Of a stretch of DNA of 64,000 nt, positions 1-64,000 are shown one piece after another. Made by a program: the position numbers and the translations under genes. Each line of letters opens with the position of its first letter. Position 1 is the first letter of the stretch. The notes beneath the pieces were generated by a model, which did not search any database, had not been told where the DNA came from, and worked only from the letters and a program-made list of their open reading frames with translations. The stretch comes from Massilia sp. 9096. Its GTDB lineage: Bacteria > Pseudomonadota > Gammaproteobacteria > Burkholderiales > Burkholderiaceae_D. The stretch lies in contig NZ_JQNN01000001.1 in the NCBI RefSeq assembly GCF_000745265.1, positions 2,170,001-2,234,000 on the forward strand, given 5' to 3'.

Positions 1-967
1 GCTTGTCCCAGGTGCCGCTGGCGATCGCCGCCTGCCGGGCCGGGTCCAGCCCGGACTCGGCCAGGAAGCGCCGCGCGGCGCCATCCTTGAAGGTCTGGTA
101 CGGATAGTCGGTGGCCATCATGATGCGCTCGGCGCCGATCGTCTCCGCGCTCCAGCGCAGGTAGCGCTGGCTCAGGATGCCGCCGGGCGTGATCCAGAAA
201 TGCTTGCGGAAGTACGCGGACACCGGCTGCGGCAGTTCGGCGCCGGCCATCGCGGCGTCGATGCGCTCGAGGTAGAACAGCACCACCTCGCCCCAGTGGC
301 CGAGCACGATGCGCAGGTCGGGCAGGCGCTCGAACACGCCGGACAGGATCAGGCGCAGCGCCTGGATGCCGGTCTCGAAGTGCCAGCCGATGCCGGCGGT
401 GGCGAACATCGCCTCGACGCCCTCGCCCAGGCCCGCGTAGTAGGCCCGGCGCACGCCCGCCTGCGGCGTCTGCGGGTGAATGTACAGCGGCGCGTGCAGC
501 CGGGCCGCGGTTTGCAGCAGCGGGAAAAAGGCCGGATGGTCGAGGTTGCGCTCGCCGGTGCGCCCGCACAGCATGGCGCCGTGCAGGCCGAGTTCGCGGA
601 TCGCCCGCTCCAGCTCTTGCGCGGCGGCCTCCGGCGCGGGCGTGGGCAGCGTCGCAAAACCCTGGAACCGGTCGGGCCGCGCACGCACGCATTCGGCGAC
701 GCGGTCGTTGGCCTCGCGCGCGAGCGTGAGCGCGGCCGCGGGCGCGAGCACCTGGGTGCCGGGCGTGGTCTGCGACAGCACCGCGACGTCGATGCCGGCC
801 GCGTCCATCGCCGCGATGCGCGCGGCGCCGAAGTCGCGCAGCTTGTCCTCGAGCTGCGTGCCGCTCGACCTCGCCTCGGCCAGGTCGCGCTCTTCGAGCG
901 GCAAGCCGTGCCAGGCCTGGACGATGCCGGGCGTGGCGAAATGCTCTTCGAGTGCGACGATCTTCAT
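1..967 (-). CDS. Amidohydrolase family 2 (ACMSD/resorcylate-decarboxylase-like), C-terminus cut by window edge
   Basis: About 322 residues are visible; the gene runs off the left edge. The start at 967 gives MKIVALEEHF, the typical opening of metal-dependent TIM-barrel amidohydrolases of the ACMSD/gamma-resorcylate decarboxylase group, where the first Glu and the His bind the metal (here E7 and H9). Further likely metal or active-site segments are the LYIHPQ His and the ATDYPYQ Asp near the edge. This family does non-oxidative decarboxylation or hydrolysis of aromatic or small acids in the cytosol. The substrate cannot be read from the sequence. It lies 96 bp beyond the stop of the DUF885 gene on the same strand, so co-transcription is possible. 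A decarboxylase is favoured over a plain hydrolase because of the EEHF opening. Confidence 0.85.
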   Translation of the reverse strand, partial: MKIVALEEHFATPGIVQAWHGLPLEERDLAEARSSGTQLEDKLRDFGAARIAAMDAAGIDVAVLSQTTPGTQVLAPAAALTLAREANDRVAECVRARPDRFQGFATLPTPAPEAAAQELERAIRELGLHGAMLCGRTGERNLDHPAFFPLLQTAARLHAPLYIHPQTPQAGVRRAYYAGLGEGVEAMFATAGIGWHFETGIQALRLILSGVFERLPDLRIVLGHWGEVVLFYLERIDAAMAGAELPQPVSAYFRKHFWITPGGILSQRYLRWSAETIGAERIMMATDYPYQTFKDGAARRFLAESGLDPARQAAIASGTWDK

Positions 968-1063
968 GGGGTCTCCCGCTCGGTTCGATGAGGGGGACCG
1001 TATCACGATGGCCGCGCCCGACAGCGCACGGCTGGAGGCGCGTCCGGCCGTGCCCAGGCGTGT

Positions 1064-3052
1064 TTACGCTGCCGTTCGAACGGCGACCCAGCGCTCGATC
1101 ACCTGCCCCAGCACGTCCAGCGGCACCGAACCGTTCTTCAGCACCACGTCGTGGAAGGCCGGCAGCGAGAACCGGCTGCCGAGCGCGGCCTGGGCCTTGT
1201 CGCGCAGCTCGACGATGCGCAGCATGCCGATCATGTAGGCGCAGGCCTGGCCCGGCCAGGCGACGTAGCGCTCGACCTCGGTCGCCGGGATGCCGTAGTC
1301 GATGCCCTGCTGGCGCGTCCAGCCCAGCGTGTGGATGCCGGTGTCGACCACCAGCCGGCGCGCGCGGAACAGCTGGGCGTCCAGCGCGCCGAGCAGGCTT
1401 TGCAGGTCGGCAGTGGTATCGCCGCCCTTGTACCAGCCCTGCTCGATCGCCAGGCGCTCGGCGTACAGGCCCCAGCCCTCGCTGTGGGCGCTGCCGCCTC
1501 CGAAAATGCGCTGGGCGCGGTACTTCGGCAGGCCGGTCTGCTCCTGCTGGATTGCCAGCTGGAAGTGGTGGCCCGGCACCGCCTCGTGGTAGGCCAGCGT
1601 GCGCATGCCGGCGATCTCGAACTCCGGCCCGCGCAGCGGCACCCAGAAGATGCCCGGGCGGCTGCCGTCCGGCGCCGGCAGCGTGTAGTGGGCCGCCGCC
1701 GAAGCCTCTGTCAGCGGCGGCTCGCGCCGCACTTCGACCGGGGCCGATGGCTTGAGGTTGAACAGCGGCTCGCTGCGTTTCAAGGCGTCGGCGACGATCT
1801 CGGCATAGCGCTGCAGCAGCGCCGGGCGCGGATCGGGTTCTTTCGGCGGCTGCAATCTGGCGTCGAGCGCCTTCATGCGCGTTTCGATGCCGCCCTGGTC
1901 GTAGCCGAGCGTGCGCAGGTGGCGGTCCATCTCGCCTTCGATGCGCGCCACTTCGCGCAAGCCGATGGCGTGGATCTCGGCCGCGCTCAAGGTCGTGCTG
2001 GTATAGGTGCGCAGCGCCTGCTGGTAGGCCTGGGCGCCGTTCGGCAGGCGCGAGATGCCGGCCGCATCGCCGGTCTTCGGATACAGCCCGGCCATGAAGC
2101 TTCGTACGCGGACGTAAGCCGGGCGGATCCTGGCGTCGACGATGCGCGCGGCCTCCTGCGCCGCCCGGGCGCGGCGCTCGGCCGGAAGGTCCGCCAGCTT
2201 GGCGGTGCGCGCCTCCAGCGAGGTCACCAGCACGTTGTGCGCTGCGTCCGGCTCGAGGAAGGCGTCGACCTGGGACTGGGCGCGCTCGAGGATGAAGCGC
2301 GGCGGGATGAGGCCCTTCGCGCTCGCCGCACGCGCACGCGCGAGGGCTTCGTCGATGCGGGTCGACACCTGGTCCAGGCGCGCCAGGTAGCTGTCGACGT
2401 CCGTGGAGCGGCGCAGCGGATGGGTGTTGGTCATGAAGTTGACCAGGCCGACCTGCACGCCGCTGAACTGGTTGAAGATGAAGCTGTAATCGTCGTACGG
2501 CGCGCTGGCGATGGCGTTGGCCAGCGACCAGCGCATCACGAGGGCCGAGGTGCGCTGGTCCTCGCTCAGTTGATCATGACCTGCGGGGCCAGCGAGGAAC
2601 TTGTCGAGCCGGGCGACGCCGGTCCTGGCCAGGGCGACCGTCTTCTGGCGCTGGGCCGTGGTCAGCGGGGTCAGCTGGCGGTCGAGCGCGTCCTGTTCGG
2701 CGCCCGCGAAATACTGGGTCGAGGTGGCCGACTGCGGGCTCAGGCGCACCCAGTCTTCGGCGAAGCGCCCGGCCCAGGCGTCGAAGGCCGGACTGGCCGT
2801 GGCGGCCGCCGCTGCGGCGGCTGGCCTGGCTTGCCCGGATTGCTCGGCCGCGGCCAGGGCAAGCTGCGGCAAGCCGGCGCTGGCGGCCAGCGGCAGGCCG
2901 AGGGTGGCCAGGACGGCGCGGAGGGTGGCGCGGCGGCGGGTGCTGACGGCGCCGGTGGCATCGGGGGTCGTATGGGTGCTGGCGCCGAGGTCGGCGCGGA
3001 GGTCGTGAGTGAGGGTGGCGCGGCTGGCTGCGCGGGGGCGATTCGACGGCAT
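1064..3052 (-). CDS. Exported DUF885 protein (putative zinc metallopeptidase-like)
   Basis: A 662-residue protein. The ATG at 3052 was chosen because a GAGA element precedes it; a longer in-frame extension to 3352 has no good ribosome site. The N-terminus carries a Tat-like signal (STRRRATLRAVLATLGLP followed by an Ala-rich stretch), so export is likely. Around residue 490 lies HEAVPGHHFQ, the conserved HExxPGHH-type motif of DUF885, which resembles a gluzincin metal site; a downstream EGWGLYAE segment would hold the third ligand. DUF885 proteins are widespread in Gram-negative bacteria and are usually called putative peptidases; no substrate can be inferred. The length fits the family. It is divergent from the small gene at 3240, with 187 bp between them. 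Confidence 0.88.
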   Translation of the reverse strand: MPSNRPRAASRATLTHDLRADLGASTHTTPDATGAVSTRRRATLRAVLATLGLPLAASAGLPQLALAAAEQSGQARPAAAAAAATASPAFDAWAGRFAEDWVRLSPQSATSTQYFAGAEQDALDRQLTPLTTAQRQKTVALARTGVARLDKFLAGPAGHDQLSEDQRTSALVMRWSLANAIASAPYDDYSFIFNQFSGVQVGLVNFMTNTHPLRRSTDVDSYLARLDQVSTRIDEALARARAASAKGLIPPRFILERAQSQVDAFLEPDAAHNVLVTSLEARTAKLADLPAERRARAAQEAARIVDARIRPAYVRVRSFMAGLYPKTGDAAGISRLPNGAQAYQQALRTYTSTTLSAAEIHAIGLREVARIEGEMDRHLRTLGYDQGGIETRMKALDARLQPPKEPDPRPALLQRYAEIVADALKRSEPLFNLKPSAPVEVRREPPLTEASAAAHYTLPAPDGSRPGIFWVPLRGPEFEIAGMRTLAYHEAVPGHHFQLAIQQEQTGLPKYRAQRIFGGGSAHSEGWGLYAERLAIEQGWYKGGDTTADLQSLLGALDAQLFRARRLVVDTGIHTLGWTRQQGIDYGIPATEVERYVAWPGQACAYMIGMLRIVELRDKAQAALGSRFSLPAFHDVVLKNGSVPLDVLGQVIERWVAVRTAA

Positions 3053-3239
3053 CGTTCTCTTTCGTTGAGGGTGGCGCCAGCCCGGCGGAACGCTCGGCTT
3101 GGCGCTAGGAAATTTACCACGGAAAAGAGCATTCCGAATGTCTGACCCGGCAGCAAGGTAGCGCAGGTTCCTGCCGCAATCGACTATGCTGTGGCCACGA
3201 TGCCGTGACCCGTCATGAACCCGAACGATAGGATCCCCC

Positions 3240-3392
3240 ATGCCCATTTCAGCCCAGCTGCACGAAGAAATCGGCAAGCGCCTGCGCCAGAGCCGCGAAG
3301 CCGCACTGGCCAGGCCGACGGTCCAGACCTGCGTGCAATGCCAGGAACGCATCGAGCAGGAACAGGGCGGTGGGCGCGGGCCGACGATGTGA
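3240..3392 (+). CDS. Small CxxC protein (50 aa), possibly DksA/TraR half-finger-like
   Basis: An ATG at 3240 follows an AGGA ribosome site at good spacing and opens a 50-codon frame with codon use like the neighbours. The protein begins MPISAQLHEEIGKRLRQ (probably helical, charged) and contains TCVQCQERIEQEQ. That segment resembles the second CxxC half of DksA/TraR zinc fingers (pattern C-x-x-C-Q-E), but the first CxxC pair is absent. It may be a truncated relative or an unrelated small protein that binds metal as a dimer. It is isolated between a divergent DUF885 gene and the NRPS-like gene 393 bp further on. The call rests on coding statistics and ribosome site only. Confidence 0.5.
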   Translation: MPISAQLHEEIGKRLRQSREAALARPTVQTCVQCQERIEQEQGGGRGPTM

Positions 3393-3480
3393 GCCGTTTC
3401 GCGTCCGGATGCGCCGATAGCGCTCGAACAAGCCAGTCACGTCGTGGATCAGCCGCCGGACCTTGCCGGTAACGCCGATC

Positions 3481-3523
3481 TATTGTCGACCGATACCGAC
3501 CGATACCGACCGTCATCGACCGA
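3481..3523. repeat. Short 10-bp-period tandem repeats
   Basis: Two perfect consecutive copies of CGATACCGAC (3491-3510) are flanked on both sides by decayed copies ending in TCGAC (3481-3490 and 3511-3520). The 10-bp period matches one DNA helical turn. They lie about 265 bp upstream of the NRPS-like gene, in the 392-bp gene-free stretch 3393-3784. A cooperative binding site is possible; chance slippage is the alternative. I see no clear sigma-70 promoter in the rest of that stretch. Confidence 0.55.
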
Positions 3524-3784
3524 AGCGCCGCGCCTCGACTGGGCCGGAACGAGCACGCCGATGCCGAAGCTGCGCCGGTCACGCTCTGCCCGCCGAGGCC
3601 GGACGCCGGGCGCGCACGCCTGCGCACCATTGTATTCAGCCAGCTCAGCACCCATCTTTGCACCATGCCAATAGCCCGTGTGACCCATATTCCGCTCTGT
3701 AACGACACGGAATACGCCTCTAGGAAACACAAAAATGATGTACTCTGCGCGCATGTGCCTGCCTAACATTTTTTGCTGCCGTCG

Positions 3785-7813
<4,029 letters not shown>

Positions 7814-7821
7814 GCACCACC

Positions 7822-8502
7822 ATGCCGTCCACGCCGCCCATGCCGCCAGCAGCCCCATCAGCACCACCCGGGCTGGCGCTGGCATGGTGGCGCGCAGACG
7901 GCGCTTTCGCGCCTGGCCTGGCGCCGGTGTCGTCACAGGGCCTCCCCCAGGTCTGGCTGGTCGGCATGGCCGGACAGAGCGAGCGCGACGCCGCGCGCCG
8001 CGAGATCCGCAATGCGCTGCGCGCCGCACTGGCGGCAATACTCGGGGTCGACCCGGCGGCGATCGACATGCCGGCCGCACCCGGCGACGCGCCGTACGCC
8101 CTGATCCGCGCGCCGGCGGGCTCGCAGGCCGCCGCGCCGCGCCGGATCGCCCTTGCGATCAGCCATGACGAGGCGCTGTCGGTGGCAGCGATCGCGCTGC
8201 AGGGCGCGGTCGGCATCGACGTGATGCGCATCGCCGACATTCCCGACTGGGAAGCGCTGGCGCGCGATTACCTCGGCCCGGAGGCCGCCGCCAGGCTGGC
8301 GGCACTCGATGCGGCGCAGCGCCCCGCTGCCCTGGCCCGCGCCTGGAGCGAGCGCGAAGCGCGCCTGAAATGCGCCGGCCTCGGGCTGGGCGAATGGCGC
8401 ACCGACGAGGCGCAGGCGCTGTCCTACTCCAGCTGCCTGGCGCTGGCCGTGCCGGACGGCTACGTCGGCACCCTCGCGGTAGCGTCCGCCGCTACCGGCT
8501 GA
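7822..8502 (+). CDS. 4'-phosphopantetheinyl transferase
   Basis: A 226-residue protein of the Sfp/AcpT superfamily, which moves phosphopantetheine from CoA to a carrier-protein serine. Visible signatures are IALAISHDEALSVAAIAL, the VGIDVMRI metal-binding Asp segment and the WSEREARLKCAGLGL segment, equivalent to the WxxKEAxxK motif with Arg in place of the usual Lys. The N-terminus (PSTPPMPPAAPSAPPG) is Pro/Ala-rich and may be overcalled; an internal ATG lies at 7840. The start is 8 bp past the stop of the NRPS-like gene, so the two are almost certainly co-transcribed and this enzyme is the natural activator of Ser573 there. Confidence 0.88.
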   Translation: MPSTPPMPPAAPSAPPGLALAWWRADGAFAPGLAPVSSQGLPQVWLVGMAGQSERDAARREIRNALRAALAAILGVDPAAIDMPAAPGDAPYALIRAPAGSQAAAPRRIALAISHDEALSVAAIALQGAVGIDVMRIADIPDWEALARDYLGPEAAARLAALDAAQRPAALARAWSEREARLKCAGLGLGEWRTDEAQALSYSSCLALAVPDGYVGTLAVASAATG

Positions 8503-8568
8503 TACGGAAACCGCGACTGCAGCGCTCGCCGGACGCCAGGCCGTTTGCTTTCCGGTTAAGATTGCTGG

Positions 8569-9819
8569 ATGGACAATCTTACTCACTCCGTCGTCGGTCT
8601 CGGCATCGGCGCCCTGGTCGACCGCAGCCTGCCGGACGAACCCGACACCGAACATCAACGCGTGCGCACGCGCATGCTGCTCGTCATCGGCGCGCTGGCC
8701 AGCAACTTCCCCGACCTCGACCTGATCACGACCAGACTGCTCGAGCCGCCGCTTGGCTACCTGCTGCTGCACCGCGGGCACACGCATACGCTGGTCGGTG
8801 CGTTGCTGGAGCTGATCGTGCTGCTGGCCGGGACCTGGCTGCTGTGGCCGCGCGCGCGCGCCGTGCTGCGCGTGAGCGCGCGGGCGCGCGGCGCGGCGCT
8901 GGTCACCGCCTGCATCGGCCTGCTGCTGCATATCGGCATGGACGGGATGAACGTGTATGGCGTACACCCGTTCTGGCCGTTCGATCCGAGCTGGTATTAC
9001 GGCGACCTGATCTTCATCGTCGAGCCGGTGTTCTGGATCGGCTTCGGCGTGCCGCTGGCGGCGATGGTGCGGCGCCGTGGCTTGCGCTTGGGCTTGTTCG
9101 CGCTGATGGCGCTCGTGCTGCTGGGCGTCACCTTCGCCGGCTTCCTGCAATGGGGTTCGCTGGCCGGCCTGCTGGCGCTGGGCGTGACGCTGGCCACGAT
9201 CGAGCGTCGCGCACGCCACCGCCCGCGCGGGGCGCGCTCGCGCCTGGCCCTGGCGGCCGGCCTGGCGCTGTCGATCGCTTACGTCGGCGTGCAGGCCGCC
9301 GCCCTGCAGCAGGCGCGCACCGCCGTCGCCAGCGAGCTGCGCCGAATCGCGCCGGGCGAGCGCCTGCTCGATACGGCCCTGTCCGCCTACCCGGCCAATC
9401 CGCTGTGCTGGTCGTTCGTGACCGTTGCAAGCGGCGCGGACGACGCCAGCGTGCATCTGCGTCGCGGTCTGCTCAGCATCGCGCCCGGCGTCGACGCGGT
9501 CAAGGCTTGCCCGGCCGCGCTGGCCGGTGCGGCCGGGCCGGATGCGACGCCACGGATCGCCTGGCAATCGGCGCAGAGCGAAGCGCTGGCGACGCTGCGT
9601 ACGCTGCGCCAAACCAATTGCCACGTCGACGCATGGCTGCGCTTCGCGCGCGCGCCCGCGCTGACGCCCGCGGACGGCACCGCGACCGATGCGCGCTGGG
9701 GTCCGCCCGGCAGCTACAACTTCTCCACGCTGTCGTACGCCGATCTTGCATCGCTGCCCTGCCCGCATGCGGTGCCGGGCTGGGGCTACCCGCGCGCCGA
9801 CCTGCTGGGCTTGCACTGA
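8569..9819 (+). CDS. Membrane-bound metal-dependent hydrolase, YdjM-like
   Basis: A 416-residue protein that begins MDNLTHSVVGLGIG and contains SNFPDLDLI and HRGHTHTLVGA, the conserved His/Asp signatures of the YdjM/DUF457 membrane metal-dependent hydrolase family. Several hydrophobic helices follow (about residues 85-110, 125-140, 160-185, 190-210 and 235-255). The C-terminal 150 residues form a hydrophilic, probably periplasmic, domain with Cys residues and the sequence WGPPGSYNFSTLSYADL. Its enzymatic role is not established in the family. It is co-directional with the phosphopantetheinyl transferase gene (66-bp gap) but not obviously related to it. Confidence 0.82.
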   Translation: MDNLTHSVVGLGIGALVDRSLPDEPDTEHQRVRTRMLLVIGALASNFPDLDLITTRLLEPPLGYLLLHRGHTHTLVGALLELIVLLAGTWLLWPRARAVLRVSARARGAALVTACIGLLLHIGMDGMNVYGVHPFWPFDPSWYYGDLIFIVEPVFWIGFGVPLAAMVRRRGLRLGLFALMALVLLGVTFAGFLQWGSLAGLLALGVTLATIERRARHRPRGARSRLALAAGLALSIAYVGVQAAALQQARTAVASELRRIAPGERLLDTALSAYPANPLCWSFVTVASGADDASVHLRRGLLSIAPGVDAVKACPAALAGAAGPDATPRIAWQSAQSEALATLRTLRQTNCHVDAWLRFARAPALTPADGTATDARWGPPGSYNFSTLSYADLASLPCPHAVPGWGYPRADLLGLH

Positions 9820-9828
9820 ACCGGGCGG

Positions 9829-9873
9829 ATCAGCAGGCTTCACATCAGCAGGCTTCACATCAGCAGGCTGCAC
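9829..9873. repeat. Three tandem 15-bp repeats
   Basis: ATCAGCAGGCTTCAC occurs twice in perfect tandem (9829-9858) and a third time with one change (9859-9873, TGCAC in place of TTCAC). The array fills the gap between two convergent genes. On the minus strand each 15-bp unit carries an in-frame TGA, so the unit gives serial stop codons for the glycosyltransferase remnant. Replication slippage of the gene end is the simplest origin. Confidence 0.8.
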
Positions 9874-10825
9874 GGCGCGCCCCTCCCGAGCGTGAGATGA
9901 CCTCGCGGAAAAACGCCAGCAGCGCCGGCGCATGCGTATCGAAGCAGAACTGCATGCGCCGGCGCCAGCCCTGCTCGCGCAGCTGCGCCATCCGCGCCGG
10001 TTCGCGCAATTGCGTCCCGAGCTCGTCGATCCCGCGGTGGAACAGGCCGATATCGAAGGTACGCGCCAACGACTGCGCCGCGACGATGGCGCCGCCGTTG
10101 TCGCGCTGAATCATCGGCACGCCGGCCTTCGCCAGGGTCGCGATGCGCGCCGGCAAGGTCAGGTCGTCCCAGTCGGCGCGCCGGATCTCGCCGCCGTTGT
10201 AGCTCGTGAAACAGTGCAGCCAGCCGGCGTCGTAGCGCGAAAACTCTCCCACCCAGCGGTCCTGGGCGACGTTGGCGTGCAGGTGCAGGTGGTGCGGCGC
10301 CAGTCCTTGCGCCTTGACGATCCACTCACGCCACTGGCCCTGGGTAAAGTCGCCGTAGAAGTGCAGGTGAATGCCCTGCGCGGCCAGCGCGGCCACCGTG
10401 TGCGGTGCAGTCCGATCGGCCGTCCCGGCGCCACGGTATGCGGCTCGCCGTCGCGCGCGGACAGCAAGGGCGCGCGCGACGCCCCTAACCACTCGCGCTT
10501 GGGCAGGTCGCCGTCGAGGACCAGCGCCGGCGGGCGCGGCGGCGGCGTCCAGCGCCCGGTTCAACGCCCGCCCGAAACCCTCGTTGTGCGGCAGGCGCTG
10601 GTAGCGGATGCGCTCATCATCCAGCCAGGGCTCGAGCACCTGGGCCGTATCGTCCTCGGCACCGTCGTCGACGATGATCAGTTCCCAGCGCGTCTGCGCC
10701 TGCAGGCTGGCCAGCGCGCGGCCGATGAACGCGGCCTGCTCGAAGGTCGGCATCAACACGCTGACCAGGGGCGCCGGCCCTGCTCCGGCCGCACTGCCGT
10801 TTCCTCCCTGGACGCCATGGCCCAT
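9860..10825 (-). pseudogene. Glycosyltransferase remnant: GT2 N-terminus joined to a second GT-like C-terminal half, twice frameshifted
   Basis: The open frame (321 codons) begins as a GT2 family enzyme: LVSVLMPTFEQAAFIGRAL, WELIIVDDGAEDDTAQV and LPHNEGFGRALNRALDAA. After about residue 95 the reading frame turns into an Arg/Ala-rich shadow until about residue 145. In that interval (about 10400-10530) the +1 frame reads as real protein (PALVLDGDLPKREWLG, LLSARDGEPHTVAPG). The original frame then resumes with sensible sequence (AAQGIHLHFYGDFTQGQW through LHCFTSYNGGEIRRADWDD), which resembles the nucleotide-binding half of a GT4-like enzyme. The rest of the GT2 domain is missing. This implies two compensating indels and an internal deletion or fusion. 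Sequencing error in very GC-rich DNA could explain the shifts but not the missing GT2 half. Confidence 0.6.
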
Positions 10826-11123
10826 CGCTCACGCTCCCGCCGCTGTCAGATGCACCCAGCATAGTCAGCCGCACGGCCCGGCATTTGCGCAGCGTCAGTC
10901 GCACGCGCGGAGGGCGAAAATTAAAAATGCGTAAATTCACTTGTGATGAAGATGATTTGTGGTAACAAAACACTATTTCTCTATGGAATGACCTGCTAGA
11001 CTGCTCGCTTCATCCGCCTGACATCAAACGTCATCAACATTCAGCCAGGCGACGACGGCAGCCGCGCCCAGATGCGGCGCCGTCACATGAGCAGCAAGCA
11101 ACAACAAGAACTAGGGAAATCAC

Positions 11124-13367
11124 ATGAAGAACCAACGGGGCCGCCTGCGCCCTCGTCTGCTCGCGCTCGCCGTTTCCGGCGTCGCTGCGGGAACCGCATA
11201 CGCACAAGCCTTGCCGCCGTCGGACGGTATCCAGGAAGTAATCGTCACCGCGCAGCGCATCGCCGCGCCGCAATCCAGCACGCCTGTCGCGATGAGCGTG
11301 GTCAGCGCCGAGGAACTCGACAAGCTCGGCCTGGACACCCCGGGCGCCCTGTCGGCGCGCCTGCCCAACACCTACCTCGAGAATTCCTACGACGGCCTGC
11401 GCATCACCATCCGCGGCGTCTCCAGCAACGACCCGACCGAGAAAGGCGACCCCTCGGCCGCCTTCATGATCGACGGCGTCACCATCGCGCGGCCGCAGAG
11501 CCAGAATGCGGCCCTGTTCGACGTCGACCGCATCGAAGTGCTGCGCGGTCCGCAGGGCACGCTGTACGGCCGCAACACGACGGCCGGCGTGGTCAACGTC
11601 ATCACGCGCGCCCCAGTCGACCGTTTCGAAGGCGCGGCCGCCGTCACGCTGGGCGATTACGCGACGCGCAAGGTCGAAGCCATGGTCAACGTACCGGTGA
11701 ACGATGCGCTGGCGCTGCGTGCCGCGCTCAGCGCCAACCGGCACGACCCTTATCTGCGCAACGGCCAGGGCAGCGGCTTTCGGCCGGGACTGGACCGCGA
11801 CGACCGCGCCGCGCGCCTGTCGGCCAAGCTGAACGTCAACCGCGACGCGTCGCTGCTGGTGCGCCTGGACGCCAGCCACGACGACACCAACAACGACAGC
11901 GCGGTCCCCGACACCAACTTCTATCGCGGCATCGACGCCGGCCAGCCGGCCTGGTACGGCGACAGCACCAGGAACCGCCTGACCAACCGCTACATCGCGC
12001 CCAACATCGCGCCGCAGCAGGGCTTTTCGCACAAGACCACGGCAGGCCTGTCGGCGGAGCTGAACTGGGACCTGGGTCCAGCCACGCTGACCTGGGTCGG
12101 CTCGCACCGGCGCTTCGAGCACGACTACCTGTACAACTATTACTACCGGGTCGTCCCCGGCCTGGCGCTGGGCGTGGTCCAGCCATTCCACGGCGACTAT
12201 GTCCAGAACTCGCACGAGCTGCGCCTGGCCAGCCACGGCGGCGGTCCATTCAGCGTGCAGGGCGGCCTGTACTGGTTCCACGAGCGCACCCGCGACAATT
12301 ACGACTTCCAGGGCCTGGCCCCGATCGGCCTGCCGCCGCACTACGTGTTCGACGTCGACCCGGTCGTGTCCAGCAGCCGCGCCGTGTTCGGCCAGGCCAC
12401 CTATGAACTGGTCCCGGGCCTGCGCGCCAGCGCGGGCGCGCGCGCGACCCATGACGAAAAATCGCACGACACCCTGATCGGCTACCAGCAGGCGATCGAG
12501 TTCAACCCGGCCACCGACCTGCGCCAGCCGGACGTGGGCACGCTCTCGACCAACAAGACCACCTGGCGCCTCGGCCTGGACTACGACCTGGCCCCGGCCA
12601 CGCTGCTGTACGGCTCGGTCGCGACCGGCTACAAGGCGGGCGGCTTCAACGACGGTTGCGCGGTCGGCACTACCTCGCGCGGCGCCGCCTGCCTGCCCTC
12701 ACTGGCGTTGCCGGCCTCGAGCCTGTTCTACCAGCCGGAGACCGTGCGCGCCTACGAGGCCGGCCTCAAGACCCGCTTCTGGCATCGCCGCGCCAGCCTG
12801 AACCTGGCGGCTTTCTACTACGACTATCGCAATCTCCAGCTGTCGTCCGAGATCGTGCAGGCCAACGGCAGCCCGGCCTACGAGACCACCAATGCCGGCC
12901 AGGCGGCGGTGCGCGGGCTGGAAGCCGACGGCCAGGCGCTGCTCGGCGCCGCCGACCGCATCACCTACGCGCTGACCCTGCTCGACGCCCACTACAGCAG
13001 CTACACGCCGGACGGCGTGCATTCCTGGGCCGGCGTCAAGCTCGACCGCGCACCCAGCCGCACCCTGTCGCTCGGCTACGAACACCACTGGATGCTGGCC
13101 GGCGGCCGCTTGACGGGCGGCGTTGACACGCGCCTGAGCGGCAGCCACGTGCTGACCATCCCGAGCCAGCTGCTGGTCTACCGCATCCCCGGCCACAGCG
13201 CGTCCGACCTGCGCCTGGCGTGGGAACCGGCCGGTACGCGCTGGGGGGTGCAGGCGCGTGTGCGCAACCTGGAAAACGAGGTGCGCCCGCTGACCATCGG
13301 CGGCACCGGCTTGACCGTGCCGAGCGACCCGCGCACGGCCGACGTGCGGCTCGATTACCGCTTCTGA
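11124..13367 (+). CDS. TonB-dependent outer-membrane receptor
   Basis: A 747-residue receptor. A signal peptide (MKNQRGRLRPRLLALAVSG to AYA) is followed by a TonB-box-like EVIVTAQR, a plug domain (about residues 45-160, with FMIDGV and VLRGPQGTLYGRNTTAGVVN) and a beta-barrel ending in DVRLDYRF with the terminal Phe expected for BAM insertion. The plug type is typical of receptors for siderophores, plant metabolites or carbohydrates; the ligand is not readable. A ribosome site (AGGGA) precedes the ATG. The 298 bp upstream (10826-11123) hold an AT-rich patch at about 10915-11010 that probably contains the promoter, though I could not settle on a -35/-10 pair. Downstream are carotenoid and oxygenase genes. 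Confidence 0.93.
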   Translation: MKNQRGRLRPRLLALAVSGVAAGTAYAQALPPSDGIQEVIVTAQRIAAPQSSTPVAMSVVSAEELDKLGLDTPGALSARLPNTYLENSYDGLRITIRGVSSNDPTEKGDPSAAFMIDGVTIARPQSQNAALFDVDRIEVLRGPQGTLYGRNTTAGVVNVITRAPVDRFEGAAAVTLGDYATRKVEAMVNVPVNDALALRAALSANRHDPYLRNGQGSGFRPGLDRDDRAARLSAKLNVNRDASLLVRLDASHDDTNNDSAVPDTNFYRGIDAGQPAWYGDSTRNRLTNRYIAPNIAPQQGFSHKTTAGLSAELNWDLGPATLTWVGSHRRFEHDYLYNYYYRVVPGLALGVVQPFHGDYVQNSHELRLASHGGGPFSVQGGLYWFHERTRDNYDFQGLAPIGLPPHYVFDVDPVVSSSRAVFGQATYELVPGLRASAGARATHDEKSHDTLIGYQQAIEFNPATDLRQPDVGTLSTNKTTWRLGLDYDLAPATLLYGSVATGYKAGGFNDGCAVGTTSRGAACLPSLALPASSLFYQPETVRAYEAGLKTRFWHRRASLNLAAFYYDYRNLQLSSEIVQANGSPAYETTNAGQAAVRGLEADGQALLGAADRITYALTLLDAHYSSYTPDGVHSWAGVKLDRAPSRTLSLGYEHHWMLAGGRLTGGVDTRLSGSHVLTIPSQLLVYRIPGHSASDLRLAWEPAGTRWGVQARVRNLENEVRPLTIGGTGLTVPSDPRTADVRLDYRF

Positions 13368-13374
13368 TCACCCG

Positions 13375-13401
13375 GGCCCGCGCCGGCGGCGCGCGCGGGC
13401 C
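13375..13401 (+). terminator. GC-rich hairpin after the TonB receptor gene
   Basis: A perfect 9-bp stem, GGCCCGCGC (13375-13383) with GCGCGGGCC (13393-13401), surrounds a 9-nt loop immediately after the receptor stop codon. No T-run follows, so it may only attenuate transcription or protect the mRNA end before the next gene at 13452. Confidence 0.5.
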
Positions 13402-13451
13402 ATCAGGAACAGCGCCGTCAACCGCTTCCGCTATCGACCCATGGAGACCGC

Positions 13452-14336
13452 ATGAACAAGCTGTCGTCCCACCTGCCTCGCCTGTCCGCCGGCCTGCTGG
13501 CCGCCTTCCTGCTCGTCCTCGCCGCGCGCGGCTACGGCGAGACCACCATGCTGTTCGTGCTCGGATCGCTGTTCATGTTCGGCCTGTGCTGGACCAGCGC
13601 GGCGCACCTGCTGGGCGGGCGCGCCGCCGCGCGCTTCGTGCTGGCGGCGCTTGGCATCGGCTGGCTCGCCGAACAACTGGGCGCGACCCGCGGCTGGTTT
13701 TTCGGCAGCTACGACTATACCGAGGTGCTCGGACCGCGCATCGGCGCGGTGCCGGCGATCATTCCGCTGATGTGGTTCGCGCTGTCCTACGCCGGCTACG
13801 TGATCGCCAACCTGATCGTGTGGCAAGCCCCGCGCGACGTGCGCGCCGGAGCGGCCCGCGACGGCCTGATGGCCCTGGTCGGCGCGACCGTCGTCACCTG
13901 CTACGACCTGGGCGCCGATCCCTACATGGTGTACAAGGCCAAGGCCTGGATCATGCGCGACAAGGACGGCTGGTGGTTTGGCGAAACGGTGCAGGGATTC
14001 GCCGGCTGGATGCTGGTCGCGTTCGCGATCCTGTTCGTGTTCCGCATGGCCACGCGCGCGCCCGCGCACGCGCCGACAGTGGACGCGTTGCCGTTCCTGC
14101 CGCGCCACGTCGCGACGCCGCTGGCGATGTACGCCGGCCTGATGCTGTTCCAGGTGTTCCTCGGCTATCCGGTCGAGACGCGCTCGATCGCCCTGTTCGC
14201 GATGGGCTTTCCGCTGCTGACGGCGCTCTGCGGCCTGCTGCGCTGGCGCCAGGCGCACCGTGCAGGCGCGGACGAGGCCGGATCGGCCGCCGTCACGTAC
14301 GCCGAGGCCGCACCGACGCTGCAGGAAGCGGCATGA
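13452..14336 (+). CDS. Carotenoid biosynthesis protein (DUF422, CruF-like)
   Basis: A 294-residue polytopic membrane protein (about seven hydrophobic segments). It matches the DUF422/CruF pattern: GWLAEQLGATRGWFFGSYDY, then VPAIIPLMWFALSYAGYVIA, a YDLGADPYMV segment and KDGWWFGE near the loop that follows. CruF-type enzymes add water across a carotenoid end group (1',2'-hydration) in the membrane. The start at 13452 is preceded by GGAG. Its stop overlaps the start of the oxygenase gene (ATGA), indicating translational coupling. Pigment desaturation genes are not seen here, so the exact substrate is unknown. Confidence 0.82.
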   Translation: MNKLSSHLPRLSAGLLAAFLLVLAARGYGETTMLFVLGSLFMFGLCWTSAAHLLGGRAAARFVLAALGIGWLAEQLGATRGWFFGSYDYTEVLGPRIGAVPAIIPLMWFALSYAGYVIANLIVWQAPRDVRAGAARDGLMALVGATVVTCYDLGADPYMVYKAKAWIMRDKDGWWFGETVQGFAGWMLVAFAILFVFRMATRAPAHAPTVDALPFLPRHVATPLAMYAGLMLFQVFLGYPVETRSIALFAMGFPLLTALCGLLRWRQAHRAGADEAGSAAVTYAEAAPTLQEAA

Positions 14337-15760
14337 AACGCGACGACCTGCCCGGCGCATTCCCATCCCCGTCCCTGGCCAGCCTGCGCGCCGATCCGCT
14401 GGCCGACGCCGTCATCGCCCGCATCCTCGGTGCGCCCGGTCCGCAGGCCGGCCCCGACCTGGCAACGATCGACCGCATCAATGCCGAGATCGCGTCCTGG
14501 CAGCTGAACGGCGACCTCGACGCCTGGCGCGCCAGCCCCGCTGCCCCCGCGCAGATGGCGCAGGCGCTGGAAGAGTACGTGCAGGCGGCGCGCGCCCTGC
14601 CCGACTGGGCCGATCCGGTCCGGATCGCGCGCGCCGAACGGGTCTTCATGGACATCGGCATGCTGTCCTGCACCCTGCTGTTCTGCGCCAGCCTGCCGCA
14701 ATGCTATTTGATCCCGGACCTGGCCGCGGTGCTGCACGTGGCTGGCCAGCTGGAACAGCACACCGACTACCGGGTGCGCGCCACCGCCGCCATGATCTTC
14801 CCGGTGATGATGCGCGGCGGCTTGAGCCATGCCGGCGGCGGCGGCGTGGCGCAGGCGCTCAAGGTGCGCCTGATCCACGCCACCATCCGCTGGCTGATCC
14901 TGCGCGGCGCCGTGCCGGACGCCGTGCCCGACGGCGCGCCCGAGGCAAGGTCCGATGGCGCGTCCGCACCCGCGCTGGCGCCGCAAACGCCGGCCGGCCC
15001 GTCGCTGCACGACCGGCTGTATGCGCACGGCTGGGACAGCGCACGCCAGGGCATGCCGTGCAACCAGGAAGAGCTGGCATACACGCTGCTGACCTTCGGC
15101 TACGTGTTCCTGGACGCGCTGCGCCGGCTCGGCGTCGGACTCGCGCGCGCGGACGAGGAAGCCTTTTTGCACACCTGGAACGTGCTCGGCCACCTGCTCG
15201 GCATCGAGCGCGCGCTGATGCCGGACACGATGGACGCGGCGCGCCTGTTGTTCGAGGACATCCAGGCGCGCGGCCGCCTGCGGCCCCGGCACCCCGACGT
15301 GCGCCCGGCACTGGCCGCGGCCCTGGTCGGCAATCTGCAGCGCTACATCCCGCTGCGCCTGCTCAAGCCCTTCCCGGCGCTGCTCATGCGCACGCTGTGC
15401 GGTCCGGCGTCGTCGCGCGACCTCGGGCTGGACACGCGCGTCGCCTGGCCGGCGCGCGCTGCGTTCGCGCTGTCCCTGGGCGCCACGCGCGCGCTCGATG
15501 CCACGGTGCGCCGCGTGGTTCCCGGCTTCTCGCTGGCGCGCCTGGCCGGACGCCTGCTCGGCTACCGCCTGACGGTGACGATGCTGATGGACCAGACCCG
15601 CCCGCTGAAGCTGCCCGCCGCCCTGCTCGGCCAGATCGACGAGGCGGTCAGCGGCTGGCACGACGATCCCGCGGCGCCGCGCTGGATCAACGCGCTCGAA
15701 CGGCGTGTCAACCGGCGCTCCATGACCATCCCGACCACCCCGACCACCCCACCAGGATAA
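14333..15760 (+). CDS. Oxygenase MpaB-family protein (DUF2236)
   Basis: A 475-residue protein of the DUF2236 group, which includes latex-clearing protein Lcp and fungal MpaB; these are heme or lipid-associated oxygenases. Recognisable segments are LSCTLLFCASLPQCYLIPD, VLHVAGQLEQHTDYRVRATA, the KVRLIHATIRW helix with the conserved His, and NQEELAYTLLTFGYVFLDAL followed by FLHTWNVLGHLLG. A start at 14333 overlaps the preceding stop by ATGA. Translational coupling to the CruF-like gene suggests action on a polyene or isoprenoid in the same pathway (inference). A low-complexity Thr/Pro tail from a CCGACCACC repeat ends the protein. Confidence 0.83.
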   Translation: MKRDDLPGAFPSPSLASLRADPLADAVIARILGAPGPQAGPDLATIDRINAEIASWQLNGDLDAWRASPAAPAQMAQALEEYVQAARALPDWADPVRIARAERVFMDIGMLSCTLLFCASLPQCYLIPDLAAVLHVAGQLEQHTDYRVRATAAMIFPVMMRGGLSHAGGGGVAQALKVRLIHATIRWLILRGAVPDAVPDGAPEARSDGASAPALAPQTPAGPSLHDRLYAHGWDSARQGMPCNQEELAYTLLTFGYVFLDALRRLGVGLARADEEAFLHTWNVLGHLLGIERALMPDTMDAARLLFEDIQARGRLRPRHPDVRPALAAALVGNLQRYIPLRLLKPFPALLMRTLCGPASSRDLGLDTRVAWPARAAFALSLGATRALDATVRRVVPGFSLARLAGRLLGYRLTVTMLMDQTRPLKLPAALLGQIDEAVSGWHDDPAAPRWINALERRVNRRSMTIPTTPTTPPG

Positions 15761-15764
15761 GCCC

Positions 15765-19270
<3,506 letters not shown>

Positions 19271-19274
<4 letters not shown>

Positions 19275-20182
19275 ACCACGAACCGCAAAAAGTCCTGGTG
19301 GCCGACGACGACGCCATGAACCGCCAGGTGCTGGCCGAGCTGCTCAAGCCGGAATACACGGTGCTGCTGGCAAAGAACGGCGAGCAGGCGCTCGAACGCG
19401 CCCAGCGCCATGCCCCCGACCTGGTGCTGCTCGACGTGATGATGCCGGACATGGACGGCTACGAAGTGCTGCGGCGCCTGCGCGCGGATCCGCACACCGC
19501 CGCCAGTGCCGTGATCTTTGTGTCCGGGATGGACCGTCCCGAGGACGAGGCCAACGGCCTCATGATGGGCGCCGCGGACTACATCGCCAAGCCGTTCAAC
19601 GCGACCGTGGTGATGGCGCGCGTGGCGCTGCACCTGCAGCTGGTGCGCCAACGCCGCATGCTCGAGCGCCTGGCCAACATCGACGGCCTGACCGAGCTGG
19701 CCAACCGGCGCCGCTTCGACGAGGTCTACGCGACCGAGTGGCAGCGCGCGCGCACGACCGGCGCGCCGCTGTCGCTGGCGCTGCTCGACGTCGACGCCTT
19801 CAAGCAGTACAACGACCGCTACGGCCACCCCGCCGGGGACCGCGTGCTGCGCGCCCTCGCGCGTGCGGTGACGGCCTGCCTGCGCCGTCCCGCCGACCTG
19901 GCCGCGCGCTACGGCGGCGAGGAAGTGGTGCTGCTGCTGCCCGACACCGATGCCGTTCAAGCACGCGCGCTGATGGACCAGGTCGGCAGCGCAGTGGCGG
20001 CGCTGCAGATCCCGCACGCGGCCTCGCACGTGGCTTCGACACTGACCGTCAGCATCGGCGGCGCGACGCTGGGGGCGTCGGCGTTCGAAACGGCCGAGGA
20101 CCTGTTCGCGGCCGCCGACCGCCATCTCTACCAGGCCAAGCAGGACGGACGCAACCGGGTCGTGTGGCGCGCGCCGGCTTGA
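19271..20182 (+). CDS. Response regulator with diguanylate cyclase (REC-GGDEF)
   Basis: A 303-residue protein. The receiver domain occupies residues about 6-120 with phospho-acceptor Asp55 (LVLLDVMMPDMDG) and the Lys switch in IAKPFN. The GGDEF domain occupies about 135-300 and keeps an active signature, YGGEEVVLL (residues 215-219 GGEEV), with LTELANRRRFDE upstream. It should make c-di-GMP when phosphorylated. No RxxD inhibitory site is obvious before GGEEV. The ATG overlaps the end of the hybrid kinase gene by 4 bp, making the pair an almost certain cognate system. Confidence 0.92.
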
Positions 20183-20233
20183 GCCGGCTCTGCCTATAAT
20201 GAAAGCGACCCACCAACACACGAGAGGATCGCC

Positions 20234-20518
20234 ATGAACACCAAGATCACAGCCGCATTCCTGGCCTTGAGCCTTACCACCGGCGCCACCATGGCCGCGC
20301 CGGGCTGCCTGAAAGGCGCCGCGGTCGGCGGCGTCGGCGGCCACCTGGCCGGCCACCACGGCGTCATCGGCGCAGCCGTCGGCTGCGCGGTCGGCCACCA
20401 CATGGCCAAGAAGCAGGCGCGCCAGCAGGCTGCCCAGCAGGCCGCGCAACAGCAGCAGCTGCAGCAACAGCAGGCCGCCAACCGCGCGGCCCAGGCGCCC
20501 GCACGCGGCAGCCGGTAA
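20234..20518 (+). CDS. Small exported Gly/His-rich, Gln-rich protein
   Basis: A 94-residue protein with a signal peptide ending at TMAA, two Cys residues and a glycine-zipper-like core (AAVGGVGGHLAGHHGVIG, then AAVGCAVGHHMAKK). The tail is rich in Gln and Ala. A good ribosome site (GAGAGGATC) precedes the ATG at 20234. Such glycine-zipper proteins tend to associate with the envelope; the His pairs could bind metal. It stands alone between the GGDEF gene (51 bp) and a terminator hairpin. Function unknown. Confidence 0.75.
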   Translation: MNTKITAAFLALSLTTGATMAAPGCLKGAAVGGVGGHLAGHHGVIGAAVGCAVGHHMAKKQARQQAAQQAAQQQQLQQQQAANRAAQAPARGSR

Positions 20519-20523
20519 CCGGC

Positions 20524-20551
20524 GTGCGCCGCCCTCGCCAGGGCGGCGCAC
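20524..20551 (+). terminator. Strong hairpin terminator
   Basis: A perfect 12-bp stem, GTGCGCCGCCCT (20524-20535) paired with AGGGCGGCGCAC (20540-20551), encloses a CGCC tetraloop 5 bp after the small-protein stop. Only TTT follows, so the T-tract is weak, but stem stability is high. Confidence 0.7.
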
Positions 20552-20593
20552 CGCGTTTCGATCGCCCCCACCGATCGCAGGCATAATAGCGGC

Positions 20594-21430
20594 ATGCGAC
20601 TCCAGCTCTTCTCCGACCTGCACCTCGAACGCGATCCCAGCTTCGTTCCGTACATCGCCCCCGACACCGACGTCGTGATCCTGGCCGGCGACATCGGCTC
20701 GTATCAATCGCATTCGCGCCTGCCCGGCGAGGATTTCGGCCTGGCGCGCTTTTCGCCGCTGCGTGCCGATGCATCGCGCGCACGCGTGCTGTTCATCCCC
20801 GGCAACCACGAGTTCGACGGTCTGGATTACGACCAGGCTTACGCGCGCCTGCGCGCGACCTGCGCGCAACTGGGCATCGAGTGGCTCGACCGCGAAGTCG
20901 TGACGATCGGCCACGTGCGCTTCGTCGGCACCACGCTGTGGGCCGACTTCGATGCGCTGGCGATGCAGCAAACGGACTTGACGCGCCAGCTGGCGGCGCG
21001 CAACAAGGCCTTTCGGGCCGCCAACTATTACCTCAGCAAGAACACCACGCTCAGGGATGGCGAGCCGGTGCTGGCCGAGCAGCAGCGCGAGATGTCGCTC
21101 GATTGCCAGGCCTGGCTGCGCGCGGCGCTGGACGCGCCGTTCGACGGCGCCACCGCCGTGGTCACGCATTTCGCGCCGAGTCTGCGCAGCGCCGACCCGC
21201 GCTACGGCTTGACGCCGGGGACGGCCGGCTTCTGCAATGCGATGGACGATTTCTTCCCGGGCGCCGACCTGTGGATGCACGGCCACCTGCACTGCGCCAA
21301 CGATTACCTGGCCGAGGGCGTGTTTGATACGGGCCGCGCCTGGTCGTGCCGCGTGGTCGCCAATCCGCTGGGGTATGCGAACAAGGGCGAGCAGGCGGCT
21401 TTCCGGCCCGATCTGGTGATCGAGCTGTGA
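20594..21430 (+). CDS. Calcineurin-like metallophosphoesterase
   Basis: A 278-residue cytosolic protein with the ordered metallophosphoesterase motifs: FSDLHLE (D-x-H), LAGDIGS (GD), FIPGNHEFDG (GNHE), AVVTHFAPS (H) and MHGHLHCAND (GHxH). These bind two metals for phosphoester hydrolysis. No signal peptide is present. The substrate (nucleotide, phosphoprotein or other) cannot be told. It has its own short intergenic region after the terminator at 20551, and the decayed region 21431-24366 begins after it. Confidence 0.88.
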   Translation: MRLQLFSDLHLERDPSFVPYIAPDTDVVILAGDIGSYQSHSRLPGEDFGLARFSPLRADASRARVLFIPGNHEFDGLDYDQAYARLRATCAQLGIEWLDREVVTIGHVRFVGTTLWADFDALAMQQTDLTRQLAARNKAFRAANYYLSKNTTLRDGEPVLAEQQREMSLDCQAWLRAALDAPFDGATAVVTHFAPSLRSADPRYGLTPGTAGFCNAMDDFFPGADLWMHGHLHCANDYLAEGVFDTGRAWSCRVVANPLGYANKGEQAAFRPDLVIEL

Positions 21431-21593
21431 AAAGCGGTCGGTAAAAGGAACGGCGGGCCTGTAACCGACCCCGCCGGTGGATTGACCGTGAGGGCGTCCT
21501 TCGAATCGGGATCCGGCGAGGTCAGTTTGCGTCCGCATATCCTTGATCTGAAAGGAATTATCCGCTCTTGATAGTCCGGTAGAGTCCGCGTTA

Positions 21594-21992
21594 ATGCAGT
21601 ACGGGCGGCTATGTTTACGCGGGCAGGAATTGGCAGGGACCGTCGAAAAGCCGAGTGCGCTGGCGTGCGGTGGACGGCTGAGCCCCTATTACAGCGACGG
21701 CGGCGGTTTATGCCTGCAGGTGTCCAAAGCGGGAACGAAGAGTTGGATCTTCCAATACACGCTGAGCAAGAAGCCGCGCGAGATGGGCCACGGCCCACCG
21801 CACACCAGGACCGCAGCCAAACTGGCTGTGACGCTCGAACGAGCGAAGACGGTCACGTTCGACCACTGCGCATGAGAATATATCTCGACGCACCGCAACA
21901 ACTGGAAGCGGGAAAAGCACGCGGCGCAACGGGAGGCATCGCTCCAAAGTCACGTAAGCCCGGGCATCGGCGAACTGCACCTTAGCTCCCTA
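21594..21992 (+). pseudogene. Tyrosine recombinase (phage/island integrase) N-terminal fragment with in-frame stop
   Basis: The frame from 21594 reads as the arm-binding (DUF4102-type) start of P4-like integrases: YYSDGGGLCLQVSKAGTKS and WIFQYTLSKKPREMGHGP. It meets TGA at 21873-21875. The same frame continues past the stop with clear integrase core-binding sequence: EYISTHRNNWKREKHAAQ, REASLQSHV and SPGIGELHL. After about 21992 the similarity ends and the catalytic domain (R-H-R-Y) is absent. The gene is therefore doubly dead: nonsense mutation plus 3' truncation. It marks the remains of a mobile element whose other remnants lie to the right, up to the tRNA-Cys gene. Confidence 0.75.
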
Positions 21993-21996
21993 AACC

Positions 21997-22014
21997 ACCG
22001 TATGCACATACGGT
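21997..22014. promoter_or_regulatory. 18-bp perfect dyad, possible activator site upstream of the PEP-CTERM gene
   Basis: ACCGTATG (21997-22004), a CA centre, then CATACGGT (22007-22014) form an uninterrupted inverted repeat. It sits about 170 bp upstream of the sigma-54 -24 element at 22185, a usual distance for an enhancer-binding-protein site. It could instead belong to the dead integrase element. A weaker dyad, ATTTC-5-GAAAT, lies at 22087-22101. Confidence 0.45.
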
Positions 22015-22184
22015 GTGACAAGGATGGTTTTGACACTTAATCAAGACCAGAAAAGTGCCTATAATCAATATTTATTGACTCTCAGTATTTCCCAGTGAAA
22101 TCCTGTCGGTATTCTTTACACGATCGCGAGCGCGTTGCCGGTAAATTGATCGAATCTTTATATTCATCAACGACTTACGATCAG

Positions 22185-22199
22185 TGGCACAACACTTGC
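22185..22199 (+). promoter_or_regulatory. Sigma-54 promoter of the PEP-CTERM gene
   Basis: TGGCAC (22185-22190), five bases, TTGC (22196-22199) matches the -24/-12 consensus exactly, with GG and GC at the required 10-bp spacing. Transcription would start near 22211, leaving a leader of about 37 nt to the ATG at 22248. In exosortase bacteria PEP-CTERM genes are often RpoN-dependent under the PrsK/PrsR two-component system, so a match here is expected from established knowledge. Confidence 0.8.
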
Positions 22200-22247
22200 T
22201 TATTACTGGGCTCAACTGTAGTTTTCGAAATCAACTGAGAGATTAAT

Positions 22248-23084
22248 ATGCACGCTGTTGTCAAAGCACTGGTAGGTACCGCAATCACCGTGGCAGCCAT
22301 TTCGGCCCATGCAGATTCACAGCTGTTTAACTGGAACCTGAATCTGTCCACGCTCGGCGGGCAAACCATCACTGGCATCAACCAGCTCGGCTTCAACGGC
22401 GACAGCTACGTCAAGAACAACTTCAGCAACGGCGCCGACGCGTTTACCTTCACGGACAATGGCATCTTCAACATCACCACGAAGAATGCTGGCACCTCGC
22501 TGTTTGGCACCGTTGGCCAGCTGACGGGCAACTACTACGGCGGCACCGGCACCGGTAGCCTGTCGGGTGGCCATATCAGCTTCAACAGCACCGGCACGCT
22601 GGACATCTACTACAGCGCGAGCCAGGCTTACGACAGCACCGCCAACGGCGCCACCGCCATCAACCGTGACGGCGCGGCCACCGGCACCCTGATCGCCAGC
22701 TTCCGCCAGGTGGCGGGCGGGGGCGGCGCAATCAACGCGGACGGCACCCCTAACAATAACGGTACGCTGACCCTGAACTTCGTGTCGACCTACTTCCAGC
22801 CGGGCGTGTTCACCGATGCGATGGGCAACTCCCTGTCGGCTGGCTACACCTTTGGCGTCGTGACCTCGAACGCTTCGCAAGACCTGGGCAATGCCTCGAA
22901 CGCGACGGCACGAGAAGCTTTGAGTGGCTCGCCTGACACCATCAACAACCCGCCGGCCTATTTCTATGTCAACAACGGCGGCCAGATCAAGCTGCAAACC
23001 AACGCCGTCCCGGAACCGGCATCGCTGGCTATCTTCGGCGCCGGCCTGCTGGGCCTGGCAGCTCTGCGTCGCCGCAAGTCGTAA
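22248..23084 (+). CDS. PEP-CTERM sorting-domain surface protein
   Basis: A 278-residue exported protein with an N-terminal signal peptide ending near SAHA and a C-terminal sorting tag: VPEPASLAIFGAGLLGLAAL followed by RRRKS. The tag comprises the PEP motif, a transmembrane helix and basic residues, recognised by exosortase. The middle is rich in Asn, Gly, Ser and Thr and lacks Cys, like exopolysaccharide-associated PEP-CTERM proteins. The exosortase and polysaccharide genes are not in this window. A sigma-54 promoter lies just upstream and an intrinsic terminator just downstream, so it is a single-gene unit. It is intact while its neighbours on both sides are decayed. Confidence 0.92.
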   Translation: MHAVVKALVGTAITVAAISAHADSQLFNWNLNLSTLGGQTITGINQLGFNGDSYVKNNFSNGADAFTFTDNGIFNITTKNAGTSLFGTVGQLTGNYYGGTGTGSLSGGHISFNSTGTLDIYYSASQAYDSTANGATAINRDGAATGTLIASFRQVAGGGGAINADGTPNNNGTLTLNFVSTYFQPGVFTDAMGNSLSAGYTFGVVTSNASQDLGNASNATAREALSGSPDTINNPPAYFYVNNGGQIKLQTNAVPEPASLAIFGAGLLGLAALRRRKS

Positions 23085-23113
23085 TACATCGACAGCGTTC
23101 TAGAGAAAGCACT

Positions 23114-23140
23114 AGCCCGGCTCTTACGCCGGGCTTTTTT
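23114..23140 (+). terminator. Intrinsic terminator of the PEP-CTERM gene
   Basis: The stem AGCCCGGC (23114-23121) / GCCGGGCT (23128-23135) has loop TCTTAC and is followed directly by a T-run to 23140, 30 bp after the stop codon. Classical Rho-independent form. Confidence 0.9.
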
Positions 23141-23317
23141 ACGACTGATGACCTTGAATTCCTCGCTGATCGTCAGCTTTTAATCGTGGGTGCCGGCTTA
23201 ACGTGGGACAATGGTCGGTCGACCGTCGACCACGCGCATCACCAGCTCAGGCGCGCTGCCGGGATGAGGACGTGCGGGCCTACCAAGCCACTGCGGCCGG
23301 GTCTGGTTTCCAGTGTG

Positions 23318-23330
23318 CCCCCCCCCCCCC
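23318..23330. repeat. Run of 13 cytosines
   Basis: An uninterrupted C13 tract lies in the decayed stretch 23141-24105. I see no intact gene in that stretch. Homopolymers of this length are unstable and are also prone to sequencing or assembly error. Confidence 0.8.
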
Positions 23331-23392
23331 GCCAATCCCTACGCGTGCGTACATCAGCACCGCCTTCCAACGTGGCACGCCGGCAGGCAGGC

Positions 23393-23583
23393 CTCGACAG
23401 CGCGCCGCTGGTCGCGATGGCCTGCCACGAGACCTACGACGCGCACTGCGTCGGCTGGCTGATGAACCAGCTCGGCGCTGGCAACAACATTGCCCTGCGC
23501 CCGAGCGTGCGCAGCTGCACCAACATCCGGAAAGTTCGCTTGGTCGGCGCGCAGCACAAACCTTCGAGGAGACCCTGCCGTGA
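23393..23583 (+). pseudogene. Remnant of a DUF6283-like conserved hypothetical gene
   Basis: One frame reads LDSAPLVAMACHETYDAH, then CVGWLMNQLGAGNNIALR and NIRKVRLVGAQHK, which resembles the C-terminal half of small DUF6283-type proteins (MACH...C-G-W segment). The natural ending TFEETLP-stop appears in a different frame just after, so one base has been lost near 23559. The upstream half, with the expected CPW Cys motif, is not recognisable and the C13 tract lies where it should be. The family name is from memory of the motif, so the assignment is tentative, but the broken coding character is visible. Confidence 0.4.
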
Positions 23584-24105
23584 CCAGCACCCATAGCGCC
23601 ACAGGGGCGCGACAAACAGGAGCCGGTTACAGCGCTACTAATGGGCTGGATGAGCGTCGATCCAGCTGCGCGCCCTCTTTCCCGCAGTCTGGCGCGCCAA
23701 CTCGGCCGTTTCGCAAGTAACTGCCGAGCTGATGCCCTCTTGGTAGGCGATAGGTGACTGAACACCCAATCCTCGCGACGCGTGTCTACGAATGATAAAA
23801 GCGCTGTAGTAGCGATTACAAGGCGCAGCCAAGACATTCACCGCAACTGCATAGCCCATGTAGTCGATGGAGGGCATTGTTTGCATGGCGACTCCAGTAA
23901 TTACCGAAAAGGCATCGTAGCATGATCGAACGCAAAGTCATCTGCCACAGGTGCGGCCCGCTCGACTCGCCGGTGGCCGGTCAGTGCCGGCATGCGTACT
24001 AGCGCCGCGGTACGGTGCCCGGGAAGCGCCACCAACGCGCGAGCAGCAGCTGTACTGAGATCGGCGGCTGCAGCTGGGCGCAGGATTAGCGTAAGCAGAA
24101 ACCCA

Positions 24106-24305
24106 ATGGATACGCCTCGAGGCTTTTTGCGCCTACCGGACGTCATGAACATGGTCGGCATCAAGCGCACTGTCATTTATGAACGAATCAAGGCCAGGAC
24201 GTCCCCGGCTCCGTCGGATCGGCGCGCGCAGTCGGGAGGGACGAGGCCGAGCTGGCGAAATGGCAGACAAACCTGCCCCGGGGCGTCAAAACTGAGCCGA
24301 TTTAG
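24106..24305 (+). pseudogene. AlpA-family phage/island regulator, frameshifted
   Basis: The ATG at 24106 starts MDTPRGFLRLPDVMNMVG and IKRTVIYERIKARTS, the helix-turn-helix start of AlpA-type excision regulators (usual form RLPEVM..VGLSRSTIYERI). After about residue 33 the frame becomes nonsense. The correct continuation is in another frame (AVGRDEAELAKWQTNLPRG, stop at 24303-24305), matching the usual ending (W..EV..W...). A single-base indel near 24203 therefore inactivates it. AlpA regulators accompany integrases of tRNA-inserted elements, which agrees with the integrase fragment upstream and the tRNA gene 61 bp downstream. Confidence 0.6.
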
Positions 24306-24309
24306 GGAC

Positions 24310-24352
24310 GTGGGTAGAAGTGTGGGTAGACGCTGATATCAGCGCCACCCAC
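24310..24352. repeat. Direct repeats and palindrome beside tRNA-Cys
   Basis: GTGGGTAGA occurs at 24310-24318 and 24322-24330. The second copy forms the left arm of a hairpin: GTGGGT (24322-24327), the perfect palindrome CGCTGATATCAGCG (24331-24344), then ACCCAC (24347-24352). It lies 15 bp from the 3' end of tRNA-Cys, where an island attachment junction is expected. It may also end tRNA transcription, although no T-run follows on the minus strand. Confidence 0.55.
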
Positions 24353-24366
24353 ATAGTGGAGTCATC

Positions 24367-24437
24367 AGGCGAGGACAGGAGTCGAACCTGTCTGGGCGGC
24401 GTTGCAAGCCGCCGCATAACCGCTTTGCTACCTCGCC
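24367..24437 (-). tRNA. tRNA-Cys (anticodon GCA), CCA not encoded
   Basis: Read on the minus strand, the 7-bp acceptor stem GGCGAGG/CCTCGCC closes a cloverleaf with the D-loop segment AGCAAAGCGGTTA, anticodon stem GCGGC/GCCGC around the loop TTGCAAC (GCA at positions 34-36), and the T-arm ACAGGTTCGACTCCTGT. The discriminator base is U, as expected for Cys. Length is 71 nt without CCA. The next bases after the discriminator are GAT, so CCA must be added by nucleotidyltransferase. This is unusual if the sister genes encode CCA and may reflect element insertion at the 3' end. Confidence 0.93.
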
Positions 24438-24522
24438 GAGAATGATAATGCGCTTTTTGACGGGTTCGTTCTCTGCGCCGGCTCAACACCAGCCCCCTTG
24501 ACGGGGCCGGCATCGTCGAGCA

Positions 24523-25035
24523 TCACACCTTGGCCGTCACGCCAGGCTGTTCCGCGCGCGCCAGGAAGGCTTGCGTCACCTGCGGCAGGTGTTCGAGCAG
24601 CCAGGCGGCCATCGCCTTTTCCTGCACGATGATCTGCTCGCAGGCGGCCTGGGTCGCGCTGTCGCCGACCGCCTGGGCGCCGGCGATCAGCGTGGTGTAG
24701 GTCGCGATCTCGATGTTCTCGAACACGTAGCCGGCCATCGCGCCCTTGACCACTTCGTCGCTGACCGTCATGCCGCCGACCGCCTGGCCCATTGCCATCA
24801 GCTTGCCACCCATGTCCTTGATGACCGAGTTGCTGATGCCGCGCCGCGCCAGGCATTCGTCGAGCACGCTCTGCTGCCAGCGCGTTTCGTCGATGTGCTG
24901 GACGATGCGCGCGCGCAGGTCCGGGTAGTGTTCGAGGCGCTCGGCTTGTGCACTGAGCATTTTTTCGGCCTGCTGTTCCATCGCGTGGGCGTCGCGCAGC
25001 CAGTCGTTCAGGTTTTCGTCTGCCGTGGTGGTCAT
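24523..25035 (-). CDS. Ferritin-like DUF892 protein (YciE/YciF family)
   Basis: A 170-residue all-helical protein. The start at 25035 follows AGCGGAGAAACC, a good ribosome site. The opening NDWLRDAHAMEQQAEKML and ENIEIATYTTLI, VQEKAMAAWL segments carry the spaced Glu residues of the DUF892/YciF ferritin-like fold (E-HAxE type diiron ligands). The family is linked to oxidative or general stress and forms small diiron dimers. It is divergent from the kinase operon at 25298. The 85 bp between its stop and the tRNA-Cys gene have no recognised feature. Confidence 0.88.
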   Translation of the reverse strand: MTTTADENLNDWLRDAHAMEQQAEKMLSAQAERLEHYPDLRARIVQHIDETRWQQSVLDECLARRGISNSVIKDMGGKLMAMGQAVGGMTVSDEVVKGAMAGYVFENIEIATYTTLIAGAQAVGDSATQAACEQIIVQEKAMAAWLLEHLPQVTQAFLARAEQPGVTAKV

Positions 25036-25222
25036 GGTTTCTCCGCTAAAGTTGTATTCACGAAATGTATTTACGATTGCAGTCCGCGCCAAGCGCAGCT
25101 TGCATTAAGCATGCTTCACTTTGGCAGACCCGGTCGACACTGTTTGTTAGGTCCGGCACATATGCGGACGATCTACTCAGCCACGAATTGTTGCTCAAGG
25201 ACAGCGCACGGCTGAAAAGAAT

Positions 25223-25251
25223 TTGCCTAACTGCAACTTACGACCTATAGT
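25223..25251 (+). promoter_or_regulatory. Sigma-70 promoter of the kinase/secretion-pilus operon
   Basis: TTGCCT (25223-25228), a 17-bp spacer, TATAGT (25246-25251). Four of six and five of six consensus bases match with ideal spacing. The predicted start is near 25258, giving a leader of about 40 nt to the ATG at 25298. It is the only good promoter seen between the DUF892 gene and the long co-directional run ending at 39615. Confidence 0.65.
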
Positions 25252-25297
25252 GGCAATCTCGCATCTAGAACCGGTTCGGCCGAGGATTGTCACAAGA

Positions 25298-27145
25298 ATG
25301 AAACTCAATCGCATCGGCATCGCCCTGATCGCGAGCGCTCTGCTCGTGATCGCGCTGGTCGTGAGCCTGCTCGTGATGCGTCAGCAGGACAGCCGCCTGG
25401 CCGAAGTGCGCGTGAAAGGCGCGGCCGTCGCGCGCTCGCTGAGCAGCCTGCCGATCGCCGCGCTCAAGGGTGGCGCCGGCAACGGCTTGCTGGGCACCCT
25501 GTTCGCCTACCATGACAATGGCGATTTCGCCTATGCCGCCGTGACCGATGCCGGCGGACGCACGCTGACCGACGTCGCCGGCCGCGGCACGCTGGTGCCG
25601 GGCGCGCCGCTGCCCGTCGACGCCGCCGGCTTCAACGAGCGCCTGCTCCCGGCAGCGGGCGGCATGCGTGCCATCCACGAATTCTACGGACCGCTGCTCG
25701 ACCGCAGCCAGGGCGCGGCGTTCGTGCGCGTCGGCTTCTACCAGCCGGCCTATGCGCTGCTGCCGCGCGACGTCTCCTTCCTGGCGCTGCTGGCGCTGAT
25801 GATGTTCATGCTGGTGCCTCTGATCTATATGGTCGTCAAGCGCGAAATGGCGCCGCTCGATGCGCTCGGGCGGCAGCTGCGCCAGCTCGCCGTGGAACAA
25901 AACAGGCAAAACGCACAGAACGCGCGGGCGCCCGGCCTGGAAGCCGCATGCGACGTGCGCGAGCTGGCGCACAGCCTGCAGTCCTGGCTGCAAACGACCG
26001 GCGCGCGCATCGCCGAACTCGAACACGCCAGCCTGAACGCCACCGCCGACAACCGCGTCCTGCAGTACGGCAGCAAGAAGCTGACCGCGGCCCTGCAGTC
26101 GCTGCCCGACGGCCTGCTGATGCTGGCGCCCGGCGGCGTGGTCAGCTTCGCCTCGGACAAGATCGAGCCACTGCTCGGCGTGCCGTTGAAGGACATCCTC
26201 GAGCAGCCGTTCGAGTTCTGGTGCCGCGACCCGGCGCTGCGCGCGCTGCTGGCGCGCTACGACGGCGAAGGCATCGAGGCCAGCCACGCGCTGCGTCCGG
26301 CCAGCGTCGATTTCACCTCGGCCAACGTCGAAGGCAAATACCTGTCGGCGACCGCCCAGCCGCTTACCGCCGCGCATGGCCAGATGGCGTTCGGCACCCT
26401 GGTGGTGGTGCGCGACGTCACCCGCGAGCAGCTCGCGCGCCAGGCCGGCAACGACTTCGTTGCCCACGTCTCGCACGAGCTGAAGTCGCCGCTGAACGTG
26501 ATCGGCATGTACGCCGAGACGCTGGCCGACGCCGACGACGAGTCGCTGCGGGTCGAATCGCTGAACGTGATCCAGGACGAGATCGAGCGGATGAACGCCC
26601 TGGTCGGCAACCTGCTCAACGTCAGCAAGCTCGAAACCGGCAGCATGAGCCCGGAGCGCAACCGCGTGCGCCTGGACGACCTGCTGCGCGACGCCTACGA
26701 CAACGCCCTGCCGCGCGCCACCGGCAAGCAGCTGCGCATGGCGCTGGACCTGCCGCGCGAACTGGAAGCGGTGGCGATCGACAAGGACCTGTTCCGCATC
26801 GCCCTGAACAACCTGCTGACCAACGCCATCAAATACAACCGCCCGGGCGGCAGCGTCACGCTGAGCGCGCACAACGAAGAGCACGAGATCGTCATCAAGG
26901 TCACCGACACCGGCATCGGCATCGGCCCGCAGGACCGCGAGCACGTGTTCGACAAGTTCTACCGCGCCGCTGAAACCGATGCCAGGACCGCGCGCGGCGG
27001 CCATGGCCTGGGCCTGTACCTGACCGCGCAGATCGTCGAGCTGCACCACGGCCGCGTGAGCGTGGACAGCGAGCTGGGAACCGGCAGCACCTTCTCCATC
27101 CACCTGAAGATCGCGCCGGCCGCCGCTGGTGTCGCGACACTATGA
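25298..27145 (+). CDS. Membrane sensor histidine kinase
   Basis: A 615-residue kinase. The ATG at 25298 was chosen because hydrophobic helix 1 begins at once (IGIALIASALLVIALVVSLL). A periplasmic sensor of about 140 residues is followed by a second helix near 170-190 (LALLALMMFMLVPLIYMVV), a coil, and a PAS-like domain (about 265-375). HisKA has DFVAHVSHELKSPLNVIGMY (phospho-His about 393), and HATPase has NNLLTNAIKYNRPGG, DTGIGIGPQD and GGHGLGLYLTAQI. All catalytic boxes are present. It overlaps the receiver gene by 4 bp and heads the operon that encodes the assembly ATPase and pseudopilins, so it probably sets the activity of that system. Confidence 0.92.
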   Translation: MKLNRIGIALIASALLVIALVVSLLVMRQQDSRLAEVRVKGAAVARSLSSLPIAALKGGAGNGLLGTLFAYHDNGDFAYAAVTDAGGRTLTDVAGRGTLVPGAPLPVDAAGFNERLLPAAGGMRAIHEFYGPLLDRSQGAAFVRVGFYQPAYALLPRDVSFLALLALMMFMLVPLIYMVVKREMAPLDALGRQLRQLAVEQNRQNAQNARAPGLEAACDVRELAHSLQSWLQTTGARIAELEHASLNATADNRVLQYGSKKLTAALQSLPDGLLMLAPGGVVSFASDKIEPLLGVPLKDILEQPFEFWCRDPALRALLARYDGEGIEASHALRPASVDFTSANVEGKYLSATAQPLTAAHGQMAFGTLVVVRDVTREQLARQAGNDFVAHVSHELKSPLNVIGMYAETLADADDESLRVESLNVIQDEIERMNALVGNLLNVSKLETGSMSPERNRVRLDDLLRDAYDNALPRATGKQLRMALDLPRELEAVAIDKDLFRIALNNLLTNAIKYNRPGGSVTLSAHNEEHEIVIKVTDTGIGIGPQDREHVFDKFYRAAETDARTARGGHGLGLYLTAQIVELHHGRVSVDSELGTGSTFSIHLKIAPAAAGVATL

Positions 27146-27513
27146 CGCACCATATCCTGCTGGTCGATGATGAGCCCCACGTCACGCGCGTGCTGCGCCT
27201 GACGCTGGAAAAACAAGGGTATTCGGTGACCGTCGCGCACGACGGCAACGCGGCCCTCGAGCGCATGAAGGAGCGCCTGCCCGACGTCCTGATCAGCGAC
27301 ATCCAGATGGACGGCATGGACGGCCGCACGCTGTGCCCGATCGCGCGCAAGACCTACCCGGACCACGATTTCCTGATCCTGGTGATGACCTCGATGACCG
27401 CGCTCGAGGAACGCAGCTGGGCGCGCGAATTGCCGAACACCGAGTTCCTCGAAAAACCCCTGAGTCCGCGCCAGCTGGTCGCGCGCCTGTCACGCCACTT
27501 CGGAGAATCATGA
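27142..27513 (+). CDS. Single-domain response regulator
   Basis: A 123-residue receiver domain only, CheY-like: acidic pair in ILLVDDEPHV, phospho-acceptor Asp53 (VLISDIQMDGMDG), Thr/Ser switch in VMTSMTALE and the Lys in FLEKPLSP. With no output domain it must act by protein contact or as a phosphorelay step. It overlaps both neighbours by ATGA, so kinase, receiver and HD-GYP protein are made stoichiometrically; the HD-GYP protein is the likely target (inference). Confidence 0.9.
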   Translation: MTHHILLVDDEPHVTRVLRLTLEKQGYSVTVAHDGNAALERMKERLPDVLISDIQMDGMDGRTLCPIARKTYPDHDFLILVMTSMTALEERSWARELPNTEFLEKPLSPRQLVARLSRHFGES

Positions 27514-29048
27514 GCTTCCCATCCAATCTCGAGTTCGCGCGCTACGCGCGCTGGCTGGGCCGCAGCGTCGGCCGCACCGACGGCATGGATGCGCTTGCGC
27601 TCATCGTCTGCGACGCCGCCGGACAAGCCGGCTGGAGCGCGCCCGAACACGCCGATCTGCCGACCTGGCTGGCGCAGTTGACGGCCGCCGGCTTTGCCTG
27701 GCCCTGCAACGGCGACGGCATGCAGCGCCACGATGCGGCGGACGCCACGCTGCTGTACGCGCCGGTGCACGCCAAGGGTCAGCGGATCGGCTACGCCGGC
27801 GTGCGCGTCGCGCGCGCGGACGCGGACGCGGAAGCGCCGTTCGCCTGGGATGCGCTGGCCGAAGGCCTGGAAGACGTGGCCGCGGCGATCGGCGACGAAG
27901 CGCGCATGCAGGGCGAACTCGACGCGATGGCCGGCGAGCTGTCCGACCGCTACGAAGAGCTGCACCTGGTGTATGCGATCGACCGCCAGATCCAGGAAAT
28001 GCCGACCGGTGAAGACCTGTTCGGCAACCTGCTCGAGAGCTGGGCCGACCACATGAACGCCGACGTCGCCGCCTTCATCAAGCCGGGCGAGAACCTGTGC
28101 GTGTCGGCCACCAACCTGTCCAAGCCGATCCACAACCTCGACCTGGTGCTGGTCGAGATGCGCGGCGACTTGTACCGCTTCGCGCACTCCTCGCGCCAGC
28201 CGATCGTGCTGAACGAAGCCGACGATCCGCGCCGCGCCTACATCTTCACCGACATGCCCTTCAAGATCCTGTGCTGCCCGGTGTTCCAGGACAAATCGGT
28301 GGTGGCGATCCTGGTGCTGCTGAACCACGCCGACAAGGAAGACTTCAGCAACAGCGACCGCAAGCTGGGCCAGGTGCTGGCCAATCACCTGTCCAGCCTG
28401 TCGCGCATGCACGGCATGCTGGCCGAGACCAGCAAGTTCAACCAGCAGATGGCGGCCGCGCTGATCGAGGCGGTCGAAGCCAAGGACCCGTACACGCGCG
28501 GCCACTCCGAGCGCGTGCACCACATCGCGATGGAGCTCGGGCGCGCGCTGCGCCTGCCCACTCGCGAGCTCGACAACCTGTTCTGGGGTTCGCTGCTGCA
28601 CGACGTCGGCAAGATCGGCATCCCGGACGCGGTGCTGTGCAAACCGGGCCGCCTGACGCGCGACGAATTCACCTTCATCATGGTGCACCCGGAGCGCAGC
28701 TACGAGATCCTGCGCCACATCGACCGCCTCAAGGGCGCGGTGCCGGGCGCGCGCCACCACCAGGAAAAGTTCGACGGCAGCGGCTACCCGCACGGCCTGG
28801 CCGGCGAGGACATCCCGTACGCGGCGCGCATCATCGCCGTGGCCGACACCTACGACTCGATCACCAGCTCGCGCGCCTACCGCGCCGGGCGCAGCCACGA
28901 AGTGGCGATGGCCGAGATCGTGCGCTGCGCCGGCACCCAGCTCGACCCGGACGTGGTCGCCGTGTTCGAGGCGATGTGCGCCAGGGAGCCGGACTGGATC
29001 GAACGCTTCGGCATCCAGCGTACCCCGGCGGCGGCCGAAGCCGCATGA
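27510..29048 (+). CDS. GAF-like/HD-GYP c-di-GMP phosphodiesterase
   Basis: A 512-residue cytosolic protein. Residues about 140-310 look like a GAF sensor (ELHLVYAIDRQIQEMPTGED onward). The HD-GYP domain follows at about 325-500: HSERVHHIAMELG, LLHDVGKIGIPD (His364-Asp365), HHQEKFDGSGYP and VADTYDSITSSRAYR. The HD and GYP signatures are intact; the usual HHE reads HQE here, a variant I believe is common in active members. It hydrolyses c-di-GMP. ATGA overlaps join it to the receiver gene before and the STAS-ATPase gene after. Since that ATPase has an MshEN-type N-domain, a local c-di-GMP switch is suggested. Confidence 0.92.
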   Translation: MSFPSNLEFARYARWLGRSVGRTDGMDALALIVCDAAGQAGWSAPEHADLPTWLAQLTAAGFAWPCNGDGMQRHDAADATLLYAPVHAKGQRIGYAGVRVARADADAEAPFAWDALAEGLEDVAAAIGDEARMQGELDAMAGELSDRYEELHLVYAIDRQIQEMPTGEDLFGNLLESWADHMNADVAAFIKPGENLCVSATNLSKPIHNLDLVLVEMRGDLYRFAHSSRQPIVLNEADDPRRAYIFTDMPFKILCCPVFQDKSVVAILVLLNHADKEDFSNSDRKLGQVLANHLSSLSRMHGMLAETSKFNQQMAAALIEAVEAKDPYTRGHSERVHHIAMELGRALRLPTRELDNLFWGSLLHDVGKIGIPDAVLCKPGRLTRDEFTFIMVHPERSYEILRHIDRLKGAVPGARHHQEKFDGSGYPHGLAGEDIPYAARIIAVADTYDSITSSRAYRAGRSHEVAMAEIVRCAGTQLDPDVVAVFEAMCAREPDWIERFGIQRTPAAAEAA

Positions 29049-31090
29049 GAGACAGCGCGGCAAGCGGCGGCGGCGCCGACATCACGCGCAGCCGCATCGG
29101 CGCGATGACCTACCTGGCGCCGGCGGCGGCCCTGGTGGCCGACGACGCCGTCACCGGCCTGCGCGAGGCGCTGGGCGAATGCATCGCGCGCCACCAGGTC
29201 GCGATCGTGATCGACCTGGCCAAGGTCACGCTGCTGTCCGGGCGCGCGCTGGAGATGCTGGTCGATTGCGCCGAGCGCCTGGCTGGCCTGGGCGGCTGGT
29301 TGAAACTCGCCTATCCGAGCCCGCTGCTGCAGGAAGTCCTGGCGGCCACCGGCCTGCAGGACCAGCTGCCGCTGTTCGAAGCGAGGGCAAGCGCGCCGAA
29401 GCGCGCGCACGCGCCCGGGGCCAAGCTGGGCGACCTGCTGGTCGAGCGCGGCGCCGCCACCGCCGAGCAGGTGGCCGAAGCCTTCCGCCTGCAGGACCAG
29501 ACCGGCAAGCGCATGGGCCTGATCATGGTCGAGAAGAAGTGGATCAGCGAAGCCGTGCTGTACGGCGCGCTGGCCGACCAGCTCGCCCTGCCCTACGCCA
29601 GCCTGCGCGCCGGCCTGTATGATCCGGCCGCGCTGGCGCTGCTCGAGCGCGACGTGGCGCGCCGCCTGAACGTGCTGCCGCTGTTCCTGGTGCGCGGCAC
29701 GCTGACCGTCGCCACCGCCGAGCCGCAGGCGATCCATGCCTTCGACGAGCTGCGCACCCGCACCGGCCTGAAGATCCGGGTCGCGGTGGCGCCGCCGACC
29801 GACATCCGGCGCCTGTCCGACGATGCCTATGGCGGCACGCTGCCCGAATTCATCTCGAGCGAAGCCAGCGACCTCGAGCTGATCGCCTCGACCATCCCCG
29901 ACGACTATACCCAGATCGACGAGATGGCCGGCGCCAGCCCGGTCATCAACATGGTCAACGCGGTGATCCAGCGCGCCATCCGCGACAGCGCCAGCGACGT
30001 CCACATCGAGATCTCGCGCAACCGCGCGCGCATCCGCCTGCGCATCGACGGCATCCTGTACGAGGTGATGTCGCCGAAAGTCGACCAGCACCCGGCGATC
30101 GTCTCGCGCCTGAAGGTGATGGCCAACCTCGACATCGCCGAACGGCGCCTGCCGCAGGACGGGCGCATCCAGGTCGCCACGCAGGGCCGCACGGTCGACC
30201 TGCGCTTCTCTTCCCTGCCCGGCATCTACGGCGAAAAGGTGGTGTTGCGCGTGCTCGACAAGAACCAGTCGATCCTCGACGTCGACAAGCTCGGCATGAA
30301 CGACGGCGCCGTCACCGGCTTCAAGCGCCTGCTGGGCCGCAGCCACGGGCTGATCCTGGTCACCGGTCCGACCGGCAGCGGCAAGACCACCAGCCTGTAC
30401 GCGGCGATCAGCCATCTCAAGAGCATCGAGAAGAACATCGTCACGATCGAGGACCCGGTCGAATACCAGCTCGACATCATCAACCAGAACCAGGTCAACG
30501 ACGCCATCGGCCTGAGCTTCCCGAAGATCCTCAAGCACGTGCTGCGCCAGGACCCCGACATCATCATGATCGGCGAGGTGCGCGACCGCCAGACCGCCGA
30601 GATCGCGGTGCAGGCGGCGCTGACCGGCCACCTGGTGCTCACCACCCTGCACACCAACGACACCCTGGGCGCGGTTTCGCGCCTGGTCGAGATGGGCGTC
30701 GAGCCCTACCTGCTGTCGTCGGCCCTGATCGGCGTGGTGGCGCAGCGCCTGGTGCGGCGCGTGTGCCAGGGCTGCCGCACCAGCTACCTGGCCACGCCGG
30801 AGCAGGCGCAGGCCTACCGCTGGCGCGGCGCGGGCGACCTGCGCCTGGTGCGCGGACGCGGCTGCCCGGCCTGCTACGACTCAGGCTACAAGGGCCGCAT
30901 GGGCATCTACGAGATGCTCGAGGTCGGCCCCGAGCTGCAGCGCATGATCGTCGCCAACGCCAGCAAGGACCAGATGAGCGCCCATGTGACGGCCTGCGGC
31001 CACCACGACCTGTACGCCGACGGCATGGCGCGCGCTTTCGACGGCCACACCACGCCCGAAGAAATCGCGCGCGTGGTCCATTCGCTGTAA
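29045..31090 (+). CDS. STAS-MshEN-GspE/PilB assembly ATPase fusion
   Basis: A 681-residue fusion. Residues about 15-110 resemble a STAS domain (VAIVIDLAKVTLLSGRALEM, LKLAYPSPLLQEVLAATG). Residues about 125-270 match the T2SSE_N/MshEN pattern (KLGDLLVERGAATAEQV, then MGLIMVEKKWISEAVLYGAL), the type that binds c-di-GMP in MshE. The hexameric ATPase follows: Walker A GPTGSGKTTS at about 441-450, Asp box TIEDPVEYQL, Walker B DPDIIMIGEVRD, His box LTGHLVLTTLHTN, and a CxxC pair each side (CQGC, CPAC) for zinc. It powers pseudopilus or pilus assembly at the inner membrane. STAS domains normally take part in anti-sigma or phospho-switching, so an N-terminal STAS on this ATPase is unusual. The preceding HD-GYP gene overlaps by ATGA. 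Confidence 0.92.
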   Translation: MRDSAASGGGADITRSRIGAMTYLAPAAALVADDAVTGLREALGECIARHQVAIVIDLAKVTLLSGRALEMLVDCAERLAGLGGWLKLAYPSPLLQEVLAATGLQDQLPLFEARASAPKRAHAPGAKLGDLLVERGAATAEQVAEAFRLQDQTGKRMGLIMVEKKWISEAVLYGALADQLALPYASLRAGLYDPAALALLERDVARRLNVLPLFLVRGTLTVATAEPQAIHAFDELRTRTGLKIRVAVAPPTDIRRLSDDAYGGTLPEFISSEASDLELIASTIPDDYTQIDEMAGASPVINMVNAVIQRAIRDSASDVHIEISRNRARIRLRIDGILYEVMSPKVDQHPAIVSRLKVMANLDIAERRLPQDGRIQVATQGRTVDLRFSSLPGIYGEKVVLRVLDKNQSILDVDKLGMNDGAVTGFKRLLGRSHGLILVTGPTGSGKTTSLYAAISHLKSIEKNIVTIEDPVEYQLDIINQNQVNDAIGLSFPKILKHVLRQDPDIIMIGEVRDRQTAEIAVQAALTGHLVLTTLHTNDTLGAVSRLVEMGVEPYLLSSALIGVVAQRLVRRVCQGCRTSYLATPEQAQAYRWRGAGDLRLVRGRGCPACYDSGYKGRMGIYEMLEVGPELQRMIVANASKDQMSAHVTACGHHDLYADGMARAFDGHTTPEEIARVVHSL

Positions 31091-31111
31091 GCCCACCGAG
31101 GAGCGCGCACC

Positions 31112-32248
31112 ATGCCGATCGAACTCGACGTATCCAGCGACGCCGCCACGGGCGCGCGCGCGGGTGGGCCCGTACGCGCGGGTGCGCGCCTGACGCTGGG
31201 CGAACGGGCGCCGGGCGTGCGCGAGCGCATGCTGTTCACGGAGCGCCTGGCGCTGCTGCTCGACACCGGCGTGCCGCTGCACACCGGCCTGCAATCGCTG
31301 CTCGAGCAAATGAAGCCGAACGAACAGCCGCGCCTGCGCGCGATGATCGCGGCCATGGCCGACGACATCCTGGCCGGCGAGCGCTTCTCGCATGCGCTGG
31401 GGCGGCATCCGCTGTTCCCGCCCACCTACGTCAACCTGGTCGCGGCCGGCGAGGCCGGCGGCTTCCTGCCCGACGTGCTGACCCAGCTGGTCGACATGGA
31501 CGAAAAGGAGGATCGCCTGCGCCGCACCGTGGTCTCGGCGCTGTCCTATCCGCTTTTCCTGCTGGCCTTCTCGGTGATCGTCGTGCTGTTCATCCTGATC
31601 TGGGTATTCCCCAAGTTTGCCGTGATGTTCGAGCAGATCCGCGACCAGCTGCCGATCACCACGCGCATCCTGCTGTCGATCAGTACCTCCCTCACCCAGC
31701 ACGGCACGCTGGTCGGCGCGGGCGCCGCCGCCCTGGTCGTCCTGGGCTGGGTGCTGGCACGCCGGCCGGACGTGCGCGCCGCGCTGGACCGCGCCACGCT
31801 GCGCGTACCGGTACTGCGCGACATCTTCGCGCAAATCTACCTGACCCGGCTGCTGCGCGTGATGGGCATGTCGCTGGAGCGCGGCGTCACCATCCTGGCC
31901 ACGCTGGAGGCCTGCCGCGGCATCGTCAGGAACGCCGACGTGCAGCGCTTCATCCTCGAGCTGGAAACCGACGTCACCGAGGGCAAGGGCATCGCCGCCG
32001 GTTTCCAGAAAAGCCCGTTCGTACCACCCTCGGTGCGCCAGATGGTCGCGACCGGCGAAGCCACCGGCACCCTCGGCCGCGTGATGGGCCGGGTGGCCGA
32101 TTCGTTCGACCGCGATTTGACCAAGAAGCTCAACCAGCTGTCGAAACTGGCCGAACCGGTCATGCTGATGGTGATGGGCGCGATGGTCGGCACGCTCGTG
32201 AGCTCGCTGATTTTGCCGATTTTTAAGCTGTCGCGCGCCGTCCACTAA
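31112..32248 (+). CDS. gspF: GspF/PilC-type inner-membrane platform protein
   Basis: A 378-residue polytopic protein made of two repeated GspF domains (about 30-155 and 235-360), with the conserved LALLLDTGVPLHTGLQSLLE and LLRVMGMSLERGVTILATL openings and hydrophobic helices near residues 145-170, 200-215 and 350-372. It forms the cytoplasmic-membrane platform that couples the ATPase to the pseudopilus. A GAGGAG ribosome site precedes the ATG. It lies 21 bp after the ATPase gene. Confidence 0.92.
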   Translation: MPIELDVSSDAATGARAGGPVRAGARLTLGERAPGVRERMLFTERLALLLDTGVPLHTGLQSLLEQMKPNEQPRLRAMIAAMADDILAGERFSHALGRHPLFPPTYVNLVAAGEAGGFLPDVLTQLVDMDEKEDRLRRTVVSALSYPLFLLAFSVIVVLFILIWVFPKFAVMFEQIRDQLPITTRILLSISTSLTQHGTLVGAGAAALVVLGWVLARRPDVRAALDRATLRVPVLRDIFAQIYLTRLLRVMGMSLERGVTILATLEACRGIVRNADVQRFILELETDVTEGKGIAAGFQKSPFVPPSVRQMVATGEATGTLGRVMGRVADSFDRDLTKKLNQLSKLAEPVMLMVMGAMVGTLVSSLILPIFKLSRAVH

Positions 32249-32273
32249 GTTTTCTGTGAGAAATCAGCCACAG

Positions 32274-32289
32274 TTGGCACAGCGCTTGA
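32274..32289 (+). promoter_or_regulatory. Possible degenerate sigma-54 element before the major pseudopilin gene
   Basis: TGGCAC at 32275-32280, five bases, then TTGA at 32286-32289. The -24 half is perfect but the -12 half has GA instead of the near-invariant GC. Pilin genes are often RpoN-dependent, hence the mention. The rest of the 146-bp gap holds short dyads (ACACA/TGTGT at 32306-32320 and GAATT/AATTC near 32330-32343) and a TTGACA with no matching -10. Confidence 0.3.
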
Positions 32290-32394
32290 GAATTCAGCAA
32301 TTTTGACACAGGCTTTGTGTTACCCTGCGGAATTAATAAATTCCTTTAACAAAGTCCTCCCCGGCTTTGTCACCCACGAGAGAACAAACCAGCC

Positions 32395-32949
32395 ATGACC
32401 ACCCTGTCCATGCGCCGCAGCCGCGGCTTTACCCTGATCGAATTGCTGATCGTCGTCATCATCATCGCGATCCTGGCGGCGATTGCGATTCCGCAGTTTT
32501 CGTCGAGTACGTCGGATGCGCAGTCCGCGGCGCTGGATGCCAATCTGGCGACGCTGCGCACCGCGATCGAACAGTACAAGGTCCAGCACAACAATACTTA
32601 CCCGGGCGCGACCACTTCGACCGGTACATGCCCCGGAACGTCCAAAAACTATAAAGGCGACCTCGACTCCGGCGACGCATTCAGCGCCCAGCTGCAGTAC
32701 TATACGAATGCCGCTGGCGTAGCCTGTGACGTCGCCAACGCCGATTTCAAATACGGTCCTTACCTGCGCCAAGGTGTACCGGCCGAGCCGGTCAAGAGCC
32801 AGGTAGCCGTCAGTGTCAAAAACACGGGCGCAGTCCTCACCGCCGACAACAGCACCGGCTGGATGTTCGACGACAAGTCCGGTCAGTTCATCATGAACAA
32901 CAGCGCGATGGACACCAACAGCCCACAGCGCGCCTGGTCGGCTCACTGA
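32395..32949 (+). CDS. gspG: Major pseudopilin, GspG/PilA-like
   Basis: A 184-residue prepilin. The class III leader MTTLSMRRSRG is cleaved before FTLIELLIVVIIIAILAAIA, with Glu5 of the mature protein present. The C-terminal globular domain has two Cys residues in the variable part (GTCPGTS, GVACDV) that may pair, and a GspG-like ALDANLATLRTAIEQYKVQH helix. It should be the main shaft subunit. No prepilin peptidase gene is in this window, so processing depends on one elsewhere. The 146-bp upstream gap may give this gene extra expression. Confidence 0.9.
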   Translation: MTTLSMRRSRGFTLIELLIVVIIIAILAAIAIPQFSSSTSDAQSAALDANLATLRTAIEQYKVQHNNTYPGATTSTGTCPGTSKNYKGDLDSGDAFSAQLQYYTNAAGVACDVANADFKYGPYLRQGVPAEPVKSQVAVSVKNTGAVLTADNSTGWMFDDKSGQFIMNNSAMDTNSPQRAWSAH

Positions 32950-32966
32950 TCGACCGACGTCCTCGT

Positions 32967-33556
32967 ATGCCTTGCCGCCGCGACGGGTTCACCCTGGCCG
33001 AAATGCTGGTCACCTGCGCCGTGCTGGCCGTTGCCGCGGCGGTCGCGCTGCCCACCAGCCAGCCGGCCGTGGAGGTCCGCGCCGGCGCGGCCGCCAGCGA
33101 AGTCGCGCGCGCGCTACGCTTCGCGCGCGAGGACGCGATGCGCACCGGCGTAACGCGCATGGTCAAATGCGACATGGCGAACAACACGCTCACGGTCTAC
33201 GTGCCCGACACCAGCGGCAACGTCGCCACCGCGCTGAACGATCCCTTGACCAAGATGAACTACGCGCTCGCGCTCGGCCAGCCGCGCGCCGGCGTGAGCG
33301 CGACGCTGCGCACTTGCAGCTTCCAGTTCAGCGACAACACCCAGGCCGCCGCGGTCGCCTTCGACCCCAGCGGCAATCCGGTGCGCGGCATCGCTACCAC
33401 CTCGGCGCCTGCCCCGGCCCGACCCCGCCCGCGCCGCCCCCCGCGCCTGGCGCGACCAACGTCGCGACGCTCAACAGCGGTTCCATCCAGCTGATCCTGG
33501 GCAGGCTGACGCGTACGATAACCATCGACGCCATCGGCCGGGTGACCGCGTCCTGA
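32967..33556 (+). pseudogene. GspH/FimT-like pseudopilin with -1 frameshift near its C-terminus
   Basis: The frame from 32967 reads MPCRRDGFTLAEMLVTCAVL, a prepilin leader and helix (cleavage before FTLAE), then an ALRFAREDAMRTGVTRMVKC segment typical of GspH. At about 33410 it turns into an Arg/Pro-rich shadow ending at 33494. The real ending lies in another frame: PTPPAPPPAPGATNVATLN then ITIDAIGRVTAS with stop at 33554-33556, 2 bp before the next gene. One missing C in a CCCC run near 33413, inside a Pro-rich linker, restores the full protein of about 196 residues. It is either a true lesion, a slippage site or a sequencing error. Truncation would remove the last strands of the pseudopilin fold. 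Confidence 0.75.
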
Positions 33557-33558
33557 CC

Positions 33559-33999
33559 ATGGTAAATCTGGCATGGCGTGGGCCTGCGCGGCGCTCGCAA
33601 TCGGGCTTCACGCTGTTCGAGGCGCTGCTCGCAATACTCCTGCTGGGCACCTGTTTGATCCCGGCCTCGTATGCGCTGCGCGACGCGCTGCACGGCCCGG
33701 CCGACAACGCCGCCGCGGCGCGCAATCTCGATTGCGTCACCAACCTGATGGAAACCGTGCTGGCCTCGCCCTATAGCATGCTGTACGGCCTGGCCACGTC
33801 CGATGGGGCCTCGGCCTACCCGATCCCGAACGAGACCGGCTGCCCGGCGCGCCAGGTCAAGATCCAGCTCTACGGCAACGCCGTGACCAAGGTGATCGGC
33901 CCCGGTGGCACCAGCCCTTACCTGCTGTACGTCAGCGTGTCGCTGGCCGATCCCGCCGACGGCAACCCGTACACGCTGAGCACGCTGGTAGCGCGATGA
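33559..33999 (+). CDS. Minor pseudopilin, GspI/PilV-like
   Basis: A 146-residue prepilin with leader MVNLAWRGPARRSQSG cleaved before FTLFEALLAILLLGTCLIPA. The short globular part has Cys in NLDCVTNLMETVLASPYS and ETGCPARQ, which may form a disulfide. NLMETV resembles the GspI/PilV helix. It starts 2 bp after the restored stop of the GspH-like gene and overlaps the next gene by ATGA. It should belong to the tip complex. Confidence 0.82.
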   Translation: MVNLAWRGPARRSQSGFTLFEALLAILLLGTCLIPASYALRDALHGPADNAAAARNLDCVTNLMETVLASPYSMLYGLATSDGASAYPIPNETGCPARQVKIQLYGNAVTKVIGPGGTSPYLLYVSVSLADPADGNPYTLSTLVAR

Positions 34000-34508
34000 A
34001 GCCCACCGTGCGCCGCTGCGACCACGGCTTGAGTCTGGTCGAACTCTTGATGGCGCTGGCGATCAGCGCGGTGCTGCTGCTGCCGCTGGCCGCGCTGCTG
34101 CAGGACGCGATGGAGAGCGGCGCCGTCGGGCGCAGCGCGCTCGATCTCAACGGCGACCTGCGCTTCGCGCTCGACCGCGTCGCCGCCCGCGTGACGACCG
34201 CGGCGCGGCCGGCGCAGTTGCAGCCACAGGCACCGCCGCCGCAATTTCCACCCTATGGGGACACGCCGGCCGTCGCCGCCTGGATCGCGCCGTTCGCCTA
34301 CAGCGTGTCGGGAACCAGCCTGGTAGAAACCGACCCGGGCGTGACGCCCACGCGCACCAGCGTCATCGCCGCCAATGTCGCCTCCTTCAAGCTGTCGGCC
34401 GTCGATACCACCTACGGCCAGGGGCTGGTCAGGATCGAGCTGACGCTGGCTGCCAACGGCGCGAGCGCCAGCGGCGCGCGCACGGTGCGCCTGTGGGGTC
34501 CGCAATGA
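33996..34508 (+). CDS. Minor pseudopilin, GspJ/PilW-like
   Basis: A 170-residue prepilin with leader ending DHG and helix LSLVELLMALAISAVLLLPL (Glu5 kept). DLNGDLRFALDRVAARVTT fits the GspJ/PilW N-terminal helix. Pro/Gln-rich and Thr/Val segments follow. ATGA overlaps on both sides mark it as part of a coupled minor-pseudopilin set. Confidence 0.82.
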   Translation: MKPTVRRCDHGLSLVELLMALAISAVLLLPLAALLQDAMESGAVGRSALDLNGDLRFALDRVAARVTTAARPAQLQPQAPPPQFPPYGDTPAVAAWIAPFAYSVSGTSLVETDPGVTPTRTSVIAANVASFKLSAVDTTYGQGLVRIELTLAANGASASGARTVRLWGPQ

Positions 34509-35512
34509 TGCGTACACCCGTACGCCACCCCATGCGCCACCGCGCGCCTCGCCTGGCGCGCCGCCAGTCCGGCGCTCTGCTGCTGAGCGTGGTCCTGGTG
34601 CTGGCGATCCTGGCCGCGCTGGCCTTCACTCTCAGCCGCGGCGCCGGCGCCGGCGCGCACACGGTCGCGTCGGATTACGAGCGGCGCCGCATCGCCTACC
34701 TGCTGCAAGCCGGCACCGAAGCGTTCAAGTGGAGCAACGAGGTCAAGTGCGACACCAAAGCCGTCAGCTTCGCCCTGGACGGCGTCACGGTCACCACCGG
34801 AACCGGCACCAAGGGCAAACCGGCCAATTACGTCACCGTGACGGCGAATGCCTTTATCGGCGACGGCCTCAAGGGCGTGAACACGAGCACGCCCACCAGC
34901 CCGGGCGGCAGCCTGACGCGCACGGTCGCCCTGTATGACCTGAGCAGCAGCAACTTCGAAAACAAAGATGCGGTCAACGCATCCGACACGACGCTCTCGT
35001 ATGGCAACATGGTACCGGTGGGCGGCGCTTTCACGCTGGGTTTGTCGTCAGGTACGCTGGGAACACAAAATGCGCTGCTCTCGTGGACACTTGCCGAAAT
35101 CCCTCAGAACTTGCAGATCATGTCGGCGCTGCTGACCCTGACGGCCAGCGGCACCGCCGCGCCGACGGTCAACGTCCACCGCATGCTGACTCAATGGACC
35201 GAAGCGAGCGCCACCTGGACCGTGGCGCGCGGCGCATTGCTGACCGGGTACACCGGCTGGAACAGCCCGGGCGGCGACTACGCCGCCACCCCGGCCGCCA
35301 GCGCCACCCCGGTCGTCGCCGGCGGCAACTCGACCGTCCAGTTCGACGTCACCGCCCTGGTCGACGGCTGGATCAGTGGCCTGTACTACAACGACGGTCT
35401 GGTACTGCGCCTGCCCATTGCCGACCAGAGCATGACCTTCAACAGTTACGAAGCGCTCAATACCAAGACGCGCCCGACCCTGCACGTGAGTTTTGCCAAA
35501 GCATGCGGATGA
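34505..35512 (+). CDS. Pilus-tip-like protein with DNRLRE domain (in GspK/PilX position)
   Basis: A 335-residue protein. Its start (ATG at 34505) overlaps the previous stop. The N-terminus RRQSGALLLSVVLVLAILAA is a prepilin-like or PilX/GspK-like signal-anchor, with ASDYERRRIAYLLQAGTEAF as the usual following helix. Instead of the GspK SAM-like domains, residues about 140-330 form a DNRLRE-type beta-domain: TLTASGTAAPTVNVHRMLTQ, WTEASATWTVA, GWNSPGGDY, FDVTALVDGWISG and GLVLRLPIADQ. DNRLRE domains occur in secreted wall- or carbohydrate-binding proteins. A tip pseudopilin with an adhesive or binding domain is a reasonable inference. Confidence 0.8.
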   Translation: MMRTPVRHPMRHRAPRLARRQSGALLLSVVLVLAILAALAFTLSRGAGAGAHTVASDYERRRIAYLLQAGTEAFKWSNEVKCDTKAVSFALDGVTVTTGTGTKGKPANYVTVTANAFIGDGLKGVNTSTPTSPGGSLTRTVALYDLSSSNFENKDAVNASDTTLSYGNMVPVGGAFTLGLSSGTLGTQNALLSWTLAEIPQNLQIMSALLTLTASGTAAPTVNVHRMLTQWTEASATWTVARGALLTGYTGWNSPGGDYAATPAASATPVVAGGNSTVQFDVTALVDGWISGLYYNDGLVLRLPIADQSMTFNSYEALNTKTRPTLHVSFAKACG

Positions 35513-35567
35513 TGAACACACACCTGCAGCGCACATGCACATGCGCGCGACACTCGGGAGACGCCGC

Positions 35568-36677
35568 ATGAGCCTGCGCAACCTGAGCGTCCGGCTGCGC
35601 GCCGGCTTTCCGGCACGGCGGCCCGGCCGCGCCATGCCGCCGATCGGCGCCGACTTCGCCGCCCAGTCGCTGAACCTGGTGCAGGCCACGCCCGTCGAGG
35701 GCGGCTGGCGCCTGCAGGCGGCCGCCTTGGCGCCCTACCCGATCCCACGCGCCGAGCTGCTGGCGGCGCCGAACGAGCTGGCGCGCTTCGTCGCGGGCGT
35801 GCTGGCGTCCGCACCGTTCCAGGGGCGGCGCGTGGTGTCGGCCCTGCCGCCGGGCGAAGTGCGGATCCTGCCCTTGAGCGTGCAGCTGGCGCAGGGCCAG
35901 TCGGAAGCCCAGGCGGTGGCCAAGGCGGCCGTCGAACAGCTCGGCGTCGCCCCGAGCGGCACGGTGCTCGACTACTACCAGGTGCGCGGCGCCGACGGCG
36001 AAGGCGCGAGCCGCCAGGTGCTGGTCGCGGCCGCCCAGGAGGCGCGCGTGCTGGACTACCTGGCGATGCTGGAAGCCGCGCGCCTCACCCCGGTCGCGCT
36101 CGACATCGGCCCGGCCGCGATCGCGCGCCTGCTGGCCACGCTGCACGGGGCCGACATCGGCCAGTCGACGATGCTGCTGAACTTCGGCTCGGCCAAGAGC
36201 TACGTCACGGTGATCTGGGGGCGGCGCCTGATGCTGGATCGCGAGATCGACTTCGGCGAGGAGCAGCTGGCCGACGCGGTCGCGCGCGCGCTCGAACTGC
36301 CGCGCGCCACCGCGACCAGCCTGCTGCGCGAGCACGGCATCGGCGCCCGCGCGGCCGAGGGCGCGCATGCGGAGCTGCGCCGCGCGATCCACGAAGTGCT
36401 GCACCCGGCGTGCCTGGCGCTGGCCGACGAGCTGGCCCACACCCAGGTGTACGTCGCCTCGCGCACGCGCGGCAGCACGGTCAGCCGGGTGTACCTGAAC
36501 GGCAGCCTGGCGCGCTATCCCGGCATCCAGGCGCGCATCGGCGAACTGATCGACGTGCCGGTGCACCTGCTCGATCCGTTCGCCGCCTTCGGGGGTGCGG
36601 GTGCGGACAAGGACGGCATCGGCCGCGCGCTCGCGCTGGCGGCCGGCCTGGCATTGCGGAGCGACGCGAATGGCTGA
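35568..36677 (+). CDS. PilM-like actin-fold assembly protein
   Basis: A 369-residue protein. The ATG at 35568 was chosen over upstream ATGs because GGGAG precedes it. It has a PilM/GspL-cytoplasmic-like actin fold: IGADFAAQSLNLVQ near the start, SALPPGEVRILPLSVQLAQG, ALDIGPAAIARLL, TMLLNFGSAKSYVTVIWGRR and VYLNGSLARYPG (phosphate loops). PilM binds the N-terminus of PilN under the inner membrane. The 8-bp overlap with the PilN-like gene supports this. Confidence 0.85.
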   Translation: MSLRNLSVRLRAGFPARRPGRAMPPIGADFAAQSLNLVQATPVEGGWRLQAAALAPYPIPRAELLAAPNELARFVAGVLASAPFQGRRVVSALPPGEVRILPLSVQLAQGQSEAQAVAKAAVEQLGVAPSGTVLDYYQVRGADGEGASRQVLVAAAQEARVLDYLAMLEAARLTPVALDIGPAAIARLLATLHGADIGQSTMLLNFGSAKSYVTVIWGRRLMLDREIDFGEEQLADAVARALELPRATATSLLREHGIGARAAEGAHAELRRAIHEVLHPACLALADELAHTQVYVASRTRGSTVSRVYLNGSLARYPGIQARIGELIDVPVHLLDPFAAFGGAGADKDGIGRALALAAGLALRSDANG

Positions 36678-37323
36678 CATCGACATGATCCCGCGCAGCT
36701 ACCGCGAGGCGGTGCGCGTGCGCCGCACCGTGCGCCGCGCCGGCGCCGCGCTGGCCTGCGTGGCCGTGCTCGGCATCGGTGCGGTCGGCGGCGTGCGTTG
36801 GCGTGGCGCTGCGCTCGAGCGCCAGGCGGCGGCGCTGGAAGCCGCGGCCAGCCGAGCCCAGGCGGACCGTACGCGTGACGCCACGCTGCAGGCGGCCGGC
36901 ATGCGCCTGCAGCGTGGCGTCACCGCCTTGCACGCGCTGCGCCGCGAGGGCGAACTCGAGGCCTTCAGCCGCGCGCTCGACGCGGCGCTGACCGACCAGG
37001 TCTGGCTGACCAACTTGACGCTGCAGCGCGATGCCCAGGGTACGCCCGCCAAGGACGCGCCGGCCGATCCGGCGGTCGAGCAGGTGGCGCCCGCCGATGC
37101 CGCCGACGGCGCGCCGACCTGGCGCCTGGCCAGCACGATCGAGATCAGCGGCGAGGCGACCGACTACGGTGCCGTCACCGCCTTCCTGGCCACCCTCGCC
37201 CGCCAGAACGGCGTCAGCGGTTTGCGCCTGGTCGGCAGCAGCGCCGGCGCCGACGGCGGGGCAATCCAGTTCCAGGCCACGGGTTTCCTCGCGCGCCCCA
37301 AAGACACCATGAGCATGCCATGA
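36670..37323 (+). CDS. PilN-like inner-membrane alignment protein
   Basis: A 217-residue bitopic protein. The short cytoplasmic start MADIDMIPRSYREAVRVR contains an IPRSYR motif, akin to the INLLPYR segment of PilN that docks on PilM. One helix follows at about 22-42, then a coiled coil (ALERQAAALEAAASRAQADR) and a ferredoxin-like periplasmic domain (TIEISGEATDYGAVTAFLAT). It overlaps both the PilM-like and PilO-like genes. Confidence 0.82.
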   Translation: MADIDMIPRSYREAVRVRRTVRRAGAALACVAVLGIGAVGGVRWRGAALERQAAALEAAASRAQADRTRDATLQAAGMRLQRGVTALHALRREGELEAFSRALDAALTDQVWLTNLTLQRDAQGTPAKDAPADPAVEQVAPADAADGAPTWRLASTIEISGEATDYGAVTAFLATLARQNGVSGLRLVGSSAGADGGAIQFQATGFLARPKDTMSMP

Positions 37324-37841
37324 GCCTATCGAACTTCCAGCGCAGCCTGGCCGCGATGCCGGCGCGCCAATTGAACCTGGTGGCCGTCGGCGCGGTCGCG
37401 ATCGTCGCCGCGCTGGCCTTGAGCGCCCTGCGCGCGCCGCTGTCCAACCTGCGCGCGCAGGGGGCGCGCCTGGCCGCATTGAAAGCCGCGCCGCAGTTCG
37501 CGTCGAGTACGCCGCCGGCGCCGGCCGCACCGCCGAGACCGGTCGTGATGCCGACGCCACTGGCCCTGATCGCTGCAGTGAGCGCGAGCGCGCGCGCGGC
37601 CGGCGTCACCGTCGCCAGCGCGGTACCGGGCGCGCAAAACACGGTCGCCGGGCTGCGCCGGCAGACGCTGGACGTCGAGGCCAGCGGCGGCTACGGCGCT
37701 ATCCTGGACTGGATCGCCGCCATTGAAGCGAAGCAGCCGGCGGTCGGCGTGGTGCGCCTGGAGCTCAAGCCTGCGCCGGACCAACCACGGCGCCAGGTGC
37801 ACCTGCAGCTGGCCGCGTATTCGACCGGGAGCCAGCCATGA
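37320..37841 (+). CDS. PilO/GspM-like alignment protein
   Basis: A 173-residue bitopic protein with one membrane helix (about 20-40, LNLVAVGAVAIVAALALSAL), a short coil, a Pro/Ala-rich linker (STPPAPAAPPRPVV) and a C-terminal ferredoxin-like domain (LALIAAVSASARAAGVTVAS, YGAILDWIAAIEAKQPAV). The layout matches GspM and PilO. ATGA overlaps tie it to the genes on both sides. Confidence 0.78.
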   Translation: MSLSNFQRSLAAMPARQLNLVAVGAVAIVAALALSALRAPLSNLRAQGARLAALKAAPQFASSTPPAPAAPPRPVVMPTPLALIAAVSASARAAGVTVASAVPGAQNTVAGLRRQTLDVEASGGYGAILDWIAAIEAKQPAVGVVRLELKPAPDQPRRQVHLQLAAYSTGSQP

Positions 37842-38224
37842 TCCGCGCCTTGAGCACGGCCGCGCTGCTGTGCGCCTGCGCTGCGCCAGCAGCCGGCGCC
37901 AATACCGCCAATGCGGCCGATGCGGCCGGCGCGCACGCCACGGCGCGGCGCGATCCATTCGCGCGGCCGGCGGCCTCGATCCCAGCGGCGCCCGCGCCGG
38001 CCGCCGCCGAAGACGCCGCGCCGCCGCCGCCGCCGGCCCCGTTGCACCTGCGCGCGTTGATCCTGAACGGGGCGCGCTCGCTGGCCAGCATCGATGGCGA
38101 CGTCGTCGCCGCCGGCGAGCGCGCACGCGACTACCAGGTGCTGCGCATCGACGCACGTGGCGTGCTGGTCGCGCGCGCAGGCAAGCAGGAACTGCTGTCA
38201 ATGAACGAAAAGGAAAAGCAATGA
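37838..38224 (+). CDS. PilP/GspC-like periplasmic connector
   Basis: A 128-residue protein with a signal peptide ending near PAAGA, a RRDPFARP motif (the DPF motif common in PilP and GspC-type proteins), a long Pro/Ala linker and a compact homology-region-like domain (LHLRALILNGARSLASIDGD, YQVLRIDARGVLVARAGKQE). It should link the inner-membrane complex to the secretin N-domain. It is shorter than GspC because it has no membrane anchor of its own beyond the signal. Confidence 0.75.
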   Translation: MIRALSTAALLCACAAPAAGANTANAADAAGAHATARRDPFARPAASIPAAPAPAAAEDAAPPPPPAPLHLRALILNGARSLASIDGDVVAAGERARDYQVLRIDARGVLVARAGKQELLSMNEKEKQ

Positions 38225-39615
38225 AGGTTTGGCGAACACTCCTGGCCGGCTGCCTGCTGGCGCCGGCCGCTCATGGGGCGGGCGCAGACGCGGTCCAGAG
38301 CGTGGCCCAGGCCGCCGCGGCGCCTGCGGTCGCGGTGGCAGTAGCGACCGCACCTGCAGCGGCCACCGCAGCCGCGGCGGACACGATGTCGTACACCTTC
38401 CGCGACACGCCGATCGCCGAGCTGTTCAACATGCTTTCGCGTACCGGTCACGTCAACATCGTGCTGGCGCGCGGCGTCGCCGGCAACGTCTCGATCAACC
38501 TGTACGACCTGACCGTGCGCCAGGCGATCGAGGCGGTCGCCGAGGCTGGCGGCTACGTCGTCACCGAGCGCGCCGGCGGCTTCTTCATCGCCGACCCGAA
38601 GGCGATCCAGAAGGACAGCGCGGCCCCGGGACAGCAGGTGCGCTCGCTGAAGGTGCGCTACATCGACCTGAAGAAAGCCGGCGAGATCCTGGCGCGCCAG
38701 CTCGGTCCCGGCGGCACCGTCACCACGCTCGACCAGAGCCGCACGCTGGTGGTGGAAGCCAACGAGGCTGGCCTGGCGCGCGCGGCGGGCGTGCTGCGCG
38801 AAATCGACCGGCCGCCGCAACAGATCCTGATCGAAGCGAAGATCCTGGAGATCACGCTCAACCAGGACGAGAACTTCGGCGTCGACTGGAACCGGATCGT
38901 CCATTCGGACGGACCGGTCACGGTCGGCGCGACCGGCCTGGCGGCCAGCACCGGCCCGCGCTTTTTCGCAAACGTCATCACCAACAGCCTGGAAGCGCAC
39001 CTGACGGCGCTGTCCAACAAGGGCCGCGTGCACACGCTGGCCACGCCGCGCCTGCTGGCGCTGGAAGACCAGGAAGCGACCACCAACGTCGGCGACGAGA
39101 TCGGCTACAAGCTCACCACCACGATCAACAACGTTACCACCGAGTCGATCCAGTTCCTGCAGACCGGCGTGATCCTGCGCGTGACGCCGTCGATCGACGT
39201 CGACGGCCGCATCCTGATGCGCGTGCACCCGGAAGTCAGCTCGGGCTCGATCGCCTCGGGCATCCCATCCAAGAACACGACCGAGGTCAGCACCCAGCTG
39301 GTCGCGGCCGACGGCCAGGCGGTGCTGATCGGCGGCCTGCTCAAGGCCAGCAGCAACTACCAGCGCCAGGGCGTGCCGCTGTTGTCCGACATCCCGCTGG
39401 TCGGCCGCGTGTTCTCGAACACCGCCGACACCGGCGCCTCGACCGAGACCATCGTCGTGATCACGCCGCACATCGTGCCGGCCGGGAGCGCCCTGATCGA
39501 CGCCGCCAGCGCGCAAAAGGTCGAACAGAGCGAGCGCGTGCTCGGCCTGCGTAACGACGTCCTCGACCGCAAGATCGAGCTGATCGCGCCGCCGCGCACC
39601 GAGTCCGTGCGATAA
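38221..39615 (+). CDS. Short secretin, PilQ/GspD-like
   Basis: A 464-residue exported protein. After the signal peptide (cleavage near AHGAGA) comes an Ala/Val-rich segment, an STN/N0-like domain (MSYTFRDTPIAELFNMLSRT) with a further N-domain (SLKVRYIDLKKAGEILARQL), and the secretin barrel from about residue 200. The barrel contains ILIEAKILEITLNQDENFGV, ATPRLLALEDQEATTNVGDE and GVPLLSDIPLVGRVFSNT. Only one or two N-domains are present, so it is short for GspD (usually about 650) and closer to minimal secretins. It forms the outer-membrane pore. It is the last gene of the run; the following GGCGCC-rich inverted repeat may end transcription. Confidence 0.9.
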   Translation: MKVWRTLLAGCLLAPAAHGAGADAVQSVAQAAAAPAVAVAVATAPAAATAAAADTMSYTFRDTPIAELFNMLSRTGHVNIVLARGVAGNVSINLYDLTVRQAIEAVAEAGGYVVTERAGGFFIADPKAIQKDSAAPGQQVRSLKVRYIDLKKAGEILARQLGPGGTVTTLDQSRTLVVEANEAGLARAAGVLREIDRPPQQILIEAKILEITLNQDENFGVDWNRIVHSDGPVTVGATGLAASTGPRFFANVITNSLEAHLTALSNKGRVHTLATPRLLALEDQEATTNVGDEIGYKLTTTINNVTTESIQFLQTGVILRVTPSIDVDGRILMRVHPEVSSGSIASGIPSKNTTEVSTQLVAADGQAVLIGGLLKASSNYQRQGVPLLSDIPLVGRVFSNTADTGASTETIVVITPHIVPAGSALIDAASAQKVEQSERVLGLRNDVLDRKIELIAPPRTESVR

Positions 39616-39762
39616 GGCGCCTGGAGCGGCGCCGCGCCGCGCCGATGGCGCACACCCGCGCGCATCTGTGCGGCGCAGTACGGAACGCGGCGGCCGCAGC
39701 GTTATAATGACCTCATCATTTCCGGCCGCGCGCGCCACCCAGGCTTGCGGGCAATCCAGACC

Positions 39763-41940
39763 ATGCACTACGCCCTCGCGCCGCGCACCTTCCTGTTCAG
39801 TCACTATTTTTATACCGGCCTGCGGATCGCGTTCGGCATCGTCGGCCTGGCTTACTTCACGTACGCGGTCGCCAGCCTGCCGGCCGCGATGGCGGTCGCG
39901 ATCGGCGCGCTGTGCACCAGCCTGATGGACATGCCCAGTCCGCTGCGCCATAAGTTCAACGAGATGCTCTCGGGCGTAGTCATGTGCTCGCTGACGGCGC
40001 TGCTGGTCAGCCTGTGTTCGCCCGTGCCATGGCTGCTGCGCACGGCGATCGTGCTGGTCTCGTTTTTGGCCAGCATGATGGTCGTGTACGGCAAGAAGGC
40101 GATGCCGCTGCAGTTCGTGGCGCTGTTCGTGATGATGCTCTCGAGCGAGGACGCAGCCACGCCGCTGGAAGCGCTGCGCGAAGGCGGCCTGTTCTTCCTG
40201 GGCGGCGCCGGCTACATGGCCTACGCGATGGTGGTGGTGTGGTTCCTGCGCCGGCGCCTGAAACAGCAGGTGCTGGCCGAGGCGCTGTACGAGCTGGCCT
40301 CGTACACCAGCACCAAGGCCGGCTGCTACGACCTCGAGCTGGCGCTGCCGGCGCAGATGGAAAAGCTGGTGCGCCAGCAAAGCGTGCTGGCCGAACGCCA
40401 GCAGGCTTCCCGTGACCTGATCCTGCGCGGCCGGCCGCGCGCGGACGAGGCGATCCTGGTGCAGGTGCACTATGCCATGTTCGACCTGTACGAGCTGGTG
40501 CTCTCGACCCACACCGACTACGTGCTGCTGCGCCAGCATTTCGCGCAGGGCGCCGGCGGCCACCCGGTGCTGCCGCTGCTGGCCGACCTGACCGGCAAGG
40601 CCGCGCTCGACATCGAGTCGGTGGCCTACGCGATGACGCGCGACCGCGCTTCCTACGCCGCCATGGATTACCACGCCGAGCTGAGTGCACTCGACGCCGT
40701 CCTGGCCGCGCTGCCCCTGCAGGAAGGCGAAGCCGCCGAAGCCCAGGCGCTGCTGCACGCCACTTCCAACAAGATCCGCGACGCGATCGCGATGATCCGC
40801 CGCCTGCACGCGGCCACCCAGGCGCAGCAAGGCCCGCTGCCGATCGCCCCCGGCGCCGACATGACGCCCTTCCTCACCCAGCAGCGCTACAACATCGGCA
40901 TCCTGCTGGACAACCTGCGCTGGACCTCGCCCACCTTCCGCTATTCGCTGCGCGTGGCGATGGCGATCTCGCTCGGATTGGTGTCGGCCGCCTGGCTGCC
41001 CTGGAAGACGCACGGCTACTGGACCGCGCTGACCATCGCCGTGGTGCTCAAACCCAGCTTCAGCATGACGCGCCAGCGCCGCGCCGACCGCCTGGTCGGC
41101 ACCCTCGTCGGCTGCCTCTTGACCGCCGTGATCCTGCATTTCGTGCACGCGCCGGCGCTGCTGTTCGGCTTCCTGTTCGTGGCGACCGCGGCCGGCCCGA
41201 CCTTCCTGTACGTGAAATACCGCTACACGGCGATCGCCGCCAGCATGCAGGCGCTGCTGCTGATCGGCCTGACCGTGCCGCACGGCGCCAGCGCGATCGG
41301 CGAGCGCCTGCTCGACACGCTGGTCGGCACCTTCATCGCCACCTTCTTCAGCTACGTGCTGCCGAGCTGGGAGTACCAGAACCTGCCGCAGCTGGTCGAC
41401 AACGTGCTCGACGCAAACCGCAAATACATCGACGCCGCCATCGACCTGCTGCTCAAGCGCCCCGACGATTTCCACTACCGGATCGCGCGCAAGGGCTTCA
41501 TGGACAGCCTGGGCACCCTCAGCGGCGCGCTCGGACGCATGCTCGACGAGCCGGCCGCCAAGCGCCGCGCGCCCGAGGAGCTGAACCGCTTCACGGTGCA
41601 GAACTACCTGCTGGTGGCGCACATGGCGGCGCTGCGCCTGCTGCTGCAGCGCTATGCCGACAAGCTGCCGCGCGCCGAGGTCGACGCCGCGCTCGAGGCC
41701 ATGTTCGCCGAGCTGCGCGCGACCCTCGGCCTGGCCGCACAGCCTGCGGCGCCGGCGGCGGGCGCGCAGACCGTGTGGATCGCCGAATGGCCGGGCTGGG
41801 CGCCGCTGCAGCGCCGCCTGCGCCTGCTGCAGCAGGACGCCGCCCAGGTCGCGCTCAGCCGCGAGGCGATCGACCGGGCGTTTGGACGCACGCCCCAGCC
41901 CGCCGCAGGGCACGCGATGGCGCCGGGCGTCCTGCGCTGA
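39763..41940 (+). CDS. FUSC-family inner-membrane protein (YccS-like)
   Basis: A 725-residue protein with two hydrophobic blocks of helices (about 15-170 and 390-530), each followed by a cytoplasmic helical domain, as in the fusaric-acid-resistance/YccS family of putative aromatic-acid exporters. Recognisable segments are MAVAIGALCTSLMDMPSPLR, WKTHGYWTALTIAVVLKPSF and RLVGTLVGCLLTAVIL. The ATG at 39763 was chosen over a TTG at 39745. A TATAAT (39703-39708) lies 54 bp upstream, without a clear -35. No membrane-fusion partner is next to it, so its substrate is open. Confidence 0.85.
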   Translation: MHYALAPRTFLFSHYFYTGLRIAFGIVGLAYFTYAVASLPAAMAVAIGALCTSLMDMPSPLRHKFNEMLSGVVMCSLTALLVSLCSPVPWLLRTAIVLVSFLASMMVVYGKKAMPLQFVALFVMMLSSEDAATPLEALREGGLFFLGGAGYMAYAMVVVWFLRRRLKQQVLAEALYELASYTSTKAGCYDLELALPAQMEKLVRQQSVLAERQQASRDLILRGRPRADEAILVQVHYAMFDLYELVLSTHTDYVLLRQHFAQGAGGHPVLPLLADLTGKAALDIESVAYAMTRDRASYAAMDYHAELSALDAVLAALPLQEGEAAEAQALLHATSNKIRDAIAMIRRLHAATQAQQGPLPIAPGADMTPFLTQQRYNIGILLDNLRWTSPTFRYSLRVAMAISLGLVSAAWLPWKTHGYWTALTIAVVLKPSFSMTRQRRADRLVGTLVGCLLTAVILHFVHAPALLFGFLFVATAAGPTFLYVKYRYTAIAASMQALLLIGLTVPHGASAIGERLLDTLVGTFIATFFSYVLPSWEYQNLPQLVDNVLDANRKYIDAAIDLLLKRPDDFHYRIARKGFMDSLGTLSGALGRMLDEPAAKRRAPEELNRFTVQNYLLVAHMAALRLLLQRYADKLPRAEVDAALEAMFAELRATLGLAAQPAAPAAGAQTVWIAEWPGWAPLQRRLRLLQQDAAQVALSREAIDRAFGRTPQPAAGHAMAPGVLR

Positions 41941-41947
41941 CGGCAGC

Positions 41948-41964
41948 CCCGGGTCCAGCCCGGG
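41948..41964. terminator. Hairpin between convergent genes
   Basis: CCCGGG (41948-41953), loop TCCAG, CCCGGG (41959-41964), placed 8 bp after the FUSC stop and 39 bp from the convergent GH43 stop. It could serve both strands. No T-run is present. Confidence 0.4.
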
Positions 41965-42002
41965 AAGCCATCATCGACGCCGGGTGCAAGGTCAGTACGG
42001 GC

Positions 42003-44099
42003 TCAGTCCGGCGCCACCGTCCATTGCCAGCGCACGCCGTCGCTGCCGTCCGGCCGCGGGCCGGGACTGTCGACGCGCAGGGCGCCGCTGGCCGGGTCGA
42101 CGCGCAGGAAGCGGTGGGTGGCCAGCGACATCAGCGCCAGCTCGCCGGTCGGCGTCTCGATCCACTGGAAGTCCCGGGCCGCGCCGTCGTCCTCGCCAGC
42201 GTTCCCCTCACGCAGGATGATGCCGCCATCGGCGTCCACGCTCAGCCAGCGCGCGCCCGCGCGCAGCGCGACGCGCCCGAGACCGCGGTCGACCACCAGG
42301 AACGGCGAGGCCATCGCATCGGCGCGCGCGCCGGGCCGGTTCGCCTGGCTCAGGCGGATGCGCTGGCCGTAGGGGATGGCGCGCGTCCGCCCGCGCGGGT
42401 AAGGCTGGTAGACGTCGATGCTGTCGAAGTCGGCGTAGCCGCCGTCGTGGCCGTCGCGGTTGTAGTTGAACAGGGCGTAGCGCACGCCCTGGAAGGTGGT
42501 CAGCTGGAACACCATGGTGAAGGGCGCGCCGATCGGGGCGAAGGCCACGCCGTCGCTCGACCAGGAAAAGCGCGCCTGCTCGGCGAGGAAATCGCAGTCG
42601 GCGCGCAGCCAGACGCGCGTGGCGCCGGCCGGCAAGGCGGCGCGCAGCGTGCGCCCGCTCGACTGGTCGAACAGCGCCAGCGCCAGGCCGTCGGCGCTGC
42701 GTTCCACCGCAAGCGTCGCGTACGGAAAGTTCAGCAGACCGAGGCCGGCCACGTCGCCTTGCTTCAGACCGGCCAGGTCGAGCGCCACCGTCGGCGTCGA
42801 CATCGGCCCGACGGCGCGCTGGGTCAGGCTGTTGCGCGCCTCCCAGAAAGAGGCCGCCGGCAGCGCGTGCAGGCGCAGGAAACCGGGCCGCTCGGACAGC
42901 GACCATCTGGCGTCGACCGGCGCATGGTTCCACTGCCAGACCGGCGCCAGGACGGTGCTGGAAAAATCGTCGCTGCGCGCGAATGGCGCATGGGACTGCT
43001 GCGGCTCGGCAGTCTTCGGCTTGACCCAGGTCCGTGGATTGCGTCCCAGGTTGCCGGGCAAGCCGAACCAGGGCCAGCCATCCTTCCAGGTGACCGGCGC
43101 CAGCCCGAGCAGGCGTCCGACCGCGTTATAGTCCATCATCGAGAAGCCCCACCACTCCCCGGCCGGCGTCAGTACGATGCCGCCCTGGTGCAGCGAATCG
43201 GCGTTCGCGGCCGAGCGGTCGGGCGGCAGGATCGTCGATGGGTCCTTGGCGTCGCGCAGGCGGTGGCCGGCGGCCATGCCGAAGTTTTCATCCTTGCTGA
43301 CGGCCGGGTTGACCTCGTACGGTCCGTCGACCCGGTCGGCGCGCGCCGCCGACATGCGAAAGCCGCCGGCGTAGTTGGCGCTCAGGATGTAGTAGCGGCC
43401 ACCGATCTTGTAGAAATGCGCGCCCTCGCCCATGCCGGCGTCCTTCGTGAACAAGACCTTGTCGGTGCCGGGCACGATATCGCTCAGCTCGGCGTTCAAC
43501 TGCGCCAGGTGCATGTCCTGGTAACCCCACACCACCCAGGTCTTGCCGTCGTCGTCGAACAGCACCGACAGGTCGTGCAGGCCGCGCTTCATCTCGCGGT
43601 GGGTCCACGGGCCGCGCGGGTCGGTGGCGGTATAGATCTGCGTGGCGCGCCCGTTGACGTTGCTGAAGATGTAAAAAGTACCGTCGCGCCAGCGCAGGCT
43701 CGGCGCCCAGATGCCGCGGCCGTAGATGTTCTTGCCGTCTTCCAGCCTGTAAGCCGGCACGGCGTCGAGCCGGTCCATGGCGTAGCCGAGGAATTCCCAG
43801 TTCACCAGGTCTTTCGAGCGCAGCAGCGGCAGGCCGGGCATCGCGTGCATCGTCGTGCCGGTCAGGTAGAACCAGTCGCCCACGCGGATCAGGTCGGGGT
43901 CCGAGAACTCGTCGTAGAACACCGGGTTGGTGAAAGTGCCGTCGCCATTGTCGGCGGTCCAGGTCCGGGTCGACAGGCCGTGCGCGGGGCGCGGTTCGGG
44001 CTGGGCGCCGGCCGAAACGTGGACGACAGCCGCCATCAGCAAGGCCAGCCGCAAGACAGGACGGCGCAGGACGGGACGGCGCAGGATGGACAAAACCAT
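42003..44099 (-). CDS. Exported GH43 glycoside hydrolase
   Basis: A 698-residue protein. The ATG at 44099 has a GAGG site; in-frame upstream codons do not. The signal peptide includes a duplicated LRRPV (from a 13-bp direct repeat). The five-bladed GH43 domain follows: NPVFYDEFSDPDLIRVGDWF (base Asp), SVLFDDDGKTWVVWGYQD (pKa Asp) and MGEGAHFYKIGGRYYIL (acid Glu). The C-terminal half is a beta-sandwich (DDFSSTVLAPVWQWNHAP, GLGLLNFPYATLAVERS) as in beta-xylosidases, with an extra tail possibly resembling a trefoil-type carbohydrate module (FLVVDRGLGRVALRAGAR). Likely substrates are xylan, arabinan or galactan side chains. An operator-like dyad and promoter lie upstream. Confidence 0.9.
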   Translation of the reverse strand: MVLSILRRPVLRRPVLRLALLMAAVVHVSAGAQPEPRPAHGLSTRTWTADNGDGTFTNPVFYDEFSDPDLIRVGDWFYLTGTTMHAMPGLPLLRSKDLVNWEFLGYAMDRLDAVPAYRLEDGKNIYGRGIWAPSLRWRDGTFYIFSNVNGRATQIYTATDPRGPWTHREMKRGLHDLSVLFDDDGKTWVVWGYQDMHLAQLNAELSDIVPGTDKVLFTKDAGMGEGAHFYKIGGRYYILSANYAGGFRMSAARADRVDGPYEVNPAVSKDENFGMAAGHRLRDAKDPSTILPPDRSAANADSLHQGGIVLTPAGEWWGFSMMDYNAVGRLLGLAPVTWKDGWPWFGLPGNLGRNPRTWVKPKTAEPQQSHAPFARSDDFSSTVLAPVWQWNHAPVDARWSLSERPGFLRLHALPAASFWEARNSLTQRAVGPMSTPTVALDLAGLKQGDVAGLGLLNFPYATLAVERSADGLALALFDQSSGRTLRAALPAGATRVWLRADCDFLAEQARFSWSSDGVAFAPIGAPFTMVFQLTTFQGVRYALFNYNRDGHDGGYADFDSIDVYQPYPRGRTRAIPYGQRIRLSQANRPGARADAMASPFLVVDRGLGRVALRAGARWLSVDADGGIILREGNAGEDDGAARDFQWIETPTGELALMSLATHRFLRVDPASGALRVDSPGPRPDGSDGVRWQWTVAPD

Positions 44100-44143
44100 G
44101 GCAAACCTCGGAATGGGAGGCGCGTGCGCGCCCAATGACTGCA

Positions 44144-44172
44144 ATGTAATTGCCTGTGGACACAGAAAACAA
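44144..44172 (-). promoter_or_regulatory. Candidate sigma-70 promoter for the GH43 gene
   Basis: On the minus strand TTGTTT (44172-44167), a 17-bp spacer and TTACAT (44149-44144) lie 45 bp upstream of the GH43 ATG. The match is moderate and the spacing ideal. Confidence 0.45.
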
Positions 44173-44192
44173 ATGGTTTTTGGCAGCGCTGC

Positions 44193-44210
44193 GATACCGA
44201 AACCGGTATC
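44193..44210. promoter_or_regulatory. LacI-family-like operator dyad
   Basis: GATACCG (44193-44199), AAAC, CGGTATC (44204-44210): a perfect 7-bp inverted repeat 21 bp upstream of the candidate -35 of the GH43 gene. Sugar-responsive LacI-type regulators of xylan and glucan genes bind palindromes of the GATACC/GGTATC sort. No such regulator gene is in this window. Confidence 0.5.
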
Positions 44211-44335
44211 CCACGCTGTCCCGGCGGCCGCGCGCCAGGGCGGCTTCGGTGCAGCACCGCACCGAGATCATCCACACCTGCGCGTATCGTCGATCTCGCA
44301 GATCAACCGTCTATTCAATATTCCAGGGGAAACAC

Positions 44336-44797
44336 ATGCAAAAGTACAAGGCAGCCATCGTCGGTGGCGTCATCGCCGGGATCGTGACCACGGCCGTCAT
44401 GCAGCTGGGCCGCAGGACCGGCCTGCTGACCAAGACGCTCGACCGCGACGCCGTCGACTGGATCGACCGCTTGACGGACTCGCGCGAGGTCATCGGCGAC
44501 GCCGGCACCAGCGCGGTCGAATTCGTCAACCACCTGGGCGCCTCGGCAGCCTTCGGCGCGGCGGTGCCGAAGCTGCGCGAACTCGCGCCCGAGCTATCGC
44601 CGGTGGCGCTGGGTGCGCTGTACGGCACGGCGCTGTACGCGGTGAACATCGCCGGCATCGCGCCGGTGCTCGGGATCACCGAAGGCGAGGTCCAGGCGGG
44701 ACCGCGTAAGGCCGCCGAGCGCTGGGGCATCCACGTGCTGCAGGCGGTCGTGACCGCGGTGCTGGCCGAGCGCTTGACCTCGCCCTCGGAGGACTGA
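44336..44797 (+). CDS. Small membrane protein of unknown function
   Basis: A 153-residue protein. The start at 44336 has a strong AGGGGA ribosome site. It has an N-terminal helix (AAIVGGVIAGIVTTAVMQLG), a charged stretch (DRDAVDWIDRLTDSREVIGD), then helices around 65-80, 90-115 and 130-148 (ALGALYGTALYAVNIAGIAP). It resembles small YagU/DUF1440-like membrane proteins only in layout; I do not recognise the family. It stands alone between the GH43 promoter region and the glycogen operon. Confidence 0.75.
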   Translation: MQKYKAAIVGGVIAGIVTTAVMQLGRRTGLLTKTLDRDAVDWIDRLTDSREVIGDAGTSAVEFVNHLGASAAFGAAVPKLRELAPELSPVALGALYGTALYAVNIAGIAPVLGITEGEVQAGPRKAAERWGIHVLQAVVTAVLAERLTSPSED

Positions 44798-44883
44798 GCG
44801 GCGCGCGTCGACGAATGACCGATTGTGGCGTACGCTTGATTCGCGATTTCACAAACTCCCGCAATTAGGACGATTGCATAGTA

Positions 44884-44901
44884 TTATTGTGCAAACAATA
44901 A
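44884..44901. promoter_or_regulatory. Perfect dyad upstream of the glycogen operon
   Basis: TTATTGT (44884-44890), loop GCAA, ACAATAA (44895-44901), in an AT-rich island of an otherwise GC-rich 245-bp gap before glgB. It may be an operator or lie over the promoter; a TATTAT at 44882-44887 overlaps its left arm but lacks a convincing -35. Confidence 0.45.
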
Positions 44902-45042
44902 CGAGTCCGATGCCCTTGCAGGTATCGATCATGATCATCCGTCCAGCCCGCCTCCCCCGTCCCACGGCGCCACGATCCACAGAGCATGGACGGGGCGCCG
45001 CCGCGCCTGCGCATCGCCATAAAAACGAACTCCGAGACAACC

Positions 45043-47228
<2,186 letters not shown>

Positions 47229-47232
<4 letters not shown>

Positions 47233-49385
47233 CGGCGCCGCAACGCTTGCGCGCAGGCGCCGCCTACCCGCTCGGTGCGCATTGGGATGGCCATGGCGTG
47301 AATTTCGCCCTGGTCGCGCCGCATGCGCAGGCGGTCGAGCTGTGCCTGTTCGATGCCGTGGGCAAGCAGGAACAGGCGCGCCTGGCCCTGCCGGCCTGCA
47401 CGGATGGCGTCTGGCACGGCTATCTGGAAAGCGCCGAACCGGGCCTGGTGTATGGCTACCGCGTCAGCGGACCGTATGCGCCGCAGCGCGGCCAGCGCTT
47501 CAACCCGAACAAGGTGCTGCTCGACCCGTACGCGCGCGCGATCGTCGGCGACTACCTCGGCCAACCCGGGTTCGCGGGCCAGGCCGGCGATGCGCCGGAG
47601 CAGCCCGACCCGTTCGATACCGCCGCCATCGCACTCAAGGCGCAGGTGGTGCACGAAGACTACGACTGGGGCGGGGATGCGCCACCGCGCGTGGCGCCGC
47701 TGGACACCGTCATCTACGAAGTGCACGTCAAGGGCTTCACCCGGCTGCATCCCGAGGTGCCGCAGGCCTTGCGCGGCACCTACGCTGGCCTGGCCCAGCC
47801 GGCCGTGCTGGACGCCTTGCAGAAGCTCGGCGTGACCACGCTCAGTTTGCTGCCGGTGCACGCACGCGCGGACGAGATGCGCCTGCAGCACATGGGCCTG
47901 TCGAATTACTGGGGGTATTCGAGCATCGGCTTTTTCGCGCCCGAGAAGCGCTACTGCTCGAACCAGGCCGGCAGCACGCCGATCTCTGAATTTCGCGACA
48001 TGGTCAAGGCCCTGCACGCGCGCGGCATCGAAGTCGTGCTCGACGTGGTCTACAACCACAGCGCCGAAACCGACCAACACGGCCCGACGCTGAGCTTGCG
48101 CGGCATCGACAACGCCCTGTACTACCACCTGCAGCCTGACAATCCGGCGTTGTACGAGAACTGGACCGGCTGCGGCAATTGCCTGAACCTGGCCGAGCCA
48201 CGCGTGCTGCAGCTGGTGATGGATTCGCTGCGCTACTGGGTGCAGGAGATGCACGTCGACGGCTTCCGCTTCGACCTCGCGCCCGAGCTGGCGCGCGACG
48301 CCCGCGGCTTTTCCAGCGCCTCTGCCTTCCTCGCGGCCGTGCGCCAGGATCCGGTGCTCTCGACCGTGAAACTGATCGCCGAGCCCTGGGACATCGGCCC
48401 GGGCGGCTACCAGCTCGGCCAGTTCCCGGCCGGCTGGCTGGAATGGAACGACAAGTACCGCGACGCCATGCGCGCGTTCTGGCTCAGGCCTGGCAGTGGT
48501 AACGGCGGCGGCAGCGGCGCGCTGGGCGACTTCGCGCGCCGCTTCGCCGGCTCGAGCGACGTGTTCCGGCACGATGGCCGCAGCCCCACCGCCAGCGTCA
48601 ACTTCATCGCCGCCCACGACGGCTTCACGCTGCGCGACCTGGTCAGCTACGGCCACAAGCACAACGAAGCCAACGGCGAGGACAACCGTGACGGCACGGG
48701 CGACAACCACAGCTGGAACTGCGGCGTCGAAGGCCCGAGCGACGACGCGGCGATACTGCAGCTGCGCGCGCGCCTGCAGCGCGCGCTGATGGCGACCCTG
48801 CTGCTCTCGCAAGGCACGCCGATGCTGCTGGCCGGCGACGACATCGGCCACTCGCAGCAGGGCAACAACAACGCCTATTGCCAGGACAACGCCTTGAGCT
48901 GGCTCGACTGGCCGCACGCCGACGGCGCCCTGGCCGATTTCACCGCGCGCCTGATCGAAGCGCGCAAACGCCATCGCGCGCTGCGCCACGCCAGCTGGTA
49001 CGACGGCGCCGTGCAAAGCGATGGCCATCCCGACATCGCCTGGCTGGGAACGGACGGCACGCCGCTCGACGACGCGGCCTGGAGCGGCGGCCAGCGCTGC
49101 ATCGGCATCCGGCTGGGCGCCCCGGCGCTGGCTGAACAGGATGGCGCGCAGGCCGGCGACGCCGCCTGCCTGCTGCTGGTCAACGCGCAGGCGCAGGCGC
49201 GCGACTTCGTGCTCCCGCAAGGCGCCTGGCGGGTGCTGATCGACAGCGCCGACCCGTCCGTGCAGCCGCACGAGGTCAAGGACGGCATCGCGGTGCCGGC
49301 GCATGCCGTCGTGCTCCTCGTCGATGCATCCACAGAGGAATCCGCAGAGCGGCCGGCGCCCCGGAGCGAACATCGAACCGCGTGA
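47229..49385 (+). CDS. glgX: Glycogen debranching enzyme
   Basis: A 718-residue isoamylase-type GH13 enzyme that hydrolyses alpha-1,6 branches left by phosphorylase. It has an N-terminal CBM48 ([20 protein letters not shown]) and the motifs [22 protein letters not shown] (nucleophile about Asp349), [10 protein letters not shown] (acid) and [14 protein letters not shown]. The [18 protein letters not shown] segment is typical of GlgX. It is translationally coupled to glgB. The C-terminal beta-domain is complete. Confidence 0.96.
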
Positions 49386-49412
49386 CATTCAACATAAGAA
49401 ACAGGAGGCATC

Positions 49413-50705
49413 ATGATCGATCATCTCATCACCCGGGGTCCTGAAAGAAGAAAAGGCTATCCCTCGCACCGCCTGCCCGAACGCGCCATCGCCCTGGTCC
49501 TGGCCGGCGGGCGCGGTTCGCGCCTGCAGCAGCTGACCGACCGGCGCGCCAAGCCGGCCGTGTACTTCGGCGGCAAGTTCCGCATCATCGATTTCGTGCT
49601 GTCGAACTGCATCAACTCGGGTTTCCGCCGCATCGGCGTGGTGACCCAGTACAAATCGCACTCGCTGTTGCGCCACCTGCAGCGCGGCTGGAGCTTCCTG
49701 CGCGGCGACCAGAACGAATTCATCGACCTGCTGCCGGCCCAGCAGCGCATCGACGAAGAGCACTGGTACCGCGGCACCGCCGATGCGGTGTTCCAGAACA
49801 TCGACATCCTCGACTCGCACGATCCGGACTACGTGGTGGTGCTGGCCGGCGACCATATCTACAAGATGGATTATTCGCTGATGCTGCAGGACCACGTCGC
49901 CACCGGCGCCGAATGCACGATCGGCTGCATCGAAGTGCCCAAGGCCGAGGCCTCGGCGTTCGGCGTGATGGCGATCAACGAGCGCCGCAAGATCACCGAG
50001 TTCGTCGAAAAGCCGGCCAATCCGCCCACCATGCCCGGCAAGCCGGACATGGCGCTGGCCAGCATGGGCATCTACATCTTCAACGCCGACTACCTGTACC
50101 GCCTGCTCAACGAGGAAGTGGCCAACTCGGCCACCACCCACGACTTCGGCAAGGACATCATCCCGCGCGTGGTGGCGGAAGGCGGCGCGGTGGCGCATCC
50201 GTTCAGCATGTCGTGCATCCCGAGCGGCGACGGCGTGCCGGCCTACTGGCGCGACGTCGGCACGGTGGACGCGTTCTGGTCGGCCAACCTCGACCTGGCC
50301 TCGATCTCGCCGGAACTGAACATCTACGACGCCGACTGGCCGATCTGGACCCACCAGGAACAGCTGCCGCCGGCCAAGTTCGTCCACGACCGCAACGGCG
50401 AACACGGCATGGCGGTGAACGTGCTGGTCTCGGGTGGCTGCATCGTGTCGGGCTCGCACGTCGCGCTGTCGGTGCTGTTCTCGGACGTGCGCGTGCATTC
50501 GTTCTGCCACATCGACCAGGCCGTGATCCTGCCGCATACCGAGATCGGCGAAAGCTGCCGGCTGACCAAGGTCGTGATCGACCGCGGCTGCAGGATCCCG
50601 GCCGGCACCGTCATCGGCGAGGATGCGGTGCTCGATGCGCAGCGCTTCTACCGCACCGACAGCGGCGTCGTGCTGGTGACGCAGGACATGCTGGACAAAC
50701 TCTGA
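49413..50705 (+). CDS. glgC: Glucose-1-phosphate adenylyltransferase
   Basis: A 430-residue ADP-glucose pyrophosphorylase, the committed step of glycogen synthesis. The nucleotidyltransferase core begins [20 protein letters not shown] (pyrophosphorylase signature), with [22 protein letters not shown] and FVEKP; the C-terminal left-handed helix carries repeats such as [20 protein letters not shown]. An excellent AGGAGG site precedes the ATG, 27 bp after glgX. The family is allosterically controlled; effectors cannot be read here. Confidence 0.97.
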
Positions 50706-50721
50706 GCCGACTGGAATCCCC

Positions 50722-52179
50722 ATGCGCGTACTGCACATCTGTTCTGAAATCTATCCGCTGCTGAAAACCGGCGGCCTGGCCGACGTCGCCGGCGCCCTGC
50801 CGATCGCGCAGGGCCGCCTGGGATGCGAGGCGCGCGTGCTGGTGCCGGGCTTCCCGCGCCTGCGCGAGGGCATCCTCGAGCAGACGCTGGTGGCCGAATT
50901 CGGCCCGCGCTTCGGCGCGCAAGCGGTGCGCCTGTACCGCGGCGTGCTGCCCGGAAGCGACATCGTCGCCTACGTGATCGACGCGCCCGACCTGTACGAC
51001 CGCCCCGGCAATCCCTACGCCGACGCCAGCAACCACGCCTACCCGGACAACCACCAGCGCTTCGCCCTGCTCGGCTGGATGGGCGTGCGCCTGGCCGAAG
51101 GGCTCGACCATGCGTGGCGGCCGCAGGTGCTGCACAGCCACGACTGGCATGCCGCGCTGGCGCCGGCCTACCTGAAGGCGCTGGAGCAATCGACCGGGCG
51201 GCGCGTGGCCGGCAGCGTGCAGACCATCCACAACCTGGCTTACCAGGGCAACTTCCCGAGCCATGTGTTCGGCTACCTCGATCTGCCGGCGAACTTCTTC
51301 GACATCAACGGGATCGAATTCCATGGCCAGTGCTCGTTCCTGAAGGCCGGGCTGTACTTCGCCGACAAGATCACCACCGTCAGCCCGACCTACGCGCACG
51401 AGATCCAGCAGCCGGAACAGGGCTGCGGCCTGGACGGCCTGTTGCGCGCCCGTGTGCGCGACCTTTCGGGCATACTGAATGGCGTGGACGACACGGTATG
51501 GAATCCGGCGACGGACACCCTGCTCGCCGCCGGCTACGAGGCGCGCGACCTGGCCGGCAAGCTGGCCTGCCGGACGGCGCTGCAGCGCGAGGCCGGCCTG
51601 GCGGTACAGCAGGACGGCCCGCTGTTCTGCATCGTCAGCCGCCTGACCGAGCAGAAAGGCCTGCACCTGGTGCTGGCCGCCCTGCCCGAGATCGTGCGGC
51701 GCGGCGGCCAGATGATGGTGCTCGGCAGCGGCGACGCGCCGCTCGAAGCCGCGTTCGCGGCCGCCGCCGGCGCGCATCCGCAATCGATCGCGGTGCGCAT
51801 CGGCTACGACGAGCAGCTGTCGCATCGCCTGATCGCCGGCGCCGACGTGATCCTGGTGCCGTCGCGCTTCGAGCCATGCGGCCTGACCCAGTTGTACGGG
51901 CTCAAATACGGCACCCTGCCGCTGGTGCGCAAGGTCGGCGGGCTGGCCGATACGGTGGTCGACGCCTCGCTCGAGAACATCGGTGACGGCGTGGCCACCG
52001 GCTTCGTCTTCGAGAGCTTCGACGACACCGGCATCGACGCCGCGGTGCGGCGCGCGTTTGCCCTGTACCAGCGCCCGGGCGACTGGAAGGCGGTGCAGGC
52101 GCGCGGCATGGGTCAGCGCTTCGACTGGGATGCGGCGGCCGCGCAATACCTCACGTTGTACCAGCAAATCGGAACATAA
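50722..52179 (+). CDS. glgA: Glycogen synthase (ADP-glucose)
   Basis: A 485-residue GT5 enzyme with the ADP-glucose-binding KTGGLADVAGALP at residues 14-26, HSHDWHAAL, QTIHNLAYQG, TVSPTYAHEI and the C-terminal SRFEPCGLTQLYGLKYGTLP motif. It elongates alpha-1,4-glucan. It starts 16 bp after glgC in the glycogen operon. Confidence 0.97.
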   Translation: MRVLHICSEIYPLLKTGGLADVAGALPIAQGRLGCEARVLVPGFPRLREGILEQTLVAEFGPRFGAQAVRLYRGVLPGSDIVAYVIDAPDLYDRPGNPYADASNHAYPDNHQRFALLGWMGVRLAEGLDHAWRPQVLHSHDWHAALAPAYLKALEQSTGRRVAGSVQTIHNLAYQGNFPSHVFGYLDLPANFFDINGIEFHGQCSFLKAGLYFADKITTVSPTYAHEIQQPEQGCGLDGLLRARVRDLSGILNGVDDTVWNPATDTLLAAGYEARDLAGKLACRTALQREAGLAVQQDGPLFCIVSRLTEQKGLHLVLAALPEIVRRGGQMMVLGSGDAPLEAAFAAAAGAHPQSIAVRIGYDEQLSHRLIAGADVILVPSRFEPCGLTQLYGLKYGTLPLVRKVGGLADTVVDASLENIGDGVATGFVFESFDDTGIDAAVRRAFALYQRPGDWKAVQARGMGQRFDWDAAAAQYLTLYQQIGT

Positions 52180-52223
52180 CGCACTAAAAACACAGTAACC
52201 ATTATCGAGAACGCAGAGAAGCA

Positions 52224-54698
<2,475 letters not shown>

Positions 54699-54703
54699 CG
54701 CCC

Positions 54704-54733
54704 GTGCGGCGCGCTGCTCCAAGCGCGCCGCAC
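54704..54733. terminator. Terminator between glgP and the convergent alpha-glucosidase
   Basis: A perfect 12-bp stem, GTGCGGCGCGCT (54704-54715) with AGCGCGCCGCAC (54722-54733), loop GCTCCA, 5 bp after the glgP stop and 10 bp from the stop of the opposing gene. It probably works for both strands. Confidence 0.75.
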
Positions 54734-54743
54734 CTGTGCGGTC

Positions 54744-56444
54744 TTATTTGACTGCCGAGGCAGGCGCCCAGCCTGCCTTCACGCTGCCGTACCAGGCGCC
54801 GTAGGGCGGCAGCGTGATGCGCCCCTTTCCTTCGTGGCTGCCGCTCAAGCCGTGACCGCCCAGGTCCGACGCCTCGAGCGCCTGCGGCCATTCGAACGCC
54901 ACTTCCCCGTCCGACAAATTGAAAGCCGCCAGCACGGCCGGCATCCCGTCCAGGCTGCGCGTGAACGCCAGCACCGGTTCCGGCGCGTCGAAAAAGGCGA
55001 TGGCGCCGCGCGTGAGCTGCGGCTGCGTGCGGCGCCAGGCGATGAAGCGGCGCGCGAAGTTGAGCGGCGAGTCGGCCTCGCCTTCCTGCTTCGCCACGGC
55101 GCGAGCCAAGTGCGGCGCCGCCACCGGCAGCCACGGCGCGCCATCGGTGAAGCCGGCGTTCGGCGCCTCAGGCGTCCAAGGCATCGGCGTGCGGCAGCCG
55201 TCGCGGCCCTTGAACTCGGGCCAGAAGGCGATGCCGTACGGGTCCTGCAGCAGTTCGAACGGCACCTCGGCTTCGCTGAGAGCCAGCTCGTCGCCCTGGT
55301 ACAGGCAAGGCGTGCCGCGCAGCGAACACTGCATCGCCAGCACCAGCCTGGCCAGCGCCGGCGAAGGCTGCTCTCCGCCCCAGCGCGTCATCACGCGCAC
55401 GCTGTCGTGGTTCCCGACCGACCACGATGCCCAGCCGCCCTGCACGCGCGCTTCGAAATCCTCGACCTGCTGGCGGATGTGCGCGGCCGAGAAGTCGGGC
55501 GTCAGCAGGCTGAAGCTGTAGGCCATGTGCAGCTTGTCGCCGCCCGAGGTGTACTCGGCCATGACCGCCAGCGCATCGTCCGCCCCGACCTCGCCGATCG
55601 CGATCGCGCCGTACTCGTCCAGCAGCGTGCGCACCCGGCGCAGGAAGGCGATGTTGTCCGGCTGGGTCTTGTCGTACAGGTGCGACTGCATGCCGTAGGG
55701 GTTCACGGCCGTGGTCAGGCCCGTGTCGTGCGCCGCCGCCGGCGGGTTGCTGCGCAGCTGGCGGTCGTGGAAGTAATAGTCGCAGGCGTCCATGCGCGCG
55801 CCGTCGACCCCGCGTTCGAGCCAGAAGCGCAGCACGTCGAGCTGGGCCTGCTGCACCTCCGGGTTGTGGAAGTTCAGCTGCGGCTGGCTGACCAGGAAGT
55901 TGTGCATGTAGTACTGGCGCCGCCTCGTATCCCACTGCCAGGACGAGCCGCCGAACACCGACAGCCAGTTGTTGGGCGGGTTGCCGTCGGGGAGCGGGTC
56001 GGCCCAGACGTACCAGTCGGCCTTCGGGTTGTCGCGGCTCGCACGGCTTTCGGCGAACCACGGGTGCGCCTCGGCCGTGTGCGACATCACCTGGTCGATC
56101 ATGATCTTCAAGCCCAGCGCGTGCGCGCGCGCGACCAGCGCGTCGAAGTCGGCCAGCGTGCCGAACAGCGGGTCGACGTCGCAGTAGTCGGAAATGTCGT
56201 AGCCGAAGTCCTTCATCGGCGACTTGAAGAAGGGCGACAGCCAGACGATGTCCACGCCGAGGCTGGCGATGTAGTCGAGCCTGGCGGTGATGCCCGGCAG
56301 GTCGCCGACGCCGTCGCCGTCCGTGTCGAGGTAGCTGCGCGGATAGACCTGGTAGATGATGGCGTCGCGCCACCAGTCGGTGGCCGCCGTGGCCGGCGCA
56401 GACGGGGCGGCCTGGGTTGCCGAAATAGCTGGGGTGTTGATCAT
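54744..56444 (-). CDS. GH13 alpha-glucosidase
   Basis: A 566-residue cytosolic GH13 enzyme of the oligo-1,6-glucosidase/alpha-glucosidase type: WWRDAIIYQVYPRSYLDTDG, DIVWLSPFFKSPMKDFGYDI, QVMSHTAE, GVDGARMDACDYY (nucleophile near residue 220), IAIGEVGADD (acid) and SVGNHDSVRVMTRWG. It converts maltooligosaccharides to glucose and complements the glycogen operon it faces. The Ala/Pro/Thr-rich first 20 residues do not look like a signal peptide. Confidence 0.92.
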   Translation of the reverse strand: MINTPAISATQAAPSAPATAATDWWRDAIIYQVYPRSYLDTDGDGVGDLPGITARLDYIASLGVDIVWLSPFFKSPMKDFGYDISDYCDVDPLFGTLADFDALVARAHALGLKIMIDQVMSHTAEAHPWFAESRASRDNPKADWYVWADPLPDGNPPNNWLSVFGGSSWQWDTRRRQYYMHNFLVSQPQLNFHNPEVQQAQLDVLRFWLERGVDGARMDACDYYFHDRQLRSNPPAAAHDTGLTTAVNPYGMQSHLYDKTQPDNIAFLRRVRTLLDEYGAIAIGEVGADDALAVMAEYTSGGDKLHMAYSFSLLTPDFSAAHIRQQVEDFEARVQGGWASWSVGNHDSVRVMTRWGGEQPSPALARLVLAMQCSLRGTPCLYQGDELALSEAEVPFELLQDPYGIAFWPEFKGRDGCRTPMPWTPEAPNAGFTDGAPWLPVAAPHLARAVAKQEGEADSPLNFARRFIAWRRTQPQLTRGAIAFFDAPEPVLAFTRSLDGMPAVLAAFNLSDGEVAFEWPQALEASDLGGHGLSGSHEGKGRITLPPYGAWYGSVKAGWAPASAVK

Positions 56445-56551
56445 TGCGTTCGATGTCCGGGAAAGCCATAGGATCGCACGTCCCCTGCCGGGTCGGCGCG
56501 CGAACCGGCGCCTGGCTATAATCGTCCGCTCGACGCCACGAAGGACAGCCG

Positions 56552-57403
56552 ATGCTGAACACGATCCAGGACCTGATGCGCCCGCCGGCCGGCATGGACT
56601 TCGATTTCAGCCAGCCGCCGGGCGAGCCCGCCCTGACTCCGGCCGATGGCGTGTCGTGGCGCGTATTCGCCAATCCCGTGGCCCTGTTCATCGGCGGCGT
56701 CGCGGCGGTGCTGCTGGAACTGGCCGAGCCGTCGGTGCGTTCCGGCGTATGGGACCACACCGGCTTTCGCGTCGACCCGGTCACGCGCCTGCGCCGCACC
56801 GGCTTCGCGGCGATGATGACCGTCTATGGGCCGCGCACGGCCGCCGAGGCGTTGATCGCGCGCGTGACGCGCATGCATGCGCGCGTGCAGGGGGTCACGC
56901 CGGACGGCCTGCCCTACCGCGCCGACGATCCACGCCTGCTCGACTGGGTCCATGCGACTGCCACATTCGGTTTTACATCGAGCTACCATCGCTACGTGCA
57001 GCCGCTGTCGGCACACGAACGCGATCGGGTTTTCGCCGAGGGCCGGGCCTCGGCCCGGCTGTACGGGGCCACCCATGCGCCGCGTTCATGGGCCGAGTGG
57101 GAGGCGCTGCTGGCGCGCACCGCGCCTACGCTGGAGGCGTCGAACATCCTCGCCGATTTCTTGCGCATCATGGCCAATGCGCCGATCGTGCCCGCGCCCT
57201 TGCGATTGCTGCAGCGCCTGCTGGTGCGCGCCGCCGTGCAGATCGTACCCGAGCCGGTGCGCTCCCTGCCGCAACTGCGCGGGCAGGGCTTGCGCGCCGG
57301 CGAAGCGGCCGTCGTGCGCGCGCTCGCGCGAGGCGGCGCGCTGCTGCCGCTGGGCGACACGCCGCCGCGGCAGGCCGTGCGCAGGATGGTCACGGCCAGG
57401 TAG
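56552..57403 (+). CDS. DUF2236 (MpaB-type oxygenase family) protein
   Basis: A 283-residue protein typical of the short DUF2236 group: WRVFANPVALFIGGVAAVLL, LAEPSVRSGVWDHTGFRVDP, RLRRTGFAAMMTVYGPRTAA, LLDWVHATATFGFTSSYHRY. The conserved His in WVHAT fits the family's heme or metal ligand. A GAAGGA site precedes the ATG at 56552. This is the second DUF2236 member in the window but differs in length and type from the one at 14333. Substrate unknown. Confidence 0.85.
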   Translation: MLNTIQDLMRPPAGMDFDFSQPPGEPALTPADGVSWRVFANPVALFIGGVAAVLLELAEPSVRSGVWDHTGFRVDPVTRLRRTGFAAMMTVYGPRTAAEALIARVTRMHARVQGVTPDGLPYRADDPRLLDWVHATATFGFTSSYHRYVQPLSAHERDRVFAEGRASARLYGATHAPRSWAEWEALLARTAPTLEASNILADFLRIMANAPIVPAPLRLLQRLLVRAAVQIVPEPVRSLPQLRGQGLRAGEAAVVRALARGGALLPLGDTPPRQAVRRMVTAR

Positions 57404-57417
57404 CGTTTCAATGGCCT

Positions 57418-57442
57418 GCGCCGGGGCGCTCGACCCCGGCGC
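57418..57442. terminator. Hairpin between convergent DUF2236 and dps genes
   Basis: A 9-bp perfect stem, GCGCCGGGG (57418-57426) with CCCCGGCGC (57434-57442), and a 7-nt loop in the 50-bp gap between two stop codons. Likely bidirectional. Confidence 0.65.
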
Positions 57443-57453
57443 CGCCGGATGAA

Positions 57454-58017
57454 TCACTCCGCCGACTTCGGCGCGGCGTTGTCCCCCAGTTCCGAATGGC
57501 GCTGCAGGTGCTGCACGATGAACCAGCTTTGCAGCTCGTTGGTGCGCACGATCTCGCTGACGATCAGGTCGTTGGTGCCGTCGTCGCCGGCATCGTCGGC
57601 CTCGCGCGCGAGCGGGCGCGCGTCGAGCAGGATGGTTTCGTGGGCGTCGGCCAGGCGGTCGAGCTGGGCGCGTGCCGACTCGCGGCCGCGCGGGGCGCGT
57701 GCGATCGACGATTCGCTGGCGATGTCGCCCGGCAGCGCGATGGTGACGCCGCCCAGGTTCTGGATGCGCTCGGCGATCGAGTCCATCAGCGTGACCTGTT
57801 CTTCGTAGTGCTTGTCGAACAGCAGGTGCAGTTCGTAGAAGGTCGCGCCGGCGGTCTGCCAGTGGGCCTTCTTGTAGGCGTCGCGCAGGGCCATCGTGTG
57901 GGCCAGCAGGTGGTTCAGGGCGCGCACGCTTTTCGAGCGCACGTCGGCGGCCAGGCCGATGCGCACCGGCGCCAGGGCGCCGAATTCCTGGATAACATCA
58001 TCTTTCTTGTCGGTCAT
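57454..58017 (-). CDS. dps: Dps-family DNA-protection/ferritin-like protein
   Basis: A 187-residue protein. The ATG at 58017 is preceded by GAGA. It has the Dps ferroxidase segment YKKAHWQTAGATFYELHLLF followed by DKHYEEQVTLMDSIAERI, with the His and Asp/Glu ligands supplied across the dimer. The Lys/Asp-rich N-terminus is short. Dps 12-mers store iron with peroxide as oxidant and may coat DNA in stationary phase. The 230 bp upstream (58018-58247) separate it from the divergent pilin-like gene; I see no certain promoter there. Confidence 0.92.
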   Translation of the reverse strand: MTDKKDDVIQEFGALAPVRIGLAADVRSKSVRALNHLLAHTMALRDAYKKAHWQTAGATFYELHLLFDKHYEEQVTLMDSIAERIQNLGGVTIALPGDIASESSIARAPRGRESARAQLDRLADAHETILLDARPLAREADDAGDDGTNDLIVSEIVRTNELQSWFIVQHLQRHSELGDNAAPKSAE

Positions 58018-58247
58018 ATCAGTCTCGCGAAAAGGGTTAATGGATGGGAGTGCCGCTCGCTGCAAGCCGTGCAGGCGTGCACGAGCAAACACGAACAACT
58101 TACACTGCGGCGCGATTTGATGGCGCTCGTATTGATTGACGATGATGCAAGGCAAGCGCGCGCCGTCCTGCTCGACAATTGTCTAAAGTGCATGCTTATT
58201 GAGTCGCGATCCCTCGGTTGCAGGGCCTTTCGTCACGGAGCGATGGT

Positions 58248-58667
58248 ATGCACATGCCCAAACGCCAGCGCGGTTTTACGCTGCTGGAACTCACCACGGT
58301 GGTCGCGATCGCCGGGACCCTGTCGGCCGTCGCCCTGCCGCGCTACGCCGATACGATCCGCAGCGCGCGCGTCGCCAAGATGGATGTCGCGCGCCATGCC
58401 GTGAACGAAGCGGCGCAGGTGTACCACCTCAAGTGGATGCTGGCCGGCTCGCCGGCGGCCGGCAGCGTGCTCGACGAGGTGCAGATGAACGCCAACGGCT
58501 ATCCGACCAGCGCCGGCATCGTGGTCGCGGCCGGGCTGGCAGAGGGCTACGACACCCGCGTGGCCGGCGTCATCGCGGCCGATGCCCAGCATCCCGAGTG
58601 CAGCCTGGCGTACCTGCCCGACACAGGGACCAGCGTGAATCGTTACGGCGACGGCGCTGGCTGCTAG
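58248..58667 (+). CDS. Orphan type IV pilin-like (prepilin) protein
   Basis: A 139-residue prepilin. The ATG at 58248 has GGAG 7 bp upstream; another lies at 58254. The leader HMPKRQRG is cleaved before FTLLELTTVVAIAGTLSAVA, Glu5 present. The mature part has AKMDVARHAVNEAAQVYHLK, a Gly/Ala-rich middle and two Cys residues (HPECSLAY and the C-terminal GC) that could close a D-loop-like disulfide. It is isolated from the assembly operon at 25-40 kb. It may be a substrate of that system or of another pilus. Confidence 0.82.
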   Translation: MHMPKRQRGFTLLELTTVVAIAGTLSAVALPRYADTIRSARVAKMDVARHAVNEAAQVYHLKWMLAGSPAAGSVLDEVQMNANGYPTSAGIVVAAGLAEGYDTRVAGVIAADAQHPECSLAYLPDTGTSVNRYGDGAGC

Positions 58668-58765
58668 GCGGTGCCGGCTGCCAGGCGGCGCCGGCGTGTC
58701 ATCGCGCTGACATGTTGGCGCGCTACGATGTTCCGGTCTTCTTCTATCTCTTCACAGGGTAGTTC

Positions 58766-58800
58766 GATCCGTCGGCCTCACGGTCGTCGGATCTTTTTTT
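58766..58800 (+). terminator. Intrinsic terminator after the pilin-like gene
   Basis: GATCCG (58766-58771) pairs with CGGATC (58788-58793), extended inward by an imperfect TCG/CGT segment, and is followed by seven or more T. It lies 99 bp past the stop codon. The rest of the 254-bp gap to 58922 holds no gene I can support. Confidence 0.7.
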
Positions 58801-58921
58801 GCCTGTAGGACTTCGCTTAAGTCGGAACAGGAATGCGTCCATTCCCAGCCCCATGTCATACGATTACATTCACAAGCAAAGCCTGAGTACGACATCGGCT
58901 CCACTCGACCAAGGACGTCCC

Positions 58922-59140
58922 ATGGAAACGCAACAAGTTGACCGCCGCTCGCAGGCGTCGCCGGCAAGCCCGGCGCTGGATCATGACATCGACAAGGCCG
59001 GCATCGTACGGCAAGGCATGCTGATCCAGGCATGCCTCGGCACCATCGGCGCCGTGGAATTCCTCAAGGCGCACGACGTGGGCGCTGCGGTGATCCACAG
59101 GGTGCTGACCAGCCAGCAGGTGCGCGCCGACGACCTGTGA
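58922..59140 (+). CDS. Small conserved-looking protein of unknown function (72 aa)
   Basis: The ATG at 58922 has an AAGGA site at ideal spacing. The protein starts METQQVDRRSQASPASPALD and ends in an amphipathic helical part: GMLIQACLGTIGAVEFLKAH, DVGAAVIHRVLTSQQVRA. No signal peptide or known motif. Codon use matches coding DNA. Its stop TGA (59138-59140) abuts the stop of the opposite-strand flavin reductase (59141-59143) with no spacer. Confidence 0.6.
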   Translation: METQQVDRRSQASPASPALDHDIDKAGIVRQGMLIQACLGTIGAVEFLKAHDVGAAVIHRVLTSQQVRADDL

Positions 59141-59683
59141 TCATTTCAATCCGGCGCGATGCCGGTGGATGATCCGCCCTGACACCATGAAGGTGCCGTC
59201 GCCTTTGTAGTGCAGGGTTTCCGGGTGCGCCGGCGCAGGCCGGGCACGCGCGGCGACGACTTCCCAGACGAAGAAATTGTAGCGCTCGACCAGGCTGTCG
59301 TCGTGCAGCCTGCACTCGAACTGCGCGTGGCATTCGGCGATCGCGGGCGCGCCGACCTGTTCGCAGGCCTCGGGCGTGAGGCCGAAGGCGTCGAACTTGT
59401 CGAGGTCGGCGCCGCTGGTCGAGCCGATCCCGAGCACCGCGTCCAGCAGCGTCGTCGTCGGCAGGTTGATGACGCACTCGCCGCTGGCGCGGATCAGCTC
59501 GAAACTGTGGTTGCCGGCGGCGATCACGCAGCCGACCAGCGACGGCGTGAATTCCATCACCGTGTGCCAGCCCATCACCATGATGTCGCGCTCGTCGCCG
59601 TGACGCGACGACACCAGCACCACCGGTCCGGGTTCCAGGTAGCGCCGCACCCGGTCCAATTCGATTGCGGCCATGCGCGCCAT
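59141..59683 (-). CDS. Flavin reductase-like FMN-binding protein
   Basis: A 180-residue protein. The ATG at 59683 was chosen because AGGAG lies 6 bp upstream; longer in-frame starts (59716, 59782) lack this. It has the flavin-reductase-like split-barrel pattern: RRYLEPGPVVLVSSRHGDER, MVMGWHTVMEFTPSLVGCVI, ASGECVINLPTTTLLDAVLG and FECRLHDDSLVERYNFFVWE. Members bind FMN and reduce flavin or act as monooxygenase partners. The oxidative partner is not adjacent. It is divergent from the GntR gene across a 363-bp region. Confidence 0.88.
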   Translation of the reverse strand: MARMAAIELDRVRRYLEPGPVVLVSSRHGDERDIMVMGWHTVMEFTPSLVGCVIAAGNHSFELIRASGECVINLPTTTLLDAVLGIGSTSGADLDKFDAFGLTPEACEQVGAPAIAECHAQFECRLHDDSLVERYNFFVWEVVAARARPAPAHPETLHYKGDGTFMVSGRIIHRHRAGLK

Positions 59684-59921
59684 CGCCTGCTCCTTGTCGT
59701 GGGTCGTGTTCGGCATTGTCGCCGGACGCGGCCGGCAGCGGCGGACGACTGGCGGCGTTATCACGGCGACGGTCGCGGCCATGCTGTGGCCTCATACCGG
59801 TAGCAATCTGGCCTCTTTGCCCTGTTGAGATTTTCTCCTTCCTAAACAATCGCTTACAGCACCGCGTCGGCCAGGCGCAACGGTGACGATGCGGCAGCCG
59901 GAGATACCAGTTAAAGACCTG

Positions 59922-59950
59922 TTGACATTGGGATATTGCCAACCTATAGT
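59922..59950 (+). promoter_or_regulatory. Strong sigma-70 promoter with internal operator dyad, upstream of the GntR gene
   Basis: TTGACA (59922-59927), 17-bp spacer, TATAGT (59945-59950): a near-consensus promoter. Within the spacer TTGG (59928-59931) and CCAA (59939-59942) form a 15-bp dyad. A repressor bound there would block polymerase, so autoregulation by the GntR/UTRA protein is likely. The other part of the 363-bp gap 59684-60046 shows no gene. Confidence 0.75.
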
Positions 59951-60046
59951 GTGTTGAAAGTTGACAGCTCATCAATCACCAGGCGGTTCAATGATCGACT
60001 CTCTCATCGGCGGCGACCCCATCGGAACCCACGCAGGGCTGGCATC

Positions 60047-60787
60047 ATGAACGCCCTCGACCAGCTCGCCGGCTTCCGGCCCGATGCCCACAGCGGCACG
60101 CCGCTTTACATCCAGGTCGCGAACAAGCTCTCCAGCGGCATCATCAGCGGCGACTGGCGCGCCAACGAGGCGCTGCCGTCCGAGCGCACGCTGTCCGAGA
60201 TGCTCGACATCTCGCGCGTGACCGCGCGCAAGGCGATCGACATGCTGTGCGAACGCGGCATGTTGACGCGCCGGCGCGGCTCCGGCACCTACATCACGCC
60301 CAAGCTCGAGCAGCCGCTCTCGCGCCTGACCAGCTTTTCCGAAGAGCTCAAGCAGCGCGGCTTCACCGCCGGCTCGCGCTGGCTGCAGCGCGAGATCGGC
60401 GTGGCGACCCCGCTCGAACTGCTGTCGCTGGGCCTGTCGCCGAGCATGCCGGTGGCGCGCCTGAAACGCCTGCGCACGGCCGACAACGTCGTCATGGCGA
60501 TCGAAACCAGCACCATCCCGACCGTCTACATGCCCGATCCGCATGGCGTGGCCAATTCGCTGTACGGCTACCTGGAAGAGCGCGGCGCCGTGCCCTCTCG
60601 CGCGCTGCAGCACATCCGCGCGGTCAACGCCAGCGCCGAGCAGGCGCGCCTGGCCGGCATCGAACCGGGCGCGGCGATGTTGCACATTACCCGCGTCAGC
60701 TACCTGGAGAGCGGCGCCGCGGTCGAGCTGACCCACTCGTACTGCCGCAGCGATTATTACGAGTACGTGGCGGAGGTACGCCGATGA
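60047..60787 (+). CDS. GntR-family regulator with UTRA domain (NagR/DasR-like)
   Basis: A 246-residue regulator. The winged helix at residues about 15-80 (GTPLYIQVANKLSSGIISGD, ALPSERTLSEMLDISRVTAR, RRRGSGTYIT) is followed by a UTRA effector domain (about 100-240) that binds phosphorylated amino sugars in NagR/DasR proteins. TSFSEELKQRGFTAGSRWLQ is the hinge typical of this group. It overlaps the GH3 hexosaminidase gene by ATGA, so it probably controls N-acetylglucosamine use, including its own operon. Confidence 0.9.
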   Translation: MNALDQLAGFRPDAHSGTPLYIQVANKLSSGIISGDWRANEALPSERTLSEMLDISRVTARKAIDMLCERGMLTRRRGSGTYITPKLEQPLSRLTSFSEELKQRGFTAGSRWLQREIGVATPLELLSLGLSPSMPVARLKRLRTADNVVMAIETSTIPTVYMPDPHGVANSLYGYLEERGAVPSRALQHIRAVNASAEQARLAGIEPGAAMLHITRVSYLESGAAVELTHSYCRSDYYEYVAEVRR

Positions 60788-62292
60788 GTGCGCCGATGAG
60801 TGAGGCGATGAGCACCGAGCTGAAGCAACTCGCCGGCCGGATGATCATGATCCGCTTCCCTGGCACGACGCTCGACGAGGAAACCGCCACCTTCCTGCGC
60901 GCCTACCGGATCGGCGGGGTCTGCCTGTTCCGCCAGAACATGGTCGATGCCGGGCAGCTGGCGCAACTCACCGCCGACCTGCGCGCCGCGATGGGGACGC
61001 ACGCTCTGATCGGCATCGACCAGGAAGGCGGCGCCGTGGTGCGCGCGACCTGGCTGCCGCAGCCGCCGGCCGCGATGGGGCTGGGCGCAGCCGACGACCC
61101 CGGGCTGGCGCGCGAAGTCGGCGTTGCGGTCGCGCGCGGGGTGCGTGCGCTCGGCTTCAACTGGAACTTCGCGCCGGTACTGGACCTGAACAACAATCCG
61201 GACAACCCGGTCATCGCCGAGCGCTCGTTCGGCGCCGACCCCGCGCGCGCGGCCGAGCTGGCGCTGGCCTGGATGGCGGGCAGCCTGGCGGAGGGCGTGG
61301 CCTGCTGCGTCAAGCACTTCCCCGGCCACGGCGACACCCACGTCGACTCGCACCGCGACCTGCCGCGCGTCGACAAACCGCTGGCGCAGCTGGAAGCGTT
61401 CGAGTTCAAGCCCTTCCGCACGGCCGCGCCGCATGCGCCGGCCCTGATGACGGCGCACATCGTCTACCCGGCGCTCGACGCCGACATGCCGGCCACGATG
61501 TCGCGCCGCATCCTGCACGGCCTGCTGCGCGAGGAATGGGATTACCAGGGCGTGATCATCACCGACGGCATGGACATGCATGCGATCGCCGGCCGCTACG
61601 GCGCCGGACAAGCCGCCGTGCGTGCGCTGCAGGCTGGCGCCGACATGGTAATGGCGCTCGGTACCAGGGCCACGCAGATGGAAACCATCGACGCGATCGC
61701 CGCGGCTCTCGCCGACGGCACCCTGCCGCTCGCGGGCGCGCACGCGCGCGTGGCGCGCCTGCACGCGCTGGCGCGGCGCTTTCCGTCCAAGGGCTCGCCC
61801 TACCCGCAGGAGGAAGCCGACCGCGCGCTGATGGCGCTGGCCTGGCGGCGCGGCTTGACCGCGTACCGGGACCCGCAGCGCCCGCCGATCGGCAGCCGGG
61901 TGCGCCTGGTGGCGCGCGCGGACGTGGTCAGCGACGGCGTCTCGGAAGCCGGCGTGCCGGCGGCGAGCGTGGCCGACCTGCTGCGCCGCCACTTCGACGT
62001 CGACCTGGTCACCTTCGACGACGAAGACCGCTTCGACTGGGCGGCCCTGCCCCCGGACGGCCGCCTGACGATCCTGGCATCGACCAGCCGCATGCGCTAC
62101 GGCGCGCACGCGCGTTCGAACTGGACGCCCGACCTGCACCTGGCGCTGTGGAACCCCTACCAGGCGCTCGATTTCAACACGCCCGCCCTGCTCACCTACG
62201 GCTTCGCGCCGCCCGCGCTGGACGCCGTCGGCGCCTGGCTGGCCGGCGAGATCGAGGCCGCAGGCCGCATCCCCGTGCCCGGGTTCGACTGA
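60784..62292 (+). CDS. GH3 beta-N-acetylhexosaminidase (NagZ-like)
   Basis: A 502-residue protein with no signal peptide. The ATG at 60784 has GGAGG 8 bp upstream; ATGs at 60796 and 60808 are alternatives. The GH3 barrel has IGIDQEGGAVVRATW, the catalytic-loop signature CVKHFPGHGDTHVDSH (NagZ-type His-Asp dyad) and VIITDGMDMHAIAGRYG (nucleophile Asp). A C-terminal domain of about 150 residues makes it longer than E. coli NagZ (about 340). It removes GlcNAc from chitin or peptidoglycan fragments in the cytosol. It is coupled to the regulator upstream and followed 16 bp later by a transporter. Confidence 0.92.
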   Translation: MSAPMSEAMSTELKQLAGRMIMIRFPGTTLDEETATFLRAYRIGGVCLFRQNMVDAGQLAQLTADLRAAMGTHALIGIDQEGGAVVRATWLPQPPAAMGLGAADDPGLAREVGVAVARGVRALGFNWNFAPVLDLNNNPDNPVIAERSFGADPARAAELALAWMAGSLAEGVACCVKHFPGHGDTHVDSHRDLPRVDKPLAQLEAFEFKPFRTAAPHAPALMTAHIVYPALDADMPATMSRRILHGLLREEWDYQGVIITDGMDMHAIAGRYGAGQAAVRALQAGADMVMALGTRATQMETIDAIAAALADGTLPLAGAHARVARLHALARRFPSKGSPYPQEEADRALMALAWRRGLTAYRDPQRPPIGSRVRLVARADVVSDGVSEAGVPAASVADLLRRHFDVDLVTFDDEDRFDWAALPPDGRLTILASTSRMRYGAHARSNWTPDLHLALWNPYQALDFNTPALLTYGFAPPALDAVGAWLAGEIEAAGRIPVPGFD

Positions 62293-62308
62293 GGAGTTCA
62301 TCATCGAC

Positions 62309-63637
62309 ATGCACACGCCGACGCTTGCACCCGCGGCCACGCGGCCCGCCACCCGGCGCAGCCCGCTGGCCTGGGTGCCCAGCCTGTATTTCGCCCAGGG
62401 CCTGCCGTTCTATGCGGTCGCGATCGTCGCCGGCCAGATGTTCAAGAGCATGGGCGTGGCCAACGACGACATCGCCCACTGGACCGCGGCCATCATGTCG
62501 GCCTGGATCTTCAAGCCGCTATGGAGCCCCTTCCTCGAACTGGCTTCGAGCAAGAAGCTGGTGGTGGTGAGCTTCCAGCTGATCGGCGGCGCCTGCCTGG
62601 GCCTGGTCGCGGCGGCGCTGCACCTGCCGTTCTGGTTCGGCGCCTGCGTGGCGATGCTGACCCTGGTCGCGATCTGCTCGGCCACGCACGACGTGGCCTG
62701 CGACGGCCTGTACATCGCCAGCCTGGACGAAACCGGGCAGGCGCGTTACGCCGGCTGGACCGGCACCTTCTTCAACGCCGGCCGCTTCATCTCGGCCGGC
62801 GGCCTGCTGCTGCTGGCCGGCTACCTGGAAAAGACGGTGGGCGCGGTGTCGGCCTGGACCATCGTGTTTTGCATCGTCGCCGCGATGCTGGTCGGCCTGG
62901 GCCTGTACAACAGCTGGGCGCTGCCGCTGGCGCCGAACACGCTGGCGCTCGGCCATGATGCCGGCGCCATCGCACGCACGCTGTGGCAAGTCATCGTCGA
63001 TTATTTCCGGAAGCCCGGCATCTGGGTCTCGATCGTCTTCATCATCCTGTTCCGTGCCTGCGAGGCCCAGGTGCAGACCATCGGCCCGCTGTTCCTGCGC
63101 GAGGCGCGCAACCTGGGCGGCCTGGGCCTGTCGACTTCGGAAGTGGGCGCGGTATACGGCACCGTCGGCACGGTCGCCTTCATCGTCGGCAGCATCGCGG
63201 GCGGCTACTTCACCGCCAGGCTGGGCCTGAAACGCGCGATGCTGGCGCTGATCCTGGCGGTCAACCTGCCGAATGCCGTGTTCTGGTATCTGTCGATGAC
63301 CCAGCCGACCGACCTGACGGTCATCGGCGCCGGCCTGTGCATGGAGATGTTCGGCTACGGCTTCGGCTTCGTGGGCCTGATTTTATACATGATGCAGGTG
63401 GTCGCGCCGGGCAAGTACCAGACCGCGCACTACGCCTTCTCGACCGGCATCATGCAGCTGGGCTTCTCGCTGTTCAAGTACGTCAGCGGCGACATCCAGC
63501 TGGCGCTGGGCTACCGCCACTTCTTCCTGTGGGTGATGCTGGCGGCGATCCCGGTGGCGGTGCTGTCACAGGTCATTCCGATGCAGGCGCGCCGCGCGCT
63601 CGACGACGGCGCGGACGCCCCGCGCGCGGACGCGTAA
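62309..63637 (+). CDS. MFS transporter, AmpG-like (probable amino-sugar or muropeptide importer)
   Basis: A 442-residue protein with about 12 membrane helices. The start WVPSLYFAQGLPFYAVAIVA and ATHDVACDGLYIASLDETGQ resemble the AmpG-type MFS subfamily (YFxxGLPxxxx and DxxxDAY signatures, here with Gly-Leu-Tyr). AmpG imports anhydromuropeptides, and relatives in nag clusters import chitooligosaccharides. GAGG lies upstream but rather far (about 12 bp) from the ATG at 62309. Position after the GH3 gene supports import of its substrate. Confidence 0.88.
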   Translation: MHTPTLAPAATRPATRRSPLAWVPSLYFAQGLPFYAVAIVAGQMFKSMGVANDDIAHWTAAIMSAWIFKPLWSPFLELASSKKLVVVSFQLIGGACLGLVAAALHLPFWFGACVAMLTLVAICSATHDVACDGLYIASLDETGQARYAGWTGTFFNAGRFISAGGLLLLAGYLEKTVGAVSAWTIVFCIVAAMLVGLGLYNSWALPLAPNTLALGHDAGAIARTLWQVIVDYFRKPGIWVSIVFIILFRACEAQVQTIGPLFLREARNLGGLGLSTSEVGAVYGTVGTVAFIVGSIAGGYFTARLGLKRAMLALILAVNLPNAVFWYLSMTQPTDLTVIGAGLCMEMFGYGFGFVGLILYMMQVVAPGKYQTAHYAFSTGIMQLGFSLFKYVSGDIQLALGYRHFFLWVMLAAIPVAVLSQVIPMQARRALDDGADAPRADA

Positions 63638-63644
63638 AAAACCG

Positions 63645-64000
63645 CTAGCGCTCCTGCGACAGGATGGCCTCGAACGCGCCGGCGGCGGCATCGACGCCGC
63701 TGCACGAATCGCTGGCGGCGCTCACTGGTTTGCCGCAGGGTTTGTCGCGCCCCAGCGACCAGTAATGCACCCCGGCCAGCTTCAAGGTACGGGCGCCTTC
63801 GATCATGGTGCGCGCATCCGCGACCGAAAACACGTTCGAGACCACGTCGTTCATGCCGATCATCGCCGTCAGCGCGATGCGCTCGTACGGGATGCCGTAT
63901 TTGGCGTGCACGTTGCGCGCCGCCTGCAGGCTCGACGCCCCCATGTCGCACACGCCATCCGTCACCACGCAGGCTTTCGGCGAAGCCGGCCCGTAGTCCA
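63645..64000 (-). CDS. GH18 chitinase, C-terminal part (cut by window edge)
   Basis: About 118 C-terminal residues; the start lies beyond the right edge. The sequence DYGPASPKAC, AARNVHAKYGIPYERIALTA, MIGMNDVVSNVFSVADARTM and LAGVHYWSLGRDKPCG is the last third of a bacterial GH18 chitinase barrel (Tyr of the M-x-Y motif, Trp-Ser barrel base). The catalytic DxxDxDxE motif is outside the window. It is convergent with the MFS gene (7-bp gap) and chitin breakdown by it would feed the GH3/MFS cluster. Confidence 0.85.
   Translation of the reverse strand, partial: DYGPASPKACVVTDGVCDMGASSLQAARNVHAKYGIPYERIALTAMIGMNDVVSNVFSVADARTMIEGARTLKLAGVHYWSLGRDKPCGKPVSAASDSCSGVDAAAGAFEAILSQER

Follow-up and report, generated by a model that had tools for sequence, protein, structure and literature searches.

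The 15 co-directional genes at positions 25298 to 39615 of a Massilia sp. 9096 sequence join signalling genes to those of a secretion or pilus apparatus, which raises the question of which class of machine they encode and whether the signalling genes are part of it. We analyzed this cassette in its surrounding 64,000-nucleotide stretch of DNA (the window, whose numbering is used throughout; all features lie on the + strand) and in homologous loci, designated by L numbers.

Gene content, conservation and upstream elements

The cassette starts with a sensor histidine kinase (25298..27145; a Cache/PAS-like domain between two long helices, PAS, HisKA, HATPase), a stand-alone receiver (REC; 27142..27513; Pfam Response_reg, 79.6 bits) that follows the kinase in cassettes, and a GAF-HD-GYP protein (27510..29048; Pfam HD_5, 129.4 bits, and GAF; PDB relatives 5z7c and 4mcw) predicted to be a c-di-GMP phosphodiesterase. 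Next come genes for a 681-aa GspE/PilB-type ATPase with STAS and MshEN domains (29045..31090; Pfam STAS, MshEN and T2SSE) and a GspF/PilC-type inner-membrane platform (31112..32248; Pfam T2SSF, 167.5 bits; GspF, 280.9 bits versus a cut-off of 424). These are followed by a GspG/PilA-like major pilin (32395..32949; N_methyl, 37.8 bits; GspG, 49.4 bits, below the cut-off of 88.85) and by minor pilins that are GspH-like (32967..33494; N_methyl; GspH, 21.3 bits, cut-off 21) or occupy the GspI/PilV (33559..33999; N_methyl, 22.1 bits; weak PilV match) and GspJ/PilW positions (33996..34508; N_methyl, 26.4 bits). The K gene (34505..35512) encodes a GspK/PilX-type minor pilin fused to a DNRLRE/CBM96 domain, a predicted tip lectin. 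The GspL slot is filled by separate genes for PilM-like (35568..36677, alternative start 35634; PilM_2, 78.8 bits; TIGR01175, 86.8 bits versus a cut-off of 133) and PilN-like (36670..37323; PilN, 29.6 bits, cut-off 22.8) alignment proteins, both above their Pfam cut-offs. A PilO/GspM-like alignment protein (37320..37841; T2SSM_b, 23.4 bits, cut-off 21.7), a PilP/GspC-like small protein without Pfam match (37838..38224), assigned by position and a weak GspC_delta match (24.1 bits, cut-off 150, E 2.7e-5), and a short secretin of 464 aa (38221..39615; Pfam Secretin, 137.4 bits, and Secretin_N) complete the block. At eight of the 14 junctions the genes overlap by 4 bases (ATGA) and at one more by 8, while the intergenic gaps measure 21 (E-F), 146 (F-G), 17 (G-H), 64 (H-I) and 55 (K-PilM) bases. 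The order, shared strand and overlaps given in the first-pass annotation were confirmed, and profile matches bore out its domain identities. The lack of a prepilin peptidase and PilT that it had noted also held for all 15 products; elsewhere, the host genome carries one A24_N-type peptidase and several PilT-size ATPase frames, a product of which could serve the system in retraction.

The same gene order, for which a search in other genomes had been suggested, recurs from Oxalobacteraceae to two Nitrospirota MAGs, with Massilia as the genus of most named loci, and this conservation rules out chance. Kinase, receiver and phosphodiesterase genes adjoin upstream of the ATPase gene in 37 of 40 homologous locus rows (36 of 39 when L062 and L171, which look like one record, are counted once). 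Since the remaining three rows (L077, L163 and L168) lack part or all of it, the sensory block is not needed everywhere. The literature searched contained no description of the cassette, whose lineage seems to be a distinct family line that is not yet named.

Position 25223, where the originally noted range begins, is not a gene start but that of a -35-like hexamer belonging to a promoter-like element upstream of the kinase (P1, TTGCCT-17-TATAGT, 25223..25251; 9/12 matches). The occurrence of such a site in the window alone was not above chance (1 seen versus 0.8 expected). Of 22 loci (the window and 21 of L057-L078), however, 20 have TATAGT no more than 120 bases ahead of the kinase gene (shuffle mean 0.6, maximum 3). 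A second promoter-like element of the extended -10 type (P2, TGTTACCCT, 32318..32326) lies inside the 146-base F-G gap before the major pilin, and its pattern TGnTA(C/A)YC was found in 19 of 22 F-G gaps (shuffle mean 0.7, maximum 4). The original proposal was of one promoter, whereas two conserved promoter-like elements were seen.

Class of the machine and its predicted tip protein

With a GspE/PilB ATPase, a GspF platform and class III prepilins at one locus, the cassette has the components of a type IV filament. The cassette ATPases (23 rows) and secretins (15 rows) each formed one clade, with SH-aLRT values of 100 and 99, respectively, outside the reference T2SS, T4aP and MSHA clades. A type IVa pilus of the PilB/PilQ type was not supported, as ATPase and secretin lie outside those clades and missed both cut-offs (ATPase versus PilB 534.1 bits, cut-off 675.65, host PilB 794.7; secretin versus PilQ 194.8 bits, its top score, cut-off 284.35, host PilQ 512.4). 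A Tad pilus was likewise not supported, the ATPase reaching 47.4 bits against TIGR03819 (TadA/CpaF type) with a cut-off of 373.15. The label "hybrid" did not hold, with ATPase, secretin and kinase each tracking one lineage; the conserved order and separate clades argue that the machine is no T2SS/T4P chimera but a type IV filament lineage apart, passed on together with its sensor. The companion proposal, that two-component and c-di-GMP signals tune an envelope machine of a distinct kind, gained support at the sequence level from these clades and the co-inherited kinase.

The first-pass annotation had found no GspK. The DNRLRE protein encoded directly after J nevertheless carries a GspK/PilX-type prepilin N-terminus without Glu+5 (read by eye), and it models as a pilin plus carbohydrate-binding domain with fold matches, family sequence model and fold both identifying the latter as CBM96/DNRLRE. 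Among six scanned K proteins of other loci, five carry CBM96, and Kelch, Laminin_G_3 and Golvesin_C were found in one each; K of L167 gave no Pfam match. Tip pilins of modular or enlarged build have been described before (PMC9934059, PMC6561018). A secretion role is without specific support, and the tip protein points to adhesion.

A divergent T2SS, in which a short pseudopilus would pump exoproteins through the secretin and the CBM of K would act as a cargo-recognition or plug domain, is unlikely. Although ATPase and platform have their top scores against GspE (563.4 bits) and GspF (281 bits), they fall short of the cut-offs (630.25 for GspE), as does the secretin for GspD (170.1 bits, cut-off 351.35), while the host's own T2SS passes for both GspE (695.4 bits) and GspD (609.9 bits). 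Weak GspC_delta and GspM matches fit this explanation, but separate PilM- and PilN-like genes in the GspL slot and a 464-aa secretin with its best score against PilQ do not. The order E-F-G-H-I-J-K-L-M-N-D, which resembles that of the Xanthomonas xps operon, also speaks in its favor. A tree joining the cassette ATPases with T2SS was not rejected (p-AU 0.217), but ATPase and secretin clades are both separate from T2SS, and the occurrence of CBM96 in K of the window as well as in five of the six other K proteins scanned is a further argument against a T2SS.

Still less probable is a variant MSHA-type pilus of the same order that gained a signalling block and lost MshM and MshN. From ATPase to secretin the order approximates that of the host MSHA locus L020 (gene names by eye except ATPase and secretin), where the MshQ position is likewise occupied by a large gene (1113 aa), and both motors match the MshEN motif at 12 of 12 key positions. 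The trees nonetheless go against placement within an established class of the same gene order (MSHA, for example), the outcome named beforehand as speaking against a distinct machine: of the six ATPases from MshE loci, five cluster separately together with three "other" rows (SH-aLRT 100), and 21 MshL secretins form a separate clade (SH-aLRT 99). The cassette secretin scored 139.7 bits against MshL, for which the cut-off is 250.2 and the host's own MshL itself reaches only 248.2. No MshM-type AAA protein was among the matches of the 15 products, while mshA, E, G, L and M are mandatory in the final MSHA model of PMC6668835. In addition, the host carries both systems.

Sensory block and predicted c-di-GMP receptor

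The cassette kinases (39 rows) formed one clade (SH-aLRT 99) apart from 19 own-genome paralogues. Those of L077, L080, L163, L166, L167 and L169 align with the window kinase only from residue 155 or later, and the sensor part is therefore not constant. The third slot exhibited an HD-GYP motif in 28 of 37 rows and an EAL-type DDFG motif in the other nine (the GAF-GGDEF-EAL architecture was Pfam-checked in L161 only), two unrelated phosphodiesterase folds that indicate c-di-GMP breakdown as the job of this slot. In the window protein HDVGK is present, while the second His of HHE, which PmGH (4mcw) has, is Gln (HQEKFDGSGYP), so that the predicted phosphodiesterase activity is not certain. Of 34 loci, 14 have a gene for a GGDEF protein between those for K and PilM (Pfam-checked in L069, L081 and L164). 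The window's cassette contains no diguanylate cyclase and would thus depend on c-di-GMP from elsewhere.

The ATPase carries, at residues 127-179, the 24-5-24 arrangement of MshEN as defined in PMC5013675, i.e. a pair of 24-residue RLG...Q motifs separated by five residues. Eight of the 12 key residues are identical and four are conservative replacements (Arg to Lys and two Leu to Val and Phe in motif 1, one Leu to Met in motif 2), and the MshEN model NF053729 gave 53.4 bits at a cut-off of 38. Conservative classes were fitted at 10-12 of the 12 positions in 40 of 41 rows, compared to 12 in host MshE and five each in the host GspE, PilB and L021 ATPases. The window ATPase accordingly has the sequence features of an MshEN c-di-GMP receptor, and binding is predicted. 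In V. cholerae, MshE-dependent pilus extension is stimulated by high c-di-GMP (PMC9815625).

In L083 and L084, STAS has a 111-aa gene of its own, which overlaps that of the ATPase, and in the two Nitrospirota loci the STAS gene lies between phosphodiesterase and ATPase genes. The position expected for the SpoIIAA phosphosite (Ser58) is Gly in the window and variable elsewhere (alignment by hand, SpoIIAA not included).

That kinase, receiver and phosphodiesterase are mere neighbours acting on c-di-GMP elsewhere in the cell is very improbable, since the receiver without output domain and the three of 40 rows without part or all of the block, which fit this explanation, are set against a tight kinase-receiver spacing, -7 to +43 bases (estimated, where both were found), a co-inherited kinase clade, two phosphodiesterase types in one slot and a motor with its own MshEN receiver domain.

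Proposed mechanism and comparison with known systems

We consider it rather probable that the product of the cassette is an adhesive filament gated by c-di-GMP, tipped with a lectin and supplied with two-component input of its own. A dedicated type IV filament machine would extend a filament of the G-type pilin, matured by the genome's shared peptidase and capped by an H-I-J-K complex that would place the CBM96/DNRLRE domain of K at the filament tip. The PilM/N/O/P-like proteins would keep the motor in the inner membrane aligned with the secretin, and the secretin would be the passage for presenting the tip. The kinase may sense an envelope-side ligand via its Cache-like domain and phosphorylate the stand-alone receiver, which could set the phosphodiesterase by contact in the manner of a split REC-HD-GYP protein. 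Local c-di-GMP would then decide through MshEN whether the ATPase extends the filament, and STAS might, as the weakest step, serve as a docking site coupling receiver or phosphodiesterase to the motor. As output we would expect regulated adhesion, with acidic polysaccharides as the target, and not secretion of proteins in bulk. More tentatively, and with some doubt, the cassette may represent an unnamed type IV filament class, found in Pseudomonadota and Nitrospirota, whose entire decision circuit (envelope sensor kinase, stand-alone receiver and interchangeable c-di-GMP enzyme) comes with it, the STAS-MshEN motor reading both receiver state and c-di-GMP and the lectin-tipped filament being fired at acidic polysaccharides only on the sensor's signal.

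Gating of pilus motors by c-di-GMP via MshEN is already established (PMC5013675, PMC9815625); how a single filament gets its own signal is less clear. The cassette keeps a sensor and its relay, a c-di-GMP enzyme, a receiver domain, a motor and a predicted carbohydrate-binding tip in one block across two phyla, so that local signalling by a second messenger to a single machine can be tested directly, e.g. in Massilia. The reading would also offer a hypothesis for genes now named merely "PilB" and "PilX" in a source.

Like MSHA (type IVa; Vibrio and host L020), the cassette combines an MshEN ATPase, GspF, pilins, a large tip-position protein, PilM/N/O/P-like proteins and a secretin at one locus, but it differs in its own ATPase and secretin clades, STAS, HK-REC-phosphodiesterase genes and DNRLRE tip pilin, with no MshM-type gene seen. 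With T2SS it shares the E-F-G-H-I-J-K order and best raw scores for GspE and GspF, while scores below equivalog cut-offs, separate PilM and PilN, the short secretin, the glycan-binding type of K and its own clade set it apart. REC and HD-GYP proteins match opposite ends of the REC-HD-GYP model NF053512 (NosR), below cut-off; compared with such response regulators, which include RpfG, the cassette splits the protein into two genes, adds GAF to the phosphodiesterase and has the EAL type in nine of 37 rows. K resembles Streptococcus sanguinis PilC, a pilin-lectin fusion that binds anionic glycans and is modelled at the tip, in its design; PilC belongs to a monoderm T4P and has a ConA-type lectin (PMC9934059). 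Denise et al. 2019 (PMC6668835), in which no mention of the cassette or the sensory block was found, left 884 type IV filament systems as "generic", unassigned to any specific model; the ATPase, platform and pilins described here likewise fit none, and the cassette lineage may be among these systems.

Gene order and conserved anatomy of the cassette

In the window (positions 2170001-2234000 of its contig), the cassette comprised 15 genes reading in one direction from 25298 to 39615 and encoding, in order, a histidine kinase, a stand-alone receiver, a GAF-HD-GYP protein, a STAS-MshEN-ATPase, GspF, pilin G, the minor pilins H, I and J, a fifth prepilin (K) with a DNRLRE domain, PilM-, PilN-, PilO- and PilP-like proteins and a secretin of 464 aa. 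The co-directional order with mostly ATGA overlaps described in the first-pass annotation was borne out, with ATGA at eight of the 14 junctions and an 8-base overlap at one more. The next gene after the secretin encoded a FUSC-type protein. A 1260-aa open frame on the minus strand (38131-41913), lying opposite the genes for the secretin and the FUSC-type protein, is most likely a shadow frame from high-GC codon usage. Upstream of the cassette lay a tRNA-Cys gene (24367-24437, minus strand).

Among 40 homologous locus rows (L057-L084 and L161-L172; L062 and L171, on contigs of equal length at 730422, are probably one record), the kinase, receiver and phosphodiesterase genes adjoined upstream of the ATPase gene in 37, the exceptions being L077, L163 and L168. 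All 15 window genes were matched by blastp in 23 rows; in the others, small fast-evolving genes were missed at blastp sensitivity, genes were lacking or contig ends cut the locus, and right-sized frames were often called at the positions concerned. An EAL-type DDFG motif replaced HD-GYP in the phosphodiesterase slot of nine rows (Pfam-checked in L161). Fourteen of 34 loci encoded a GGDEF protein between K and PilM; the window has none there. The STAS-ATPase fusion in Pseudomonadota joins two neighboring genes, because in the Nitrospirota loci L083 and L084 STAS was a separate 111-aa gene directly before the ATPase gene. A rearranged cassette (L169) carried pilin genes H-K upstream of the kinase, with G still after GspF. 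Three tandem, mutually similar genes of about 280 aa, HDOD-like by eye, were located between K and PilM in L162 (16115-18898), and the Planctomycetota contig L085 contained two tandem GspE-like frames of 567 and 381 aa (9986-12900).

GspK, initially listed as absent, is not missing, since K occupies the GspK position in the gene order, JGI gives two of the seven relatives found the name PilX, and its N-terminus is by our reading of the alignment of the GspK/PilX kind (Gly and a hydrophobic run, without Glu+5).

Promoter-like elements and proposed working

From the window alone, a single promoter-like site was not above chance. Over 22 loci (the window and 21 of L057-L078), 20 had TATAGT in the 120 bases preceding the kinase gene (shuffle mean 0.6, maximum 3), and 19 had a TGnTA(C/A)YC element in the AT-rich gap between GspF and pilin G (shuffle mean 0.7, maximum 4). 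Conservation of both elements makes two predicted promoters likely, the second of which would serve the major pilin.

Given these parts and their conservation, the most likely scheme is one in which the kinase would sense a signal at the envelope and the receiver would relay it, the phosphodiesterase would set the c-di-GMP level, in some lineages jointly with a cyclase, and the MshEN domain would read c-di-GMP, upon which the ATPase would extend the filament. K, presumably at the tip, may grip acidic polysaccharide.

Distribution of the cassette

The search for the same gene order suggested by the first-pass annotation recovered the cassette in Massilia and relatives and also beyond, to Nitrospirota MAGs. 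Full-length STAS-MshEN-ATPase at 77-100% identity was encoded in at least 18 of 294 same-family genomes (own included), which among the matches listed were 16 of 27 same-genus genomes and two others; the next-best family matches among those listed reached at most 42% identity and mostly started at MshEN. At class level, 14 of 369 genomes (own included) had an ATPase match with an E-value no higher than 1e-140; 11 families accounted for the other 13. Scanning a named genome collection yielded 35 loci, 28 of which (L057-L084) contained the cassette or its cut-off part. Most of these 28 came from Massilia or its relatives, Pseudoduganella and Duganella among them, and the rest from other proteobacterial MAGs and two MAGs of Nitrospirae. 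L085-L091 represented other ATPases, not the cassette. Every one of the 67 proteins retrieved with the STAS region of the ATPase was listed with MshEN and T2SSE domains.

Phylogeny and relation to known filament systems

The proposed phylogeny against T2SS, T4aP and MSHA placed ATPase and secretin outside the GspE/PilB/MshE and GspD/PilQ/MshL groups, respectively; labels came from curated NCBIfam models, except that MshE rows were labeled by their locus. The 23 cassette ATPases fell on one side of a branch (SH-aLRT 100), apart from 19 GspE (97; 100 in a second tree) and 16 PilB rows (100); tree comparison did not settle their sister group. Five of the six ATPases of MshL-bearing loci grouped with three other rows (SH-aLRT 100), the sixth (L173) being a long branch placed elsewhere. 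Likewise, 15 cassette secretins stood together (99), apart from 21 MshL (99), 14 PilQ (100) and 14 GspD rows (100); the host's own MshL scored just under the model cut-off (248.2 versus 250.2). In the kinase tree, 39 cassette rows formed one clade (99) against own-genome paralogues (the best 19 of 66 other own-genome matches), and its pairs L083+L084, L079+L082, L164+L170 and L167+L169 were the same as in the ATPase tree. The kinase has traveled together with the machine, despite a sensor part that differs in six rows.

In the host genome (window contig and L020-L026), GspE/PilB-type ATPases with high scores numbered six, as did secretins. Represented among them were a T2SS and a T4aP, the MSHA-type locus L020 and a further, unclassified locus, L021. 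The latter (448000-467900 of the window contig; names by eye) contained a pilin, GspF, an ATPase, a trio of small genes placed like PilM/N/O, a 699-aa secretin and more pilins. Its ATPase, a long branch, fell inside no supported small group, its secretin was also a long branch, and L021 is possibly another unassigned filament system.

Literature searches aimed at the cassette or its parts returned no description. The cassette machine is a member of the type IV filament superfamily that reached the thresholds of no class tested, and its lineage may be among the 884 systems left as 'generic' in PMC6668835.
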